Below, piece by piece: positions 1-36,870 of a stretch of DNA of 36,870 nt (positions are counted from its first letter, which is position 1; the number at the start of each line of letters is the position of its first letter). This DNA comes from a virus, in IMG/VR virus record IMGVR_UViG_3300044691_000537, positions 1 to 36,870 of that record. One strand, written 5' to 3'. The position numbers and the translations under genes are program-made. Under the pieces are notes generated by a model. That model saw only the letters and a list, made by a program, of their open reading frames with translations. It had not been told where the DNA came from and searched no databases.

Positions 1-253
1 AAGCCACGATCGGTGCAACCTTAAACCATTCACCATTCGTGTTATGTCTGCGTAATTCGTTATGGCTCTGTGCCTCAATGCTTCGTGCTAAGCTGCTCTT
101 GGCTACACTCAGAGAGTGAGCCACAAATGGAATAAATGGTGTCCCGGTAGAAAGTGCCGCCAACCTCTTAGGTAAATTGGTTGAAATTCCAACTTTGCAG
201 TACCCCGGCAAACCTGTCAGTCCGACAACATAAACTGACGTTCGGCTACTCAT
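1..253 (-). CDS. GIY-YIG / T5orf172-like nuclease, truncated by the window edge
   Basis: The frame is open from an ATG at 253 to the window edge, giving 84 residues without a stop. The product begins MSSRTSVYVVGLTGLPGYCK, followed by VGIS and later GEWF. This matches the opening of the T5orf172/MUG113 branch of the GIY-YIG superfamily: a YVVG strand, a KVGIS motif with KRL helix, and GEWF. Members are small DNA nucleases often carried by phages. The C-terminus lies outside the window. No good ribosome binding site precedes the ATG, which overlaps the stop of a possible 12-codon leader. Family assignment is by motif only. Confidence 0.72.
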   Translation of the reverse strand, partial: MSSRTSVYVVGLTGLPGYCKVGISTNLPKRLAALSTGTPFIPFVAHSLSVAKSSLARSIEAQSHNELRRHNTNGEWFKVAPIVA

Positions 254-449
254 TTGTTTTTTGCTTATATAAGATGAAACACACTAAAAACCTCCAAAAA
301 CTTAGAAATACTAAGTCGTAGACAAAAACAAAAAAAATTATATAACCTATATAGAATGGGCATAAGTACCCTGTTTTAGCGTTTGTCTGGGAAAAGCAAA
401 AAACAAATCCAGAGCACTCCAAATTTGTTTTTGACAAATCGCCCGCAAG
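254..449. other. AT-rich intergenic region
   Basis: This stretch is much richer in A and T than its neighbours. It contains the palindrome CTTATATAAG at 264-273. On the minus strand a GGAGG precedes a GTG leader of 12 codons whose stop overlaps the ATG of the GIY-YIG gene. It also holds the terminator-like hairpin at 399-432. A hydrophobic open frame crossing it reads through that hairpin and is not accepted as a gene. Confidence 0.6.
399..432 (-). terminator. Terminator-like hairpin after the primase-helicase gene
   Basis: AAAAACAAAT (399-408) pairs perfectly with ATTTGTTTTT (423-432), and the loop contains an inner GAG-CA-CTC pairing. On the minus strand the stem is followed by a T run. 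It sits just past the stop of the leftward primase-helicase gene, so it is placed to end the leftward operon. The stem is AT-rich, which weakens the call. Confidence 0.5.
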
Positions 450-2768
450 TCATTCCTCCCCGATCTTGAACGCCTTTCCGACCCTTACAATCTGGCCGGT
501 TGTGACCAAGTCCTTGATGGCAGAATTACGCATTCGCTCATCAAATCTGGCGATACCTTTGCGCCGTATCAGGGTGGACTCGTGCATGGTCTGATCTTTG
601 GCATTTTTGATTGCCTCAACGATCGCCTTGCCGAGTCTTTCGTGATCGCTATCTGCCATATAAAGCTTGGTGCCGGATTCGATGTTGTCCAACGATCTTT
701 GTATGATCGTGTAACCCCACTTCACGTCTTCAGCAGTCAATCGCGGGTCGCTTGGGCATCGTGAGATAGCTCGCAACGTCGCAAGCTTCTGGGTGTTCTC
801 ACTGGCCCGGCCTACGATGCCATACTTAGCCGTGTCTGCCGTTAGCGAGTCTTCCTGCCAATCATCTACACGCATCCATTCAGCTTCAGCCTCGTGGTTG
901 TCCCACTTCGCGGCGTACAACGATGGCTTTGCATTGGGGTCACGGAACCCCGCTACATTCATGTTGCCCTTCTTCGGAAACTCTTCTGCAGCTTTGTTAA
1001 TAGCCGCAATTAGCCAAGCCGGTGGCACAAGCATAGGCGAAGTCTTTTGACGCTCACCTCGCTTGTCGGCTTGGATAATCATGACACGCGCAAGGAAACC
1101 ATCCTTGAGCGCGGACTCGGGCAACCCCTTGTAGAATTCCGTGACGGTCGAAAACCCAAGCAACGAAATCGTAGGACAATGAATAATGGCATTGTCCTTC
1201 TTCGCGTCTGCTGTTTCTTTGCCTGTCCAAGAACTTCCGTGGCGACTCTTCGAAAAGATATCAAGCAACACCTTGCGTGTTGAGTCTGCGTAGCTTGCGC
1301 TGTTCTTACCGTTGATGCTTTGCAGGATGATACCGAGTTCGTCCCATATCATCAGGGAATTCGGAGCACGCCTAACCACCTTCTCAATAGCTGAACCGCT
1401 AGATACCTCGCCAGCACCCAACAAGAATGGTTTGCCGCTATCATGGCAAAGAGTCTTGACGATGTTTTGAGGATGCTCTTTTCCGAACGACGGCGGGGCC
1501 AACCCGAACAAATATATGTTAGTGCCGAAGCCCGATGGTGTGACGTAACGTCGATTGGACAACGCGGACAGAAAAGCAATCCCGGCCATCATTGCGAACT
1601 CACGTGAGGGCCGATAGGCTGTCTCGGATGCCCATTGCGCAATTGACTCAATCAACCCGCCTGCGTTGGTTGGCTCAAACGAGTCAACCTCACCGCGTGG
1701 GGCTTCGATTGGCGTCATCTCCTTTTCTTGCTCTACGACAACCGGACGCGATTCGTATCGCGCTAGCAGCCGGGTAACGACTGGGTCATCAACAGCAACT
1801 TGTTTGTAGTCCAATTGTTCAGCCAACCAACGTGTTGCTGAATCGAAGTCGGTTGCGAGCGCGGCTTCGACGACATCGATTGGACTATAGACCTTGTCAT
1901 TGTCTCCATAGTCCTTAATACCGTTAGGTGTGAAGGACAAAGCATTTCCGGAAGCATTTGAATTAACTTCGGGCCGCCATGAGGCAACAGCCCGCCAGTT
2001 GTCCGCGCGATGTTTCTTCGTTTTCGGTAAGCCAAGAGCCGGTACCCATCTGTCAAGGTTTGCAAATGCAAGGTCTTTCAACCCGCGCCAATAATTATCG
2101 GAGTCCGTCACACGCTGCATAGTGTGCGACACTGCTTCAACGTATCCCCACGGCTCTAGCGCAGCCGCCAGTAAGTCCGCGACGTTGTCCGGCAGCAGTG
2201 GCAGTTGTTCAATAGGAACGTCTACAAGCGTCTCGTTGGTAATCCAGACATACGGCTTGCCGTTGGGGTGGATCGACGGCGGCATAATGGTTTGCTTACC
2301 GAAGGCCAGCAAATCCATGGCACGTTCACCACCCGCGATGTTGAATCCCCGTGATGGAATATGACCGGTGACCTCCCCCGTTTCCGGGTCTGTGATCTGA
2401 ACGTTACCGCGATAGAATAGAGTTTTGCCCTTCGCGCCCTTCTTACCAACCGGCGATTCAGGCAAGACACCAAGGATAGCGGCCATAATCTCCGCGTCGT
2501 CCGTATCAATGTCGATTGCAACCAAGCCGTTGAAGCCGAGCGGTATACACACGCTTGCATCAGGCCATTGATTCCAACTGTCTACCTCAAGATCAGTAGG
2601 CAGTCGACTGCAGAACCGTTGCCACGCCATTTCGCCGTACCACTGGCCAAATGACATCGTACCCGGCAACTTGGTGCCGGGTCGGACGGGAATCGCGGGA
2701 TAGCCAGCATCAATGAATTTTTCTCCGACTGAAGCGTAGGGTGAAGTCAATTTTTCTTCCAATTCCAA
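450..2768 (-). CDS. Primase-polymerase / helicase replication protein (prim-pol plus DUF3987-like)
   Basis: This 772-residue protein has a bifunctional primase-polymerase N-terminus. GYPAIPVRPGTKLP lies near residues 23-36, the acidic catalytic motif AIDIDTDD near 85-92, and MPPSIHPNGKPY further on (the PPS.H motif of prim-pol domains). The second half resembles DUF3987 ATPases: a degenerate P-loop (PPSFGKE), an acidic Walker B-like MIWDELG and a conserved LLGFSTVTEF. It probably primes and unwinds DNA at the phage origin. It is the last gene of the leftward operon. The ATG at 2768 overlaps the preceding small gene by 22 bases. The domain order is typical of phage replication proteins. Confidence 0.85.
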   Translation of the reverse strand: MELEEKLTSPYASVGEKFIDAGYPAIPVRPGTKLPGTMSFGQWYGEMAWQRFCSRLPTDLEVDSWNQWPDASVCIPLGFNGLVAIDIDTDDAEIMAAILGVLPESPVGKKGAKGKTLFYRGNVQITDPETGEVTGHIPSRGFNIAGGERAMDLLAFGKQTIMPPSIHPNGKPYVWITNETLVDVPIEQLPLLPDNVADLLAAALEPWGYVEAVSHTMQRVTDSDNYWRGLKDLAFANLDRWVPALGLPKTKKHRADNWRAVASWRPEVNSNASGNALSFTPNGIKDYGDNDKVYSPIDVVEAALATDFDSATRWLAEQLDYKQVAVDDPVVTRLLARYESRPVVVEQEKEMTPIEAPRGEVDSFEPTNAGGLIESIAQWASETAYRPSREFAMMAGIAFLSALSNRRYVTPSGFGTNIYLFGLAPPSFGKEHPQNIVKTLCHDSGKPFLLGAGEVSSGSAIEKVVRRAPNSLMIWDELGIILQSINGKNSASYADSTRKVLLDIFSKSRHGSSWTGKETADAKKDNAIIHCPTISLLGFSTVTEFYKGLPESALKDGFLARVMIIQADKRGERQKTSPMLVPPAWLIAAINKAAEEFPKKGNMNVAGFRDPNAKPSLYAAKWDNHEAEAEWMRVDDWQEDSLTADTAKYGIVGRASENTQKLATLRAISRCPSDPRLTAEDVKWGYTIIQRSLDNIESGTKLYMADSDHERLGKAIVEAIKNAKDQTMHESTLIRRKGIARFDERMRNSAIKDLVTTGQIVRVGKAFKIGEE

Positions 2769-2917
2769 ACCTTGAACGTCGAAAACCCCGCGACGGTGTA
2801 ATGTCCATCGTCAGAATCGCAAATCATCCGCTGTTCTTTTTCTTGTCGAACGCAGAACCATATCCCACCGTGTGTGTCGGTGTATTCGCCTGTGGTGAAT
2901 ACTGGATACGGCTTCAC
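2747..2917 (-). CDS. Small hypothetical protein, 56 aa
   Basis: A GTG start at 2917 overlaps the TGA of the preceding gene, and the frame runs to a stop inside the primase start region. The product begins MKPYPVFTTGEYTDTHGGIW and has two cysteines. It is a small, aromatic-rich protein of beta-type composition. Overlaps at both ends indicate translational coupling. No family is recognised. Confidence 0.55.
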   Translation of the reverse strand: MKPYPVFTTGEYTDTHGGIWFCVRQEKEQRMICDSDDGHYTVAGFSTFKVWNWKKN

Positions 2918-3066
2918 CTGAACTTCCCCTCTCTTACGTCGTCAACCAAATCAATCTGCCACAGCAGTTCGGTAATCGACATGGCGTTGATACGCTCGTC
3001 TATTTCCTTTTCGGAAAGACCTTGCCCGCAATTGATTTGGTCGCGTATCGCTTCAAGATATCCCAT
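2914..3066 (-). CDS. Small hypothetical protein, 50 aa
   Basis: The ATG at 3066 overlaps the stop of the DUF6511 gene (TGATG). The product begins MGYLEAIRDQINCGQGLSEK and looks helical and charged, with the segment MSITELLWQIDLVDDVREG. It is placed tightly in the leftward operon. No function can be inferred. Confidence 0.55.
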   Translation of the reverse strand: MGYLEAIRDQINCGQGLSEKEIDERINAMSITELLWQIDLVDDVREGKFR

Positions 3067-3386
3067 CACGACACCATCTCCCCAAAAACCCGTTTCATAT
3101 TATCCTCGTACCCACCCAAAAATTTCGCGAAAAAACACAGAAACGCGGCCTGATCCAACTCGGCTAGGTCGGTGGTGCCGATCGAGTCCAGATACTGGCC
3201 CGCAGCTTCGCCACCCTTTTGCAAGGATTCGGTTTCGTATATGTCGAAAGACTTCATATCGGCTCCAATGAATTGCGAGCAATGACGGCAATACCACTTG
3301 ATTGGGTGAGACCTACTGGCCTGAAACCCTATATTATCGTGTCTGCGCTTGCATACGCGGCAGGTGCCTACGGGGTTAAGTGTCAC
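3066..3386 (-). CDS. DUF6511-like phage protein with N-terminal zinc finger
   Basis: The 106-residue product has an N-terminal CRVC...CRHC zinc-knuckle pair (about residues 9-37). It is followed by a helical region containing GGEAAGQYLDSIGTTDLAEL and FAKFLGGYEDNMKR, which matches the DUF6511 pattern common in Rhizobiales phages. The function of that family is unknown. The paired cysteines suggest zinc and possibly nucleic-acid or protein binding. It overlaps the genes on both sides by a few bases. Confidence 0.7.
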   Translation of the reverse strand: MTLNPVGTCRVCKRRHDNIGFQASRSHPIKWYCRHCSQFIGADMKSFDIYETESLQKGGEAAGQYLDSIGTTDLAELDQAAFLCFFAKFLGGYEDNMKRVFGEMVS

Positions 3387-3595
3387 GGCTGGAATGGTGA
3401 GGTACGAGAGGACGTACGTTGCGGCACGTCCGGCGCTGCTGTCACAGCGGCGGGTCGCATCTTTACGACAGCGTCAATGATCAGTTTGATTTGATCCATG
3501 TCGCAGTACTGAATAACGGCTCGCATTAAATTGTGGTGATCGAACTCGATTTCTTCACGCGTTAGCGGCGTCATGTTGCCGTATGATTTGGTCAT
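3383..3595 (-). CDS. Hypothetical protein, 70 aa
   Basis: The ATG at 3595 follows a good GGAG ribosome binding site and the gene overlaps DUF6511 by four bases. The product is soluble and helical (REEIEFDHHNLMRAVIQYCD) with a Pro/Ala/Thr-rich tail. The composition is plausible for a real protein, but no family is recognised. Confidence 0.55.
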   Translation of the reverse strand: MTKSYGNMTPLTREEIEFDHHNLMRAVIQYCDMDQIKLIIDAVVKMRPAAVTAAPDVPQRTSSRTSPFQP

Positions 3596-3608
3596 TGCGT
3601 CGACTCCT

Positions 3609-3725
3609 TCATTGAAATAATACTACGAGCCACACAGCTAGAGCGAAATAAGCGACGCCGAAGTACACAGCAGCGCCACGCGGTGTGAAAAACCAATTAC
3701 GAATTCGTTGCAATTCGATCTTCAT
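3609..3725 (-). CDS. Small single-pass membrane protein, 38 aa
   Basis: An ATG at 3725 opens a 38-residue frame with a basic amphipathic start (MKIELQRIRNWFFTPRGAA) and one clear transmembrane segment (YFGVAYFALAVWLVVLF) that ends the protein. It overlaps the end of the upstream gene by 29 bases. Tiny inner-membrane proteins are frequent in phage early operons; the role is unknown. Confidence 0.55.
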   Translation of the reverse strand: MKIELQRIRNWFFTPRGAAVYFGVAYFALAVWLVVLFQ

Positions 3726-3921
3726 AGTTGCCCCTATCTCGCACGCTTCGTTGCGGCGCTGCTAGTGCAGCGGCGATCCTCTCTACCGTTTCGAACTCAA
3801 TCCGCCGCTGTTCAACTGGGTTTTCGTTCTTTGGATAGTAACAAAGTATTTTTCTTGCATTGTTGAGTGGGCTATCGGTGTTTAGCAACGCCAAAATTTC
3901 TGCCGTAGTTCTGCGAGTCAT
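3697..3921 (-). CDS. Hypothetical protein, 74 aa
   Basis: The frame runs from the ATG at 3921, overlapping the preceding gene by four bases. The product is charged and helical (MTRRTTAEILALLNTDSPLN...VERIAAALAAPQR). The AALAAP segment is encoded by a short hairpin (CGCTGC/GCAGCG around 3755-3770). No family is recognised. Confidence 0.5.
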   Translation of the reverse strand: MTRRTTAEILALLNTDSPLNNARKILCYYPKNENPVEQRRIEFETVERIAAALAAPQRSVRDRGNYEDRIATNS

Positions 3922-4154
3922 AGCGGCGCTACTGGCGTAGCGGCGTCTGTAAATGCGCTATGCGGCAAGAACGTTAGACGACGATACGGCCCGCTCAATC
4001 CTGCGTTGCTCACTGCGGCAAGCCTTCGGCCAGCCTCCGAATTTTCTTTTACAGCGGCTTCAAACTCTTCTTCGCTCGAAACTACTTTGCACTTCATTGG
4101 CGATAATGCTTCAAAATCGCGCAAGAATTCTATTAGCTCTGGTGTCATACCCAT
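3918..4154 (-). CDS. Hypothetical protein, 78 aa
   Basis: The start at 4154 (MGMTPELIEFLRDFEALSPM) is chosen because it overlaps the preceding stop as TGATG; a longer frame to 4202 would overlap the small lipoprotein-like gene. The product is acidic and helical (SSEEEFEAAVKENSEAGRRL) with a Pro/Ala tail, encoded over a CGCTAC/GTAGCG hairpin. The function is unknown. Confidence 0.5.
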   Translation of the reverse strand: MGMTPELIEFLRDFEALSPMKCKVVSSEEEFEAAVKENSEAGRRLAAVSNAGLSGPYRRLTFLPHSAFTDAATPVAPL

Positions 4155-4249
4155 CAATAAACCCACCATGCCACAGCGGCACCAGTCTGCAGCGCCTTGC
4201 ATCCAAGGAGGCAGATAACAACTGCACCAATCGCGTAGATAATTTTCAT
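4154..4249 (-). CDS. Tiny membrane or lipoprotein-like peptide, 31 aa
   Basis: An ATG at 4249 overlaps the methyltransferase stop (ATGA). The peptide begins MKIIYAIGAVVICLLGCKAL and ends VAWWVY. The LLGC resembles a lipobox, although the protein is only 31 residues. ATGA coupling and conserved operon spacing support translation. The role is unknown. Confidence 0.5.
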   Translation of the reverse strand: MKIIYAIGAVVICLLGCKALQTGAAVAWWVY

Positions 4250-5883
4250 GCGGCTACCCTCTGTGGTTCATTATCATTCGCGGGTGCTGCTAGCGCAGCA
4301 AACCGCGCTGAAATATCCTTGCGGTACTCGTCCTCCCGCTCAATCAAATAACAGTTGAAGCCTTCAAGGTACGCAGCCTCGCCAGTCGTACCGCTGCCAG
4401 CGAACGGGTCTAGGATCGTACCACCGGGCGGCGTAATGAGCCGGGCAAGGTAGCGCATGAGGGCGATGGGTTTGACGGTGGGGTGCTTGGAGTTGGCGCG
4501 ATCGGTTTTGTTCGCTTTGGCTTGGTAGAAGAAGCGTGCGGCTGAGCCGGAGTCGCTACCGTAGGTGCGACCGCTATCAACCGGCATGGTAAAGCTAGTG
4601 CCTTCCTTGTCTGCGTACCCGGCTTTCGTCTTGGCGTTCGTTGTGGTCTTAGGAAACGCCGCTACAACTTCGTCGCTGCCGTCTAAAATAACGTTAGCCG
4701 GGAATCGGCCGATCGCCGTGACAGATTCTTGCTTTTCGCCGATCTTATTCCATCCGTCGTCGTTGAGATTAGTATTCGATGTTAGACGCGGTGTGTAGGA
4801 GTGCGCTTCCGTCCCCACCCTACACCCATCAATATTAATCGCGCCCGTACCCCACTTGAGCACGTTAGCGGCCACGGTCTTTTCGCTGAGCGGCTTGCGG
4901 GCTAGAACGATTGGCTCATTCGCGGGCTTTAGCGCGGTGCCTAGTCCATCTAGAACAATCGGTTTGCCGCACCTTCCACAATTTTCCCATGCTCCGCTGA
5001 TTTGTGACTCCGGTTGCACGGCCACAGTTCCAGATTGTTTGGATCGTTGTTTAGCGGCTTGTGATCCAGATGGTGTACGCATTCCGTCCGAGTCAACGTC
5101 CGCCTTACTCTTCGAGCCATCACTAGACGATGCTCCATTATGTAGCCGTCCGCCCGTGCCATTGATTTCAAGTCCGGTGGACAACGAACGTATTTCACCG
5201 ACACGTAATTGCCCCTGCGATGACGGTACGTTGCCCCGCCTTTCCATGCCGGGTTCTTTGATAGGTGGAGCGCCTTTCGTGGATTCGGTCCGCAGCATTG
5301 GGCCGTGTGCACCTTGTTGCGACAACTCCGACTGCAGAACTTCCCCGCGTTTATCGCTAAGGTTGACGGTCTCCGATACATCGTCGCATTGCATCGATCG
5401 CAAACTACATTCGGACGACGATTCGGCATTACATTGGCAGAACGTATCATGAGCACTTATGTTGTGAGATTTTGGGAATCCTTGTCCATACAACCACTGA
5501 ATCATATCCCTGATTTCAAAGCCAGCGTCCTCTACAGCGCACGCCATGCGGTGATAGGTTCGTGTACCGCCGAACGAAAGCAAGTGACCACCGGGCTTTA
5601 GAACCCGCAAGCATTCGGCCCAAAACTTGTAGTCGTTGACGACCTCGCCGGAGTCCCACGACTTACCCATGAAGCCTTTTGAGGCTCGCATAAAAGCTTC
5701 GTTACCCTTGGCCGGTGCGGCGTTCGCACCACCGAAGCGCTTTACGATGCTAACCAGCGCATACGGACCATCAGTGAGCACGGCATCTATGCTATTGTCC
5801 GGTGCATCAATGAGCACCACGCGGTTATCGCCACCGAACAGAGTCACCCGGCCGTCTAGGAATTCGTCTACTGTGTAGGTCAT
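4246..5883 (-). CDS. Beta-class DNA methyltransferase with a large insert
   Basis: This 545-residue protein has the permuted order of beta-class N6-adenine/N4-cytosine methyltransferases. Motif IV comes first as TDGPY (residues 37-41, normally DPPY), followed by LRVLKPGGHLLSFGGTRTYH. The AdoMet-binding motif DPFAGSGTTGEAA lies near the C-terminus (about 492-504). Between FPKSHNIS (about residue 143) and GLGTALKPANEPIVLARKP (about 314) sits about 170 residues of low-complexity sequence, flanked by CQC and CGRC knuckles that could form one zinc ribbon. That insert also encodes an HNH nuclease in another frame. The C-terminus is an ssrA-like tail (ANDNEPQRVAA). The likely role is protection from restriction or epigenetic control; the target sequence is unknown. 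Confidence 0.88.
   Translation of the reverse strand: MTYTVDEFLDGRVTLFGGDNRVVLIDAPDNSIDAVLTDGPYALVSIVKRFGGANAAPAKGNEAFMRASKGFMGKSWDSGEVVNDYKFWAECLRVLKPGGHLLSFGGTRTYHRMACAVEDAGFEIRDMIQWLYGQGFPKSHNISAHDTFCQCNAESSSECSLRSMQCDDVSETVNLSDKRGEVLQSELSQQGAHGPMLRTESTKGAPPIKEPGMERRGNVPSSQGQLRVGEIRSLSTGLEINGTGGRLHNGASSSDGSKSKADVDSDGMRTPSGSQAAKQRSKQSGTVAVQPESQISGAWENCGRCGKPIVLDGLGTALKPANEPIVLARKPLSEKTVAANVLKWGTGAINIDGCRVGTEAHSYTPRLTSNTNLNDDGWNKIGEKQESVTAIGRFPANVILDGSDEVVAAFPKTTTNAKTKAGYADKEGTSFTMPVDSGRTYGSDSGSAARFFYQAKANKTDRANSKHPTVKPIALMRYLARLITPPGGTILDPFAGSGTTGEAAYLEGFNCYLIEREDEYRKDISARFAALAAPANDNEPQRVAA
4950..5456 (-). CDS. HNH endonuclease nested out of frame inside the methyltransferase gene
   Basis: This frame lies wholly inside the methyltransferase gene, same strand, different phase. 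The start is GTG at 5456 or an ATG two codons later. The 168-residue product has an N-terminal zinc finger (CDRC at 19-22, CSRSC at 41-45), an NPAWKGG motif, then GYIMEHRLVMARRV and CVHHLDHKPLNNDPNNLELW (about 104-145). This is the phage HNH_3 arrangement: EHR, HH-x-D, NN-x-P-x-NL, terminal His. It should cut DNA and may spread the insert as a homing endonuclease. The host frame over the same bases is Ser/Gly/Gln-rich and disordered-looking, so the conserved content lies in this frame. Confidence 0.85.
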   Translation of the reverse strand: MLMIRSANVMPNRRPNVVCDRCNATMYRRPSTLAINAGKFCSRSCRNKVHTAQCCGPNPRKALHLSKNPAWKGGATYRHRRGNYVSVKYVRCPPDLKSMARADGYIMEHRLVMARRVRRTLTRTECVHHLDHKPLNNDPNNLELWPCNRSHKSAEHGKIVEGAANRLF

Positions 5884-6081
5884 TTAAAACACACCACGTT
5901 CAACGGGAGTCGGCATCACCACCGCATCGCCAGCGTTACAAACAACATGCTCAACAACGTAGGGATACCGCTCGCCCCTCGCAAAGATGTACCCGTTTCG
6001 ATAAAGGGCGCGAATAAGAATGTCAGCATCGTCAAGCGTTAGGCCGGTACTGTCGTGAATGACTTCGCGTGGGGATTTCAC
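5884..6081 (-). CDS. Hypothetical protein, 65 aa
   Basis: A GTG at 6081 overlaps the stop of the preceding gene and the frame ends one base before the methyltransferase start. The product begins MKSPREVIHDSTGLTLDDAD and continues ILIRALYRNGYIFA, a small alpha/beta fold. It may be co-translated with the methyltransferase. No family is recognised. Confidence 0.55.
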   Translation of the reverse strand: MKSPREVIHDSTGLTLDDADILIRALYRNGYIFARGERYPYVVEHVVCNAGDAVVMPTPVERGVF

Positions 6082-6206
6082 TTGTCGGTATCCTTCACAG
6101 ACCTATCGGGAAAATGCACAAAGCCAATAGGCTGTTGCAGCGGCTCGGTTTGATCGTACAGAGCCATTGTCTTTTCAATCGGCCGGTAGTGGTTATAAAA
6201 TTCCAT
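6078..6206 (-). CDS. Small hypothetical protein, 42 aa
   Basis: The ATG at 6206 follows the leader AGAGGGGAATTGAA, a strong ribosome binding site. Nearly the same leader precedes the genes starting at 32463 and 26145. The product begins MEFYNHYRPIEKTMALYDQT. Translation is likely from the leader; the function is unknown. Confidence 0.55.
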   Translation of the reverse strand: MEFYNHYRPIEKTMALYDQTEPLQQPIGFVHFPDRSVKDTDK

Positions 6207-6475
6207 TTCAATTCCCCTCTAAAAACAAATTCGCGAATGCAACCCCACCCGAGGCACTGAGACCCGTTGCAAACAATGGCGGGAGACCAAATTCACCCCA
6301 CCCCCGACAGTCCGTGACGCCTAGCTTCGTCCGACTGTCTGTCACCGTCCTAGTGCTAGGATCAGGTGACTGCTTACGTAGCCCAAGCTATGGCAATTGG
6401 TCGGATGCAGATATCACGGCTTACTGCACCCATGCTCACGTCGTTCCGTGCCGCTTTACCTTGCTGCTACCGCAA
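6207..6475. other. Non-coding interval with nested inverted repeats
   Basis: No convincing gene is seen on either strand. The interval carries an inverted pair GACAGTC (6306-6312) / GACTGTC (6333-6339), followed at once by a composite hairpin at 6341-6370. It could be an untranslated leader, a small RNA or an attenuator within the leftward operon. Confidence 0.45.
6341..6370. repeat. Composite hairpin
   Basis: GTCACC (6341-6346) pairs with GGTGAC (6365-6370), and inside it TCCTAG (6348-6353) pairs with CTAGGA (6356-6361), leaving a two-base loop. The two perfect six-base stems are separated only by small bulges. No T run follows on either strand, so it is not a classical terminator. Confidence 0.55.
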
Positions 6476-6565
6476 TTAAACCCAGCCCATCTGAAAACAG
6501 ATGACAACCCAAGCGACGCACGCCGTAAATCCGATGACGTTGACCCAGCCTTGATACTTTTTCAT
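6476..6565 (-). CDS. Tiny membrane protein, 29 aa
   Basis: The ATG at 6565 starts one base after the stop of the lipoprotein gene. The product begins MKKYQGWVNVIGFTACVAWV and then reads VICFQMGWV: a short basic start and a single hydrophobic span. Its placement directly behind a surface lipoprotein suggests a membrane role. The function is unknown. Confidence 0.5.
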   Translation of the reverse strand: MKKYQGWVNVIGFTACVAWVVICFQMGWV

Positions 6566-6566
6566 T

Positions 6567-6947
6567 TCAGCGCACGTCGATTGACGGCAGGATGGTCGAC
6601 GGCTTGAACGTCACACGATAAAAATACGTTCCGACGTTGGCGGCTTCCATCTGTTCGGAAAAGTACGTCACGTTGTCACTGAGGCCGAGATAGTGCTTTT
6701 TGAACTGGCCATTTCCTACTTTGCAAGTGACTTCAAGCTTCTTTTCCTTCGGCTCTTGCGAACAAAGGCCCTCAATCGTGAGCATGTATTCGCCAGTGAC
6801 ACCGTTGTAAAATACAATTCGGCGGTTAATCTGGAAATTATCGGCGGCTTGCGACAGGTTGTAGGAGGCAACTTGCGCGTCGTTGGAGCAAGCCCCTAGA
6901 CCGATTGCCATCCCTACGATGGCTAGCGTTAGTGCGATACGTTTCAA
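6567..6947 (-). CDS. Phage beta-sandwich lipoprotein
   Basis: The 126-residue protein has a lipoprotein signal (MKRIALTLAIVGMAIGLGAC) with the lipobox cysteine at residue 20. The mature part contains NFQINRRIVFYNGVTGEYML, IEGLCS, VTCKVG and KKHYLGLSDNVTYFSEQ. This matches a beta-sandwich lipoprotein family found widely in temperate phages. It should be attached to the outer membrane or periplasmic face. A role in surface modification or superinfection control is possible but not shown here. A GGGGGAG ribosome binding site precedes the start. Confidence 0.75.
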   Translation of the reverse strand: MKRIALTLAIVGMAIGLGACSNDAQVASYNLSQAADNFQINRRIVFYNGVTGEYMLTIEGLCSQEPKEKKLEVTCKVGNGQFKKHYLGLSDNVTYFSEQMEAANVGTYFYRVTFKPSTILPSIDVR

Positions 6948-7282
6948 AACAATTCTCCCCCTGAAATAAAATGCGGTCTTTCCCTGCCGTCACACTTCTA
7001 GGCGACCCGTGTTCGGTCCAGCTTATGTGTCTATATGTTTTTCTGTGTATGCTTTTTCGGCAGTGTGGTAGTTACTTCATGAGAGCACCTACTTTGTTGC
7101 GAGTTCTTTGGTTCAACAGCGTTTTCAAAATCTACGTTTTCAATTTGTCAAAAAGCCTATGATTTTAGAACGGGGCAACCTCCTATGTTTGGCGTTGGCC
7201 GGGCCGTCAACCCGCTTAGTCTGTCTTCGACGGTGCCGTTCCGACAGAACCTTACGCTTCGTTTACCCACGGGCTAGGTACT
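6948..7282. other. Intergenic interval, about 335 bases, possible leftward promoter
   Basis: No open frame of convincing composition is seen. On the minus strand a TTGACA (complement of 7145-7150) followed 17 bases later by TTGAAA could be a promoter for the lipoprotein gene. An AGGAGG on the minus strand near 7182 has no plausible start codon after it. Confidence 0.3.
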
Positions 7283-7513
7283 TCAAGCCCTGCCGTGAAT
7301 CTCGTATCTCCCGGGTGCGCACTTGTACCGATCAAGCCGCCACTTGGCATGGTAGATCGGGTGTTCACTCATCCATTTTGCGATTGGTGCTTGTCCGCCC
7401 ATCATGCAGCTTTGAAACGTCACGTTTTCGTCCATCGAGGAGTCCGTAACGATTTCTTCGACACATAACGGCCCGGCCAACTGGCAGAGAACGGCTACGA
7501 CTGTGACGATCAT
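7283..7513 (-). CDS. Secreted small protein, 76 aa
   Basis: The start at 7513 gives a signal peptide (MIVTVVAVLCQLAGPLCVEE). The remainder contains DENVTFQSCMMGGQAPIAKW and later YHAKWRLDRYKCAPG. Four cysteines suggest disulfides in the periplasm. It overlaps the HAD phosphatase gene by four bases. Similar short exported Trp/Cys proteins occur in Rhizobiales phages, without known function. A longer frame to 7555 is possible but would lack a clean signal peptide. Confidence 0.6.
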   Translation of the reverse strand: MIVTVVAVLCQLAGPLCVEEIVTDSSMDENVTFQSCMMGGQAPIAKWMSEHPIYHAKWRLDRYKCAPGRYEIHGRA

Positions 7514-7950
7514 ATCGCCACCGTCTGCAAACAATGCACACCATTGGCCCGCCACATAGCCACAACGGAAGCCTGATCCTCAATCGCAAGAAAAACGTCG
7601 TGACCCTTGGCCTGCAGCGCCCTCAGCACTCCTAATTTATACTCAACGGCTGGCGTGTTCTCTTGGTCTGGCCGTTTCATATGCAATTCGTCGTAAGGAA
7701 CTGCGTTGTTGTCGAGCCAATCCATTGTGGCTTCGCGGTAAGTGTCGGGACGGCCAGTGCAGAGAACAATGTTGTTGTAGTCTGCCAACGAATGAACCAG
7801 CCGGATCATTGACGGAATCACCGGGTCTTCACCGCACCGCGAATGAAATGCTGCGTTGTCTCGCTTCTCACCCGGTCCCGGCCGAACAAAATGCAGACGG
7901 TGTCGGCCGTCCGAAATGGTGCCGTCGATATCTATGATTGCGGTTTTCAT
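7510..7950 (-). CDS. HAD-family phosphatase (polynucleotide kinase 3'-phosphatase-like)
   Basis: The ATG at 7950 overlaps the preceding stop (TAATG) and gives 146 residues. Motif I is DIDGT (D7, D9), motif II LCTGRP, the motif III lysine is probably within EYKLGVL, and motif IV is AIEDQASVV. This is the HAD phosphatase layout of the phage PNK-like 3'-phosphatase domain, without a kinase half. It probably removes phosphates from nucleic-acid ends or nucleotides. A longer in-phase frame running upstream through the tandem repeat is an artefact of the repeat having no stops in several frames. Confidence 0.82.
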   Translation of the reverse strand: MKTAIIDIDGTISDGRHRLHFVRPGPGEKRDNAAFHSRCGEDPVIPSMIRLVHSLADYNNIVLCTGRPDTYREATMDWLDNNAVPYDELHMKRPDQENTPAVEYKLGVLRALQAKGHDVFLAIEDQASVVAMWRANGVHCLQTVAI

Positions 7951-8759
7951 TAGTTGGCTTCCGTAAGAGGAAGCCACTGAACGCCGGGAACGTTCATCGC
8001 AATGAGTATCTGAACCACACCTTCTGCAAAATCCGATAGGTGTTTGTCCGAAGCGGCGTACGAAGCGGCGCGAGCGGCGTCCGAAGCGGCGTCCGAAGCG
8101 GCGTCCGAAGCGGCGTCCGAAGCGGCGTCCGAAGCGGCGTCCGAAGCGGCGTACGAAGCGGCGCGAGCGGCGTCCGAAGCGGCGTACGAAGCGGCGCGAG
8201 CGGCGTCCGAAGCGGCGTCCGAAGCGGCGCGAGCGGCGTACGAAGCGGCGTCCGAAGCGGCGTACGAAGCGGCGTCCGAAGCGGCGTACGAAGCGGCGCG
8301 AGCGGCGTACGAAGCGGCGTACGAAGCTTCTTTGGTACCTTCCTTCTCGCACCTATTGGCAGCGTCACGCAAAGCCTGAACGTGTTTTGGGTCCTTGTGA
8401 ATCGAAGCCGCAGCACGCAAAGCCACAGGAACGGATACGCGAGTAGCCAGTTCCGCGACACGCTTTGCAAACTCATTATCGTCCAGATGATCGCGGCTAC
8501 CAAGCTGGATCAGGGCGAGGCGGCGAAGCCCTTTTGCCCGCACTTGATTAGTTGACCACTGAGAGTCGTTCAATTTGATCTTTAGTTCACGTAGAGAGCG
8601 CGAAACGCACTGTGGATCATCACCATGAGGCAAGCCAAGAGCGAAGCAGACTGCGGCTTCAACACACATTTGGCCAGCGACTGGTTTTCCGACTCCTTTT
8701 ACAAGCCCGGCGTCAACGATTGAAAGGACGTGAGTGGCTACTTTGATATCTATATTCAT
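7950..8759 (-). CDS. Ala-rich tetrapeptide-repeat protein
   Basis: The 269-residue product has an ordinary helical N-terminal domain (about residues 1-145, including [20 protein letters not shown]). It is followed by about 95 residues built from SDAA/SYAA units interrupted by RAA units, then a short C-terminal domain. Alanine pairs every four residues predict one long straight helix or a helical bundle. Similar Ala-rich repeats occur in phage and actinobacterial proteins of unknown role. The ATG at 8759 is preferred over TTG at 8765 because of its spacing from a GGGGAA site. The repeat is prone to length change. Confidence 0.75.
8047..8325. repeat. 12-bp tandem repeat array within a gene
   Basis: Nineteen 12-base units of the form gcggcgtMcgaa (M = A or C, giving Tyr or Asp) are interspersed with five 9-base units that encode RAA on the minus strand. 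The array is nearly perfect, varying essentially at one position. Several frames on both strands lack stops, so long false open frames appear here. Confidence 0.92.
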
Positions 8760-8761
8760 TT

Positions 8762-8944
8762 TCAAATGTTCCCCATAGCGGCATTCCAGATGCCTTCTAG
8801 AATTACGTCTGCAGCCAAATCGTCATCGCGAAATCTCGTGTTGTTTCGCACAACATAATTACGTAGCGCAGCCCGCATCTTTGCCTGTGTATCTGCAGGC
8901 AGATTGCAGTGAAACTTTTCGACTGTGATTTTTGGGCTGTTCAA
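8762..8944 (-). CDS. Hypothetical protein, 60 aa
   Basis: A TTG start at 8944 overlaps the stop of the preceding gene. The product (MNSPKITVEKFHCNLPADTQ..., then VILEGIWNAAMGNI) is a small helical protein. Overlapping junctions on both sides place it in the leftward operon. No family is recognised. Confidence 0.5.
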   Translation of the reverse strand: MNSPKITVEKFHCNLPADTQAKMRAALRNYVVRNNTRFRDDDLAADVILEGIWNAAMGNI

Positions 8945-9108
8945 TGCACCGCTCCCATTCTCAAGGGTTCGCGATCTTCCGCCACTACTTGCGGCAGGTA
9001 TTCAACAATTTCAGCGGCTGTGAACTCACCGCAAGAAGAAAGCACGTGAAGCACATTTGCGTGCCCCCGTGCTACTTCGATCATTCTGGGTAGAGGGTTG
9101 TTCGTCAT
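8941..9108 (-). CDS. First gene of the leftward operon, 55 aa, unknown
   Basis: An ATG at 9108 lies about 28 bases downstream of the repressor-type promoter at 9136-9174. The product begins MTNNPLPRMIEVARGHANVL and continues HVLSSCGEFTAAEIVEYLP, which could form a small helical DNA-binding or regulatory protein. As the first gene it would be expressed as soon as repression is lifted. No family is recognised. Confidence 0.55.
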   Translation of the reverse strand: MTNNPLPRMIEVARGHANVLHVLSSCGEFTAAEIVEYLPQVVAEDREPLRMGAVH

Positions 9109-9135
9109 CAGCTTGTTCCCTTATGCGGGACAAGC

Positions 9136-9174
9136 TGTAGCTCAAATCGCTACACTTTGCAATGTGTTTCCATA
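9136..9174 (-). promoter_or_regulatory. Repressor-type promoter module for the leftward operon
   Basis: Read on the minus strand: TATGGAAAC, a TTGCAA -35, a 17-base spacer and a TACAGC -10. The palindrome TGTAGC-N7-GCTACA (9136-9154) covers the spacer and -10. Two other modules share the same 39-base layout, including one next to the repressor gene. It lies at the 3' end of the 116-residue gene and points at the gene starting at 9108. Confidence 0.7.
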
Positions 9175-9492
9175 GGGGTCTTTTTTGCAGGGTAGAGAAT
9201 CTAGGTACCCCCTCCTCATTGCAGCATACCTGAGAATACTCCCCGGGTCGGTTCGGTTGGCCCAAGCATAGAGAGAAGCGAGGGCCATCCGATTCTTTTT
9301 TGAAAGCTTGCCGGTGATGTAGCGATCGTATCGCAACACGTCGCTGTCAGGAGATGGTTTCCAAACACACCAAAAAGTAGAAAGTTCGTTGCAGGCCTTT
9401 ACGTATTTGTCGTAATCGAAAATAGAAAGCTCTATGCAAGAAGAAAACACTTGCCGCCCCCGTTGTTTTACGGTCTTCGGCCGCACGCCCAA
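9142..9492 (-). CDS. Hypothetical protein downstream of the repressor, 116 aa
   Basis: A TTG start at 9492 (or GTG at 9486) gives a basic product with segments ELSIFDYDKYVKACNELSTF and YDRYITGKLSKKNRMALASL. The last codons lie inside the operator of the leftward promoter. It is in the same transcription unit as the repressor, so it may be expressed in the lysogen. The composition looks genuine, but no family is recognised and the start is weak. Confidence 0.5.
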   Translation of the reverse strand: MGVRPKTVKQRGRQVFSSCIELSIFDYDKYVKACNELSTFWCVWKPSPDSDVLRYDRYITGKLSKKNRMALASLYAWANRTDPGSILRYAAMRRGYLDSLPCKKDPYGNTLQSVAI

Positions 9493-9547
9493 CCGTATGG
9501 TTTATTAATGACAGCGTAATCATTTTTATACAACCACAAATTTGCCA

Positions 9548-10234
9548 CTAAGGAATATTTCGAGTCACTCGCCGTATGATAGCAACAACCTTTACGGTTT
9601 CATTTTCGGAACCGTGAGGCCGCTTCCCTTTCTTGTGCACGATACAAGGCTTATATTTTGCATCGTGAGGGCTAGCTACAACGTACTCGGTTCTGTCGCT
9701 GTGTTTCATTACGATACGGGCCGACCGTTCAATAAGCCCGGCCCGGTTGCGCTCAATGACAACCTGTCGACCGTCTTCTATCTCGTCGTCTCGCGACGGA
9801 ATACAAATCAGAACATCGCCATCAAGAATGCCGACACTCAACATAGAGTCGCCTTTGAAGGCGTACGCCAAAAGTTTGGAATGCGGAAAGACGTGGTCCT
9901 TCGGAGCAAGTATCGTTCCGATGTTTGTCGCTGGTTCGCTAACGCCCGGCTCAATCCAGATGCCAGCGCCGATTTCACACTGAACAGAAATAGAGACAAC
10001 GTCCGTTATGTGCGTCGGGATATGCGTCGGGATGTTTGGAATAGGCTCTTCGATGTATGCAGCAATCGGGGCCAACTCTTCACTATAAACGGTACGCGCT
10101 CCCCAAGTCATTTTATAAACAGTCTGGCGCGGCATTGGCTTTTTCAGTTTCAGCGCCTTTGTAATCGCTTGCGCCAATCCAACAGCGGTCTTGCCCGGCT
10201 TGCGAAGTCCTTTTTTGATCCAGTCTGCGTACAC
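9548..10234 (-). CDS. CI/LexA-like phage repressor (S24 family)
   Basis: The start is GTG at 10234, six bases after AGGAGGTG. The 228-residue product has an N-terminal DNA-binding region with AVGLAQAITKALKLKKPMPR as the probable helix-turn-helix. A linker follows, then a C-terminal S24 domain with the Ala-Gly cleavage motif (GAGIW, A90-G91) and nucleophile Ser130 in FKGDSML. Where S24 proteases have the general-base lysine, the best alignment gives Arg173 (IERSARIV), so autocleavage may be altered. It should bind the TGTAGC-N7-GCTACA operators and keep the three main operons silent in the lysogen. Confidence 0.83.
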   Translation of the reverse strand: MYADWIKKGLRKPGKTAVGLAQAITKALKLKKPMPRQTVYKMTWGARTVYSEELAPIAAYIEEPIPNIPTHIPTHITDVVSISVQCEIGAGIWIEPGVSEPATNIGTILAPKDHVFPHSKLLAYAFKGDSMLSVGILDGDVLICIPSRDDEIEDGRQVVIERNRAGLIERSARIVMKHSDRTEYVVASPHDAKYKPCIVHKKGKRPHGSENETVKVVAIIRRVTRNIP

Positions 10235-10290
10235 GTGACACCTCCTCGCTACAAAAATTCCAAATCCGTACTACTACGGTCAATGACGGG

Positions 10291-10319
10291 TTTATGCGCC
10301 CTTAGTTTAGGTCCGTCAA
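10291..10319 (-). promoter_or_regulatory. Probable repressor promoter (leftward)
   Basis: On the minus strand TTGACG (10314-10319) is followed after exactly 17 bases by CATAAA (10291-10296), 57 bases upstream of the repressor GTG. It is the best sigma70-like match in the divergent region pointing toward the repressor. Between it and the gene lies the small palindrome CCGTA-CTAC-TACGG. Confidence 0.5.
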
Positions 10320-10326
10320 ATTTCTT

Positions 10327-10365
10327 TATGGAAACACCTATCATATTGTACCGAATCTAGCTACA
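10327..10365 (+). promoter_or_regulatory. Rightward early promoter and operator module
   Basis: This plus-strand module matches those at 9136-9174 and 35129-35167 in layout: TATGGAAACAC, nine bases, TGTACC, seven bases, GCTACA. By alignment the -35 is TATCAT (poor) and the -10 is TACAAC, with 17-base spacing. The operator half TGTACC has one mismatch to TGTAGC. A GANTC site (GAATC, 10353-10357) lies in the spacer. It would drive the rightward early operon. Confidence 0.6.
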
Positions 10366-10378
10366 ACCCCTTTCACGA

Positions 10379-10397
10379 TGTTGCTACTTTAGCGACA
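10379..10397. promoter_or_regulatory. Second, degenerate operator at the rightward operon start
   Basis: TGTTGC-N7-GCGACA has the spacing of the repressor operator with one mismatch in each half. It overlaps the first possible ATG of the rightward operon. Paired operators next to a phage repressor are usual; binding is inferred. Confidence 0.4.
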
Positions 10398-10879
10398 TGA
10401 GGCAGGGGCTGGAAATGACGAATGCGGTTATTGCTCAAGGGCTTGCGCGGCAATCCGAACGGCCAGACATTCACCGCAAAGTTGAAAAGCTGGTTAATAT
10501 TCAGGCGGGCTACCCTCAGTATGTAGTCGATATGGTGCGGGACTTGAAGGAAAATGTACCCGCGCTCTCCATCCGGCAACTCTCTGTTCTTGTCGGGATA
10601 AGCACCAAGGCCGTCTTCAACGCTTTGGATAGTGCCACCGAACAAAAAGAATGGTCCCCCGACGACAACCCAGCGTCGTGTGCCGCAAGCCTTGCCGCAC
10701 TGAAAGAACACCACCCGCGTGGCTTCGAAGTGATGCCGATCGATAAGGACGATCCAGACGAACGGTTAGCGCTGTTTACGGCCCCGGACTTCCGCGACAC
10801 GTACCGGCGTGCAGACCAATCCCACACATTCAAACGTCCCATCACACTGGCGTCGCGCCCGTTTAGCGTAGCGGCATAA
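10397..10879 (+). CDS. Cro-position protein with possible HTH, 160 aa
   Basis: This is the first gene of the rightward operon, divergent from the repressor. ATG at 10397 overlaps an operator-like repeat. A second ATG at 10415, preceded by GGGGCTGGAA, is a likely alternative. The segment PALSIRQLSVLVGISTKAVF looks like a helix-turn-helix. The rest is Asp/Pro-rich, ending in FSVAA. It occupies the place of a Cro-like antirepressor, but no family is recognised. Confidence 0.6.
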   Translation: MRQGLEMTNAVIAQGLARQSERPDIHRKVEKLVNIQAGYPQYVVDMVRDLKENVPALSIRQLSVLVGISTKAVFNALDSATEQKEWSPDDNPASCAASLAALKEHHPRGFEVMPIDKDDPDERLALFTAPDFRDTYRRADQSHTFKRPITLASRPFSVAA

Positions 10880-10893
10880 CCGTAGGAACAAGC

Positions 10894-11103
10894 ATGCCCT
10901 TGTCTATCCTTACTCCTGAAACCGATTTCGCATTCGGCTTAGACGAAAAAGTTCTGGTCGGCACTCAAGAAGGCGTCGTGACCGGACAGGCTACGTTCTC
11001 ATACCGCGCCGACGAATACCTGATTTCGCTAATCGACGACGACGGCCTGCCGTTTGAACGTTGGTTTCCCAGCAACACGATTGAAAAACAAAGGATGCAT
11101 TGA
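10894..11103 (+). CDS. Small SH3/KOW-like protein, 69 aa
   Basis: The 69-residue product has the pattern DEKVLVGTQEGVVTGQATFS then EYLISLIDDDGLPFERWFPS, as in single SH3-like barrels that recur in phage early proteins. The related repeat proteins at 11107 and 13864 share the same fold pattern. A function in binding protein or nucleic acid is possible but unproven. Confidence 0.55.
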   Translation: MPLSILTPETDFAFGLDEKVLVGTQEGVVTGQATFSYRADEYLISLIDDDGLPFERWFPSNTIEKQRMH

Positions 11104-11106
11104 GCC

Positions 11107-11847
11107 ATGACGAATACATTTAAGAAGGGTGACGAAATCACCATCGATCATAGGCCGGGCAAGTTCATGGTGAGATATATTGACGGGCCGTATGTTTATT
11201 ATCGCGGGCTAAATGCAAGCTCAAACGCAAATACTTTGTACGAAAACTGCACCCTAGTAACGGCGCAGCCGAAGTTCAAGCCGGGTGATGTGGTTCGGAA
11301 TAGTAGCAGCACGCACACCATTAAGTGTGTGAAGACGGAATGGAGATTTAGCGGCGGCGTAAAATACGACGGTGCGACAGCTTACGACTACACCCGTGAC
11401 GATGGCTGGGACTTTGAATCGAGTCTAACTCTCGTCCGCAGTAATAACCACCACTTCGGATTCGCGGCTGCTACCGCAGCCCCGAAGGTAACGCCGAAGT
11501 TCAAGGTTGGGGATCGGGTTAAGTACGGCAAATTTGATACCGTCTATACCATCAAAGACATTCGCGAGGACGGCCACCTTTACTTCACTGAGTATCCAAG
11601 GGCTGGATATTGCTATCCCTGGCCGTACGAATTTTTTGAATCTTCCTCCCCCACCATCGTAGTCCGCCGTGACCCCGGCAAGGGCTACCGGCCGAACGAC
11701 AACCCCCGGGTTCACAACAGCGTAGCGGAGGCCACCAAGGAAGCCGAACGGCTGGCTAAGGCAAATCCCGGCGTTGAGTTCGCAACCTTCTCACTGGCTA
11801 GCACAAGCACGGCTACGGCCCCTACCGTTACGACGGTGGCGGCGTAA
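11107..11847 (+). CDS. Protein with three SH3/KOW-like repeats, 246 aa
   Basis: Three tandem modules begin FKKGDEITIDH, PKFKPGDVVRNS and PKFKVGDRVKYG, each followed by beta-strand-like sequence of 50-60 residues. The C-terminal 60 residues are charged and helical (VAEATKEAERLAKANPGVEF). The final codons form an ACCGT-TACG-ACGGT hairpin and encode TVAA. The repeated xFKxGDxV opening is typical of KOW/SH3 barrels. The role is unknown. Confidence 0.6.
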   Translation: MTNTFKKGDEITIDHRPGKFMVRYIDGPYVYYRGLNASSNANTLYENCTLVTAQPKFKPGDVVRNSSSTHTIKCVKTEWRFSGGVKYDGATAYDYTRDDGWDFESSLTLVRSNNHHFGFAAATAAPKVTPKFKVGDRVKYGKFDTVYTIKDIREDGHLYFTEYPRAGYCYPWPYEFFESSSPTIVVRRDPGKGYRPNDNPRVHNSVAEATKEAERLAKANPGVEFATFSLASTSTATAPTVTTVAA

Positions 11848-12090
11848 ATGGAAAGCTCAAGCCTTACGCCGCTTTTCGAAGAGTCCGCGTTGCGGGCGGC
11901 TCTTGCAATGTCCGAAAGACCACAACAAAAAATAACCATCCGACCGGCTGTTCGCGCTCGTGATGAACCTAACCACATCCGATCATACGTCCCGCCGTTT
12001 CTTGCTCCCGCAAGTAACGGCAATCGCGAAGTCGCGCGACGTGCACGCCAGATTGCGGCGGGGAAGTTGAGGGTGACTCATGTGGATTGA
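11848..12090 (+). CDS. Hypothetical protein, 80 aa
   Basis: The ATG follows the preceding stop directly (TAAATG) and the 3' end overlaps the exonuclease gene by 11 bases. The product is basic and probably partly disordered (RPAVRARDEPNHIRSYVPPF, then REVARRARQIAAGKLRV). The function is unknown. Confidence 0.5.
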   Translation: MESSSLTPLFEESALRAALAMSERPQQKITIRPAVRARDEPNHIRSYVPPFLAPASNGNREVARRARQIAAGKLRVTHVD

Positions 12091-12676
12091 GACCGATCCG
12101 CTCAAGGTGGGGTGCCTCGATTGGGTAGAGCCTGCAGTACGCGAGCCTGTCTTTGATATCATGATTGATATCGAATCTCTTGGCGTAACGCCCGGCAGTG
12201 TCATTCTTAATATCGGCGCTGTCGAGTTCGATCCGGTTAGTGGCCAGTTCGGAAACGATTTTTATGTTGCGCTAGATATCGAAGAATCTCAACGGCATTG
12301 CGGCTGCACCATCGCAGCCAGCACAATCAAATGGTGGATGGTGCAAAGCGAGGCTGCGCGAGTTGCATCGTTCGGCAACGATGACTCCACCAGTCCCGCT
12401 GCAGCATTGTATATGCTCCATAGTTTTGTAAAAAAACGTAAGGTTTGGTCTCACGGCCCGGCTATGGACGTTGTCCTTTTGGAATGGATGTACCGCAAGA
12501 TCGGTATAGAAATTCCTTGGAAGTATGGCGACGTTCGTTGCACACGCACCATCTACGACATAGCAGGCGTCACGATCAACCGCAGCAATGGCACTCACCA
12601 CAACGCTTTGGACGACGCCAAAGCGCAGGCTCTGGCCGTGATTGCTGGCTACAAGAAATTGGCGTTGGCGGCATGA
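12080..12676 (+). CDS. DEDDh 3'-5' exonuclease (DnaQ / Rv2179c-like)
   Basis: The 198-residue RNase H-fold exonuclease has motif I MIDIESLG (D30, E32), a motif II region KVWSHGPAMDVVLLEWMY, and motif III HHNALDDAKAQALAV (DEDDh type). The sequence SVILNIGAVEFDP after motif I is typical of the phage exonucleases related to Rv2179c. It probably trims DNA or RNA ends in replication or recombination. It is co-operonic with Sak4, DUF669 and the PD-(D/E)XK nuclease. Confidence 0.85.
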   Translation: MWIETDPLKVGCLDWVEPAVREPVFDIMIDIESLGVTPGSVILNIGAVEFDPVSGQFGNDFYVALDIEESQRHCGCTIAASTIKWWMVQSEAARVASFGNDDSTSPAAALYMLHSFVKKRKVWSHGPAMDVVLLEWMYRKIGIEIPWKYGDVRCTRTIYDIAGVTINRSNGTHHNALDDAKAQALAVIAGYKKLALAA

Positions 12677-12936
12677 CGCCACTCCCCACCTACAAGACCG
12701 CCGAGAGTTTCGATTTTTATCATTCATTCAAAAAGGAATCATTGCCAGTGTTCTACGCAAAGCTTGCCGGTATTTTCTCTCTCTTCGCCCTCGTGTTCGC
12801 CAACCTAGCGGCGTGGGTGACTCACGTCGTTGTTTGCATCAAGACCACGTCGTGGATTCTGATGGTCTTCGGAATCGTTATTCCGCCGATCGGCATTATT
12901 CACGGCTGGGGTGTTTGGTTCGGTTGGTTCGTGTGA
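12673..12936 (+). CDS. Membrane protein, two TM segments, 87 aa
   Basis: The ATG at 12673 overlaps the exonuclease stop (ATGA). After a soluble start (MTPLPTYKTAESFDFYHSFK) come two hydrophobic spans (LFALVFANLAAWVTHVVVC and WILMVFGIVIPPIGIIHGW). The N-terminus is probably cytoplasmic. It pairs with the next small membrane protein. The function is unknown. Confidence 0.65.
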   Translation: MTPLPTYKTAESFDFYHSFKKESLPVFYAKLAGIFSLFALVFANLAAWVTHVVVCIKTTSWILMVFGIVIPPIGIIHGWGVWFGWFV

Positions 12937-13082
12937 CGGGCATTCTAGCCAGCCTTGGCATCAGCTACTTCATCATCTGGCTAGTTGGTCTCGCATTAGC
13001 AGTGCTTGCCGCTTGCTTCATTTCATACGCTCTCTTTAACGGTTGGAGATTCCTTAATTGGCTAAATCAATTGCATCGCTGA
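12933..13082 (+). CDS. Small membrane protein, 49 aa
   Basis: A GTG at 12933 overlaps the preceding stop (GTGA). The product is almost entirely one long hydrophobic span (GILASLGISYFIIWLVGLAL...) with a basic/aromatic tail. It overlaps the start of the Sak4-like gene by 25 bases, suggesting coupled translation. The function is unknown. Confidence 0.6.
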   Translation: MTGILASLGISYFIIWLVGLALAVLAACFISYALFNGWRFLNWLNQLHR

Positions 13083-13864
13083 ACTCTACCAAGTCCGACA
13101 AGCCGCCAATCTCCCTAATTTATGGTGTCGGAGGCGTCGGCAAAACCTCACTCGCTGCAGAGTGGCCCGACCCGATCTATTTGCACACACCGGGCGAAGA
13201 ACCGCCTAGCAATGTTGAACTGCAGTCGCCCGGCGTTGTCGAGAGCTACGCCGAAATGATTGACCTTATGACCGAGTTGGTTGTTGGCGATCACGATCGC
13301 AAGACGGCAATCTTTGACAGCATCGACGGGTTCGAACCGTTGGTATGGGCCGCGACGTGCGAGCGACTTGGAGTCAACTCGATTGAAGACCCCGGCTACG
13401 GCAAGGGCTACATCGAAACCGATCAAGAGTGGAAGTATTTTACGGACGGCGCGATTGCGTTGAAACAGCGCGGTATCGCGGTTGTCTTCCTCGCTCACCC
13501 GGAAGTGTTTCGTTTCGACTCGCCTATCACCGACCCGTATTCCCGTTACAAACCTAAACTTCACAAGCGGGCCGATGCTTTGATCCGCGAGAAGTCCGAC
13601 ATTGTCGCGTTCATGAACTATCGAACCACTATCAAAGAAAAGGAAGTTGCCCGGCAGAAAACTGTAGCTCACGGCGAAGGCGGCGGCGATCGGCAGATTC
13701 ACCTTGAGGAGCGGCCGGGCTTTCTCGCTAAGAACCGTTACCAGATGCCCGTAAGCATCCCGTTCAAGCCGGGCAAAGGCTACGCGGAATTGTCCAAGTA
13801 TTTCCCAGCGCCATACGGCGTTGGTGTCCCGGCAACGGCAACCAAGACGAAGAAGGCAGTGTGA
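13058..13864 (+). CDS. Sak4-like RecA-family single-strand annealing ATPase
   Basis: The start TTG at 13058 gives 268 residues. The P-loop is YGVGGVGKTS (residues 22-31), Walker B-like TAIFDSIDGFEPL follows, and later KQRGIAVVFLAHPEVFR. This is the AAA_24/Sak4 family: RecA-core recombinases of phages that work with a partner single-strand binding protein. The DUF669 gene lies two genes downstream, the usual pairing. Expected role: homologous recombination or annealing during phage replication. The C-terminal TATKTKKAV is a short basic tail. Confidence 0.83.
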   Translation: MAKSIASLNSTKSDKPPISLIYGVGGVGKTSLAAEWPDPIYLHTPGEEPPSNVELQSPGVVESYAEMIDLMTELVVGDHDRKTAIFDSIDGFEPLVWAATCERLGVNSIEDPGYGKGYIETDQEWKYFTDGAIALKQRGIAVVFLAHPEVFRFDSPITDPYSRYKPKLHKRADALIREKSDIVAFMNYRTTIKEKEVARQKTVAHGEGGGDRQIHLEERPGFLAKNRYQMPVSIPFKPGKGYAELSKYFPAPYGVGVPATATKTKKAV

Positions 13865-14514
13865 TGGGAAAGTTTAAGGTTGGGGATCGTGTCTTATCTG
13901 ATGACGGACACAAAGCAATTGTCATCGGCGTGACCGATACTATCGCGGTGCAATGGATTGAGTATGAAGGCGTTACAGGCACTTGGCCAGCATATCAATT
14001 CGACTTCGTGCCCCGCAAATTCAAACCCGGTAACTTCGTCCGCAGCGTAGCCGATGACAACACCTTCGGCACGGTCGGAATGGTTTTCGATGATGACGGC
14101 GACCCGGAAGACCAAGACCCGTATTGGGTTGCACTGTACGACGTTGAACAAAGCGAAGAACCTTTCTCTGCGTACGAACTGATTCCGTGGGTGCCTAAGA
14201 TCGGCGAGCGTGTGATTGAGGCCAACAACGAGCCGGAAGAAGACGACGAAGGCACCGTTGTTGAATGCGACGGGATAAACGTTCGCATTCTCTGGGACGC
14301 GTTCCCTCACGTGCAGGGGGGTTGGGAAGTAGCTGACCTTGAGCCTGTAGACGAGGAACAAGGCTTCGCTGTTGGTGACGAAGTTATTTACACCAATCAA
14401 ATTTTTGCACATCCGCTTCATGCGGTTGTTCTTGAGGTTCGAGACAGAGGCTTGAAAGTAACAGGCCAGATTGACGGAACTTACTCAAAAGATTTTTTCT
14501 CTAAAGCAGCATAG
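13864..14514 (+). CDS. Protein with SH3/KOW-like repeats, 216 aa
   Basis: The ATG at 13864 overlaps the Sak4 stop (TGATG). Four modules open with KFKVGDRVLSDDG, KFKPGNFVRSVAD, PKIGERVIEANNE and FAVGDEVIYTNQ. Each is about 50 residues and acidic. It is a paralogue in layout of the protein at 11107-11847. Its position between recombinase and DNA-binding protein suggests a DNA-transaction accessory role, but this is inference. Confidence 0.6.
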   Translation: MGKFKVGDRVLSDDGHKAIVIGVTDTIAVQWIEYEGVTGTWPAYQFDFVPRKFKPGNFVRSVADDNTFGTVGMVFDDDGDPEDQDPYWVALYDVEQSEEPFSAYELIPWVPKIGERVIEANNEPEEDDEGTVVECDGINVRILWDAFPHVQGGWEVADLEPVDEEQGFAVGDEVIYTNQIFAHPLHAVVLEVRDRGLKVTGQIDGTYSKDFFSKAA

Positions 14515-14527
14515 GAACTAGCACTAC

Positions 14528-15097
14528 ATGGCGAATCTTAATGGTCAATACGATCCCGACGCAGGCGTACCCGGTTCATTCGAAATCTTCGCGGCGGGTC
14601 CGCAGCCGATGGAGTTTACCGAAACCGATATCATTCCGACGAAGGCAGGAACGGGCAAGCTTCTGAAATACAAGCTGCGCATTACGCAGGGTGATTTGGA
14701 AGACCGGCTTGTGTTCGGGCAGATGAATTTGCAGAATCCGAATCCTGTCGCAACCAAGATCGGTCAGGAAGAATTTCGCGCCGCTCGTGAAGTAACTGGC
14801 GTGTTGGAGCCGGAAGACACCCAAGACCTTCACTTCAAGGAGTTCGTTGGCTACGTCAAGGTGACACCGGCCAAGACTACCAACGGCACTACTTACGACG
14901 CCAAGAACGAAATCGACTGGGGCAAGACCTACAAAATCTTCACCGATGGTGTCGGTTCTGTAGCTCCGAAGGCTGCGAATGATAATGAAGTGACTCCTGC
15001 CACCGTTGCGGCTGCTCGTCCCGTTGCTGCTACCGCTGCGAAAGCAGCGCCGAAGGGTGCACCGGCTAAGGCGGCTTGGCCGCGAAAGGCGGCGTGA
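14528..15097 (+). CDS. DUF669-family single-strand DNA-binding protein
   Basis: The 189-residue product contains GTGKLLKYKLRITQGDLEDR followed by LVFGQMNLQNPNPVATKIGQ, diagnostic of the DUF669 family of phage ssDNA-binding proteins. The OB-like core covers about residues 25-140. The tail is Ala/Pro/Lys-rich with an internal AANDNEVTPATVAA string, and includes a CGCTGC-GAAA-GCAGCG hairpin in the DNA. It is the expected partner of the Sak4-like ATPase upstream. Confidence 0.8.
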   Translation: MANLNGQYDPDAGVPGSFEIFAAGPQPMEFTETDIIPTKAGTGKLLKYKLRITQGDLEDRLVFGQMNLQNPNPVATKIGQEEFRAAREVTGVLEPEDTQDLHFKEFVGYVKVTPAKTTNGTTYDAKNEIDWGKTYKIFTDGVGSVAPKAANDNEVTPATVAAARPVAATAAKAAPKGAPAKAAWPRKAA

Positions 15098-15255
15098 TGG
15101 AGATTCAGAAACTGAAAGACGGCGGCTACCTTGTTTCGGATAGCGTCCGTGGCAGTTGTGGATTTGATTACGTGCCGTTTTGCTTTGCCTCAACGACGAT
15201 TGACGAAGCGTTGAAGTACATCAAGGGGCAGTTAGAGCCGAAGGCTACGAGGTAG
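15097..15255 (+). CDS. Small hypothetical protein, 52 aa
   Basis: The ATG at 15097 overlaps the DUF669 stop (GGCGTGATGG). The product begins MEIQKLKDGGYLVSDSVRGS and continues with FDYVPFCFASTTIDEALKYI, a compact beta-beta-alpha arrangement. The function is unknown. Confidence 0.55.
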   Translation: MEIQKLKDGGYLVSDSVRGSCGFDYVPFCFASTTIDEALKYIKGQLEPKATR

Positions 15256-15339
15256 CCAGCGGCAGACGCAAAGACGTTGTGGGTGAGGCTGTAGTACGGC
15301 CAGAACGTAAACCCTCTGCAATTTTTTTTAGGACGATGA

Positions 15340-15546
15340 ATGACCCGTATTGAAGAAATAAAAGCTTTCCGCAACGCCAACCAATGCGGGATAGCAGAAG
15401 CCATGAGGCACATTGACTACCGCGACAAACTTAGACGATTAGTCGCCCTGCAGCACCGCACCATCGCAGCTACCAGCATTGAGTCGCTCGCCTGCATTCT
15501 TCGCGAAGTTATCGAAGAGATGATGTTGGAGGTTAGTTTTTCCTAA
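15340..15546 (+). CDS. Small helical protein, 68 aa
   Basis: AGGACG precedes the ATG at 15340. The product is all-helical (MTRIEEIKAFRNANQCGIAE...LRRLVALQHRTIAATSIESL). The stop overlaps the start of the nuclease gene by one base. No family is recognised. The 84 bases before it hold no gene. Confidence 0.5.
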   Translation: MTRIEEIKAFRNANQCGIAEAMRHIDYRDKLRRLVALQHRTIAATSIESLACILREVIEEMMLEVSFS

Positions 15547-16505
15547 TGGCTAAAATCACCGTCGACCTTGTAGAGCCGCCGCAGCTTACCGTTGATGCTA
15601 TTTACAAATTCTATGAGGACAACGCGGAGTCGTGGGACTCTCTTGGTATCAACGTTGGCGATCTAGGCAAGGAATGCAGCCGCGAACTCTATTACAATCT
15701 GCATTGGGCTACGCACCCCGAAAAGGTCAAGGGTCGCAACAAGCGACTTATGGAAACTGGAAATTTGGAGGAGCCGCGTTTTGAAAATGACCTTCGAAAC
15801 ATTGGGGTCGAAGTCTACGGAGCACAAGACCGGATCAGGTTGGTTGCTGGCCATGTCCGGGGGAAGCGCGACGGCGCGGCTATGGGGCTGTTGGAAGCGC
15901 CGAAGACCGAGCACCTGCTAGAGTTCAAAACCAGCAACACCAAAAATTTCAAGAAACTGCTGAAGGAAGGGTTGCAGAAGGCCAAGCCAGAGCATTACGG
16001 CCAGTGCCAGTTAGGTTGTCATTTCTTCGGACTCACGAGATGCATGTATCTCGTAAAGAACAAAGACGACGAACTGATTCACTCGATTAGAATTGAGTAC
16101 GACGCTGTCTACTGTCTGCAGCTTTTGGCGAAGGCAGAGAGCATCGTTCGCGCCACATCACCACCGGCCCGAATTTCAGAAGACCCGGCTTTCTTCGGAT
16201 GCATGTTCTGTAAGCATAAAGCCGTCTGCCACGAGGATGCACTACCGCGCGTGACGTGCCGCTCGTGTCTCTGGGTTACTCCGCAGATGACTGGAGACGC
16301 GACGTGGGAGTGCGGCAAGTTCAACAAGCCGCTTAGCTTCGATGAACAGAAAGAGGCTTGCAATTCGCACCTATACGATCCTGATCTAGTTTCTGCTGAA
16401 CAGATCGATAGCGACGAAGTCGCGGAGACGGTCACGTATAGACTCAAGACCGGTGAAATCTGGGTTGACGGAAGCGGCGTAGCTCCGGGGAAGGTGGCGG
16501 CGTGA
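15546..16505 (+). CDS. PD-(D/E)XK nuclease, Cas4/RecB-like
   Basis: In this 319-residue protein the catalytic core reads GKRDG (D109), LLEFKTS (E126, K128) and a Q-rich helix YGQCQLGCHFFG: the D...ExK...QxxxY layout of RecB/Cas4-type nucleases. Cysteines in FFGCMFCKHKAVCHED and TCRSC form a C-terminal metal-binding cluster like that of iron-sulfur Cas4 or AddB nucleases. It probably acts as an exonuclease generating ends for the Sak4 recombinase. The tail ends GKVAA. Confidence 0.82.
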   Translation: MAKITVDLVEPPQLTVDAIYKFYEDNAESWDSLGINVGDLGKECSRELYYNLHWATHPEKVKGRNKRLMETGNLEEPRFENDLRNIGVEVYGAQDRIRLVAGHVRGKRDGAAMGLLEAPKTEHLLEFKTSNTKNFKKLLKEGLQKAKPEHYGQCQLGCHFFGLTRCMYLVKNKDDELIHSIRIEYDAVYCLQLLAKAESIVRATSPPARISEDPAFFGCMFCKHKAVCHEDALPRVTCRSCLWVTPQMTGDATWECGKFNKPLSFDEQKEACNSHLYDPDLVSAEQIDSDEVAETVTYRLKTGEIWVDGSGVAPGKVAA

Positions 16506-16741
16506 AACTCGAATGGAAAGACATTGATAAGTGTAGGCCGCCAGAGAACGTACTATTGATGGTCACCGGAGACAGTGGCTACGTCCGTTATAAGAAGTTC
16601 TTGGCGCTGGCTTACTATGATGAAGAATACCGGCCATCAATGAACAGTCGGATTCGCTGGCAGAGCGTGTGCAACGACTCCTTGTCGGATAGCGGCTGGC
16701 ATCCAACGCATTGGGCCTATCCGTTGGAGTTACCGGCATGA
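16502..16741 (+). CDS. DUF551-like protein, 79 aa
   Basis: The start overlaps the nuclease stop (GTGA). The product opens MKLEWKDIDKCRPPENVLLM and closes with GWHPTHWAYPLELP. The W..ID..RPPEN.VLLM...THW.YP.ELP pattern matches the DUF551 type of small phage protein. The function is unknown. Confidence 0.55.
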   Translation: MKLEWKDIDKCRPPENVLLMVTGDSGYVRYKKFLALAYYDEEYRPSMNSRIRWQSVCNDSLSDSGWHPTHWAYPLELPA

Positions 16742-16887
16742 ACCCCCTAACCGGACGACGCCGCTACCGACAAGAGAACGGCAATCTAATTCTGCAGGTT
16801 GAGTTTTGCCACTGGGATGTAATTTGCTGGCGCTGTGATTGGCGGGACGCCGATTGTTATGACGTGATGGGGATTGAGTTGGCATAA
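16738..16887 (+). CDS. Small Cys/Trp-rich protein, 49 aa
   Basis: ATGA overlap with the previous gene and TAATG overlap with the helicase gene. The product contains CHWDVICWRCDWRDADCYD, so its cysteines could bind a metal. It is translated as part of a tight string of overlapping genes. The function is unknown. Confidence 0.5.
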   Translation: MNPLTGRRRYRQENGNLILQVEFCHWDVICWRCDWRDADCYDVMGIELA

Positions 16888-19511
16888 TGCGACACGAACC
16901 CCGCTACTACCAAGAGGAAGCTTATCAAGCGGCCCGCGACTACTGGAATGATGGTGGCGATCACGGGTTGATCGTCAAAGCTACCGGAACGGGCAAGAGT
17001 CTTCTACAAGCTATGCTTGCGCAGCGATTGATTGCTGAGTTTCCCGGATTCCGAATCGCTTGTGTGACGAATTCTCAGGAATTAATAGAACAAAATTACG
17101 GCGAGTTACTTGGTGAGTGGAGTTTCGCTCCCGCTGGGATTTTTAGCGCGAGTCTTGGTCGACGCGAATCGCAGGCACAGATTCTATTTTGTGGAATCGA
17201 TACCGTACATAACAAGACGCGGCAGATTGGGCACGTCGACCTGTTGATTGTTGACGAGGCGCACAGGATTTCGAAAGAAGCTACGACTCGTTACGCTCGC
17301 TTCATTCAGGCGTTGTTGGTAATCAATCCAGAAATGCGCATTCTTGGTTTGACTGCAACCGACTACCGAACAGACAGTGGCAGGTTAACGGAGGGCGACG
17401 AACGGCTGTTCAACGATGTCATCTATGAGTACGGCATTTCAGATGGCATTGCAGACGGATATCTGACTCCTCTCGTTTCTAAAGCGACAGTCACCGGCTT
17501 CGACATGACCGGCGTAAAGAAAAGCATGGGTGATTTTGCTAAAGGTGCCATGCAAAGCGCTGTAGACAAGACTGAGACAACGCGATCTGCTGTGGCGGAA
17601 ATCGTAGCGGCTGGCACTAATCGTAGATCGTGGCTTGCGTTCTGTGCTGGTGTTGAACACGCCGGGCACGTACGCGATGAAATTCGATCGCATGGTATAA
17701 CGTGTGAAATGATAACTGGCGACAAGAAGGTGACGCCTAGCCACCTACGCCGGAAATATATCGAGGATTTCAAGTCTGGCAAAATCCGCTGCCTCACAAA
17801 TAACAGTGTGCTCACCACTGGCTTTAACGCGCCCGGTATCGACCTAATAGCCGGGTTGCGCCCTACCCTTTCGCCCGGCCTTCTAGTCCAAATGGCAGGC
17901 CGTGGGACGCGTAACGTTTACGCAAAGGGAATGCCGTTAGACACCGTAGAACAGCGCTTGGCGGCTATTGCTGCCGGTCCTAAGCCTAACTGCATTGCAG
18001 AGGGCCAACGCGTACTAACAGACGTTGGATTGGTTACGATTGAGAACATAACTAAATCAATGAAGGTGTGGGATGGCAACAACTTTGTCTCCCATGATGG
18101 CATAATTTTTAAAGGAATGCAGACTGTTGTTAGCTACGCAGGACTCACCGCTACAGCCGATCATAACGTGTGGACCAAAGAAGGTTGGAAGACCTTTGGG
18201 CGGTGTGCCAGCGAACAAACTGCCATCGCAATTACCGGAATTGGCCGGAAAAATATTCAACAATCTGATGGTAGTTACCGGTGCAGTAGAGCGGAACAAT
18301 CGCGCACGAATATTGGTAGAGTGCACGAGATGCCACGAGCAATCGTATCGCGACTATTCGAGTCTGATAAAATCACAGGCTGGCTGCAGAGCTTGCGGAA
18401 ATCCAAGAGCAGCGCCGCTGTGGTTGGTCCGTCGCGCCAGTTCCGCGAAGTACCGTTGCGAGAATCCGAACGATCAGGCGTACGAGAGATACGGCAAGAG
18501 AGGTATTCAGTTCAAGTTCGAAAGTCCCACCGCGATGGCGGTATGGGTACAAGAGAACTTGGGGCTTCATCAAGAATTGGAATTGGATCGAATAGAAAAC
18601 GATCTTCATTACGAGGCTGGAAATCTAAGATATTCGACTCGCTCTCAAAATCAATCTCATACGCGCTCACAACGGTTGAACGCGCAATTACATCTATTTC
18701 GCCTCAACTATCCGAACGTTCTATACGCGGACGACACAATGAGACACTTCTTTGCGAAAAAAATGACCGCGAAGGAAATAGAGGACAGATATTACAATCT
18801 GAAATCTTACAAACCAAAAGGCCTGTGTGGGACATCTGTAACGCCGGACCCTTACATCGTTTCACTTGCGAAGGGCTGTTAGTTTCCAATTGTCTTTATT
18901 TAGACTTTGCTGGCAACATCATGCGTCACGGGCCGATTGATGCAATCACGCCGCGCAAGCCGGGTGAAGGTACAGGCGAAGCTCCCGTTAAGGAGTGCGA
19001 ACAATGCCGTTCGCTAGTGCATATCAGTCTTCGGATATGCCCAGACTGCGGCTTCGTTTTCCCCGTCAACGAGAAGCCTAAGCATTCGGCCACGTCTGCA
19101 GCCGTTCCGATTCTAAGCACAGAAGCCCCTAAGTGGCTCAACGTCCAAAGCCGCAAGTTCTACTACCACGAAAACGCAGAGGGCAGCGAAAGCGTCAGAG
19201 TAGATTTCCTAGCCAATTTCAACAGCTACAAACTTTGGCTAAGCGTGAGGAAAGCCAAGAACCGCTGTGACAAATTCTGGCGCGATCACGTCGGAAGAGA
19301 GCCGTACCCGGCCGATGTTGAAGAGTGGTTGTCGCGCTGTGAGAACGAACTAAGAGCAACGGCGCAAATCCAAGTACGGCCGAAAGGCAAGTTCTGGGAA
19401 ATCGTCGGGATAAAACCGGCTGAGCAGCATGTTGTCGTGCCTGCTGCTACGCAGCGGGCAGTGCCGCCAAGGCAAGTGAAGCACCTAATAGAAGACGACA
19501 TACCTTTTTGA
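16887..19511 (+). CDS. SF2 DEAH helicase (RadD/COG1061-like) interrupted by an intein
   Basis: The precursor is 874 residues. The helicase half shows Walker A KATGTGKSLL (S38), DEAH (123-126), motif III LGLTATDYR, motif V VLTTGFNAPGID and motif VI QMAGRGTR. Residue 369 starts a 300-residue intein, after which the sequence resumes with CLYLDFAGNIMRHGPIDAI. Helicases of this family have that string uninterrupted (CLVLDFAGN..RHGP). A zinc ribbon (CEQC...CPDCGF) and a C-terminal domain follow. The mature protein would be 574 residues, normal for the family. It probably unwinds forked or branched DNA in recombination-dependent replication. Confidence 0.9.
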   Translation: MRHEPRYYQEEAYQAARDYWNDGGDHGLIVKATGTGKSLLQAMLAQRLIAEFPGFRIACVTNSQELIEQNYGELLGEWSFAPAGIFSASLGRRESQAQILFCGIDTVHNKTRQIGHVDLLIVDEAHRISKEATTRYARFIQALLVINPEMRILGLTATDYRTDSGRLTEGDERLFNDVIYEYGISDGIADGYLTPLVSKATVTGFDMTGVKKSMGDFAKGAMQSAVDKTETTRSAVAEIVAAGTNRRSWLAFCAGVEHAGHVRDEIRSHGITCEMITGDKKVTPSHLRRKYIEDFKSGKIRCLTNNSVLTTGFNAPGIDLIAGLRPTLSPGLLVQMAGRGTRNVYAKGMPLDTVEQRLAAIAAGPKPNCIAEGQRVLTDVGLVTIENITKSMKVWDGNNFVSHDGIIFKGMQTVVSYAGLTATADHNVWTKEGWKTFGRCASEQTAIAITGIGRKNIQQSDGSYRCSRAEQSRTNIGRVHEMPRAIVSRLFESDKITGWLQSLRKSKSSAAVVGPSRQFREVPLRESERSGVREIRQERYSVQVRKSHRDGGMGTRELGASSRIGIGSNRKRSSLRGWKSKIFDSLSKSISYALTTVERAITSISPQLSERSIRGRHNETLLCEKNDREGNRGQILQSEILQTKRPVWDICNAGPLHRFTCEGLLVSNCLYLDFAGNIMRHGPIDAITPRKPGEGTGEAPVKECEQCRSLVHISLRICPDCGFVFPVNEKPKHSATSAAVPILSTEAPKWLNVQSRKFYYHENAEGSESVRVDFLANFNSYKLWLSVRKAKNRCDKFWRDHVGREPYPADVEEWLSRCENELRATAQIQVRPKGKFWEIVGIKPAEQHVVVPAATQRAVPPRQVKHLIEDDIPF
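17991..18890 (+). mobile_element. Intein in the helicase gene (300 aa)
   Basis: The insert starts at Cys (TGC 17991) with a block A-like CIAEGQRVLTDVGLVTIENI. It contains a block B-like GLTATADHNVWTKEGW and ends with a block F/G-like VWDICNAGPLHRFTCEGLLV-SN before Cys 669 (TGT 18891). The N-terminal Cys, terminal Asn and +1 Cys are the splicing residues; the penultimate residue is Ser rather than His. The interior in the intein frame is Arg/Ser-rich with no endonuclease motif. The endonuclease is instead in the +1 frame (18241-18882). Splicing at this conserved motif would restore the helicase. Confidence 0.88.
18241..18882 (+). CDS. HNH-type homing endonuclease nested out of frame inside the intein
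   Basis: This frame is +1 relative to the helicase and lies wholly inside the intein, ending eight bases before its last codon. From a TTG at 18241 (alternative ATG 18268) it gives about 213 residues. It opens with a GKIFNNLMVV...ARILVEC zinc-binding region (CTRC, CRAC). A KYRCENPNDQAYERYGKRGI motif follows, then LDRIENDLHYEAGNLRYSTR. This order is typical of phage HNH homing endonucleases (tandem Cys knuckles, NP...AY..YG.RGI, LDRI.N...Y..GN.R..T). It would give the intein mobility. The weak start suggests translation by internal initiation or frameshifting. Confidence 0.83.
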   Translation: MAGKIFNNLMVVTGAVERNNRARILVECTRCHEQSYRDYSSLIKSQAGCRACGNPRAAPLWLVRRASSAKYRCENPNDQAYERYGKRGIQFKFESPTAMAVWVQENLGLHQELELDRIENDLHYEAGNLRYSTRSQNQSHTRSQRLNAQLHLFRLNYPNVLYADDTMRHFFAKKMTAKEIEDRYYNLKSYKPKGLCGTSVTPDPYIVSLAKGC

Positions 19512-19522
19512 ACGGAGAAATT

Positions 19523-19993
19523 ATGAAACAATACGTAGCCGGATTTATGAAAGACTCTCAAGGCCAAATCGCGCTTGTTCGCAAGAACAAGCCGAAGTGG
19601 CAGGCTGGCCGATTGAATGGCATTGGCGGCGGGGTTGAGGAAGGCGAGTTGCCACTTAAGGCCATGTATCGAGAATGGCACGAGGAAACCGGTACAGGTT
19701 ATTTTTTCTGGAATTTTTTCGCAGAACTCCGCTTTGACGACTGCGCGGTACATTTCTTCAAAGCGAACGTTGCCGCTTTGCCAGCGCTTCCGTCGCACAA
19801 TGATATCGGAGAAGCAATCGAGATTCACAACTACGATACTGCGGTACGGTTCACCGACATGATTCCAAATCTGAAGTGGTTGCTACCTCTGGCCTTCGAA
19901 GACCCGCAAGCCGGTTGGGTACGCTCGACTCCGTGGCCGCACCTTCGAGCCGCGAATGATAACGCTGCTCCTGCTACGCAGGTGGCGGCGTGA
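19523..19993 (+). CDS. NUDIX hydrolase
   Basis: The ATG at 19523 follows ACGGAGAA; a TTG at 19508 is less likely. The Nudix box GX5EX7REUXEEXGU is complete at residues 36-58 (GGVEEGE...REWHEETGT). The 156-residue product probably hydrolyses a nucleoside diphosphate derivative. The C-terminus, AANDNAAPATQVAA, is 14 residues long and closely resembles the Caulobacter tmRNA tag AANDNFAEEFAVAA. A CCTGC-TAC-GCAGG hairpin lies in its coding DNA. Confidence 0.87.
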   Translation: MKQYVAGFMKDSQGQIALVRKNKPKWQAGRLNGIGGGVEEGELPLKAMYREWHEETGTGYFFWNFFAELRFDDCAVHFFKANVAALPALPSHNDIGEAIEIHNYDTAVRFTDMIPNLKWLLPLAFEDPQAGWVRSTPWPHLRAANDNAAPATQVAA

Positions 19994-20211
19994 CCATCCT
20001 AGAACTACGCCAACCGCTTTGGATGACGACACCGTACGGCGAAGGGCTGGCCATTATGCTTACCGACTATGGCGCGGAGTCCGATCATTTGTGGACTTGC
20101 ATTCAACAAGAAGTACCACACGTTGGCGAGTTGTGGACGTGGCACAACAGCGAAGTGCGCGTGTTGGCTAATCGATCAATGTTGAGGGGAAATCCTAATG
20201 CAGAAGTTTAG
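19990..20211 (+). CDS. Hypothetical protein, 73 aa
   Basis: A GTG at 19990 overlaps the NUDIX stop (GTGA). The product starts MTILELRQPLWMTTPYGEGL and contains HLWTCIQQEVPHVGELWTWH, probably a small beta protein. It overlaps the next gene by 14 bases. The function is unknown; similar short proteins are common in alphaproteobacterial phages. Confidence 0.6.
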   Translation: MTILELRQPLWMTTPYGEGLAIMLTDYGAESDHLWTCIQQEVPHVGELWTWHNSEVRVLANRSMLRGNPNAEV

Positions 20212-20452
20212 AAAGAAGCCCGTCGAAGTAATTGCTAACCAGTGGTTCGAAAATGAAAATAATTGGACTCCGGGAGTCCTGTACGAGCCAAAGACACAGA
20301 CTTATTACGTCGTCACGATTCACAATCAACGTTGCTACATTGTAGACGGCGACTGGATTTTGCCAGAGCCTAAGCCCGGCTTCTACTATCCGGTGAAGCC
20401 GGATATCTTCGAAGCGACGTACGACCCCATTACTGTTGCGGAGCAACAGTAA
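20198..20452 (+). CDS. Hypothetical phage protein, 84 aa
   Basis: The product begins MQKFRKKPVEVIANQWFENE and contains GDWILPEPKPGFYYPVKPDI, matching a small family frequent in phages (RKKPVEVEA.Q...GDWI....G..YP.KPDIFEATY). The function of that family is unknown. The last codons lie in a perfect hairpin, giving the C-terminus TVAEQQ. Confidence 0.68.
   Translation: MQKFRKKPVEVIANQWFENENNWTPGVLYEPKTQTYYVVTIHNQRCYIVDGDWILPEPKPGFYYPVKPDIFEATYDPITVAEQQ
20432..20450. repeat. Perfect hairpin at a gene end, copy 1
   Basis: ACTGTTGC-GGA-GCAACAGT is an eight-base perfect inverted repeat with a three-base loop. It covers the last codons of the 84-residue gene just before its TAATG junction. An identical 19-base copy lies at 21526-21544. 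Confidence 0.85.
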
Positions 20453-20841
20453 TGACACACTTTCGTATTTTCATCGGCGCGTTGGCGTGGGTATGGATAT
20501 CTTGGGTATCTCTGACAAGCGCACTTCCCCACGACGCCGAGCACCCGGAAAACGACGCGTGGTTCGCTGGCCTGATGCAGCCTGACAATCCTACCGCGTC
20601 TTGTTGCGGCGAGGCTGACGCATATTGGTGCGACGAATTGCACGTTAGAGACGGCAAGACTTTTTGCGGCATTACCGATGACCGCGTGATTCCAAAACGG
20701 ACTCCTGTACCTGTTGGAACGCAGATATTGATTCCGCCGGAGAAGCTGAAATTCGATCGAGGTAACCCGACTGGCCACACGATTGTATTCTTGAGTACGG
20801 GTGGGTTTGTGTATTGTTTCGTGCAAAATGGGGGAGTGTAG
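20452..20841 (+). CDS. Exported Cys-rich protein, 129 aa
   Basis: An N-terminal signal peptide (MTHFRIFIGALAWVWISWVS, then LTSALPHDAEH) precedes a mature part with DNPTASCCGEADAYWCDELH and several other cysteines. The protein is probably periplasmic with disulfides. This SCCGEADAYWCD family is common in Rhizobiales phages and prophages; its function is unknown. Both ends overlap neighbouring genes by one base. Confidence 0.65.
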   Translation: MTHFRIFIGALAWVWISWVSLTSALPHDAEHPENDAWFAGLMQPDNPTASCCGEADAYWCDELHVRDGKTFCGITDDRVIPKRTPVPVGTQILIPPEKLKFDRGNPTGHTIVFLSTGGFVYCFVQNGGV

Positions 20842-21206
20842 TGGCATACGCAGGTATAAACATCGATACCAAAGAAATGCGAGAGAAGCGGATTAAAGAA
20901 TTGCGTGCGGAGCTACGGCAATACGACTACGTCGCAATGCCGCGCGATCACGTCAGGGTATTTGGGGCGCAGCATGAGGTAAGTGCAGCGGCAGCGCATA
21001 TGTACGGAAAGGACGACAGGTATATGGAATCTGTTCGCCGCGACCTTGGAGCTAATCTAGGTATCGCAATCTTACAAAGTGGCGCAATTCGTCTTCGCGA
21101 CTTCACGTCAGGTATCGACAACCGGACGTTCCAACTCACTACGCAAATTATTTTGGATGACCCGAATTTTGACGCTCCACCACAGTGGCAGGGAATAAAT
21201 AGATGA
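20841..21206 (+). CDS. Hypothetical protein, 121 aa
   Basis: The GTG at 20841 overlaps the preceding TAG. The product is soluble and helical, with NIDTKEMREKRIKELRAELR and MYGKDDRYMESVRRDLGANL, ending in a beta-rich segment. An upstream start in the same frame would overlap the secreted protein and is not preferred. No family is recognised. Confidence 0.6.
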   Translation: MAYAGINIDTKEMREKRIKELRAELRQYDYVAMPRDHVRVFGAQHEVSAAAAHMYGKDDRYMESVRRDLGANLGIAILQSGAIRLRDFTSGIDNRTFQLTTQIILDDPNFDAPPQWQGINR

Positions 21207-21400
21207 CCTACGCAGGCGTTTGTTATGACGGGCCGAGGGAAGGCAAGTCGGTGGAAATGAAGTACAGCCGTTTCCCTATCGCTATATTGCAGGGAAGCGT
21301 GATGCAATTCGACCCAAGCAAAGAAAGCTTCCCTCCTTACTGCGAACAAAAATTTTACCGTTGGTCTCACCCGCTCCGCAAATGGGTTTTTGAGTCATGA
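21203..21400 (+). CDS. Hypothetical protein, 65 aa
   Basis: ATGA overlap with the previous gene. The product begins MTYAGVCYDGPREGKSVEMK and ends FYRWSHPLRKWVFES, an aromatic-rich small beta protein. No function can be inferred. Confidence 0.55.
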   Translation: MTYAGVCYDGPREGKSVEMKYSRFPIAILQGSVMQFDPSKESFPPYCEQKFYRWSHPLRKWVFES

Positions 21401-21546
21401 AGTCTTCTAGGGAGTTGAGGGAACGTGTATTGATATTGCGAGTTGCCCGCAAAATGATAGTTGCTGGTACAGATGAAGAGTTCAACAAAGCCGTTAATGA
21501 AATGCGAGCCTTGATTGATCTTCGCACTGTTGCGGAGCAACAGTGA
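21397..21546 (+). CDS. Small hypothetical protein, 49 aa
   Basis: The ATG at 21397 overlaps the preceding stop. The product is helical (MKSSRELRERVLILRVARKM...) and ends TVAEQQ, the same C-terminal residues as the unrelated protein ending at 20452, because both carry the same hairpin. The function is unknown. Confidence 0.55.
   Translation: MKSSRELRERVLILRVARKMIVAGTDEEFNKAVNEMRALIDLRTVAEQQ
21526..21544. repeat. Perfect hairpin at a gene end, copy 2
   Basis: Identical to 20432-20450 (ACTGTTGC-GGA-GCAACAGT), again covering the last codons of a gene and running into a TGATG junction. Two identical copies in unrelated genes suggest a small dispersed element. Confidence 0.85.
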
Positions 21547-21794
21547 TGCACGCTGCAAACGACAATGTACCCAACTGGCCACGCGGTCTTAGCCGATCGC
21601 TGGCCGCTCGTTACATCGGATTCTCCCTACCGGCTTGGGATAAAATGGTGCTGGCCGGTGAGATGCCCAAGCCAAAGCGGGCCTATGGCCGCACCATCTG
21701 GGATAAAATCGCTGTAGACCGGGCTTTTGAGCTATTGGACGGCGGTTCGGCTACAGATACGGCCGGGGAAACTATTTACGAATTTGCGGCTTGA
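21546..21794 (+). CDS. AlpA/MerR-like excisionase candidate
   Basis: The ATG at 21546 overlaps the previous TGA. The 82-residue product starts MHAANDNVPNWPRGLSRSLA and continues ARYIGFSLPAWDKMVLAGEM with PKPKRAYGRTIWDK. This is the short winged-helix layout of AlpA/excisionase proteins: A.YIG.S...F.K.V..G..P.P. It lies close upstream of the integrase, fitting a directionality factor. It has an AANDN string at its N-terminus. Confidence 0.72.
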   Translation: MHAANDNVPNWPRGLSRSLAARYIGFSLPAWDKMVLAGEMPKPKRAYGRTIWDKIAVDRAFELLDGGSATDTAGETIYEFAA

Positions 21795-21800
21795 TGGCGC

Positions 21801-21829
21801 TTGACAGGTAGGACTAACGGGCCTATCAA
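21801..21829 (+). promoter_or_regulatory. TAGG/CCTA-type promoter, copy 1
   Basis: TTGACA, a 17-base spacer and TATCAA. The spacer holds a degenerate palindrome TAGGACT-AAC-GGGCCTA (21809-21825). Four closer copies occur between 26.3 and 29.5 kb. It lies 29 bases before the next ATG and would drive the small genes and the integrase. Confidence 0.68.
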
Positions 21830-21857
21830 GGGTCATCAAGCAACCGGAGTTGAGCAG

Positions 21858-22106
21858 ATGGCCACCAAGCTTAATACCACCAACCAACTGGTTCGCGAGT
21901 TCGCTAGGGTTCTTTCGGCTCCGCAAACAATGGAGCAAACCGCCCTCAATCACGCAGCCGACGAACTTCATTACCAACGAAGCCAGAAGGCCCGCAATGA
22001 TCTGGCCACCGATATTGCACGACGTGATCGCCTTACGATTAAACAGGGTCATTCGCTAAAGTGCGGGATCTTGAAGTGCCATCCAGAGTGCACGGTATCC
22101 AAATGA
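21858..22106 (+). CDS. Hypothetical protein, 82 aa
   Basis: The ATG at 21858 follows GGAGTTGAGCAG and lies downstream of a promoter; the upstream extension of the frame is the promoter itself. The product is helical (MATKLNTTNQLVREFARVLS...HAADELHYQRSQKARNDLAT) with a C-terminal KCGILKCHPEC cluster that could bind a metal. The function is unknown. Confidence 0.55.
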   Translation: MATKLNTTNQLVREFARVLSAPQTMEQTALNHAADELHYQRSQKARNDLATDIARRDRLTIKQGHSLKCGILKCHPECTVSK

Positions 22107-22312
22107 ATCCGAAATGGATCAAAGACAGTGATGGTGATTACACCCTCACTTCACACACCGGCCAGAGTGCTTGGATTGCCAAGTCATCCGGTAGTAGGAA
22201 TCAAAAACCTTGGAACGGTCGCGCTACCAACACGGCTGGCGAACGGGTTAGAATTTCAACGTGGACTCTTAAGGCTGCAAAGCGGGATGCCGAGAAGGCG
22301 TTAGGACTATGA
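22103..22312 (+). CDS. Hypothetical protein, 69 aa
   Basis: The ATG at 22103 overlaps the previous stop (ATGA). The product (MNPKWIKDSDGDYTLTSHTG...WTLKAAKRDAEKALGL) is a small beta-then-alpha protein. It directly precedes and overlaps the integrase gene. The function is unknown. Confidence 0.55.
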   Translation: MNPKWIKDSDGDYTLTSHTGQSAWIAKSSGSRNQKPWNGRATNTAGERVRISTWTLKAAKRDAEKALGL

Positions 22313-23370
22313 AAACCCCAAAGCACATCACCACCGACGTAGGGCCGGACAAAAAGGAGCGATTCTATTATCGCCGCCCGGGTCAGAAGAAGGTCAGGAT
22401 TCATGGTGTGCCTTTTTCTCCGTCATTCATGGCTGAGTACGAAGCGGCAATGACCGGCGTTGCTATTCGCCAGCCGCTTGTAAAAAAGGTTGGCACGTTC
22501 GAATGGCTGTGCGAAAAGTATTTCACGTCCAACGATTTTAGAGAGCTTGACGACGAAGGCTCAAAGCCAATTCGCCGCAATGGGCTTTTGAAGATTTGTC
22601 GTGAACCGGTGAAAGAAAATAGCACCATTACATTTGGCGAAGTTCCGATTCCATCGTTCAACAAAAAGGCTGTTATTGCCATTCGCGACCGTGCGGCTAA
22701 TCGGGGCACGGTCGGAACTGCCAACGACTGGTTAAAGTCAGTTCGCGCCGTATTCAAATGGGCTGCTGATGCCGATGAAATTGATTCGGACCCAGCTAGA
22801 GATGTACATTACATCAATTCGAATTCACGCGGCTTTCATTCGTGGTCAATTGAGGAAGTGGAGACGTTCGAAGCCAAACACCCTATTGGCAGCAAGGAAC
22901 GGCTGGCAATGGGATTGCTTCTGTTTTTGGGGCAACGTGCATCTGATGCGATCCGTGTTGGACCTAACACAGTTAAGAACGGGTGGATTGTTTTCACCCA
23001 GCACAAGAACCGCAACCGCAAGCCGGTTGATATGGAAATACCGATTCGGCCGGAACTGCAGGCGTTGATTGATGCGACTCCGATCGGGAAGGAAACTTTC
23101 CTCGTGAACAGCCTTGGCAGGCCGTACAGCCGCCGTGGGTTTACCGATTGGTTCGGCAAGGCATGCGAAGCGGCAGGCGTTCCCGGCCGCTCACACGGGC
23201 TTCGCAAGGCGGCAGCGGCACGCTTGGCAGAGCTAGGCGCGACTGAGAAAGAGATAATGAGCATCACGGGCCATACTACATCCAAGGAAATCAAGCGGTA
23301 CACGGAAGCCGCCGACAAACGGAAGCTTGCGGTGAATGCTACGGCGCTTAGCGCTAGGAAGGTGGGGTGA
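22309..23370 (+). CDS. int: Tyrosine recombinase (phage integrase)
   Basis: The 353-residue protein has all catalytic residues of the family: Arg210 (FLGQRASDAIR), Lys233 in TQHKNRNRKPV, His296 and Arg299 (HGLRKAAAARLAE), His322 (ITGHTT) and Tyr331 (EIKRYTEAAD). The N-terminal part contains an arm/core-binding segment (GTVGTANDWLKSVRAVFKWA). It integrates and, with the small excisionase upstream, excises the phage genome. The attachment site is not identified; the non-coding region from 25.1 kb is one candidate. Confidence 0.93.
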   Translation: MKTPKHITTDVGPDKKERFYYRRPGQKKVRIHGVPFSPSFMAEYEAAMTGVAIRQPLVKKVGTFEWLCEKYFTSNDFRELDDEGSKPIRRNGLLKICREPVKENSTITFGEVPIPSFNKKAVIAIRDRAANRGTVGTANDWLKSVRAVFKWAADADEIDSDPARDVHYINSNSRGFHSWSIEEVETFEAKHPIGSKERLAMGLLLFLGQRASDAIRVGPNTVKNGWIVFTQHKNRNRKPVDMEIPIRPELQALIDATPIGKETFLVNSLGRPYSRRGFTDWFGKACEAAGVPGRSHGLRKAAAARLAELGATEKEIMSITGHTTSKEIKRYTEAADKRKLAVNATALSARKVG

Positions 23371-23546
23371 TGAAACGGTTTTGGTGGTTCTGGTATTGGT
23401 CATTCACCGGTAAGGCTCATCCTGAACACGTGAAGGCTTGCAAGGTCTGCGGCGGGGAGTGTGGCCAGTGCGGCGGATACGCCGAACCGTCGTACATATG
23501 GAACGGCACGAGATACGTTCGAAACCCGGATTTTAAGGTAAGGTAA
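23370..23546 (+). CDS. Small zinc-finger-like protein, 58 aa
   Basis: The ATG at 23370 overlaps the integrase stop. After a Trp/Phe-rich start (MKRFWWFWYWSFTGKAHPEH) comes a compact CKVCGGECGQCGG cluster, able to hold zinc. The function is unknown. Confidence 0.55.
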   Translation: MKRFWWFWYWSFTGKAHPEHVKACKVCGGECGQCGGYAEPSYIWNGTRYVRNPDFKVR

Positions 23547-23933
23547 ATGTTCAACGAAGATCAGCGTAGCTATATGAAATACCTCGCCACCGTTCCGGCT
23601 TCGAAGAAATGCTATTGCGCTTGGTACATGGCCGATGAATGCCCGAATTGCAAAGGGCGCGGAACGCTTGAAGATCGTTTGAAGGTTCAGTGTCCCGCCT
23701 GCCACAACTACCCGCACCTTGGCGGCAAGCCGACGATTACGCACAATATCAAATGCTCTACGCCGGATTGGCAACCAACCCCGCTAGCGCGGTATTATGG
23801 CGCAAACGCCACAAGCCTTGTATTAGGATCGCCAGCGCAACAAAGTGGCGCGAATGGCATTCGATCTCCCCGATTTCTGGACGACTGTGGGCATTGGCCT
23901 CGCATTGCTGTCTCTCGTACCGGGGATGACTAG
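23547..23933 (+). CDS. Zinc-ribbon protein (DnaJ central-domain-like), 128 aa
   Basis: The ATG directly follows the previous stop. The N-terminal part carries CYCAWYMADECPNCKGRG and VQCPACHNYPH, close to the CxxCxGxG repeats of DnaJ zinc domains. The last 60 residues look unstructured and overlap the start of the next gene, so the natural end could have been altered by a frameshift. The function is unknown. Confidence 0.5.
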   Translation: MFNEDQRSYMKYLATVPASKKCYCAWYMADECPNCKGRGTLEDRLKVQCPACHNYPHLGGKPTITHNIKCSTPDWQPTPLARYYGANATSLVLGSPAQQSGANGIRSPRFLDDCGHWPRIAVSRTGDD

Positions 23934-24612
23934 CGTGCCGAGTGCGAGCCATATAGAATTTAAAGTCTCGCGGTTTTGCGTTTTGGCGGCCGCGACCTTA
24001 TTTTTATTCAAATTAGCGCTTTGGGGGTCTGAAAGCTTGACCATAACGCGCCTCGCCTTAGTGGCGGTATTTGGGGCCTTGATTGCGGTTTCCGCAGCTT
24101 ATGCGCTTCATTGGATCAATAGGAAGGAAGAGGCGACCATCCCTGCGCTAACTCCTGTTGCGCAAGATTCGAAAGAAATCGCCCCCAAGATTACAGATGA
24201 CAAAAAACAGACTGCCATTGCCGCCCCGATACCGGTTGAGACGCATGAACAACAAGCCCCAGCGCGGAGAGGGCCTACTTTAGAAGCTACGAATGGCTCA
24301 AGGATTGATGCAACCGGAGCAATAATTCCGGGAGACTTGCCCTTTCAATTTGGCAAGGCGGACGGCGGTTCGGTTATCGATATGCCCGGAACGGTTGTCA
24401 CGCGTCGGGAGGACGGGTCTATTACTATTGAGCCCGGCAAAATACCAGTCAACCGAACCTTTCCACCCCCGACAGGTGAATTTTCAAATCTTTCTAACGA
24501 TGAAATGAGAGAGCGGGCTCTGGCCACGGCCATCAGCGTTGCCCGGGGTGGCAACGTGGGGAGGAGGATAGCTCCGCAGGATGTACAAATCAAGATACCG
24601 AAGGGGAAGTGA
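23854..24612 (+). CDS. Rhizobiales-type membrane protein with periplasmic tail
   Basis: The ATG at 23854 (GTG at 23845 possible) gives 252 residues. Three hydrophobic spans lie in the first 110 residues. A Pro/Ala linker follows, then a conserved region GSRIDATGAIIPGDLPFQFG with GGSVIDMPGTVVTRREDGSI. I recall the same region in many Rhizobiales chromosomal and phage proteins of unknown function. It probably sits in the inner membrane with a soluble C-terminal domain. Confidence 0.65.
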   Translation: MAFDLPDFWTTVGIGLALLSLVPGMTSVPSASHIEFKVSRFCVLAAATLFLFKLALWGSESLTITRLALVAVFGALIAVSAAYALHWINRKEEATIPALTPVAQDSKEIAPKITDDKKQTAIAAPIPVETHEQQAPARRGPTLEATNGSRIDATGAIIPGDLPFQFGKADGGSVIDMPGTVVTRREDGSITIEPGKIPVNRTFPPPTGEFSNLSNDEMRERALATAISVARGGNVGRRIAPQDVQIKIPKGK

Positions 24613-24788
24613 TGCCAAAACGAATTCCAATTACCACGGCCAAGGCCGTTGCCGAAAAGCACGACCTTTCGCAGGTTCTGCTTATTGGATGGGATGGTGA
24701 GCGCGTTCACGTCGTCACATACGGCAAGACCAAAGCAGACTGCGAATCGGCGGCAAAGGTCTCATCCGTAATTTTGTTCAGGAATTAG
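24612..24788 (+). CDS. Small hypothetical protein, 58 aa
   Basis: The ATG at 24612 overlaps the previous stop (TGATG). The product (MPKRIPITTAKAVAEKHDLS...GWDGERVHVVTYGKTKADCE) is a compact alpha/beta protein resembling small phage proteins with a QVLLIGWDG motif. The function is unknown. Confidence 0.58.
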   Translation: MPKRIPITTAKAVAEKHDLSQVLLIGWDGERVHVVTYGKTKADCESAAKVSSVILFRN

Positions 24789-24848
24789 ACCGCTTCGCCA
24801 ACGGCACAAAACCGGCCTAAACCGCTAACAAACCTGTCCCGAGGGAAA
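24788..24848 (+). repeat. Partial duplicate of the next gene's 3' end
   Basis: GACCGCTTCG followed by AACGGCACAAAACCGGCCTA and an AACCTGTCC string occurs here. The corresponding order (GACCGCTTCG ... ACAAAACCGGCCTA ... AACCTGTCC) recurs at the end of the following gene (from about 25070 to 25147). The shared tail suggests a deleted tandem copy. No gene is encoded in this 60-base gap. Confidence 0.5.
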
Positions 24849-25139
24849 ATGATGAAGCTACCCGTAGAATTCTATCCCTCGCACGTTCAGCTAGAAATTG
24901 ATTCTAGCCGAACCGTTGGAATTTATGAAGTCGGATCGAAGGAAGTTATGGGTTGGGTAATCGGCCCGGCTGATGAAATAGACCTATCTGCCTCATACAC
25001 ATTCGAAGCCGAAGTTGATGGGGACTGGTACCGGTGGGTAGGTCAACGGGCTATCCTCGAAAGCCCTGACCGCTTCGTTTTCAGGCTTCGAAACGGCCAG
25101 CCCTTCAAGGCAAACAAAACCGGCCTAAAACCGGAATAA
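24849..25139 (+). CDS. Hypothetical protein, 96 aa
   Basis: The ATG follows GAGGGAAA. The product is beta-rich and acidic (VEFYPSHVQLEIDSSRTVGI, then FEAEVDGDWYRWVGQ). It is the last gene before the large non-coding region. No family is recognised. Confidence 0.58.
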   Translation: MMKLPVEFYPSHVQLEIDSSRTVGIYEVGSKEVMGWVIGPADEIDLSASYTFEAEVDGDWYRWVGQRAILESPDRFVFRLRNGQPFKANKTGLKPE

Positions 25140-25142
25140 ACC

Positions 25143-25364
25143 TGTCCAACTTTCCCGTAGCCTTGGACAAAAACGCCGAATTTTCCAATGATTTCACACC
25201 GCCATACCCCACTTCCTATACCGGCATGGTGTAGGATTCCGAAAAATAGTGTCATGTTTTCAAGTAGTTAGACGATTTTTCTGTCCAAGAGATTTCTAGG
25301 CCGTTCTATGAAAGTAAAAGACTATTGGTTTTATTGTCCAAAATTTTTTCACAAGAATGTCCAA
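25143..25364. repeat. TGTCCAA iteron-like motif cluster
   Basis: Direct copies of TGTCCAA lie at 25143-25149, 25282-25288, 25335-25341 and 25358-25364, with an inverted copy TTGGACA at 25163-25169. Five copies of a seven-base word in about 220 AT-rich bases is far above chance. Such clusters are typical of initiator-binding iterons or integrase/Xis arm sites. Confidence 0.6.
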
Positions 25365-25498
25365 GCTTTTTAGATCGCCTACACAGGGAATCCCTTTACC
25401 CCGCAGCGCAACGTGGCTAATCTTCCTCCCGCGTCTCTTGGCTTCAAATCCACGAACGCCTTTAGGCGGCAAAGATCAGACCGGCCATTTCTGCCGGG

Positions 25499-25749
25499 CG
25501 GCCCCACGAATAACCGTTAGTAGCAGCGCGGGGCCGCACCCTGCGTGGCGGGAATAATGGGGGTCAGCAATCTTTGCTGCTGAATTTGAACCGCCCGGCA
25601 CCAACCGGGCTCGTACAGAGGCCCGCCAGCCGGACCTAGCCAAGTAGCGGCTAGGCCGGAATAATGCACCCTGAGCCACGGCTGGCCGGTTTGAGATAGG
25701 GCCTAAAGCTACAGCCGTATTGGATAAACCTGCCCGGTTTTGAACCGGG
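25499..25749. repeat. Array of strong hairpins
   Basis: Perfect or near-perfect stems follow each other: CGGCCCC/GGGGCCG (25499-25505 with 25530-25536), CAGCAA-TCT-TTGCTG (25565-25579), GCCCGG-CACCAA-CCGGGC (25593-25610), CCGGaCCTAGCC/GGCTAGGCCGG (25630-25659) and CCCGGTT-TTG-AACCGGG (25733-25749). The string GGAATAATG occurs twice, each time after a GC-rich hairpin. The density suggests a folded RNA or a protein-organised DNA site. Confidence 0.65.
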
Positions 25750-26083
25750 TGGCCGATGTCACTTGCCGATGACCCCGATCGCTGACAATCCCAGATGTAA
25801 CCGAGCGGCTACACTGCCCGTGGATCATATGGAAGTAGCCCCACTATCGTAGGGGCGCACGGTCAGATCAGAAAAATCGAACTTGCGTTGTAAACCTATC
25901 CCACAGAAACGGTGACCGCTATTGGGCGTCCACAAGACGGTATTCATTCGATGGGGTAAAACTTTCTTCTGACTGCCAACGTTTTTCATGAACCGGCCCA
26001 CCTTTTGCTGGGGCATCTCGCTTGTATCCAAGCCGGGACAGCTTAGTCAACCTGTAGCCGCTCCGTATCCCCAAAATAAGCGT

Positions 26084-26102
26084 TGTAGCTACTTGCGCTA
26101 CA
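26084..26102. promoter_or_regulatory. Repressor-type operator
   Basis: TGTAGC-TACTTGC-GCTACA is a perfect copy of the TGTAGC-N7-GCTACA palindrome found at the leftward operon promoters. A further half-site TGTAGC is at 26114-26119. A possible promoter (TTGCGC, 17 bases, TAGCTA) overlaps both, pointing to the gene at 26145. Confidence 0.68.
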
Positions 26103-26144
26103 GCGCGCGATAGTGTAGCTAAATTGGGGACAGAGGGGAATCTC

Positions 26145-26318
26145 ATGAAACAAACACCCGAACAACTGCGCCAGCACCTATTGCACAAATACGCCCACAT
26201 CGGATGTCCGGCCACTGGGTACGAGGACAATTGCGATCGGCCGGGAGCTTGTGCGGAGAATGGCCGGTGTCTCGATTTGCCGCTGCAGCCTTGGTTTGCC
26301 CCGGCGAAAGAAAATTGA
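26145..26318 (+). CDS. Small Cys-containing protein, 57 aa
   Basis: The ATG at 26145 follows AGAGGGGAATCTC, the leader also used at 6206 and 32463. The product (MKQTPEQLRQHLLHKYAHIG...) has Cys in HIGCPATGYEDNCDRPG and CAENGRC, which could bind a metal. It sits alone behind a repressor-type operator. The function is unknown. Confidence 0.58.
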   Translation: MKQTPEQLRQHLLHKYAHIGCPATGYEDNCDRPGACAENGRCLDLPLQPWFAPAKEN

Positions 26319-26337
26319 AAATAGTTTGTTTTGTCTG

Positions 26338-26366
26338 TTGACTCATAGGCCCAGTGGTCCTATCAA
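26338..26366 (+). promoter_or_regulatory. TAGG/CCTA-type promoter, copy 2
   Basis: TTGACT (26338-26343), 17-base spacer, TATCAA (26361-26366). The palindrome TAGGCCC-AGT-GGTCCTA fills the spacer. GACTC (a GANTC site) overlaps the -35. A leader GGGTCATCAGAACAAAGGAA follows, shared with the copy at 27121. Confidence 0.78.
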
Positions 26367-26393
26367 GGGTCATCAGAACAAAGGAACAAGCAA

Positions 26394-26582
26394 ATGACCG
26401 TCCTCGCTGGCCACGACTACCACACCAAATCAGACGCCGCGCTGCTCTACATCATTCGCGACGCAAGCGAAGCTGCGGTGGCAATGCGCGGAGTTAGCTA
26501 TCAGGCCGAATGCAAGTATCTGGATCAGGCCAACGATGCCTGCTCAATCATGAACGCACGTAGAAGGGCGGTGGCAGCGTGA
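26394..26582 (+). CDS. Hypothetical protein, 62 aa
   Basis: The ATG follows AAGGAACAAGCAA after a conserved leader. The product is helical (HTKSDAALLYIIRDASEAAV...) and ends RRRAVAA. It is the first gene behind its own promoter. The function is unknown. Confidence 0.6.
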   Translation: MTVLAGHDYHTKSDAALLYIIRDASEAAVAMRGVSYQAECKYLDQANDACSIMNARRRAVAA

Positions 26583-26770
26583 GTGCCATCGCGGACTACA
26601 AGCCCCGCCCGACCCGATTCACTGAGTTGGGTTACACCAACTACTGCGGTATCTGGCGCATTGTGGCTATGGACACTGTCAACGTCGTTGGCCCGATCTA
26701 CCAGAGCAAAGCCGAGTTGCTGGCGGACTTGCCGCGATACGCTCGCGACTACGGCTGTGAGGGTTCGTAA
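26579..26770 (+). CDS. Hypothetical protein, 63 aa
   Basis: A GTG at 26579 overlaps the previous stop (GTGA). The product (MSAIADYKPRPTRFTELGYT...IYQSKAELLADLPRYARDYG) is a small alpha/beta protein with aromatic residues. The function is unknown. Confidence 0.55.
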   Translation: MSAIADYKPRPTRFTELGYTNYCGIWRIVAMDTVNVVGPIYQSKAELLADLPRYARDYGCEGS

Positions 26771-26771
26771 C

Positions 26772-27131
26772 ATGCCTTGGGTCGCGCCAATCATCGGCTA
26801 CAGCGACAACGTCGGGGTGCTGCGGTGCAGCCCCTGCGCCTCCGAAGATAAGAGGCAACAGCCGGTGTACGGCGATTCTTGGTTTGGCTCTGATGATGTT
26901 TGCGAAGCGTGCCAACGTCGATTCGAACACGTGCCGAGCCGGGATTATGTGCAGGTGGCTTGGGGCTTTCCGACGCCCGATATTGTTTTCAAGGAGGCCC
27001 CGCCAATGATCGACCTAACCAAAATACACCAGCAAGCCGTAACGGTCGCCAATGCGGCCTGCGGTATTTCGTGGCGATCAGCCTACAACAAAGAATTTTC
27101 GCGATTGCTGAAAATAGCCGTTGACTCATAG
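26772..27131 (+). CDS. Zinc-ribbon-like protein, 119 aa, with an internal start
   Basis: The ATG at 26772 starts two bases after the previous stop. The first half holds LRCSPCASED and DVCEACQRRFEH, a possible four-Cys zinc ribbon. An AAGGAGG directly precedes an in-frame ATG at 27006, so a 41-residue C-terminal protein (MIDLTKIHQQAVTVANAACG...) may also be made. The last codons and stop lie inside the next promoter. The function is unknown. Confidence 0.55.
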   Translation: MPWVAPIIGYSDNVGVLRCSPCASEDKRQQPVYGDSWFGSDDVCEACQRRFEHVPSRDYVQVAWGFPTPDIVFKEAPPMIDLTKIHQQAVTVANAACGISWRSAYNKEFSRLLKIAVDS

Positions 27132-27149
27132 GTCCAATGGGCCTATGAA
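27121..27149 (+). promoter_or_regulatory. TAGG/CCTA-type promoter, copy 3
   Basis: TTGACT, 17-base spacer with palindrome TAGGTCC-AAT-GGGCCTA (27129-27145), TATGAA. GACTC overlaps the -35. The following leader GGGTCATCAGAACAAAGGAG is almost the same as behind copy 2, up to the ribosome binding site. Confidence 0.8.
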
Positions 27150-27177
27150 CGGGTCATCAGAACAAAGGAGCACGGAA

Positions 27178-27432
27178 ATGACTAAGCGCCAACCCCACGA
27201 ATTTAATCGCGTCGGACAGGACACCTCGCACGCCGATGGCAAGCTCCGCGCGATGGAAGACGCCGCTCGCGCTGGCGCGAAGGGTGCCAGCAAGGTTTTC
27301 CCGGATAGCTTTGGCGGCAAGTGGCTGTCGGTTTACTGCCGCGACGGCGTCCTGAGCTACAATTGGCAGGGCGGATATCCGACGAATGATGTCTCGCGGG
27401 AAACTGCAGTATCGGTTCTGGCATTCCGATGA
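27178..27432 (+). CDS. Hypothetical protein, 84 aa
   Basis: The ATG follows AAAGGAGCACGGAA. The product begins MTKRQPHEFNRVGQDTSHAD and has a helical AMEDAARAGAKGASKVFPD segment, then a beta region with Trp. It is a soluble protein without recognised family, first in its own short transcription unit. Confidence 0.6.
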   Translation: MTKRQPHEFNRVGQDTSHADGKLRAMEDAARAGAKGASKVFPDSFGGKWLSVYCRDGVLSYNWQGGYPTNDVSRETAVSVLAFR

Positions 27433-27551
27433 AAAACCCCAACGCCAAAACACTAGACGAACTTTTCGCCAGCGAAGACCCGGCCGACTTGCCGTTGCTG
27501 GAATGGGTGCTGGCGGAAATGCGGGAGTTTTATGCTCCGGTGGTGAAGTGA
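27429..27551 (+). CDS. Small acidic protein, 40 aa
   Basis: ATGA overlap with the previous gene. The product begins MKNPNAKTLDELFASEDPAD and continues LPLLEWVLAEMREFYAPVV; it is acidic and helical. The stop overlaps the next ATG. The function is unknown. Confidence 0.5.
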   Translation: MKNPNAKTLDELFASEDPADLPLLEWVLAEMREFYAPVVK

Positions 27552-27709
27552 TGAACTACGAACGAGAAGAGGCCGCCAGAATGCAGGCAGCCACAGAAGA
27601 TATGATCAGAATGCGGTTTCAACAGTTTGGACGAAAAACGAGCCCAACTGTTGAAACCGTCCTCCGGCCGATCGAAAATAAAATAGAAATAGTTTCAGAA
27701 GGCTGTTGA
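27551..27709 (+). CDS. Small hypothetical protein, 52 aa
   Basis: TGATG overlap with the previous gene. The product begins MNYEREEAARMQAATEDMIR. Its middle is encoded over a 14-base perfect inverted repeat and its stop lies in the next promoter. It may be real or a carrier frame for that hairpin. Confidence 0.48.
   Translation: MNYEREEAARMQAATEDMIRMRFQQFGRKTSPTVETVLRPIENKIEIVSEGC
27614..27659. repeat. 14-bp perfect inverted repeat
   Basis: CGGTTTCAACAGTT (27614-27627) is the exact reverse complement of AACTGTTGAAACCG (27646-27659), with an 18-base spacer that pairs two further bases. It lies about 47 bases upstream of promoter copy 4. There is no T run on the plus strand side, so it is not a simple terminator. 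Confidence 0.85.
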
Positions 27710-27734
27710 CTCATAGGACCATTGGGCCTATCAC
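27706..27734 (+). promoter_or_regulatory. TAGG/CCTA-type promoter, copy 4
   Basis: TTGACT, 17-base spacer with TAGGACC-ATT-GGGCCTA (27714-27730), TATCAC. GACTC overlaps the -35. It drives the gene at 27781 and probably the ParB-like gene. Confidence 0.78.
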
Positions 27735-27780
27735 TGTTTCCAAGGAAGACGGCAACACACCACCAACCGGGGGAACCCAA

Positions 27781-28005
27781 ATGGCCCAACTCTTCGAAAC
27801 CACCATCACCTTCACCACCCACGAAGAGTCCGAGCAATTTTTTTCCGGCCTTGGTTATACTGCCATCCCCGTTCGTGGTCGTCGCGTTCTCGTTTCCAAC
27901 AACTGGGACGATTTCGGCAATCCCATCATGACTTTTGCACGGCAACACCTTGGCGACGTTCTCACCTATTCTCTTTCCGACGTTGCCCGTAAGGCGGTGG
28001 CGTGA
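27781..28005 (+). CDS. Hypothetical protein, 74 aa
   Basis: The ATG at 27781 is the first start after the promoter; an upstream extension of the frame would be the promoter itself. The product (MAQLFETTITFTTHEESEQF..., VRGRRVLVSNNWDDFGNP) is a small alpha/beta protein. The function is unknown. Confidence 0.58.
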   Translation: MAQLFETTITFTTHEESEQFFSGLGYTAIPVRGRRVLVSNNWDDFGNPIMTFARQHLGDVLTYSLSDVARKAVA

Positions 28006-28173
28006 ATGTGGGAAATCGTAAATGTAAATGGCTGGCGCTGGGGTAGCGAGACATACCCCAGCGAAGAGGCTGCGAAATTTGAGTTGAAAACGTTATGGCG
28101 CGGCGTCTCTGGCGTCAATTTAAAGAAATTCACCATCCAACTAGTGAAGGACTCCCCCCATGCAATTCCGTGA
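28006..28173 (+). CDS. Small hypothetical protein, 55 aa
   Basis: The ATG begins directly after the previous stop (TGAATG). The product (MWEIVNVNGWRWGSETYPSE...) resembles a small beta-alpha domain with Trp residues. It overlaps the ParB-like start by 14 bases. The function is unknown. Confidence 0.52.
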   Translation: MWEIVNVNGWRWGSETYPSEEAAKFELKTLWRGVSGVNLKKFTIQLVKDSPHAIP

Positions 28174-28933
28174 CCACTCCGCCGTAAAAGGCAAGCGCGA
28201 TTCGTATCCCGTCGCCCCCCGGGCATTGAAGATTGATCCCGCTTACAACGTTCGGGACATGCAAGACCCGGAGACTATCGCGCACGTCCGTTGGCTGGCC
28301 GACTCCATCAAAGAGAACGGAGTCAAGGTGCCACTGGAAGTGCGGCTTGACGGCGAAGACATTTTTGTCGTCGCGGGCCACTGTCGGCACGCTGGCACCA
28401 TGCTTGCCATCAGCGAAGGCGCGGAAATCGCAACCGTAATGGTGATTCCCGAACCGAAGGGTACCAACGAGGTTGAGCGCACGCTGAACCTTGTCACGAG
28501 CAACAGCGGCAAGGCGCTAACGCCGCTGGCCATAGCCGAAGTCGTACGCCGCTTACTGGCCTTCGGTTGGACCAACGAAGCCATTGCAAAGCGGCTGGGC
28601 TGGAAGTCGGTTGCAACCGTCGACAATGCCGTTACGCTGCTGGGTGCCAGCCCCGACGTGAAGGAAATGGTTCGCAGCGGTGCGGTGTCAGCGTCGACCG
28701 CGAGTAAGGTGGTAAAGAAGGAAGGCAACAAGGCGGGAGCTACCCTTGCCGCTGCGGCTGTCAACGGCAAGGTGACTGCGAAGACGATTCGGGCCAGCAA
28801 AGGCGAGTTTGATCCGTCGCCAAAGAACGTGGCTGTGCTGGTGGATTTTGTTCGTAGTTGTGCGATTGGGCATTCGGCCCTAAAGACTGCGGCTTGCAAG
28901 GTTATGGAAAAGATTGGGTTGGAGGCGGCGTGA
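28160..28933 (+). CDS. Orphan ParB-like nuclease/partition protein
   Basis: The 257-residue product has a ParB/Srx N-terminal domain (LADSIKENGVKVPLEVRLDG, then VVAGHCRHAGTM, the box II GxHR-like motif as GHCRHAG). It is followed by a ParB-type helix-turn-helix (TNEAIAKRLGWKSVATVDNA) and a C-terminal helical domain. No ParA partner is seen, so it is likely a DNA-binding regulator or nuclease rather than a partition system. Its gene lies amid the TAGG/CCTA promoters, making it one candidate for the factor that reads that palindrome. Confidence 0.8.
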   Translation: MQFRDHSAVKGKRDSYPVAPRALKIDPAYNVRDMQDPETIAHVRWLADSIKENGVKVPLEVRLDGEDIFVVAGHCRHAGTMLAISEGAEIATVMVIPEPKGTNEVERTLNLVTSNSGKALTPLAIAEVVRRLLAFGWTNEAIAKRLGWKSVATVDNAVTLLGASPDVKEMVRSGAVSASTASKVVKKEGNKAGATLAAAAVNGKVTAKTIRASKGEFDPSPKNVAVLVDFVRSCAIGHSALKTAACKVMEKIGLEAA

Positions 28934-29055
28934 TGTACGGAAGAACCGTGACGGTCGATGGGAAAGAGTACTTCGTGGCATGTTGCCCCGATACGCCTTG
29001 CAGCGAAATATTGCGGCGGGCCGCTGTGCAGGCACAGATAGAGGAAGCGGCGTGA
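28933..29055 (+). CDS. Small hypothetical protein, 40 aa
   Basis: TGATG overlap with the ParB-like gene. The product begins MYGRTVTVDGKEYFVACCPD and ends IEEAA. Two adjacent cysteines and a helical tail are seen. The function is unknown. Confidence 0.5.
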   Translation: MYGRTVTVDGKEYFVACCPDTPCSEILRRAAVQAQIEEAA

Positions 29056-29180
29056 TGACGCCAGAGCAAAGAGCGGCCGATTGGTTCACGTTACCACCGG
29101 CCGCCAGAACGAAGGCATGGTTGGCAAGGGAATTTCGCAAAGCGATTGAGGAAGCGACTGCTGAGAAGGAATCGAAGTGA
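29055..29180 (+). CDS. Small helical protein, 41 aa
   Basis: TGATG overlap again. The product begins MTPEQRAADWFTLPPAARTK and continues AWLAREFRKAIEEATAEKE: basic and helical. The function is unknown. Confidence 0.5.
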   Translation: MTPEQRAADWFTLPPAARTKAWLAREFRKAIEEATAEKESK

Positions 29181-29470
29181 CCCACCTAGCCACACTAACC
29201 GCCGCTGGCGTTATCACGGTCGACGCCAGCCGCGTTGTAAGGCTCACCCGTGAAGCTTGGCGGGTGATGACCGGTACACCGGTATTGCACTTCGTTGGCT
29301 TCAAAGATGACCGTTACCACGCTGCGGTGCGGGTTTGGGGCAAGCCGGACTTTTACCACCGGTTCTACGATCGGAGGGCGGTGGCCGATATCGCGCTTGG
29401 CGATAAGGTGGTGTTTGCCGGGTCGGAGGAAGTACGGGAATATTCATACGATGATAGTGCAAATTGGTAG
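29177..29470 (+). CDS. Hypothetical protein, 97 aa
   Basis: GTGA overlap with the previous gene. The product contains VITVDASRVVRLTREAWRVM and YHAAVRVWGKPDFYHRFYDR, a mixed alpha/beta protein. Its stop lies directly before promoter copy 5. The function is unknown. Confidence 0.55.
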   Translation: MTHLATLTAAGVITVDASRVVRLTREAWRVMTGTPVLHFVGFKDDRYHAAVRVWGKPDFYHRFYDRRAVADIALGDKVVFAGSEEVREYSYDDSANW

Positions 29471-29499
29471 TTGACATGTAGGACCGTTGGGCCTACGGT
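29471..29499 (+). promoter_or_regulatory. TAGG/CCTA-type promoter, copy 5
   Basis: TTGACA, 17-base spacer with TAGGACC-GTT-GGGCCTA (29479-29495), TACGGT. The -10 is weaker than in the other copies. A GANTC site (GAGTC) lies just downstream at 29500-29504 rather than in the -35. It precedes the operon that ends with GcrA. Confidence 0.7.
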
Positions 29500-29529
29500 G
29501 AGTCTTGTCAGGAACCGGGGAGACACCTA

Positions 29530-29703
29530 ATGCTGAACTCATTCGTCCAAATAAAATCGACCTCTCACGAGGCCCCCGAATTTCGCGGCGTGAAGGGTCG
29601 CATCATTCGCGAAAACGCGCACGGCTACATCGTCGTAAAGACGACCGATGGGCGTGAGGTAGTTCTTCACCCCGAAAGCGTGCGCGTGTTGGAGAAAAAA
29701 TAA
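29530..29703 (+). CDS. Small KOW/SH3-like protein, 57 aa
   Basis: The ATG at 29530 lies 14 bases after a GGGGAG. The product begins MLNSFVQIKSTSHEAPEFRG and continues VKGRIIRENAHGYIVVKTTD with a short tail. The V.I...G.I......YIV....G KOW-like pattern suggests a single SH3 barrel. The function is unknown. Confidence 0.52.
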   Translation: MLNSFVQIKSTSHEAPEFRGVKGRIIRENAHGYIVVKTTDGREVVLHPESVRVLEKK

Positions 29704-29921
29704 TGGACAACTACGACGCCGCGCTGAAATCTGAATCTGCGCGCGTTGTTCGCCATTGGCAATCGTATTCCGTTGAGGCTCGCACAATCATGGCGTCAGG
29801 GAATCTCCAATATCGTAGCCGCGCTGGTGAGTATTTCTATGTCCATCCCGAGTTGCCGAACGTAGCTTTTAAGAAGCGCAAGTTAGCGGCGCAAGCTGCC
29901 ATTGAGAAAGACCCATCATGA
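29703..29921 (+). CDS. Hypothetical protein, 72 aa
   Basis: TAATG overlap with the previous gene. The product (MDNYDAALKSESARVVRHWQ...GEYFYVHPELPNVAFKKRK) is small, basic and mixed. The function is unknown. Confidence 0.52.
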   Translation: MDNYDAALKSESARVVRHWQSYSVEARTIMASGNLQYRSRAGEYFYVHPELPNVAFKKRKLAAQAAIEKDPS

Positions 29922-30085
29922 CCCCCACCGGCATGGAAGAAGTCCTAGCCCTAGAGATCGCCATACGGGCGTTTCTCAAGACAGGTAAGAGCGAGGAAGC
30001 TTCACAGCTACTGGCGCAGCCGTGGCGTGGTTCTGGGACACGTCTGGCGGCGTTGAGGGATGTTGTGGGGAGACTCCAATCATGA
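29918..30085 (+). CDS. Small helical protein, 55 aa
   Basis: ATGA overlap with the previous gene and overlap with the GcrA start. The product begins MTPTGMEEVLALEIAIRAFL and contains EEASQLLAQPWRG; it is all-helical. The function is unknown. Confidence 0.5.
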   Translation: MTPTGMEEVLALEIAIRAFLKTGKSEEASQLLAQPWRGSGTRLAALRDVVGRLQS

Positions 30086-30468
30086 GCAACCAAAATAAAT
30101 CAATGTGGACGCCAGAACTAACCGACCGGTTACGACAACTATGGCCGGATCATTCGGCAAGCCAGATATCGAAGCTGTTCGAGGCTGACGGTCACGCCAT
30201 AACCCGGTCTGCTGTCATCGGAAAATCTCAACGGATGGTGTTGAGCGCCAAGGCATTCACGAACGTTCCTAGGGAAGAGCAACGCCGCAAGAAAAACTTG
30301 CGGGAGGCTGGCTACAAAGCCGCAAAGCGCCAAGCAGCCGTTGTACTGCGAACCACCGGAAAGCTATCACAGAGCCGCGCTAGGCGGCTGGAACCCCTAT
30401 CTAAGTCAGAGCTACGCGCCATGTTCGCACAAGCCGCGTTGAACACGCAGGCTCTGCAGGCCGCATAA
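30082..30468 (+). CDS. GcrA-family transcriptional regulator
   Basis: The ATG at 30082 gives 128 residues. The N-terminus MWTPELTDRLRQLWPDHSAS with QISKLFEADGHAITRSAVIG and KSQRM is the GcrA helix-turn-helix region (W...L..LW..G.SASQIA..L..VTRNAVIGK.HR). In Caulobacter, GcrA binds RNA polymerase sigma70 and CcrM-methylated GANTC promoters. Here four of five TAGG/CCTA promoters and two of three repressor modules carry GANTC in or next to the promoter. The C-terminal half is basic and lacks the full GcrA C-terminal domain. It probably redirects host transcription. Confidence 0.82.
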   Translation: MSNQNKSMWTPELTDRLRQLWPDHSASQISKLFEADGHAITRSAVIGKSQRMVLSAKAFTNVPREEQRRKKNLREAGYKAAKRQAAVVLRTTGKLSQSRARRLEPLSKSELRAMFAQAALNTQALQAA

Positions 30469-30473
30469 AAAAA

Positions 30474-30501
30474 GCGCCCCTACTCCGAAGAGTAAGGGCG
30501 C
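30474..30501 (-). terminator. Rho-independent terminator of the leftward operon
   Basis: GCGCCC-cTACTC-CGAA-GAGTAa-GGGCGC forms an 11-base-pair stem with a four-base loop. On the minus strand it is followed by seven T residues. It ends the leftward operon from 35.1 kb, right after its last gene. It also closes the convergent rightward operon after GcrA, though without a T run on that strand. Confidence 0.88.
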
Positions 30502-30504
30502 GAG

Positions 30505-30612
30505 TCAGTCACTTGGAAAGCCGTAGTAAATGTAATTCTCATGGGCAATAAACTTATTGCAGCCGTGAATGGTTAGGGCCAGTAGCAAGGCAGCGAAGAT
30601 TAGGCGGCCCAT
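30505..30612 (-). CDS. Tiny lipoprotein, 35 aa
   Basis: The ATG at 30612 overlaps the kinase stop. The product begins MGRLIFAALLLALTIHGCNK and continues FIAHENYIYYGFPSD. A signal peptide with lipobox cysteine leaves a mature peptide of 18 residues. Its stop sits three bases from the terminator stem. The role is unknown. Confidence 0.55.
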   Translation of the reverse strand: MGRLIFAALLLALTIHGCNKFIAHENYIYYGFPSD

Positions 30613-31136
30613 GATAGGTCGTCGCAGAACTGGTTTACTTTATAGCGTAATTCCTCAATGGATTTGTCATTTACGATAACGGTAGCAACCTTCGGCTTGA
30701 ACTGCTCTGAGATGTGGTCCGAGTCTATCCCTCCGCGTCCTACAAGCTGCAGAACCAATCCTCCCCGCTTCACAATCGCCGCTTCCTCGTTGTCGTGGCG
30801 AAGGTCGTCAAAAAGCAGATTATCCGAGCCGTCTTTGGCGTCGAACTCAATATCAACCCAGAAATCTTCCCCGCCGAACTCTCTCCCCCATTGGCCGAGA
30901 CCCTGCATGAACTCTCGCGGCGACTTGCCACCGAGATAGTTTGATGGCAATTCCTTTAGAGAGCCTTCAACGTAAGCCTCAATCGACTTTTCATTAAGCC
31001 CCTGATACCGCAGCAACGCCCGCAGCATATCCTTCAACGCGTTCGCAAACTTGCCCTTCACAAATCCGCGCTCAATCAAGACTTCCGCGGCGGTCCCTTT
31101 TCCTGAACCAGCCTCTCCCGCGATACCGATAATCAC
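30600..31136 (-). CDS. Deoxynucleoside monophosphate kinase-like P-loop protein
   Basis: The 178-residue product has a P-loop GEAGSGKGTAAEVL (residues 6-19), then FANALKDMLRALL, GKSPREFMQGLGQWGRE and FDDLRHDNEEAAIVKRGG. This is the phage dNMP kinase layout (P-loop, LID-like helical segment, DDxR). It would phosphorylate dNMPs to feed phage DNA synthesis. It shares the operon with MazG-like and deoxyribosyltransferase-like proteins. It ends LSWAA. Confidence 0.78.
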   Translation of the reverse strand: MIIGIAGEAGSGKGTAAEVLIERGFVKGKFANALKDMLRALLRYQGLNEKSIEAYVEGSLKELPSNYLGGKSPREFMQGLGQWGREFGGEDFWVDIEFDAKDGSDNLLFDDLRHDNEEAAIVKRGGLVLQLVGRGGIDSDHISEQFKPKVATVIVNDKSIEELRYKVNQFCDDLSWAA

Positions 31137-31339
31137 TTGTTAAAAAACCTCCTCAGTAGATACGAACGGGCCAGCGATATAATCGTGAACCAAGCCGAAA
31201 CGATTAGACTCTGCTCTAGACTAATCGGGAAACCGAACGCGGGATAAATGACGAATTGCGAAGCAACCGCCACGACGTAACCAACAACAGTGTTTGCTAT
31301 CGACTCAACACCGGACATGAACCGCGATTGGCTCACCAC
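31133..31339 (-). CDS. DUF7220-like membrane protein, 68 aa
   Basis: The product is MVSQSRFMSGVESIANTVVG, followed by two hydrophobic spans and ARSYLLRRFFNK. The Q-S-R-x-M-S-x-V-E-x-x-x-N start and S-x-x-R-S-Y-x-L-R-R-x-F end match a small phage membrane family (DUF7220). The function of the family is unknown. It overlaps both neighbours. Confidence 0.7.
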   Translation of the reverse strand: MVSQSRFMSGVESIANTVVGYVVAVASQFVIYPAFGFPISLEQSLIVSAWFTIISLARSYLLRRFFNK

Positions 31340-31713
31340 TTCTTCCCATTAGGAGCTAGCCGCGCTTCTCTCGTGTGATCCAGCCGTGTGGCGTTGTAAG
31401 AGCGTTTCTCCGCCACAGCGCCGTCAAGGTCTAGGTCGTACGCGCCAGCATAATCGAAAAGTCTTATCAACACGTCCGCTAGCTCAACCTCAACGCACTT
31501 GCGGTGCGGTAAGTGGTCGTCCATCAAGTTCTTGCGCTCGCCCTCGAAAGCTTCCGCTAGCTCCGTAACCATCAACATGAGCATTTCACCCTTGTTGCGT
31601 TCCAGCTTTGCGCCTGTAACCAAGTCGTGCCAGAATTGTTGGTTGGTGGCGTGGCAATCGCGGGCTAGATCGTTGAGGGGAGTTGGCTGAAATAACGCGA
31701 AAACTGGCATCAT
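31333..31713 (-). CDS. MazG-like nucleotide pyrophosphohydrolase
   Basis: The 126-residue all-alpha protein contains MLMLMVTELAEAFEGERKNL with the EE/ExxE-type metal motif, then CVEVELADVLIRLFDYAGAY (ExxD). This is the MazG/dUTPase-like all-alpha NTP pyrophosphohydrolase pattern. It would cleave NTPs or dNTPs to monophosphates, or lower alarmone levels as proposed for phage MazG. The ATG pair at 31713/31710 overlaps the upstream gene. Confidence 0.78.
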   Translation of the reverse strand: MMPVFALFQPTPLNDLARDCHATNQQFWHDLVTGAKLERNKGEMLMLMVTELAEAFEGERKNLMDDHLPHRKCVEVELADVLIRLFDYAGAYDLDLDGAVAEKRSYNATRLDHTREARLAPNGKKW

Positions 31714-32159
31714 TGCACACCCCTCATACCAGCCGCAATATGTGCAATAGCCGCTTCAATGTCCGTGGTGACCAACGAAGCAAAATTGTACATCACGTCG
31801 TAGCGCTCCGGTTCCTTGTCGAGCAAGATCACACCCGGCACGCCACCCCTCCGCGCGAAACCGAATTCCATATGGCCGGACTTACCGGCCGGGAGAACCA
31901 TAATCACGCCTTCGCTGCGAAGGATGTTGTCACGGTCAAGCGCGAACGTGTTCTGAGCAGCACGGCCAGCCAGCGCTTCGGCGTACGATCGGCCACGCAG
32001 CTTTTCATACGCAAACCAATGATCGTCAGCTTCCGGGCCTGTCCCGTGCCAGTCATCGAACGCTTCAAAACCGGCCGCCCTTACGGCGTTGCCAACAATG
32101 GGTATCTGCGGATTCCGCAATGAACCAATGATGTAGATGCAGGGTTTTCGTGCTAACAA
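31710..32159 (-). CDS. Nucleoside 2-deoxyribosyltransferase-like protein
   Basis: A TTG at 32159 after GAGAGGAA gives 149 residues and avoids overlap with the gene upstream. The sequence YIIGSLRNPQIPIVGNAVRA, then FDDWHGTGPEADDHW, LDRDNILRSEGVIMVLPAGK and SGHMEFGFA resembles the deoxyribosyltransferase fold (SLxN, D..D, GxxxExG). It may exchange bases on deoxyribose or salvage nucleosides. The family match is by motif order only. Confidence 0.7.
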   Translation of the reverse strand: MLARKPCIYIIGSLRNPQIPIVGNAVRAAGFEAFDDWHGTGPEADDHWFAYEKLRGRSYAEALAGRAAQNTFALDRDNILRSEGVIMVLPAGKSGHMEFGFARRGGVPGVILLDKEPERYDVMYNFASLVTTDIEAAIAHIAAGMRGVQ

Positions 32160-32172
32160 AATTCCATTCCTC

Positions 32173-32463
32173 TCAATTGATTGTGAAATCTTTAAAAACC
32201 AACTCCGCTGCAATTTTTTCTACGCGACCATTCTTTGCAGCCAATCGCCACACGTCGCCAGCTTCTTCACCTTCACCGTCAATACGAATAAGTACGTTCG
32301 GAAATCGTTTTGAAACTTCCGACATGTCTTTTTCGTGGTCGTACCACTTGCAAGAATCGTCAAAAAGATTGCCGTAGTCACTTACGGTTTCGATACACTC
32401 TTTGATGGCTTGTGCGTCGCCACCTTCGGCAGACACGAACTCATATCGCGTGTAGTAGCCCAT
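32173..32463 (-). CDS. Hypothetical protein, 96 aa
   Basis: The ATG at 32463 follows TTTAGAGGGGAATCT. The product (MGYYTRYEFVSAEGGDAQAI...RLAAKNGRVEKIAAELVFKD) is a soluble alpha/beta protein. The MGYYTR start is seen in several small phage proteins of unknown function. Confidence 0.6.
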   Translation of the reverse strand: MGYYTRYEFVSAEGGDAQAIKECIETVSDYGNLFDDSCKWYDHEKDMSEVSKRFPNVLIRIDGEGEEAGDVWRLAAKNGRVEKIAAELVFKDFTIN

Positions 32464-32473
32464 AGATTCCCCT

Positions 32474-32908
32474 CTAAAGTTCTTTAATCCAAAACAATGT
32501 TTCTTTTGCCCACGGTCGTTCAACTTCGCAAAGCTTGAAGCCTGCGCGAAAATGGTTATTCGCGGACGCTGGGTTGTTTGCGCTGCATTCCGATATTAAG
32601 TGAGTCCAATCGGTGGACTCTCTCGCGAGAATCTCACTGGCTTCGATCAACTGGCGCTGCAATCCCTTGCCGCGGTGTTCCTTAAGGACGGCCTGTCGCT
32701 TTGTGTAGCCAACTCGCGGGAACGGTTCGAACGGCACCAAGCCAGCGAAAGCAACAACTTGAATCCCGTGATGGACAAACCACCAAAAGCCATTGGACAA
32801 GTGGCGATCCTCTAGCGGCAGGAAATCTTTCTTAAAAAGTCCGTTGAACCGCTTTATCTCGTCGGTGTATTCGATTCCTGATACTTCCGTTATGCTGTAA
32901 CAGGTCAT
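32474..32908 (-). CDS. GNAT-family N-acetyltransferase
   Basis: The ATG at 32908 (MTCYSITEVSGIEYTDEIKR) overlaps the preceding stop and gives 144 residues. The acetyl-CoA motif reads HRGKGLQRQLIEAS (R/QxxGxG/A), followed by SECSANNPASANNHFRAGFK (motif B: N..A...Y...GF). It probably acetylates a small molecule or protein; the target is unknown. Confidence 0.8.
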   Translation of the reverse strand: MTCYSITEVSGIEYTDEIKRFNGLFKKDFLPLEDRHLSNGFWWFVHHGIQVVAFAGLVPFEPFPRVGYTKRQAVLKEHRGKGLQRQLIEASEILARESTDWTHLISECSANNPASANNHFRAGFKLCEVERPWAKETLFWIKEL

Positions 32909-33282
32909 CAATAAAACGCCTTCAAATCGAATCCGTGATATTTGCAAACCTTGTCGGCCAGCTTTCGAAAGGCTGCGTTATGAGTGTTGCGCCCGCCGCG
33001 CTTACTTTCCTTGCCGGTCAATTCAAGGTGCAAATGAATAATTTCATGCGCCATGAATTGCATCAGAGTCATTGTGTGACCGATGGCATGGACTGATGCC
33101 GTGATTACGTGCTGACTTCCACTCCACTGGTAGTTTCCGTACTCAACGCGACTCCGCGATAGCTTGAATTTAATTTGATCCGCGCTTGGCAGCTTCCATC
33201 TATGAAACGGTGGAGTTGTTCTAAGGTAGTCAAACGCCGCTGCCATCGTCTCTCGCGTCATTGGCAGCGAGAAATTAGCCAT
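32908..33282 (-). CDS. SprT-like zinc metalloprotease domain protein
   Basis: The 124-residue product carries MQFMAHEIIHLHLELTGKES: an HExxH zincin motif followed by a conserved helix. HNAAFRKLADKVCKYHGF supplies the third-ligand region as in SprT/Spartan families. It could be a protease acting on proteins near DNA, or simply a metal-binding phage protein. It overlaps the genes on both sides. Confidence 0.72.
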   Translation of the reverse strand: MANFSLPMTRETMAAAFDYLRTTPPFHRWKLPSADQIKFKLSRSRVEYGNYQWSGSQHVITASVHAIGHTMTLMQFMAHEIIHLHLELTGKESKRGGRNTHNAAFRKLADKVCKYHGFDLKAFY

Positions 33283-33424
33283 TCAAATCGTCTTCATCAG
33301 AGTTGGTTTCATTCTGGCCCGGCCACGTTTCGCCAACATCGATTCCGTTATCGCGCGCCCATGCCTGCCAGCCATATGATAGTTCTTGCGGGTAGTCGTA
33401 GGTTGCTTCGTATTTTCTCGGCAT
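33275..33424 (-). CDS. Small acidic protein, 49 aa
   Basis: The ATG at 33424 overlaps the HNH gene stop. The product begins MPRKYEATYDYPQELSYGWQ and contains AWARDNGIDVGETWPGQ with an acidic tail, resembling short adaptor-like phage proteins. The function is unknown. Confidence 0.52.
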   Translation of the reverse strand: MPRKYEATYDYPQELSYGWQAWARDNGIDVGETWPGQNETNSDEDDLNG

Positions 33425-33825
33425 TACGCGGCCTTCTCTAGCTCTATGGTGTTATCGTTGGCTGGCTCTGGTAGATGACGCCAGCGCTTAGAGCGCTTGC
33501 GTTCAGCATTTTGTTTGGGCGTAACCCACTCTAGATTGCCACGGACATTGTTTAGACTCTCGGAGTCCCCGTGATCGCCAATAGTGTGTTTTGCTGACGG
33601 TGGTATTGCTCCCATACGCTCCGACAATATCGCCTTGTGAAGATAGATTTTTCGTCGGACTTTGCCCGGCCCCGTGGTCGACCGTGTCGCGTATTTCTTG
33701 ACCTTGTGACGGTCCCACGTGAATTGCCATTTCCATTGCAGGCACCATTCGTAGTCAATTGGTGAGACTAAACAGAAAATAGATTCGTCATGTGGCGAGA
33801 GGTATACGCGGCACTCTTCCGTCAT
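33424..33825 (-). CDS. Free-standing HNH endonuclease with ssrA-like tail
   Basis: The 133-residue product has an N-terminal beta region (VYLSPHDESIFCLVSPIDYE) and a C-terminal HNH-type motif: HTIGDHGDSESLNNVRGNLE followed by WVTPKQNAERKR. That is the H...N...N/NL.W.T.. pattern of phage homing HNH proteins. It sits between the metallophosphoesterase and small genes without interrupting them. The C-terminus ANDNTIELEKAA is one of the recurrent tag-like tails. Confidence 0.8.
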   Translation of the reverse strand: MTEECRVYLSPHDESIFCLVSPIDYEWCLQWKWQFTWDRHKVKKYATRSTTGPGKVRRKIYLHKAILSERMGAIPPSAKHTIGDHGDSESLNNVRGNLEWVTPKQNAERKRSKRWRHLPEPANDNTIELEKAA

Positions 33826-35099
33826 GCGGCTAGCGCGAAGGCCGGATTGTTATCATTAGCTGCTTGCGGCAAAACAATAATAGGCTCACGAGCGCGGCCA
33901 TACTCGCCCACCAAGCGATGGTACGCGATCGATTGAATCGACTGGCCGGTAATGTACCCCTTGCTGTAATGCCAAGAGTCCGAAGGAATCGGGGCCTGAT
34001 GGCTTTCCATATAGCAGCCGTCACCTTCGAATGCGTATTGAGTCTTGTGGTGAATATGGAAACCGTGCACATATCGGTGACGCGTGTTTCCCCAGTCTTC
34101 CGGCCTGCGATTGGCCATAATCATTGGCATCTCTTGAAGCTTGACCGTGTGGCCGTGCGTTGCCCCCAACATCACGTTCCCGAACCGGTGCCACCAAAAC
34201 AGAGATGGGTCTAAATCAACCGTTACGCGGGGTTCGTTGCGATAGTACGCATGAAGATAGTACGCTACCGCTACCGCAGTGTGTTCGTCGTGATTGCCGG
34301 GAAGAATACGAACAATGATTTCGTCGTGTTTCTCAAGGTGGGCATCAACTGTGAGCACCTTCAAACGACACGCAACCTGTACCGATTTTGGATATCGACC
34401 GTCGCAATCTAGAACGTTGCCAGAGCGGGCCGTTTTATTTTCTTTGTTGTCGGCGTGCGTTAGGTCTCCACCGCCAAGAACAATGGCTAGGCTAGAAGGT
34501 CGCGAGCGCTGCACAACTTCGCATACAGCCTTGCCTATTTCACGCTCTGCGATTTTCAAATCCCAGTTCGTGTCTACTCCCTGCAACGGATTCTCTTTAC
34601 CGTAGGAGAACATATTGACGTGCCAATCATTGCATGGCGTGAGCGAACAGAAGTCCGATGTACCCGGCCTGTTAGGTGCTTTGGTTGGCTTGGCTGGCTT
34701 AATATCATCGAATGTACCGCGAAGGGCCGCGATAGCGTCCCGAACATTCGGGCCAATCTTGGTTTTGACCCATTCAACGATTGTGTCTCCATCTGCGTTA
34801 AGCAGCGTCGACTTACCGGCCAGTATGTGACCGTCTGGCATTTCGAACGGGCCGCCGTGTTCCGGCTTCTGCTGAATCGATCTACCTGCTGGGCCGTCCG
34901 TTAGCTGGCTGATACGGTATCCCGGCATCGCCGGGGCATGTGAGAGCATCAATCCTTTCGCAGCCGCCCGACGTAGCCATTCCTTTAAGGTCGTTACAGG
35001 CATCCCCGCTGCGTCTGCAGCGGCCTGCTTTGTACCGTGTTCCTCATAAAGCCTGACGGCTTTTGCAATGTCTTCGTCGGACGGCGGCTGGGTGGGCAA
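33822..35099 (-). CDS. HTH-fused metallophosphoesterase
   Basis: The start TTG at 35099 follows GAAGGAA. Residues 8-45 form a helix-turn-helix (GTKQAAADAAGMPVTTLKEW). The rest is a calcineurin-like phosphoesterase: NDWHVNMFSYG (DxH), LGGGDLTHADN (GD), LPGNHDEHTA (GNHD), GATHGHTV (GH) and HGFHIHHKT (GHxH). Phage homologues are common and related in fold to SbcD/Mre11 nucleases. It is the first gene behind the repressor-type promoter at 35129. The C-terminus AANDNNPAFALAA is tag-like. Confidence 0.83.
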   Translation of the reverse strand: MPTQPPSDEDIAKAVRLYEEHGTKQAAADAAGMPVTTLKEWLRRAAAKGLMLSHAPAMPGYRISQLTDGPAGRSIQQKPEHGGPFEMPDGHILAGKSTLLNADGDTIVEWVKTKIGPNVRDAIAALRGTFDDIKPAKPTKAPNRPGTSDFCSLTPCNDWHVNMFSYGKENPLQGVDTNWDLKIAEREIGKAVCEVVQRSRPSSLAIVLGGGDLTHADNKENKTARSGNVLDCDGRYPKSVQVACRLKVLTVDAHLEKHDEIIVRILPGNHDEHTAVAVAYYLHAYYRNEPRVTVDLDPSLFWWHRFGNVMLGATHGHTVKLQEMPMIMANRRPEDWGNTRHRYVHGFHIHHKTQYAFEGDGCYMESHQAPIPSDSWHYSKGYITGQSIQSIAYHRLVGEYGRAREPIIVLPQAANDNNPAFALAA

Positions 35100-35128
35100 A
35101 ATGTGTGTTCCTTCTCGGGGAATTGACT

Positions 35129-35167
35129 TGTAGCTAGAATCGCTACAAAATGCAATGCGTTTCCATA
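35129..35167 (-). promoter_or_regulatory. Repressor-type promoter module for the 35.1-30.5 kb operon
   Basis: On the minus strand: TATGGAAACGC, TTGCAT -35, 17-base spacer, TACAAG -10. The palindrome TGTAGC-N7-GCTACA (35129-35147) covers the spacer and -10. GAATC (35137-35141) is a GANTC site in the spacer. Layout and spacing are identical to the module at 9136-9174. Confidence 0.75.
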
Positions 35168-35184
35168 GGGTCTAGTGGGGTTGG

Positions 35185-35520
35185 CTAACCGGGATGGGCG
35201 ACCCGGGAAAACAGCGCGTCAATCCTGTTCCCTAAACCCATGATCGCCTCCACCAACCGGTTTTCGAGGTTGGTCATGTGCTTGTACGAGACGTACTCTT
35301 TCGCTACTTCTTCGCGATGGTCGGCCAGTTCACTCGCTACCTTTTCGACCTTCGCGGCATTGGCCTGTACGGCCAGTGCAGCAGTGTCGGCTCGTTGCAG
35401 CGCCGTGGCGGTTGCAGCATCAGAGAGTGACATTCGAGATGCTAGCCGCCAGACGTAGCCGCCAATCGTTAGTACCATTCCAAGGACTGCCGCACCGGCA
35501 ATCCACATTGCTGTCTCCAT
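35185..35520 (-). CDS. Membrane-anchored coiled-coil protein, 111 aa
   Basis: One N-terminal transmembrane segment (METAMWIAGAAVLGMVLTIG) is followed by a long predicted coiled coil (ATATALQRADTAALAVQANA...VASELADHREEVAKEY). It lies behind the spanin genes. Proteins of this type accompany phage lysis or tail genes; the role is not clear. Confidence 0.6.
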   Translation of the reverse strand: METAMWIAGAAVLGMVLTIGGYVWRLASRMSLSDAATATALQRADTAALAVQANAAKVEKVASELADHREEVAKEYVSYKHMTNLENRLVEAIMGLGNRIDALFSRVAHPG

Positions 35521-35521
35521 T

Positions 35522-35797
35522 CTACTTCCAACTCACTCTTAGCGTCTCGTACCAAGCCAAGAAGCGTCTTCCGCATCTAGCCGTAGCTGCGGCGCGTACC
35601 GCGTCGTTTTTCATGATGCCTTCAACTTCACCTTGCGTTAGAGCCCTGTCAGGGGTTCCGCTTAAACCTCGAAAGCAGGTTTGGAATTCTGCTGGCGGGT
35701 ACGGGAGTTTCCCCGGTGATTGCGGCGTTCCGCCCGGACCACACGCGGTGAGAAGAAGCAGCATCAAGACAGGGACCGTCATTTTTAGGAGTTTCAC
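35522..35797 (-). CDS. Outer-membrane spanin-like lipoprotein (Rz1-like)
   Basis: A signal peptide with lipobox (VLMLLLLTACGPGGTPQ, Cys at 19) leads into a Pro/Gly-rich mature protein with two further cysteines. The gene overlaps the end of the Rz-like gene in another frame, the usual nested arrangement of two-component spanins. It would link the outer membrane to the inner-membrane partner for the last step of lysis. Confidence 0.75.
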   Translation of the reverse strand: MKLLKMTVPVLMLLLLTACGPGGTPQSPGKLPYPPAEFQTCFRGLSGTPDRALTQGEVEGIMKNDAVRAAATARCGRRFLAWYETLRVSWK

Positions 35798-36122
35798 TAG
35801 CCAATCTTTCTAACGCTTCGTTCGCGTCTGAATCCTTTTTTGCCTGAAAGGCATCTTTGAGTGTGAGTGTGTTAATCGTCGCAAGCCGCCCGTTGGAAAT
35901 ATCGAGTTGTTCGGCCATGTCTTTCTCAAGCTGCACGTTGATGCCGTGCATCACAGCGCCCTGATACATGAACCCGACCACGGCCAGTGCAATCGCGGCT
36001 AGTGCTAGTTTCCAATTCTTGAGGAACCACGCGCCAGCACCTAGACCAACAACGGCTAGCACAACCACAATGACAAGCACCCAATGCGTCGCCAAGTACA
36101 AGCCAAGAGCCGTCATTTGCAT
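35649..36122 (-). CDS. Inner-membrane spanin-like protein (Rz-like)
   Basis: The start at 36122 overlaps the endolysin end by ten bases. Hydrophobic spans (LATHWVLVIVVVLAVVGL and LALAAIALAVVGFMY) are followed by a periplasmic helical coiled region (NVQLEKDMAEQLDISNGRLA). Rz proteins usually have one membrane span; two are predicted here. It overlaps the Rz1-like gene in a different frame. Confidence 0.7.
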   Translation of the reverse strand: MQMTALGLYLATHWVLVIVVVLAVVGLGAGAWFLKNWKLALAAIALAVVGFMYQGAVMHGINVQLEKDMAEQLDISNGRLATINTLTLKDAFQAKKDSDANEALERLASETPKNDGPCLDAASSHRVWSGRNAAITGETPVPASRIPNLLSRFKRNP

Positions 36123-36790
36123 GTCCTGAAAAAGAAGCCCGTGCACACCACGACGTGAGGCTTAAGGATGTGGCGCTTGTGGACGACCACTGGCCGTGGT
36201 TTAGGCGGGGGTACGGGTGCAACTGCGACCGCTTCTACCGACGCGTAAGAGTACATCTCAGACTTAGGATCGTTTGCGCCTTCAAGACAAAGCTCCATCT
36301 CGCTCTTACGCGAGTCGATGCCACTGCGGCGGGCTACAAGACCTTTGCGGACTTGACCGTCCGAACGGACATACCAGCCCTTGAACGCCTCGCAACCGCC
36401 CTTGATGTCTCCCGCGTTGATCTTGGCGACCATCGGAGAGCGACAAACGGCGGCAGGTCCTGCGTTGTAGGAAGCATCAACAAGAGCAGCCATAGCCTTG
36501 ACCGGCATAGGCCGAGTCACACACTGCCCAACTTTATCGAGATATTTTGGAAGTGACTCGGCTAGCTTTTCGTCGCACTCTTGTTTGGTGAACTTCGTTC
36601 CTACCTTGACCGTGCCGAACTCGTCGGTCTGGCCATAGCAATACGTAACAGGATGGCCGGTACCTATCATGTCTTTCTTAGCTACATGGTCCATACCCTC
36701 CCAAATAGGAGTGAACGCCACACAGCACGCCACAACAGCCGCACCACCTAACGATTTGGCTTTGCTAAAAGTACCGTTATTCACTGACAC
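36113..36790 (-). CDS. GH24 endolysin (R21-like, probable SAR type)
   Basis: GTG at 36790 (or GTG 36784). A weak hydrophobic segment (AKSLGGAAVVACCVAFTPI, residues 11-29) just before the catalytic Glu31 suggests a signal-anchor-release endolysin. The catalytic region reads WEGMDHVAKKDMIGTGHP then VTYCYGQT: E31, D40, and T49 as probable third residue with a few extra residues compared with T4-like enzymes. The Pro-rich C-terminal extension (about residues 185-225) is not part of the lysozyme fold. It degrades peptidoglycan. Confidence 0.84.
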   Translation of the reverse strand: MSVNNGTFSKAKSLGGAAVVACCVAFTPIWEGMDHVAKKDMIGTGHPVTYCYGQTDEFGTVKVGTKFTKQECDEKLAESLPKYLDKVGQCVTRPMPVKAMAALVDASYNAGPAAVCRSPMVAKINAGDIKGGCEAFKGWYVRSDGQVRKGLVARRSGIDSRKSEMELCLEGANDPKSEMYSYASVEAVAVAPVPPPKPRPVVVHKRHILKPHVVVCTGFFFRTCK

Positions 36791-36870
36791 CCTCTTTCTT
36801 CTGCGCGATCAAGCGAGCCACGAACGCAGCGCCCGTGGTAAGGCCGATCGTGACCGCAAAGACGATGCTC
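36777..36870 (-). CDS. Holin-like membrane protein, C-terminal fragment
   Basis: The frame open at the window edge reads SIVFAVTIGLTTGAAFVARL then IAQKKEGVSE and a stop at 36777-36779, overlapping the endolysin start. A transmembrane helix followed by a charged tail directly upstream of the endolysin fits a holin. Only 30 residues are inside the window, so the call is tentative. Confidence 0.5.
   Translation of the reverse strand, partial: SIVFAVTIGLTTGAAFVARLIAQKKEGVSE

Follow-up and report, generated by a model that had tools for sequence, protein, structure and literature searches.

Whether an intein can carry its homing endonuclease as a gene of its own, in a reading frame other than that of the splicing domain, is the question raised by a helicase gene in the stretch of viral DNA analysed here, the 36,870 nucleotides of IMG/VR record IMGVR_UViG_3300044691_000537 (hereafter the window). 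On the evidence set out below we consider it highly probable that the window holds a mobile homing intein within which an endonuclease gene is nested in the +1 frame and translated on its own. Elsewhere the window (1-36,870) carries primase, Cas4-type exonuclease, Sak4-like annealing protein, integrase and ParB-like genes, and scans of it for tRNAs and repeats found nothing.

The helicase open reading frame (16,887-19,511, plus strand) encodes 874 amino acids without a stop across 17,991-18,890, and subtraction of the 300-residue intein encoded there leaves a RadD-like helicase of 574 amino acids. The N-extein (16,887-17,990, plus strand) belongs to a RadD/ResIII-type phage helicase (Pfam ResIII 1.4e-21, phrog_16 2.1e-76, RadD 1.8e-65), and the C-extein (18,891-19,511, plus strand), placed by the reading frame and by intein-free orthologues, opens with the Cys at position +1 in the string CLYLDFAGN. 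The intein itself (17,991-18,890, plus strand) extends from Cys1 to Asn300; it starts with the motifs CIAEGQRVLTD...VWDG...YAGLTATADH, has T55, D57 and H58 in block B and ends with VWDICNAGPLHRFTCEGLLVSN directly before the +1 Cys. C1, T55, H58 and N300 are invariant among 44 intein sequences. The AlphaFold model of this frame is confident (pLDDT above 90) at both ends, namely in the N-terminal splicing region of residues 1-82 (17,991-18,236, plus strand; pLDDT 93-97) and the C-terminal splicing region of residues 271-300 (18,801-18,890, plus strand; 91-96), with a disordered middle at residues 83-270 (18,237-18,800, plus strand; mostly 40-60). In Foldseek the top matches of the predicted fold were RecA, DnaB and DnaE inteins (probability 1.00), the Mtu RecA mini-intein being the best structural match. 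By sequence and predicted structure the insertion thus has the features of an intein: an in-frame position at a conserved site, the splicing motifs and the Hint fold; it would be expected to splice. Pfam and NCBIfam profiles named neither an intein nor an HNH protein in the window, and both identifications are based on PHROGs, motifs and the intein fold.

The nested gene lies in the +1 frame of the same strand at 18,127-18,882 and encodes 251 amino acids from a proposed TTG start, the frame being open already from 18,106. Its product matched phrog_3377 (E 5.6e-16) and phrog_374 (E 1.1e-14), contains two CxxC pairs, YGKRGI and DRIENDLHYEAGN, and is predicted by this profile membership to be an HNH-family endonuclease; the stop codon ends 8 nt short of the intein end. 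These searches of both translations bear out a sequence-only reading of the locus, which had placed intein splicing motifs at these ends of the helicase-frame insertion, had seen the extein resume at a conserved helicase string and had assigned the endonuclease to a +1 frame closing eight bases before the intein does. Both PHROG families were matched by all 46 HNH members aligned, and related HNH families carry endonuclease annotation. The HNH motif has Arg instead of its first His in 46 of 46 members (DRI, not DHI), with D154 and N166 conserved, and for the HNH-frame model (mean pLDDT 84) neither Foldseek nor VIA-align returned a clear HNH structural match. Because of this substitution and the lack of a clear structural match the catalytic activity is uncertain, and DNA cleavage by the protein is presumed.

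To place the locus among its relatives, 249 fetched loci and the window were classified with profiles. An open intein with an HNH profile in +1 was found in 184 loci, which reduce to 112 distinct elements at 90% nucleotide identity, and 108 of these have an HNH reading frame of at least 192 amino acids. Of the loci that were retrieved with the intein query and confirmed in the intein frame, 69 carry the HNH in +1 and 10 are short mini-inteins without HNH; an in-frame HNH was not among them. The distance from the HNH stop to the intein end is exactly 8 nt, the value of the window, in about half of the elements. Neither of the two findings that the sequence-only reading had named as speaking against it turned up: an in-frame fusion of the HNH was absent from the relatives, all 108 elements sharing the +1 register, and a broken +1 frame beside a preserved intein domain does not occur, both frames being open in the relatives. 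The 108 elements derive from isolates, genomes and metagenomes, and the organisms named in genome records with the +1 arrangement include Firmicutes, Actinobacteria, Acidobacteria and Alphaproteobacteria. The overlap is a genuine and widespread arrangement of a probably mobile element, found across phages of many bacteria. A few loci fit the scheme poorly: L003 has a broken intein frame, and L177, L086 and L087 have two intein profiles in different frames. The L003 element (2,862-3,628), closely related to that of the window, has an intein frame disrupted by stops and a frame shift and is either a decayed copy or a sequence error. In L086 (2,471-4,190) and L087 (487-2,206) an HNH reading frame lies upstream of a polymerase reading frame that starts, in a different frame, with the intein C-terminal block, which may represent a split intein whose halves flank a free HNH gene.

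The two frames were then compared for stops and for selection. With the HNH protein of the window fixed and synonymous codons shuffled, a mean of 13.1 intein-frame stops is expected, and with the intein protein fixed 5.7 HNH-frame stops; none is observed in either frame (p about 0.001-0.002), and the third frame has 12. Across the 108 elements, about 366 HNH-frame stops are expected under intein-only constraint and 0 occur, and about 1,093 intein-frame stops are expected under HNH-only constraint and again 0 occur, a zero that is partly built in by the selection of 'open' elements, although only four intein loci had been excluded for stops or shifts; the third frame has 1,134 stops. In 26 disjoint pairs of relatives the intein-frame omega was 0.15 (0.10-0.21) in the N-terminal block (codons 1-35) and 0.23 (0.15-0.34) in the C-terminal block, while in the middle overlap it was 1.08 (0.91-1.23) as against 0.13 (0.11-0.16) for the HNH frame. 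Block-wise omega and stop counts together indicate that the HNH protein is under purifying selection in the overlap, that the intein-frame middle drifts neutrally under selection against stops only, and that the splicing blocks are selected in the intein frame. The description of the middle as filler in the sequence-only reading is therefore upheld, by its disorder in the model and by the omega in relatives, whereas the joint constraint on both frames expected there is only partly borne out: it applies where the HNH C-terminus underlies the C-terminal splicing block, but the filler in the middle is unconstrained except for stops.

As to mobility, the intein-free helicase loci L252-L255, which represent two distinct sequences around the junction, share about 69-71% nucleotide identity with the window and are continuous exactly at the junction. 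The 30 bases directly upstream of it are unusually conserved, 27-28 of them being identical to the window, and neighbouring stretches lie at 63-81%. Host genes of the 108 elements are RadD-type helicases, one gene left unnamed by Pfam whose junction reads CIDYAD, and family A DNA polymerases; the polymerases are hit at many positions, and the single polymerase site LA|CGY holds 57 of the 108 elements. Two mini-inteins, L152 and L158, keep an initial portion of the HNH in +1, as would be expected after loss of the nuclease. A comparison of intein and extein identities found no near-identical inteins in clearly different exteins, thus no direct support for recent transfer, and we infer homing of the window element. 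In Rhizobium phage RHph_TM3_3_14B a free HNH gene (L256, 3,171-4,004) lies directly upstream of an intein-less helicase homologous to the window extein; it was considered as a relative of the nested HNH and rejected as unrelated.

It is conceivable, if rather unlikely, that the HNH protein no longer acts as a homing endonuclease and has taken another DNA-related role or persists as a binding protein that has lost catalysis. An Arg that invariably replaces the first His of the motif and the lack of a structural match to active HNH enzymes would fit such a protein, but its strong conservation (omega 0.13), its location inside inteins at many sites, the existence of intein-free alleles, and the annotation of related HNH families as endonucleases favour a nuclease that still serves homing.

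The start of the nested gene bears on how this nuclease would be made. Within the intein segment [RK]EV(I/L)xY[DEA]G of most relatives, the nucleotides form a Shine-Dalgarno sequence (AAGGAGGT in the clearest cases) and, after 8 nt, a +1-frame ATG. The TAT codon that creates this ATG appears in 71 of the 92 cases, with 38 expected from extein codon usage. A Shine-Dalgarno of at least 5 nt ahead of a start codon was present in 87 of the 108 elements, compared with 40 expected and a maximum of 50 in 200 synonymous shuffles. Other relatives have ACG at the usual start position and an ATG 12 nt upstream behind AAAGGAG. The window matches neither pattern cleanly; its candidate Shine-Dalgarno, AAAGGA at 18,111-18,116 (plus strand), is weak, has stronger equivalents in relatives and stands 10 nt before the TTG at 18,127. 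A start at the conserved codon of alignment column 91 (..[ML]VGxxFG) was rejected, as it has no Shine-Dalgarno sequence, while column 48, or the ATG 12 nt upstream, does. On these sequence patterns internal initiation of the HNH is well supported for the family and no more than plausible for the window's own copy, and the HNH is presumably translated. Hence the separation of nuclease expression from splicing proposed by the earlier reading is sustained by the nested ribosome-binding site of the relatives, but finds a weak counterpart in the window with its TTG start.

Intragenic Shine-Dalgarno sequences can promote frameshifting too. The HNH might in that case be produced by programmed +1 frameshifting, as a fusion to the N-terminal part of the intein, and the absence of a strong start in the window would agree with this route; we regard it as improbable, since in most relatives a start codon is properly spaced after the Shine-Dalgarno sequence and favoured by codon choice, and many members have +1-frame stops upstream of the nested start.

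Even less probable is that the insertion is removed as an intron, or is retained in the host protein like the ShiLan domain, with vestigial intein motifs. In its favour, non-splicing out-of-frame HNH insertions have been published (PMC11855218) and one is present elsewhere in the window. Against it stand the confident intein fold, the catalytic positions invariant in 44 sequences, the low intein omega of both splicing blocks, the open host frame and an Rfam scan of the window that gave no match above the gathering score, a result with which an undescribed intron type would still be compatible. Finally, a sequencing or assembly frameshift hiding an in-frame HNH fusion can practically be dismissed, for although a compensating pair of indels in one contig would look alike, the same +1 register recurs in 108 distinct elements with no in-frame version and the selection pattern follows both frames.

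We therefore return to an intein with a nested, independently translated nuclease, which would work as follows. Ribosomes would read the helicase frame straight through the nested gene, and the N- and C-terminal intein pieces would fold into a splicing domain, excise themselves and join the helicase, the middle of roughly 190 amino acids being tolerated as filler. Other ribosomes would initiate within the intein coding region and produce a free HNH protein. Its targets would be helicase genes that lack the intein, cut close to the junction, and repair of the cut would copy in the whole element. As no in-frame version was found, such an element most likely originated through the entry of an HNH gene, complete with its start, into the loop of a mini-intein.

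The same plan is seen outside the window family. In L202 (1-2,619 with 1,679-2,389) a DNA polymerase contains two inteins, of which one is a mini-intein and the second has a different HNH in +1. The HNH is instead in +2 in the DNA polymerase inteins of Jerseyvirus/Dhillonvirus (L250, 1,094-4,282; L251, 1,160-4,264), among them those of Sodalis phage SO-1 and Salmonella phage EnJE6, and +2 is also the register in Vibrio phage 97.13 and an Erwinia locus. The SO-1 HNH matches 166 phage records, many of them of cultured phages. Gene annotation nearly always misses the nested nuclease: in the five gene tables examined that cover an overlap of this kind, from phages of Streptococcus, Gardnerella and Salmonella, the polymerase is the sole entry there, the HNH is missing from the table of EnJE6, and in SO-1 the HNH is annotated as gp39 inside gp38 and labelled a self-splicing intron product. 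Counting the HNH in +1 of the window family, the different HNH in +1 of the second L202 intein and the HNH in +2 of the Jerseyvirus, Vibrio and Erwinia inteins, we see an evenly balanced case for a large, so far undescribed class of mobile inteins whose endonuclease is a nested, independently translated gene in another frame, a plan that would have arisen more than once.

The minus strand of the window holds a further overlap, in which a DNA methyltransferase reading frame (4,246-5,883) covers a second HNH gene in +1 (4,950-5,456, 168 amino acids, phrog_20891, E 9.1e-16). No intein motifs were noticed in the methyltransferase, and this HNH is related to the methylase HNH of Mycobacterium phages Mantra and Starcevich, that is, to the ShiLan type. 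Among 34 related viral loci, 32 have the HNH gene lying over a long host reading frame, in the same +1 register throughout, and in Mantra the register is +2.

If the proposal holds, endonuclease genes could enter inteins in free form instead of as fused domains, the host frame having to avoid stops and otherwise drifting. Splicing and homing, usually treated as one protein, would here be separated, and inteins would have a route to gain or lose endonucleases, since the loss of a gene that lies in another frame leaves the splicing domain intact; L152 and L158 resemble that outcome. The elements would also form an unusually clean natural system of overlapping genes, in which the evolution of an overlap becomes measurable because one frame is under strict protein constraint and the other needs only to avoid stops. 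The mechanism is testable because the +2 versions occur in those 166 sequenced phage records, and for annotation the overlap means that nuclease genes remain hidden.

In the open literature we found no description of an intein with an out-of-frame endonuclease, two works lying outside that scope, Gosselin et al. (bioRxiv 2025.01.02.630785) and Gorbalenya 1998 ('Non-canonical inteins'), which PMC11855218 cites for overlapping reading frames. The nearest arrangement in that literature is the ShiLan domain, in which an HNH is encoded out of frame within a phage methylase; the authors found neither intein nor intron features and no ribosome-binding site for the HNH, and the insertion is taken to remain in the methylase (PMC11855218). 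Like the window element, ShiLan and the Pacc40 gp60 insertion leave the host frame open and encode the HNH in another frame, and their disjunct distribution, suggestive of homing, is a further likeness (PMC11855218). A ShiLan-type insertion, however, has no splicing domain in the host frame, whereas the HNH of the window is surrounded by a full intein splicing domain with the splicing fold and has relatives with a nested ribosome-binding site. With canonical inteins such as PI-SceI and Mtu RecA PI-MtuI the window element shares the splicing fold, Cys1, the block B His, the terminal Asn and the +1 Cys, but in the canonical full-length form the endonuclease is a domain fused in frame between the splicing blocks and here it is a separate protein in another frame. 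The phage DNA polymerase mini-inteins of APSE-1 and Shewanella phage SFCi1 share the N-terminal motifs (44% and 54% identity over the first 68 amino acids), a match limited to the splicing part. The Jerseyvirus/Dhillonvirus polymerase inteins (EnJE6, SO-1) resemble the window in having the HNH in another frame and differ from its family in the +2 register, the HNH subtype and a distantly related intein; the plan recurs there separately. A nuclease gene nested in a self-removing element is also found in group I introns whose homing endonuclease gene is internal or overlapping, but the window element would be removed at the protein level, which requires an uninterrupted host frame across the nuclease gene.

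Follow-up and report, generated by a model that had tools for sequence, protein, structure and literature searches.

Promoter/operator sites and operons in the window

The window, that is, the whole 36,870-nt stretch of virus record IMGVR_UViG_3300044691_000537 analysed here, carries five promoter-like elements on the plus strand, each heading a short operon (Table 1), at precisely the positions given by the original prediction. The spacing is identical in all five: TTGAC[AT], 17 bases and a hexamer starting with TA. The palindrome that accompanies each promoter had been described as buried in the spacer; it does begin there, 2 bases after the -35 element, but its final TA is also the TA that opens the -10 element, so that it lies only partly in the spacer and overlaps the -10. 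Among the five sites, TTGACN3-TAGGNCC-N3-GGNCCTA has four exact matches, compared to 0 in 1000 dinucleotide shuffles, and the site at 21801 departs from this pattern by a single mismatch (TAGGACT-AAC-GGGCCTA). The looser pattern TTGACN3-TAGG-N9-CCTA captures all five sites and was found once in 1000 dinucleotide shuffles. By itself, with up to three mismatches, the palindrome is not enriched in the window (11 found, 8.7 expected). None of the five sites was among the predictions of a consensus promoter scan of the window, because that scan demanded a T in the final -10 position and 9/12 matches. An Rfam scan of the window produced no match.

Table 1. Promoter/operator sites and genes of the associated operons, in window coordinates
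Feature	Position	Strand	Details
Promoter/operator 1	21801..21829	+	-35 TTGACA 21801-21806; palindrome 21809-21825, 1 mismatch; -10 TATCAA 21824-21829
Operon 1 first gene	21858..22106	+	82 aa; no Pfam match
Tyrosine integrase, last gene of operon 1	22309..23370	+	PF00589
Promoter/operator 2	26338..26366	+	-35 TTGACT; palindrome 26346-26362; -10 TATCAA
Operon 2 first gene	26394..26582	+	62 aa; no convincing Pfam match
Promoter/operator 3	27121..27149	+	-35 TTGACT; palindrome 27129-27145; -10 TATGAA
Operon 3 first gene	27178..27432	+	84 aa
Promoter/operator 4	27706..27734	+	-35 TTGACT; palindrome 27714-27730; -10 TATCAC
Operon 4 first gene	27781..28005	+	74 aa; no convincing Pfam match
ParB/KorB-like protein in operon 4	28160..28933	+	phrog_1033 and PF17762
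Promoter/operator 5	29471..29499	+	-35 TTGACA; palindrome 29479-29495; weak -10 TACGGT
Operon 5	29530..30468	+	ORFs 29530-29703, 29703-29921, 29918-30085; GcrA-like 30082-30468

The analysis supports the proposal that the five copies constitute a regulon made up of short operons with accessory genes. This regulon also takes in the integrase operon, which the proposal had not included. The integrase gene overlaps the ORF just before it (22103-22312), and the gene order is shared with three related phages, G050, G051 and G102. Site 1 directly follows a gene (21546-21794) that we take, from its sequence, to be AlpA-like, although its protein gave no match in a Pfam search, and sites in G050 (16908) and G051 (22806) occupy the same place. 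A terminator-like hairpin, reported on the minus strand, lies at approximately 30474-30501, after operon 5.

Some of the cargo recurs elsewhere behind comparable promoters. For instance, homologues of the first gene of operon 1 immediately follow the same operator type in one locus (L076) and come after a variant operator in another (L051), and a homologue of the first gene of operon 3, 82% identical, follows a different palindromic promoter (L152). In all, 155 operator-following first genes fell into 113 similarity clusters. Ten operon proteins from the window had no convincing Pfam match, and six window proteins had no match in PADLOC in a family-level scan; the family-level Pfam scan covered these ten window proteins together with 10 cargo proteins drawn from the 113 clusters, and none was named acr. 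In these scans, no known anti-CRISPR gene was identified behind the operator.

Occurrence of the module in other phages

A motif search, the check suggested with the original prediction, recovered the same module in more than 100 phage contigs. Alignment of 99 distinct contexts yields a consensus with the -35 element TTGACA, the 17-bp operator and the -10 element TATNTT, or TTGACA-nA-TAGGRCC-AWT-GGYCCTA-TnTT. In a number of phages, the promoter and operator occur in several copies per element, as in regulons of the p576 establishment type, with 5 copies in the window, 5, 3 and 8 in the relatives G050, G051 and G102, and 10, 10, 4, 5 and 5 in G125, G127, G126, G128 and G145, respectively. In the three relatives, all copies (5, 3 and 8) carry a changed operator, TAGGGCG-N3-YGCCCTA. 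All operator copies in one phage belong to one variant, and close relatives have changed in concert; both suggest that the regulator comes from a cognate gene of the phage itself.

Among 50 additional records, comprising 48 relatives retrieved through the protein encoded at 13058 and phages 7-7-1 and OLIVR4, a generic operator site was found in one, and a de novo hunt for other palindromic promoters in the stretches of those 48 relatives revealed no clear multi-copy set. In cultured phage records, a protein query with one of the helix-turn-helix (HTH) proteins described below retrieved only three distant records, and DNA queries identified one real case, the Bordetella avium prophage IFTN8.

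A linked helix-turn-helix protein that covaries with the operator

A small HTH gene is encoded just downstream of the operator, on the same strand and within 2.5 kb, at 79 of 100 distinct sites, compared to 0.012 per site expected by chance per 2.5 kb and strand, a background estimated from 12 matches across 80 related loci totalling 1.26 Mb. When only sites with at least 2.5 kb of downstream DNA were considered, the gene was present at 46 of 56. Most of these genes end 250-1000 bp past the site. Of the 21 sites without an HTH gene in this range, 11 are followed by under 2.5 kb of DNA; among the other 10, four are genome_contigs matches that may be due to chance, and six are without explanation.

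Profile and single-sequence searches relate this family to known Aca (anti-CRISPR-associated) proteins, small repressors that control anti-CRISPR genes. The top matches of the HTH profile in the PDB were Aca10 (7xi5, 3.7e-6) and Aca1 (7c0g, 3.8e-5), with Aca3 at 0.03, and a single-sequence search yielded Aca3 (1e-4) and Aca10 (0.0016); the score against Pfam Aca2_YdiL (14.4 bits) was under the cut-off of 23.8. The VC1465 family (NF040522) and the HigA/MqsA antitoxins show a distant HTH likeness (best 2e-6), with scores far under the curated cut-offs (25.8 vs 70; 20.1 vs 61.8), and VC1465 was rejected as the identity of the family on this ground.

The inner base of the operator covaries with the HTH residue aligned to R44 of Aca10, the residue most critical for DNA binding in that protein. 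Arginine occupies this position in 81 of 86 NCC-type pairs vs 1 of 14 NCA/NCG-type pairs and, after clustering at 60% identity, in 21/24 vs 1/11, the remaining 3 of the 24 NCC clusters lacking it. The seed pattern of the HMM itself required arginine at the covarying position, a bias that is met only in part by masking the HMM there, which gave 66 of 74 vs 1 of 14.

We found no member of this family in the window (best E values, 0.13, and 0.28 and 1.7 for the ParB-like protein) nor in G050 or G051, both of which are partial records. An HTH protein is encoded behind an operator copy in G102, L384 and L385, so that the gene order typical of Aca systems, with the HTH gene downstream in a repeat-headed operon, is seen in the relatives and not in the window, which is a fragment. 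The syntenic G102 extends past the right end of the window, and its putative repressor gene is located there, behind its own operator copy. By eye, no terminase, portal or capsid gene is evident in the gene list of the window, in line with its being a fragment.

The reader of the palindrome

The palindrome had been attributed to a regulator other than the S24 immunity repressor, and the separation of the two operators supports this. The immunity operator TGTAGC-N7-GCTACA occurs exactly at 9136, 26084 and 35129, with near matches at 10347 and 10379, and the five promoters do not share it. In lambda, the 17-bp operator OR1 lies between the -35 and -10 elements of PR and overlaps the -10. The five sites match this geometry; here, however, the immunity repressor has an operator of its own. 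As a reader of the TAGG palindrome, the S24 repressor was rejected on this ground and also because its operator is kept in G050 and G051, where the palindrome has changed.

The proteins named at the outset as possible readers find no support. The motif loci contain no relative of the protein at the Cro position (10397/10415) and a single weak GcrA-like match (L142). In G050 and G051, which retain operators, no GcrA was detected. Judged from the searches described above, a better candidate than any of these would be an Aca-type HTH protein encoded outside the window, and a small autorepressor of this type is most likely the reader.

Among the alternatives, the ParB/KorB-like protein might read the five sites and autoregulate its own operon, much as KorB acts at many operators on IncP plasmids. 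Its gene lies inside an operator-headed operon in the window, G050, G051 and G102, and, among 47 records, the only three that encode it all have operators. Beyond the lineage of the window, however, the gene does not accompany the operator: of 40 phage records with the motif, 6 contain phrog_1033, no homologue of the protein was found in the motif loci, and in a second set the family occurs in 5 of 24 records, four of them of the window lineage. Moreover, G102 encodes both ParB and the Aca-type HTH protein, the window and G051 have almost identical ParB recognition helices and yet different operators, and G050 and G051 combine a common operator type with different recognition helices. Thus, we consider this explanation improbable, although the protein is a possible second reader, not a general one.

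Slightly less probable still is a repressor supplied in trans, from the host or from a prophage residing in the same cell, to phages that have none of their own. Profile searches found no HTH family member in the window, G050 or G051, and solo Aca-like genes have a wide distribution among bacteria (PMC9410906), both of which would fit. Against this stand the single operator variant per phage, the joint change in relatives, the HTH gene of G102 and the fragmentary nature of the window. It is very unlikely that the AlpA-like protein is the reader, acting as an activator: its gene adjoins site 1 in the window, G050 and G051, but it has no homologue in 145 motif loci, and its distant homologues occur in relatives whose records yielded no generic operator site. 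Least credible is a methylation-sensitive element of two GGNCC units in place of a repressor site; GGNCC makes up each half of the four exact window copies, but the variants TAGGGCG, TAGGCCA, TAGGCGG, TAGGTGA and TAGGAAA keep the frame and lose the paired GGNCC.

From these comparisons, we infer binding, repression, timing and the location of the window's own repressor gene as follows. Each site would very probably be a promoter of the sigma-70 type, with the operator for a small, dimeric HTH repressor of the Aca type set across its spacer and -10 element. This repressor would itself be produced from an operator-headed operon and be able to shut off the whole set. In a naive cell, with the repressor absent at entry, all copies would fire, and the accessory proteins and integrase would be made in a burst; the repressor would then fill every copy, block RNA polymerase and turn the set off. 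Like G102, the window phage is predicted to have its repressor gene past the right edge of the contig.

This Aca-type reading agrees with the published Aca1 operator of Pseudomonas phage JBD30, TAGGCAC-AAT-GTGCCTA (PMC9410881), which has the same 17-bp frame and is set between TTGCGA and TAATCT (hexamers assigned in this analysis). With Aca1 and the wider Aca1-10 class, the module shares the small HTH protein and the inverted repeat inside the core promoter, which overlaps the -35/-10 elements in both the window and its relatives. The published Aca systems considered here act on their own acr-aca operon through one or two repeats, whereas here 5-10 operator copies per phage are spread over separate operons, and variants switch together. 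One Aca-type operator, if bound as proposed, controlling 5-10 promoters per phage, including that of the integrase operon, with a specificity that switches jointly, appears to be new; no multi-operon Aca regulon appeared among the listed results of Aca and regulon literature searches (subscription papers, e.g., the original Aca1 study, lie outside that scope), and the exact operator strings retrieved no relevant paper.

A broader reading, for which we see an even chance, is that TAGG-xyz-N3-z'y'x'-CCTA (TTGACA/TATNTT) is an interchangeable cassette in phages of many hosts, read by Aca-type repressors with a code at the R44 position setting the innermost base, and that some phages have copied this cassette over 5-10 operons, integrase included, to form a phage-wide anti-defence regulon with concerted switching. 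If so, a cassette scan of uncultured phages would turn up candidates for anti-defence genes, a short DNA pattern flagging early, probably anti-defence, accessory genes without an acr gene as bait. The phages would also offer a natural set of operator-repressor pairs for testing a DNA-recognition code and an example of a multi-copy operator set shifting specificity jointly between close relatives.

Two other systems show a comparable logic. According to its description (PMC8708921), Reg(p576) of plasmid p576 is likewise one regulator acting on many copies of one promoter and operator, and entry is expected to set off a burst of early anti-defence-type genes, as here. It differs in residing on a plasmid, in operators that are described as flanking the promoters and have another DNA sequence, and in cargo with a known anti-restriction gene. 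In archaeal viruses (PMC11065993), anti-defence genes use archaeal promoters, which sets them apart, and a promoter element conserved among many viruses identifies their early accessory genes, as in the phages analysed here.

Probable operator palindromes in the promoter spacer and -10

The original prediction, that five promoters in the window carry a shared palindrome at invariant spacing, was borne out by a check of the window sequence: all five are + strand sites of one constant layout, in which TTGAC[AT] is followed by two bases and TAGGNCC-N3-GGNCCTA, the terminal TA of which begins the -10 hexamer (Table). In a loose search of the window, the count of the palindrome alone was not above chance; the joint promoter-palindrome pattern was (strict form 0, looser form 1 in 1000 dinucleotide shuffles). 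The immunity operator (TGTAGC-N7-GCTACA, S24 repressor) occurs in three exact copies, far apart, one closely upstream of gene 26145.

Table. Coordinates of promoter-palindrome sites and other elements
Element	Location	Strand	Detail
Promoter site	window 21801	+	palindrome with 1 mismatch
Promoter site	window 26338	+
Promoter site	window 27121	+
Promoter site	window 27706	+
Promoter site	window 29471	+	weak -10, TACGGT
Immunity operator	window 9136, 26084, 35129
Promoter before 27178 homologue	L152:8990-9050		TTGACA, palindrome CGAC-N6-GTCG
Two promoters	L168:1701, 13793	- (coordinates)	TTACC...GGTAA in spacer
Leader hairpin	L048:3877-3960		GC-rich

The proposed motif search of other phage genomes, with TTGACN3-TAGGNCC-N3-GGNCCTA, matched at least 119 IMG/VR stretches, and bacterial and archaeal species genomes yielded 25 matches. 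In the profile of 99 distinct contexts among the matches listed, A-rich DNA lies upstream of a TTGACA -35, a 17-base spacer separates this from a TATNTT -10, and the operator is symmetric, TAGGRCC-AWT-GGYCCTA. The query fixed TTGAC and both palindrome arms, and the independent signal comes from the positions left free: base six of the -35, the palindrome centre, the remainder of the -10 and the flanks. The Aca1 (anti-CRISPR-associated) repeat, in the available text of PMC9410881, contains TTGCGA-AT-TAGGCAC-AAT-GTGCCTA-ATCT, with identical 17-bp frame and promoter position, its -35 and -10 hexamers being our assignment rather than that of the paper. The accessible part of PMC9410906 describes a repeat within the core promoter that mediates repression by Aca families. 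By analogy, this common frame and position, together with such repression, suggest that the palindrome functions in the manner of an Aca operator.

Many leaders directly behind the operator contain a short GC-rich hairpin (L048, L112, L053 and other beta/gammaproteobacterial phage loci), such as GGGAAGCGC...GCCCGGCCC or GGGCAATGGTGCCC; of 102 leaders, 25 have a folding z-score below -1.5 relative to shuffles. The hairpin is possibly an RNA element or a second protein site.

Linked HTH proteins and operator covariation

At the motif loci, the promoter precedes small Aca-type helix-turn-helix (HTH) proteins bearing the signature RTVRRW-x-AG-[DE]-R-x-IP. Among the matches listed, a same-strand HTH gene ends within 2.5 kb of 79 of 100 distinct sites, and of 46 of the 56 with a full 2.5 kb of downstream DNA; the background, in 80 related phage loci recovered via another protein, is 12 profile matches in 1.26 Mb (0.012 per 2.5 kb and strand). 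Among the 21 listed sites without an HTH gene, the downstream DNA is shorter than 2.5 kb at 11, and the other 10 include four genome_contigs matches that may be due to chance. Sequence profiles group the family with the solved structures of Aca10, Aca1, HigA-2 and Aca3; its Pfam matches are to general HTH families, all below cut-off. In one phage group (L074, L091, L109), each contig carries one or two operators, with additional CTAGG half-sites upstream of the -35; an HTH of the family was not found in the DNA that follows the sites in L074 and L091.

Widened searches (TTGACA-TAGG-N9-CCTA and TAGGGCG forms) recovered the inner triplets NCC, GCG/GCA, CCA/CCG, CGG, TGA, AAA and AAC with nearby HTH genes. 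Among 139 unique HTH-operator pairs, 102 have NCC on both sides, 24 NCA/NCG, 4 are mixed and 9 other. Arg occupies one HTH column in 81/86 NCC versus 1/14 NCA/NCG pairs with a residue there (16 and 10 gapped pairs, respectively, set aside), and in 21/24 versus 1/11 clusters at 60% identity; when labels were shuffled 2000 times across 53 columns, this column reached p = 0.0005, uncorrected. Because the first HTH seed pattern required the Arg, the search was redone with the loop masked, giving 66/74 versus 1/14, and 61/83 versus 1/23 under an alignment-free rule. In a profile alignment, the column coincides with Aca10 R44, in the available part of the Aca10 paper the residue most critical for DNA binding. 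This covariation lends independent support to the reading of these palindromes by these HTH proteins.

Operator sets, lineage and cargo

Aca-type operators number 5 to 10 per phage in the window, G050, G102, G125, G127, G128 and G145, the largest sets found being the ten TAGGCC[AG]-type copies in each of G125 (3300036846_000738, 77-kb contig) and G127 (3300036832_000640, 54 kb). Among the papers listed in literature searches on Aca and regulons, none with multi-operon use of such an operator was found; p576, in the available description, is the nearest functional analogue. What is new is the spread of an Aca-type operator over several operons, the underlying kind being already known. The sequences show the promoter elements, the place of the operator within them and the HTH genes linked to it; in a naive cell, an early burst from all operator-bearing promoters would be followed by shut-off of every copy.

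G050 and G051, the nearest relatives via the ParB-like protein, share synteny with the window and carry five and three operators at matching places, every copy TAGGGCG-N3-YGCCCTA or near it. A third relative, G102, aligns with the window's right half (53% for the integrase, 85% for the 24612 homologue and 79% for the ParB-like protein, together with the 30600-36116 block) and extends about 17 kb beyond the match; it has eight TAGGGCG-N3-YGCCCTA-type operators, one with an 18-bp spacer, and directly behind the last encodes a 79-aa HTH of the family (E 7e-18), with homologues behind an operator copy in both L384 (3300010373_000253, from the same metagenome as G050) and L385. Since a search for the Aca-type HTH in the window found none and none of the listed window genes was recognised as structural, we take the window to be a fragment. 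For this reason, and because the G102 HTH follows the last operator and none of the family was found in the ~5 kb of G051 beyond the window's left end, the repressor gene is predicted to lie to the right, beyond position 36870; as the window operators are NCC, its product is predicted to have Arg at the R44 position.

The integrase belongs to the set as the last gene of the operon behind site 21801, and the order from site to integrase is the same in G050, G051 and G102. Homologues of gene 21858 start 59 bp behind an operator in L076 and lie behind a variant operator in L051; thus, cargo moves with the operator. Among ten cargo proteins compared with Pfam, LPD29, RadC and HD domains scored above cut-off and a SprT-like match below. 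The homologue of gene 27178 in L152 lies behind a promoter with a different palindrome, which suggests that the same cargo can shift under another operator. Two promoters in L168, a 71% relative, contain yet another palindrome, possibly a further operator type.
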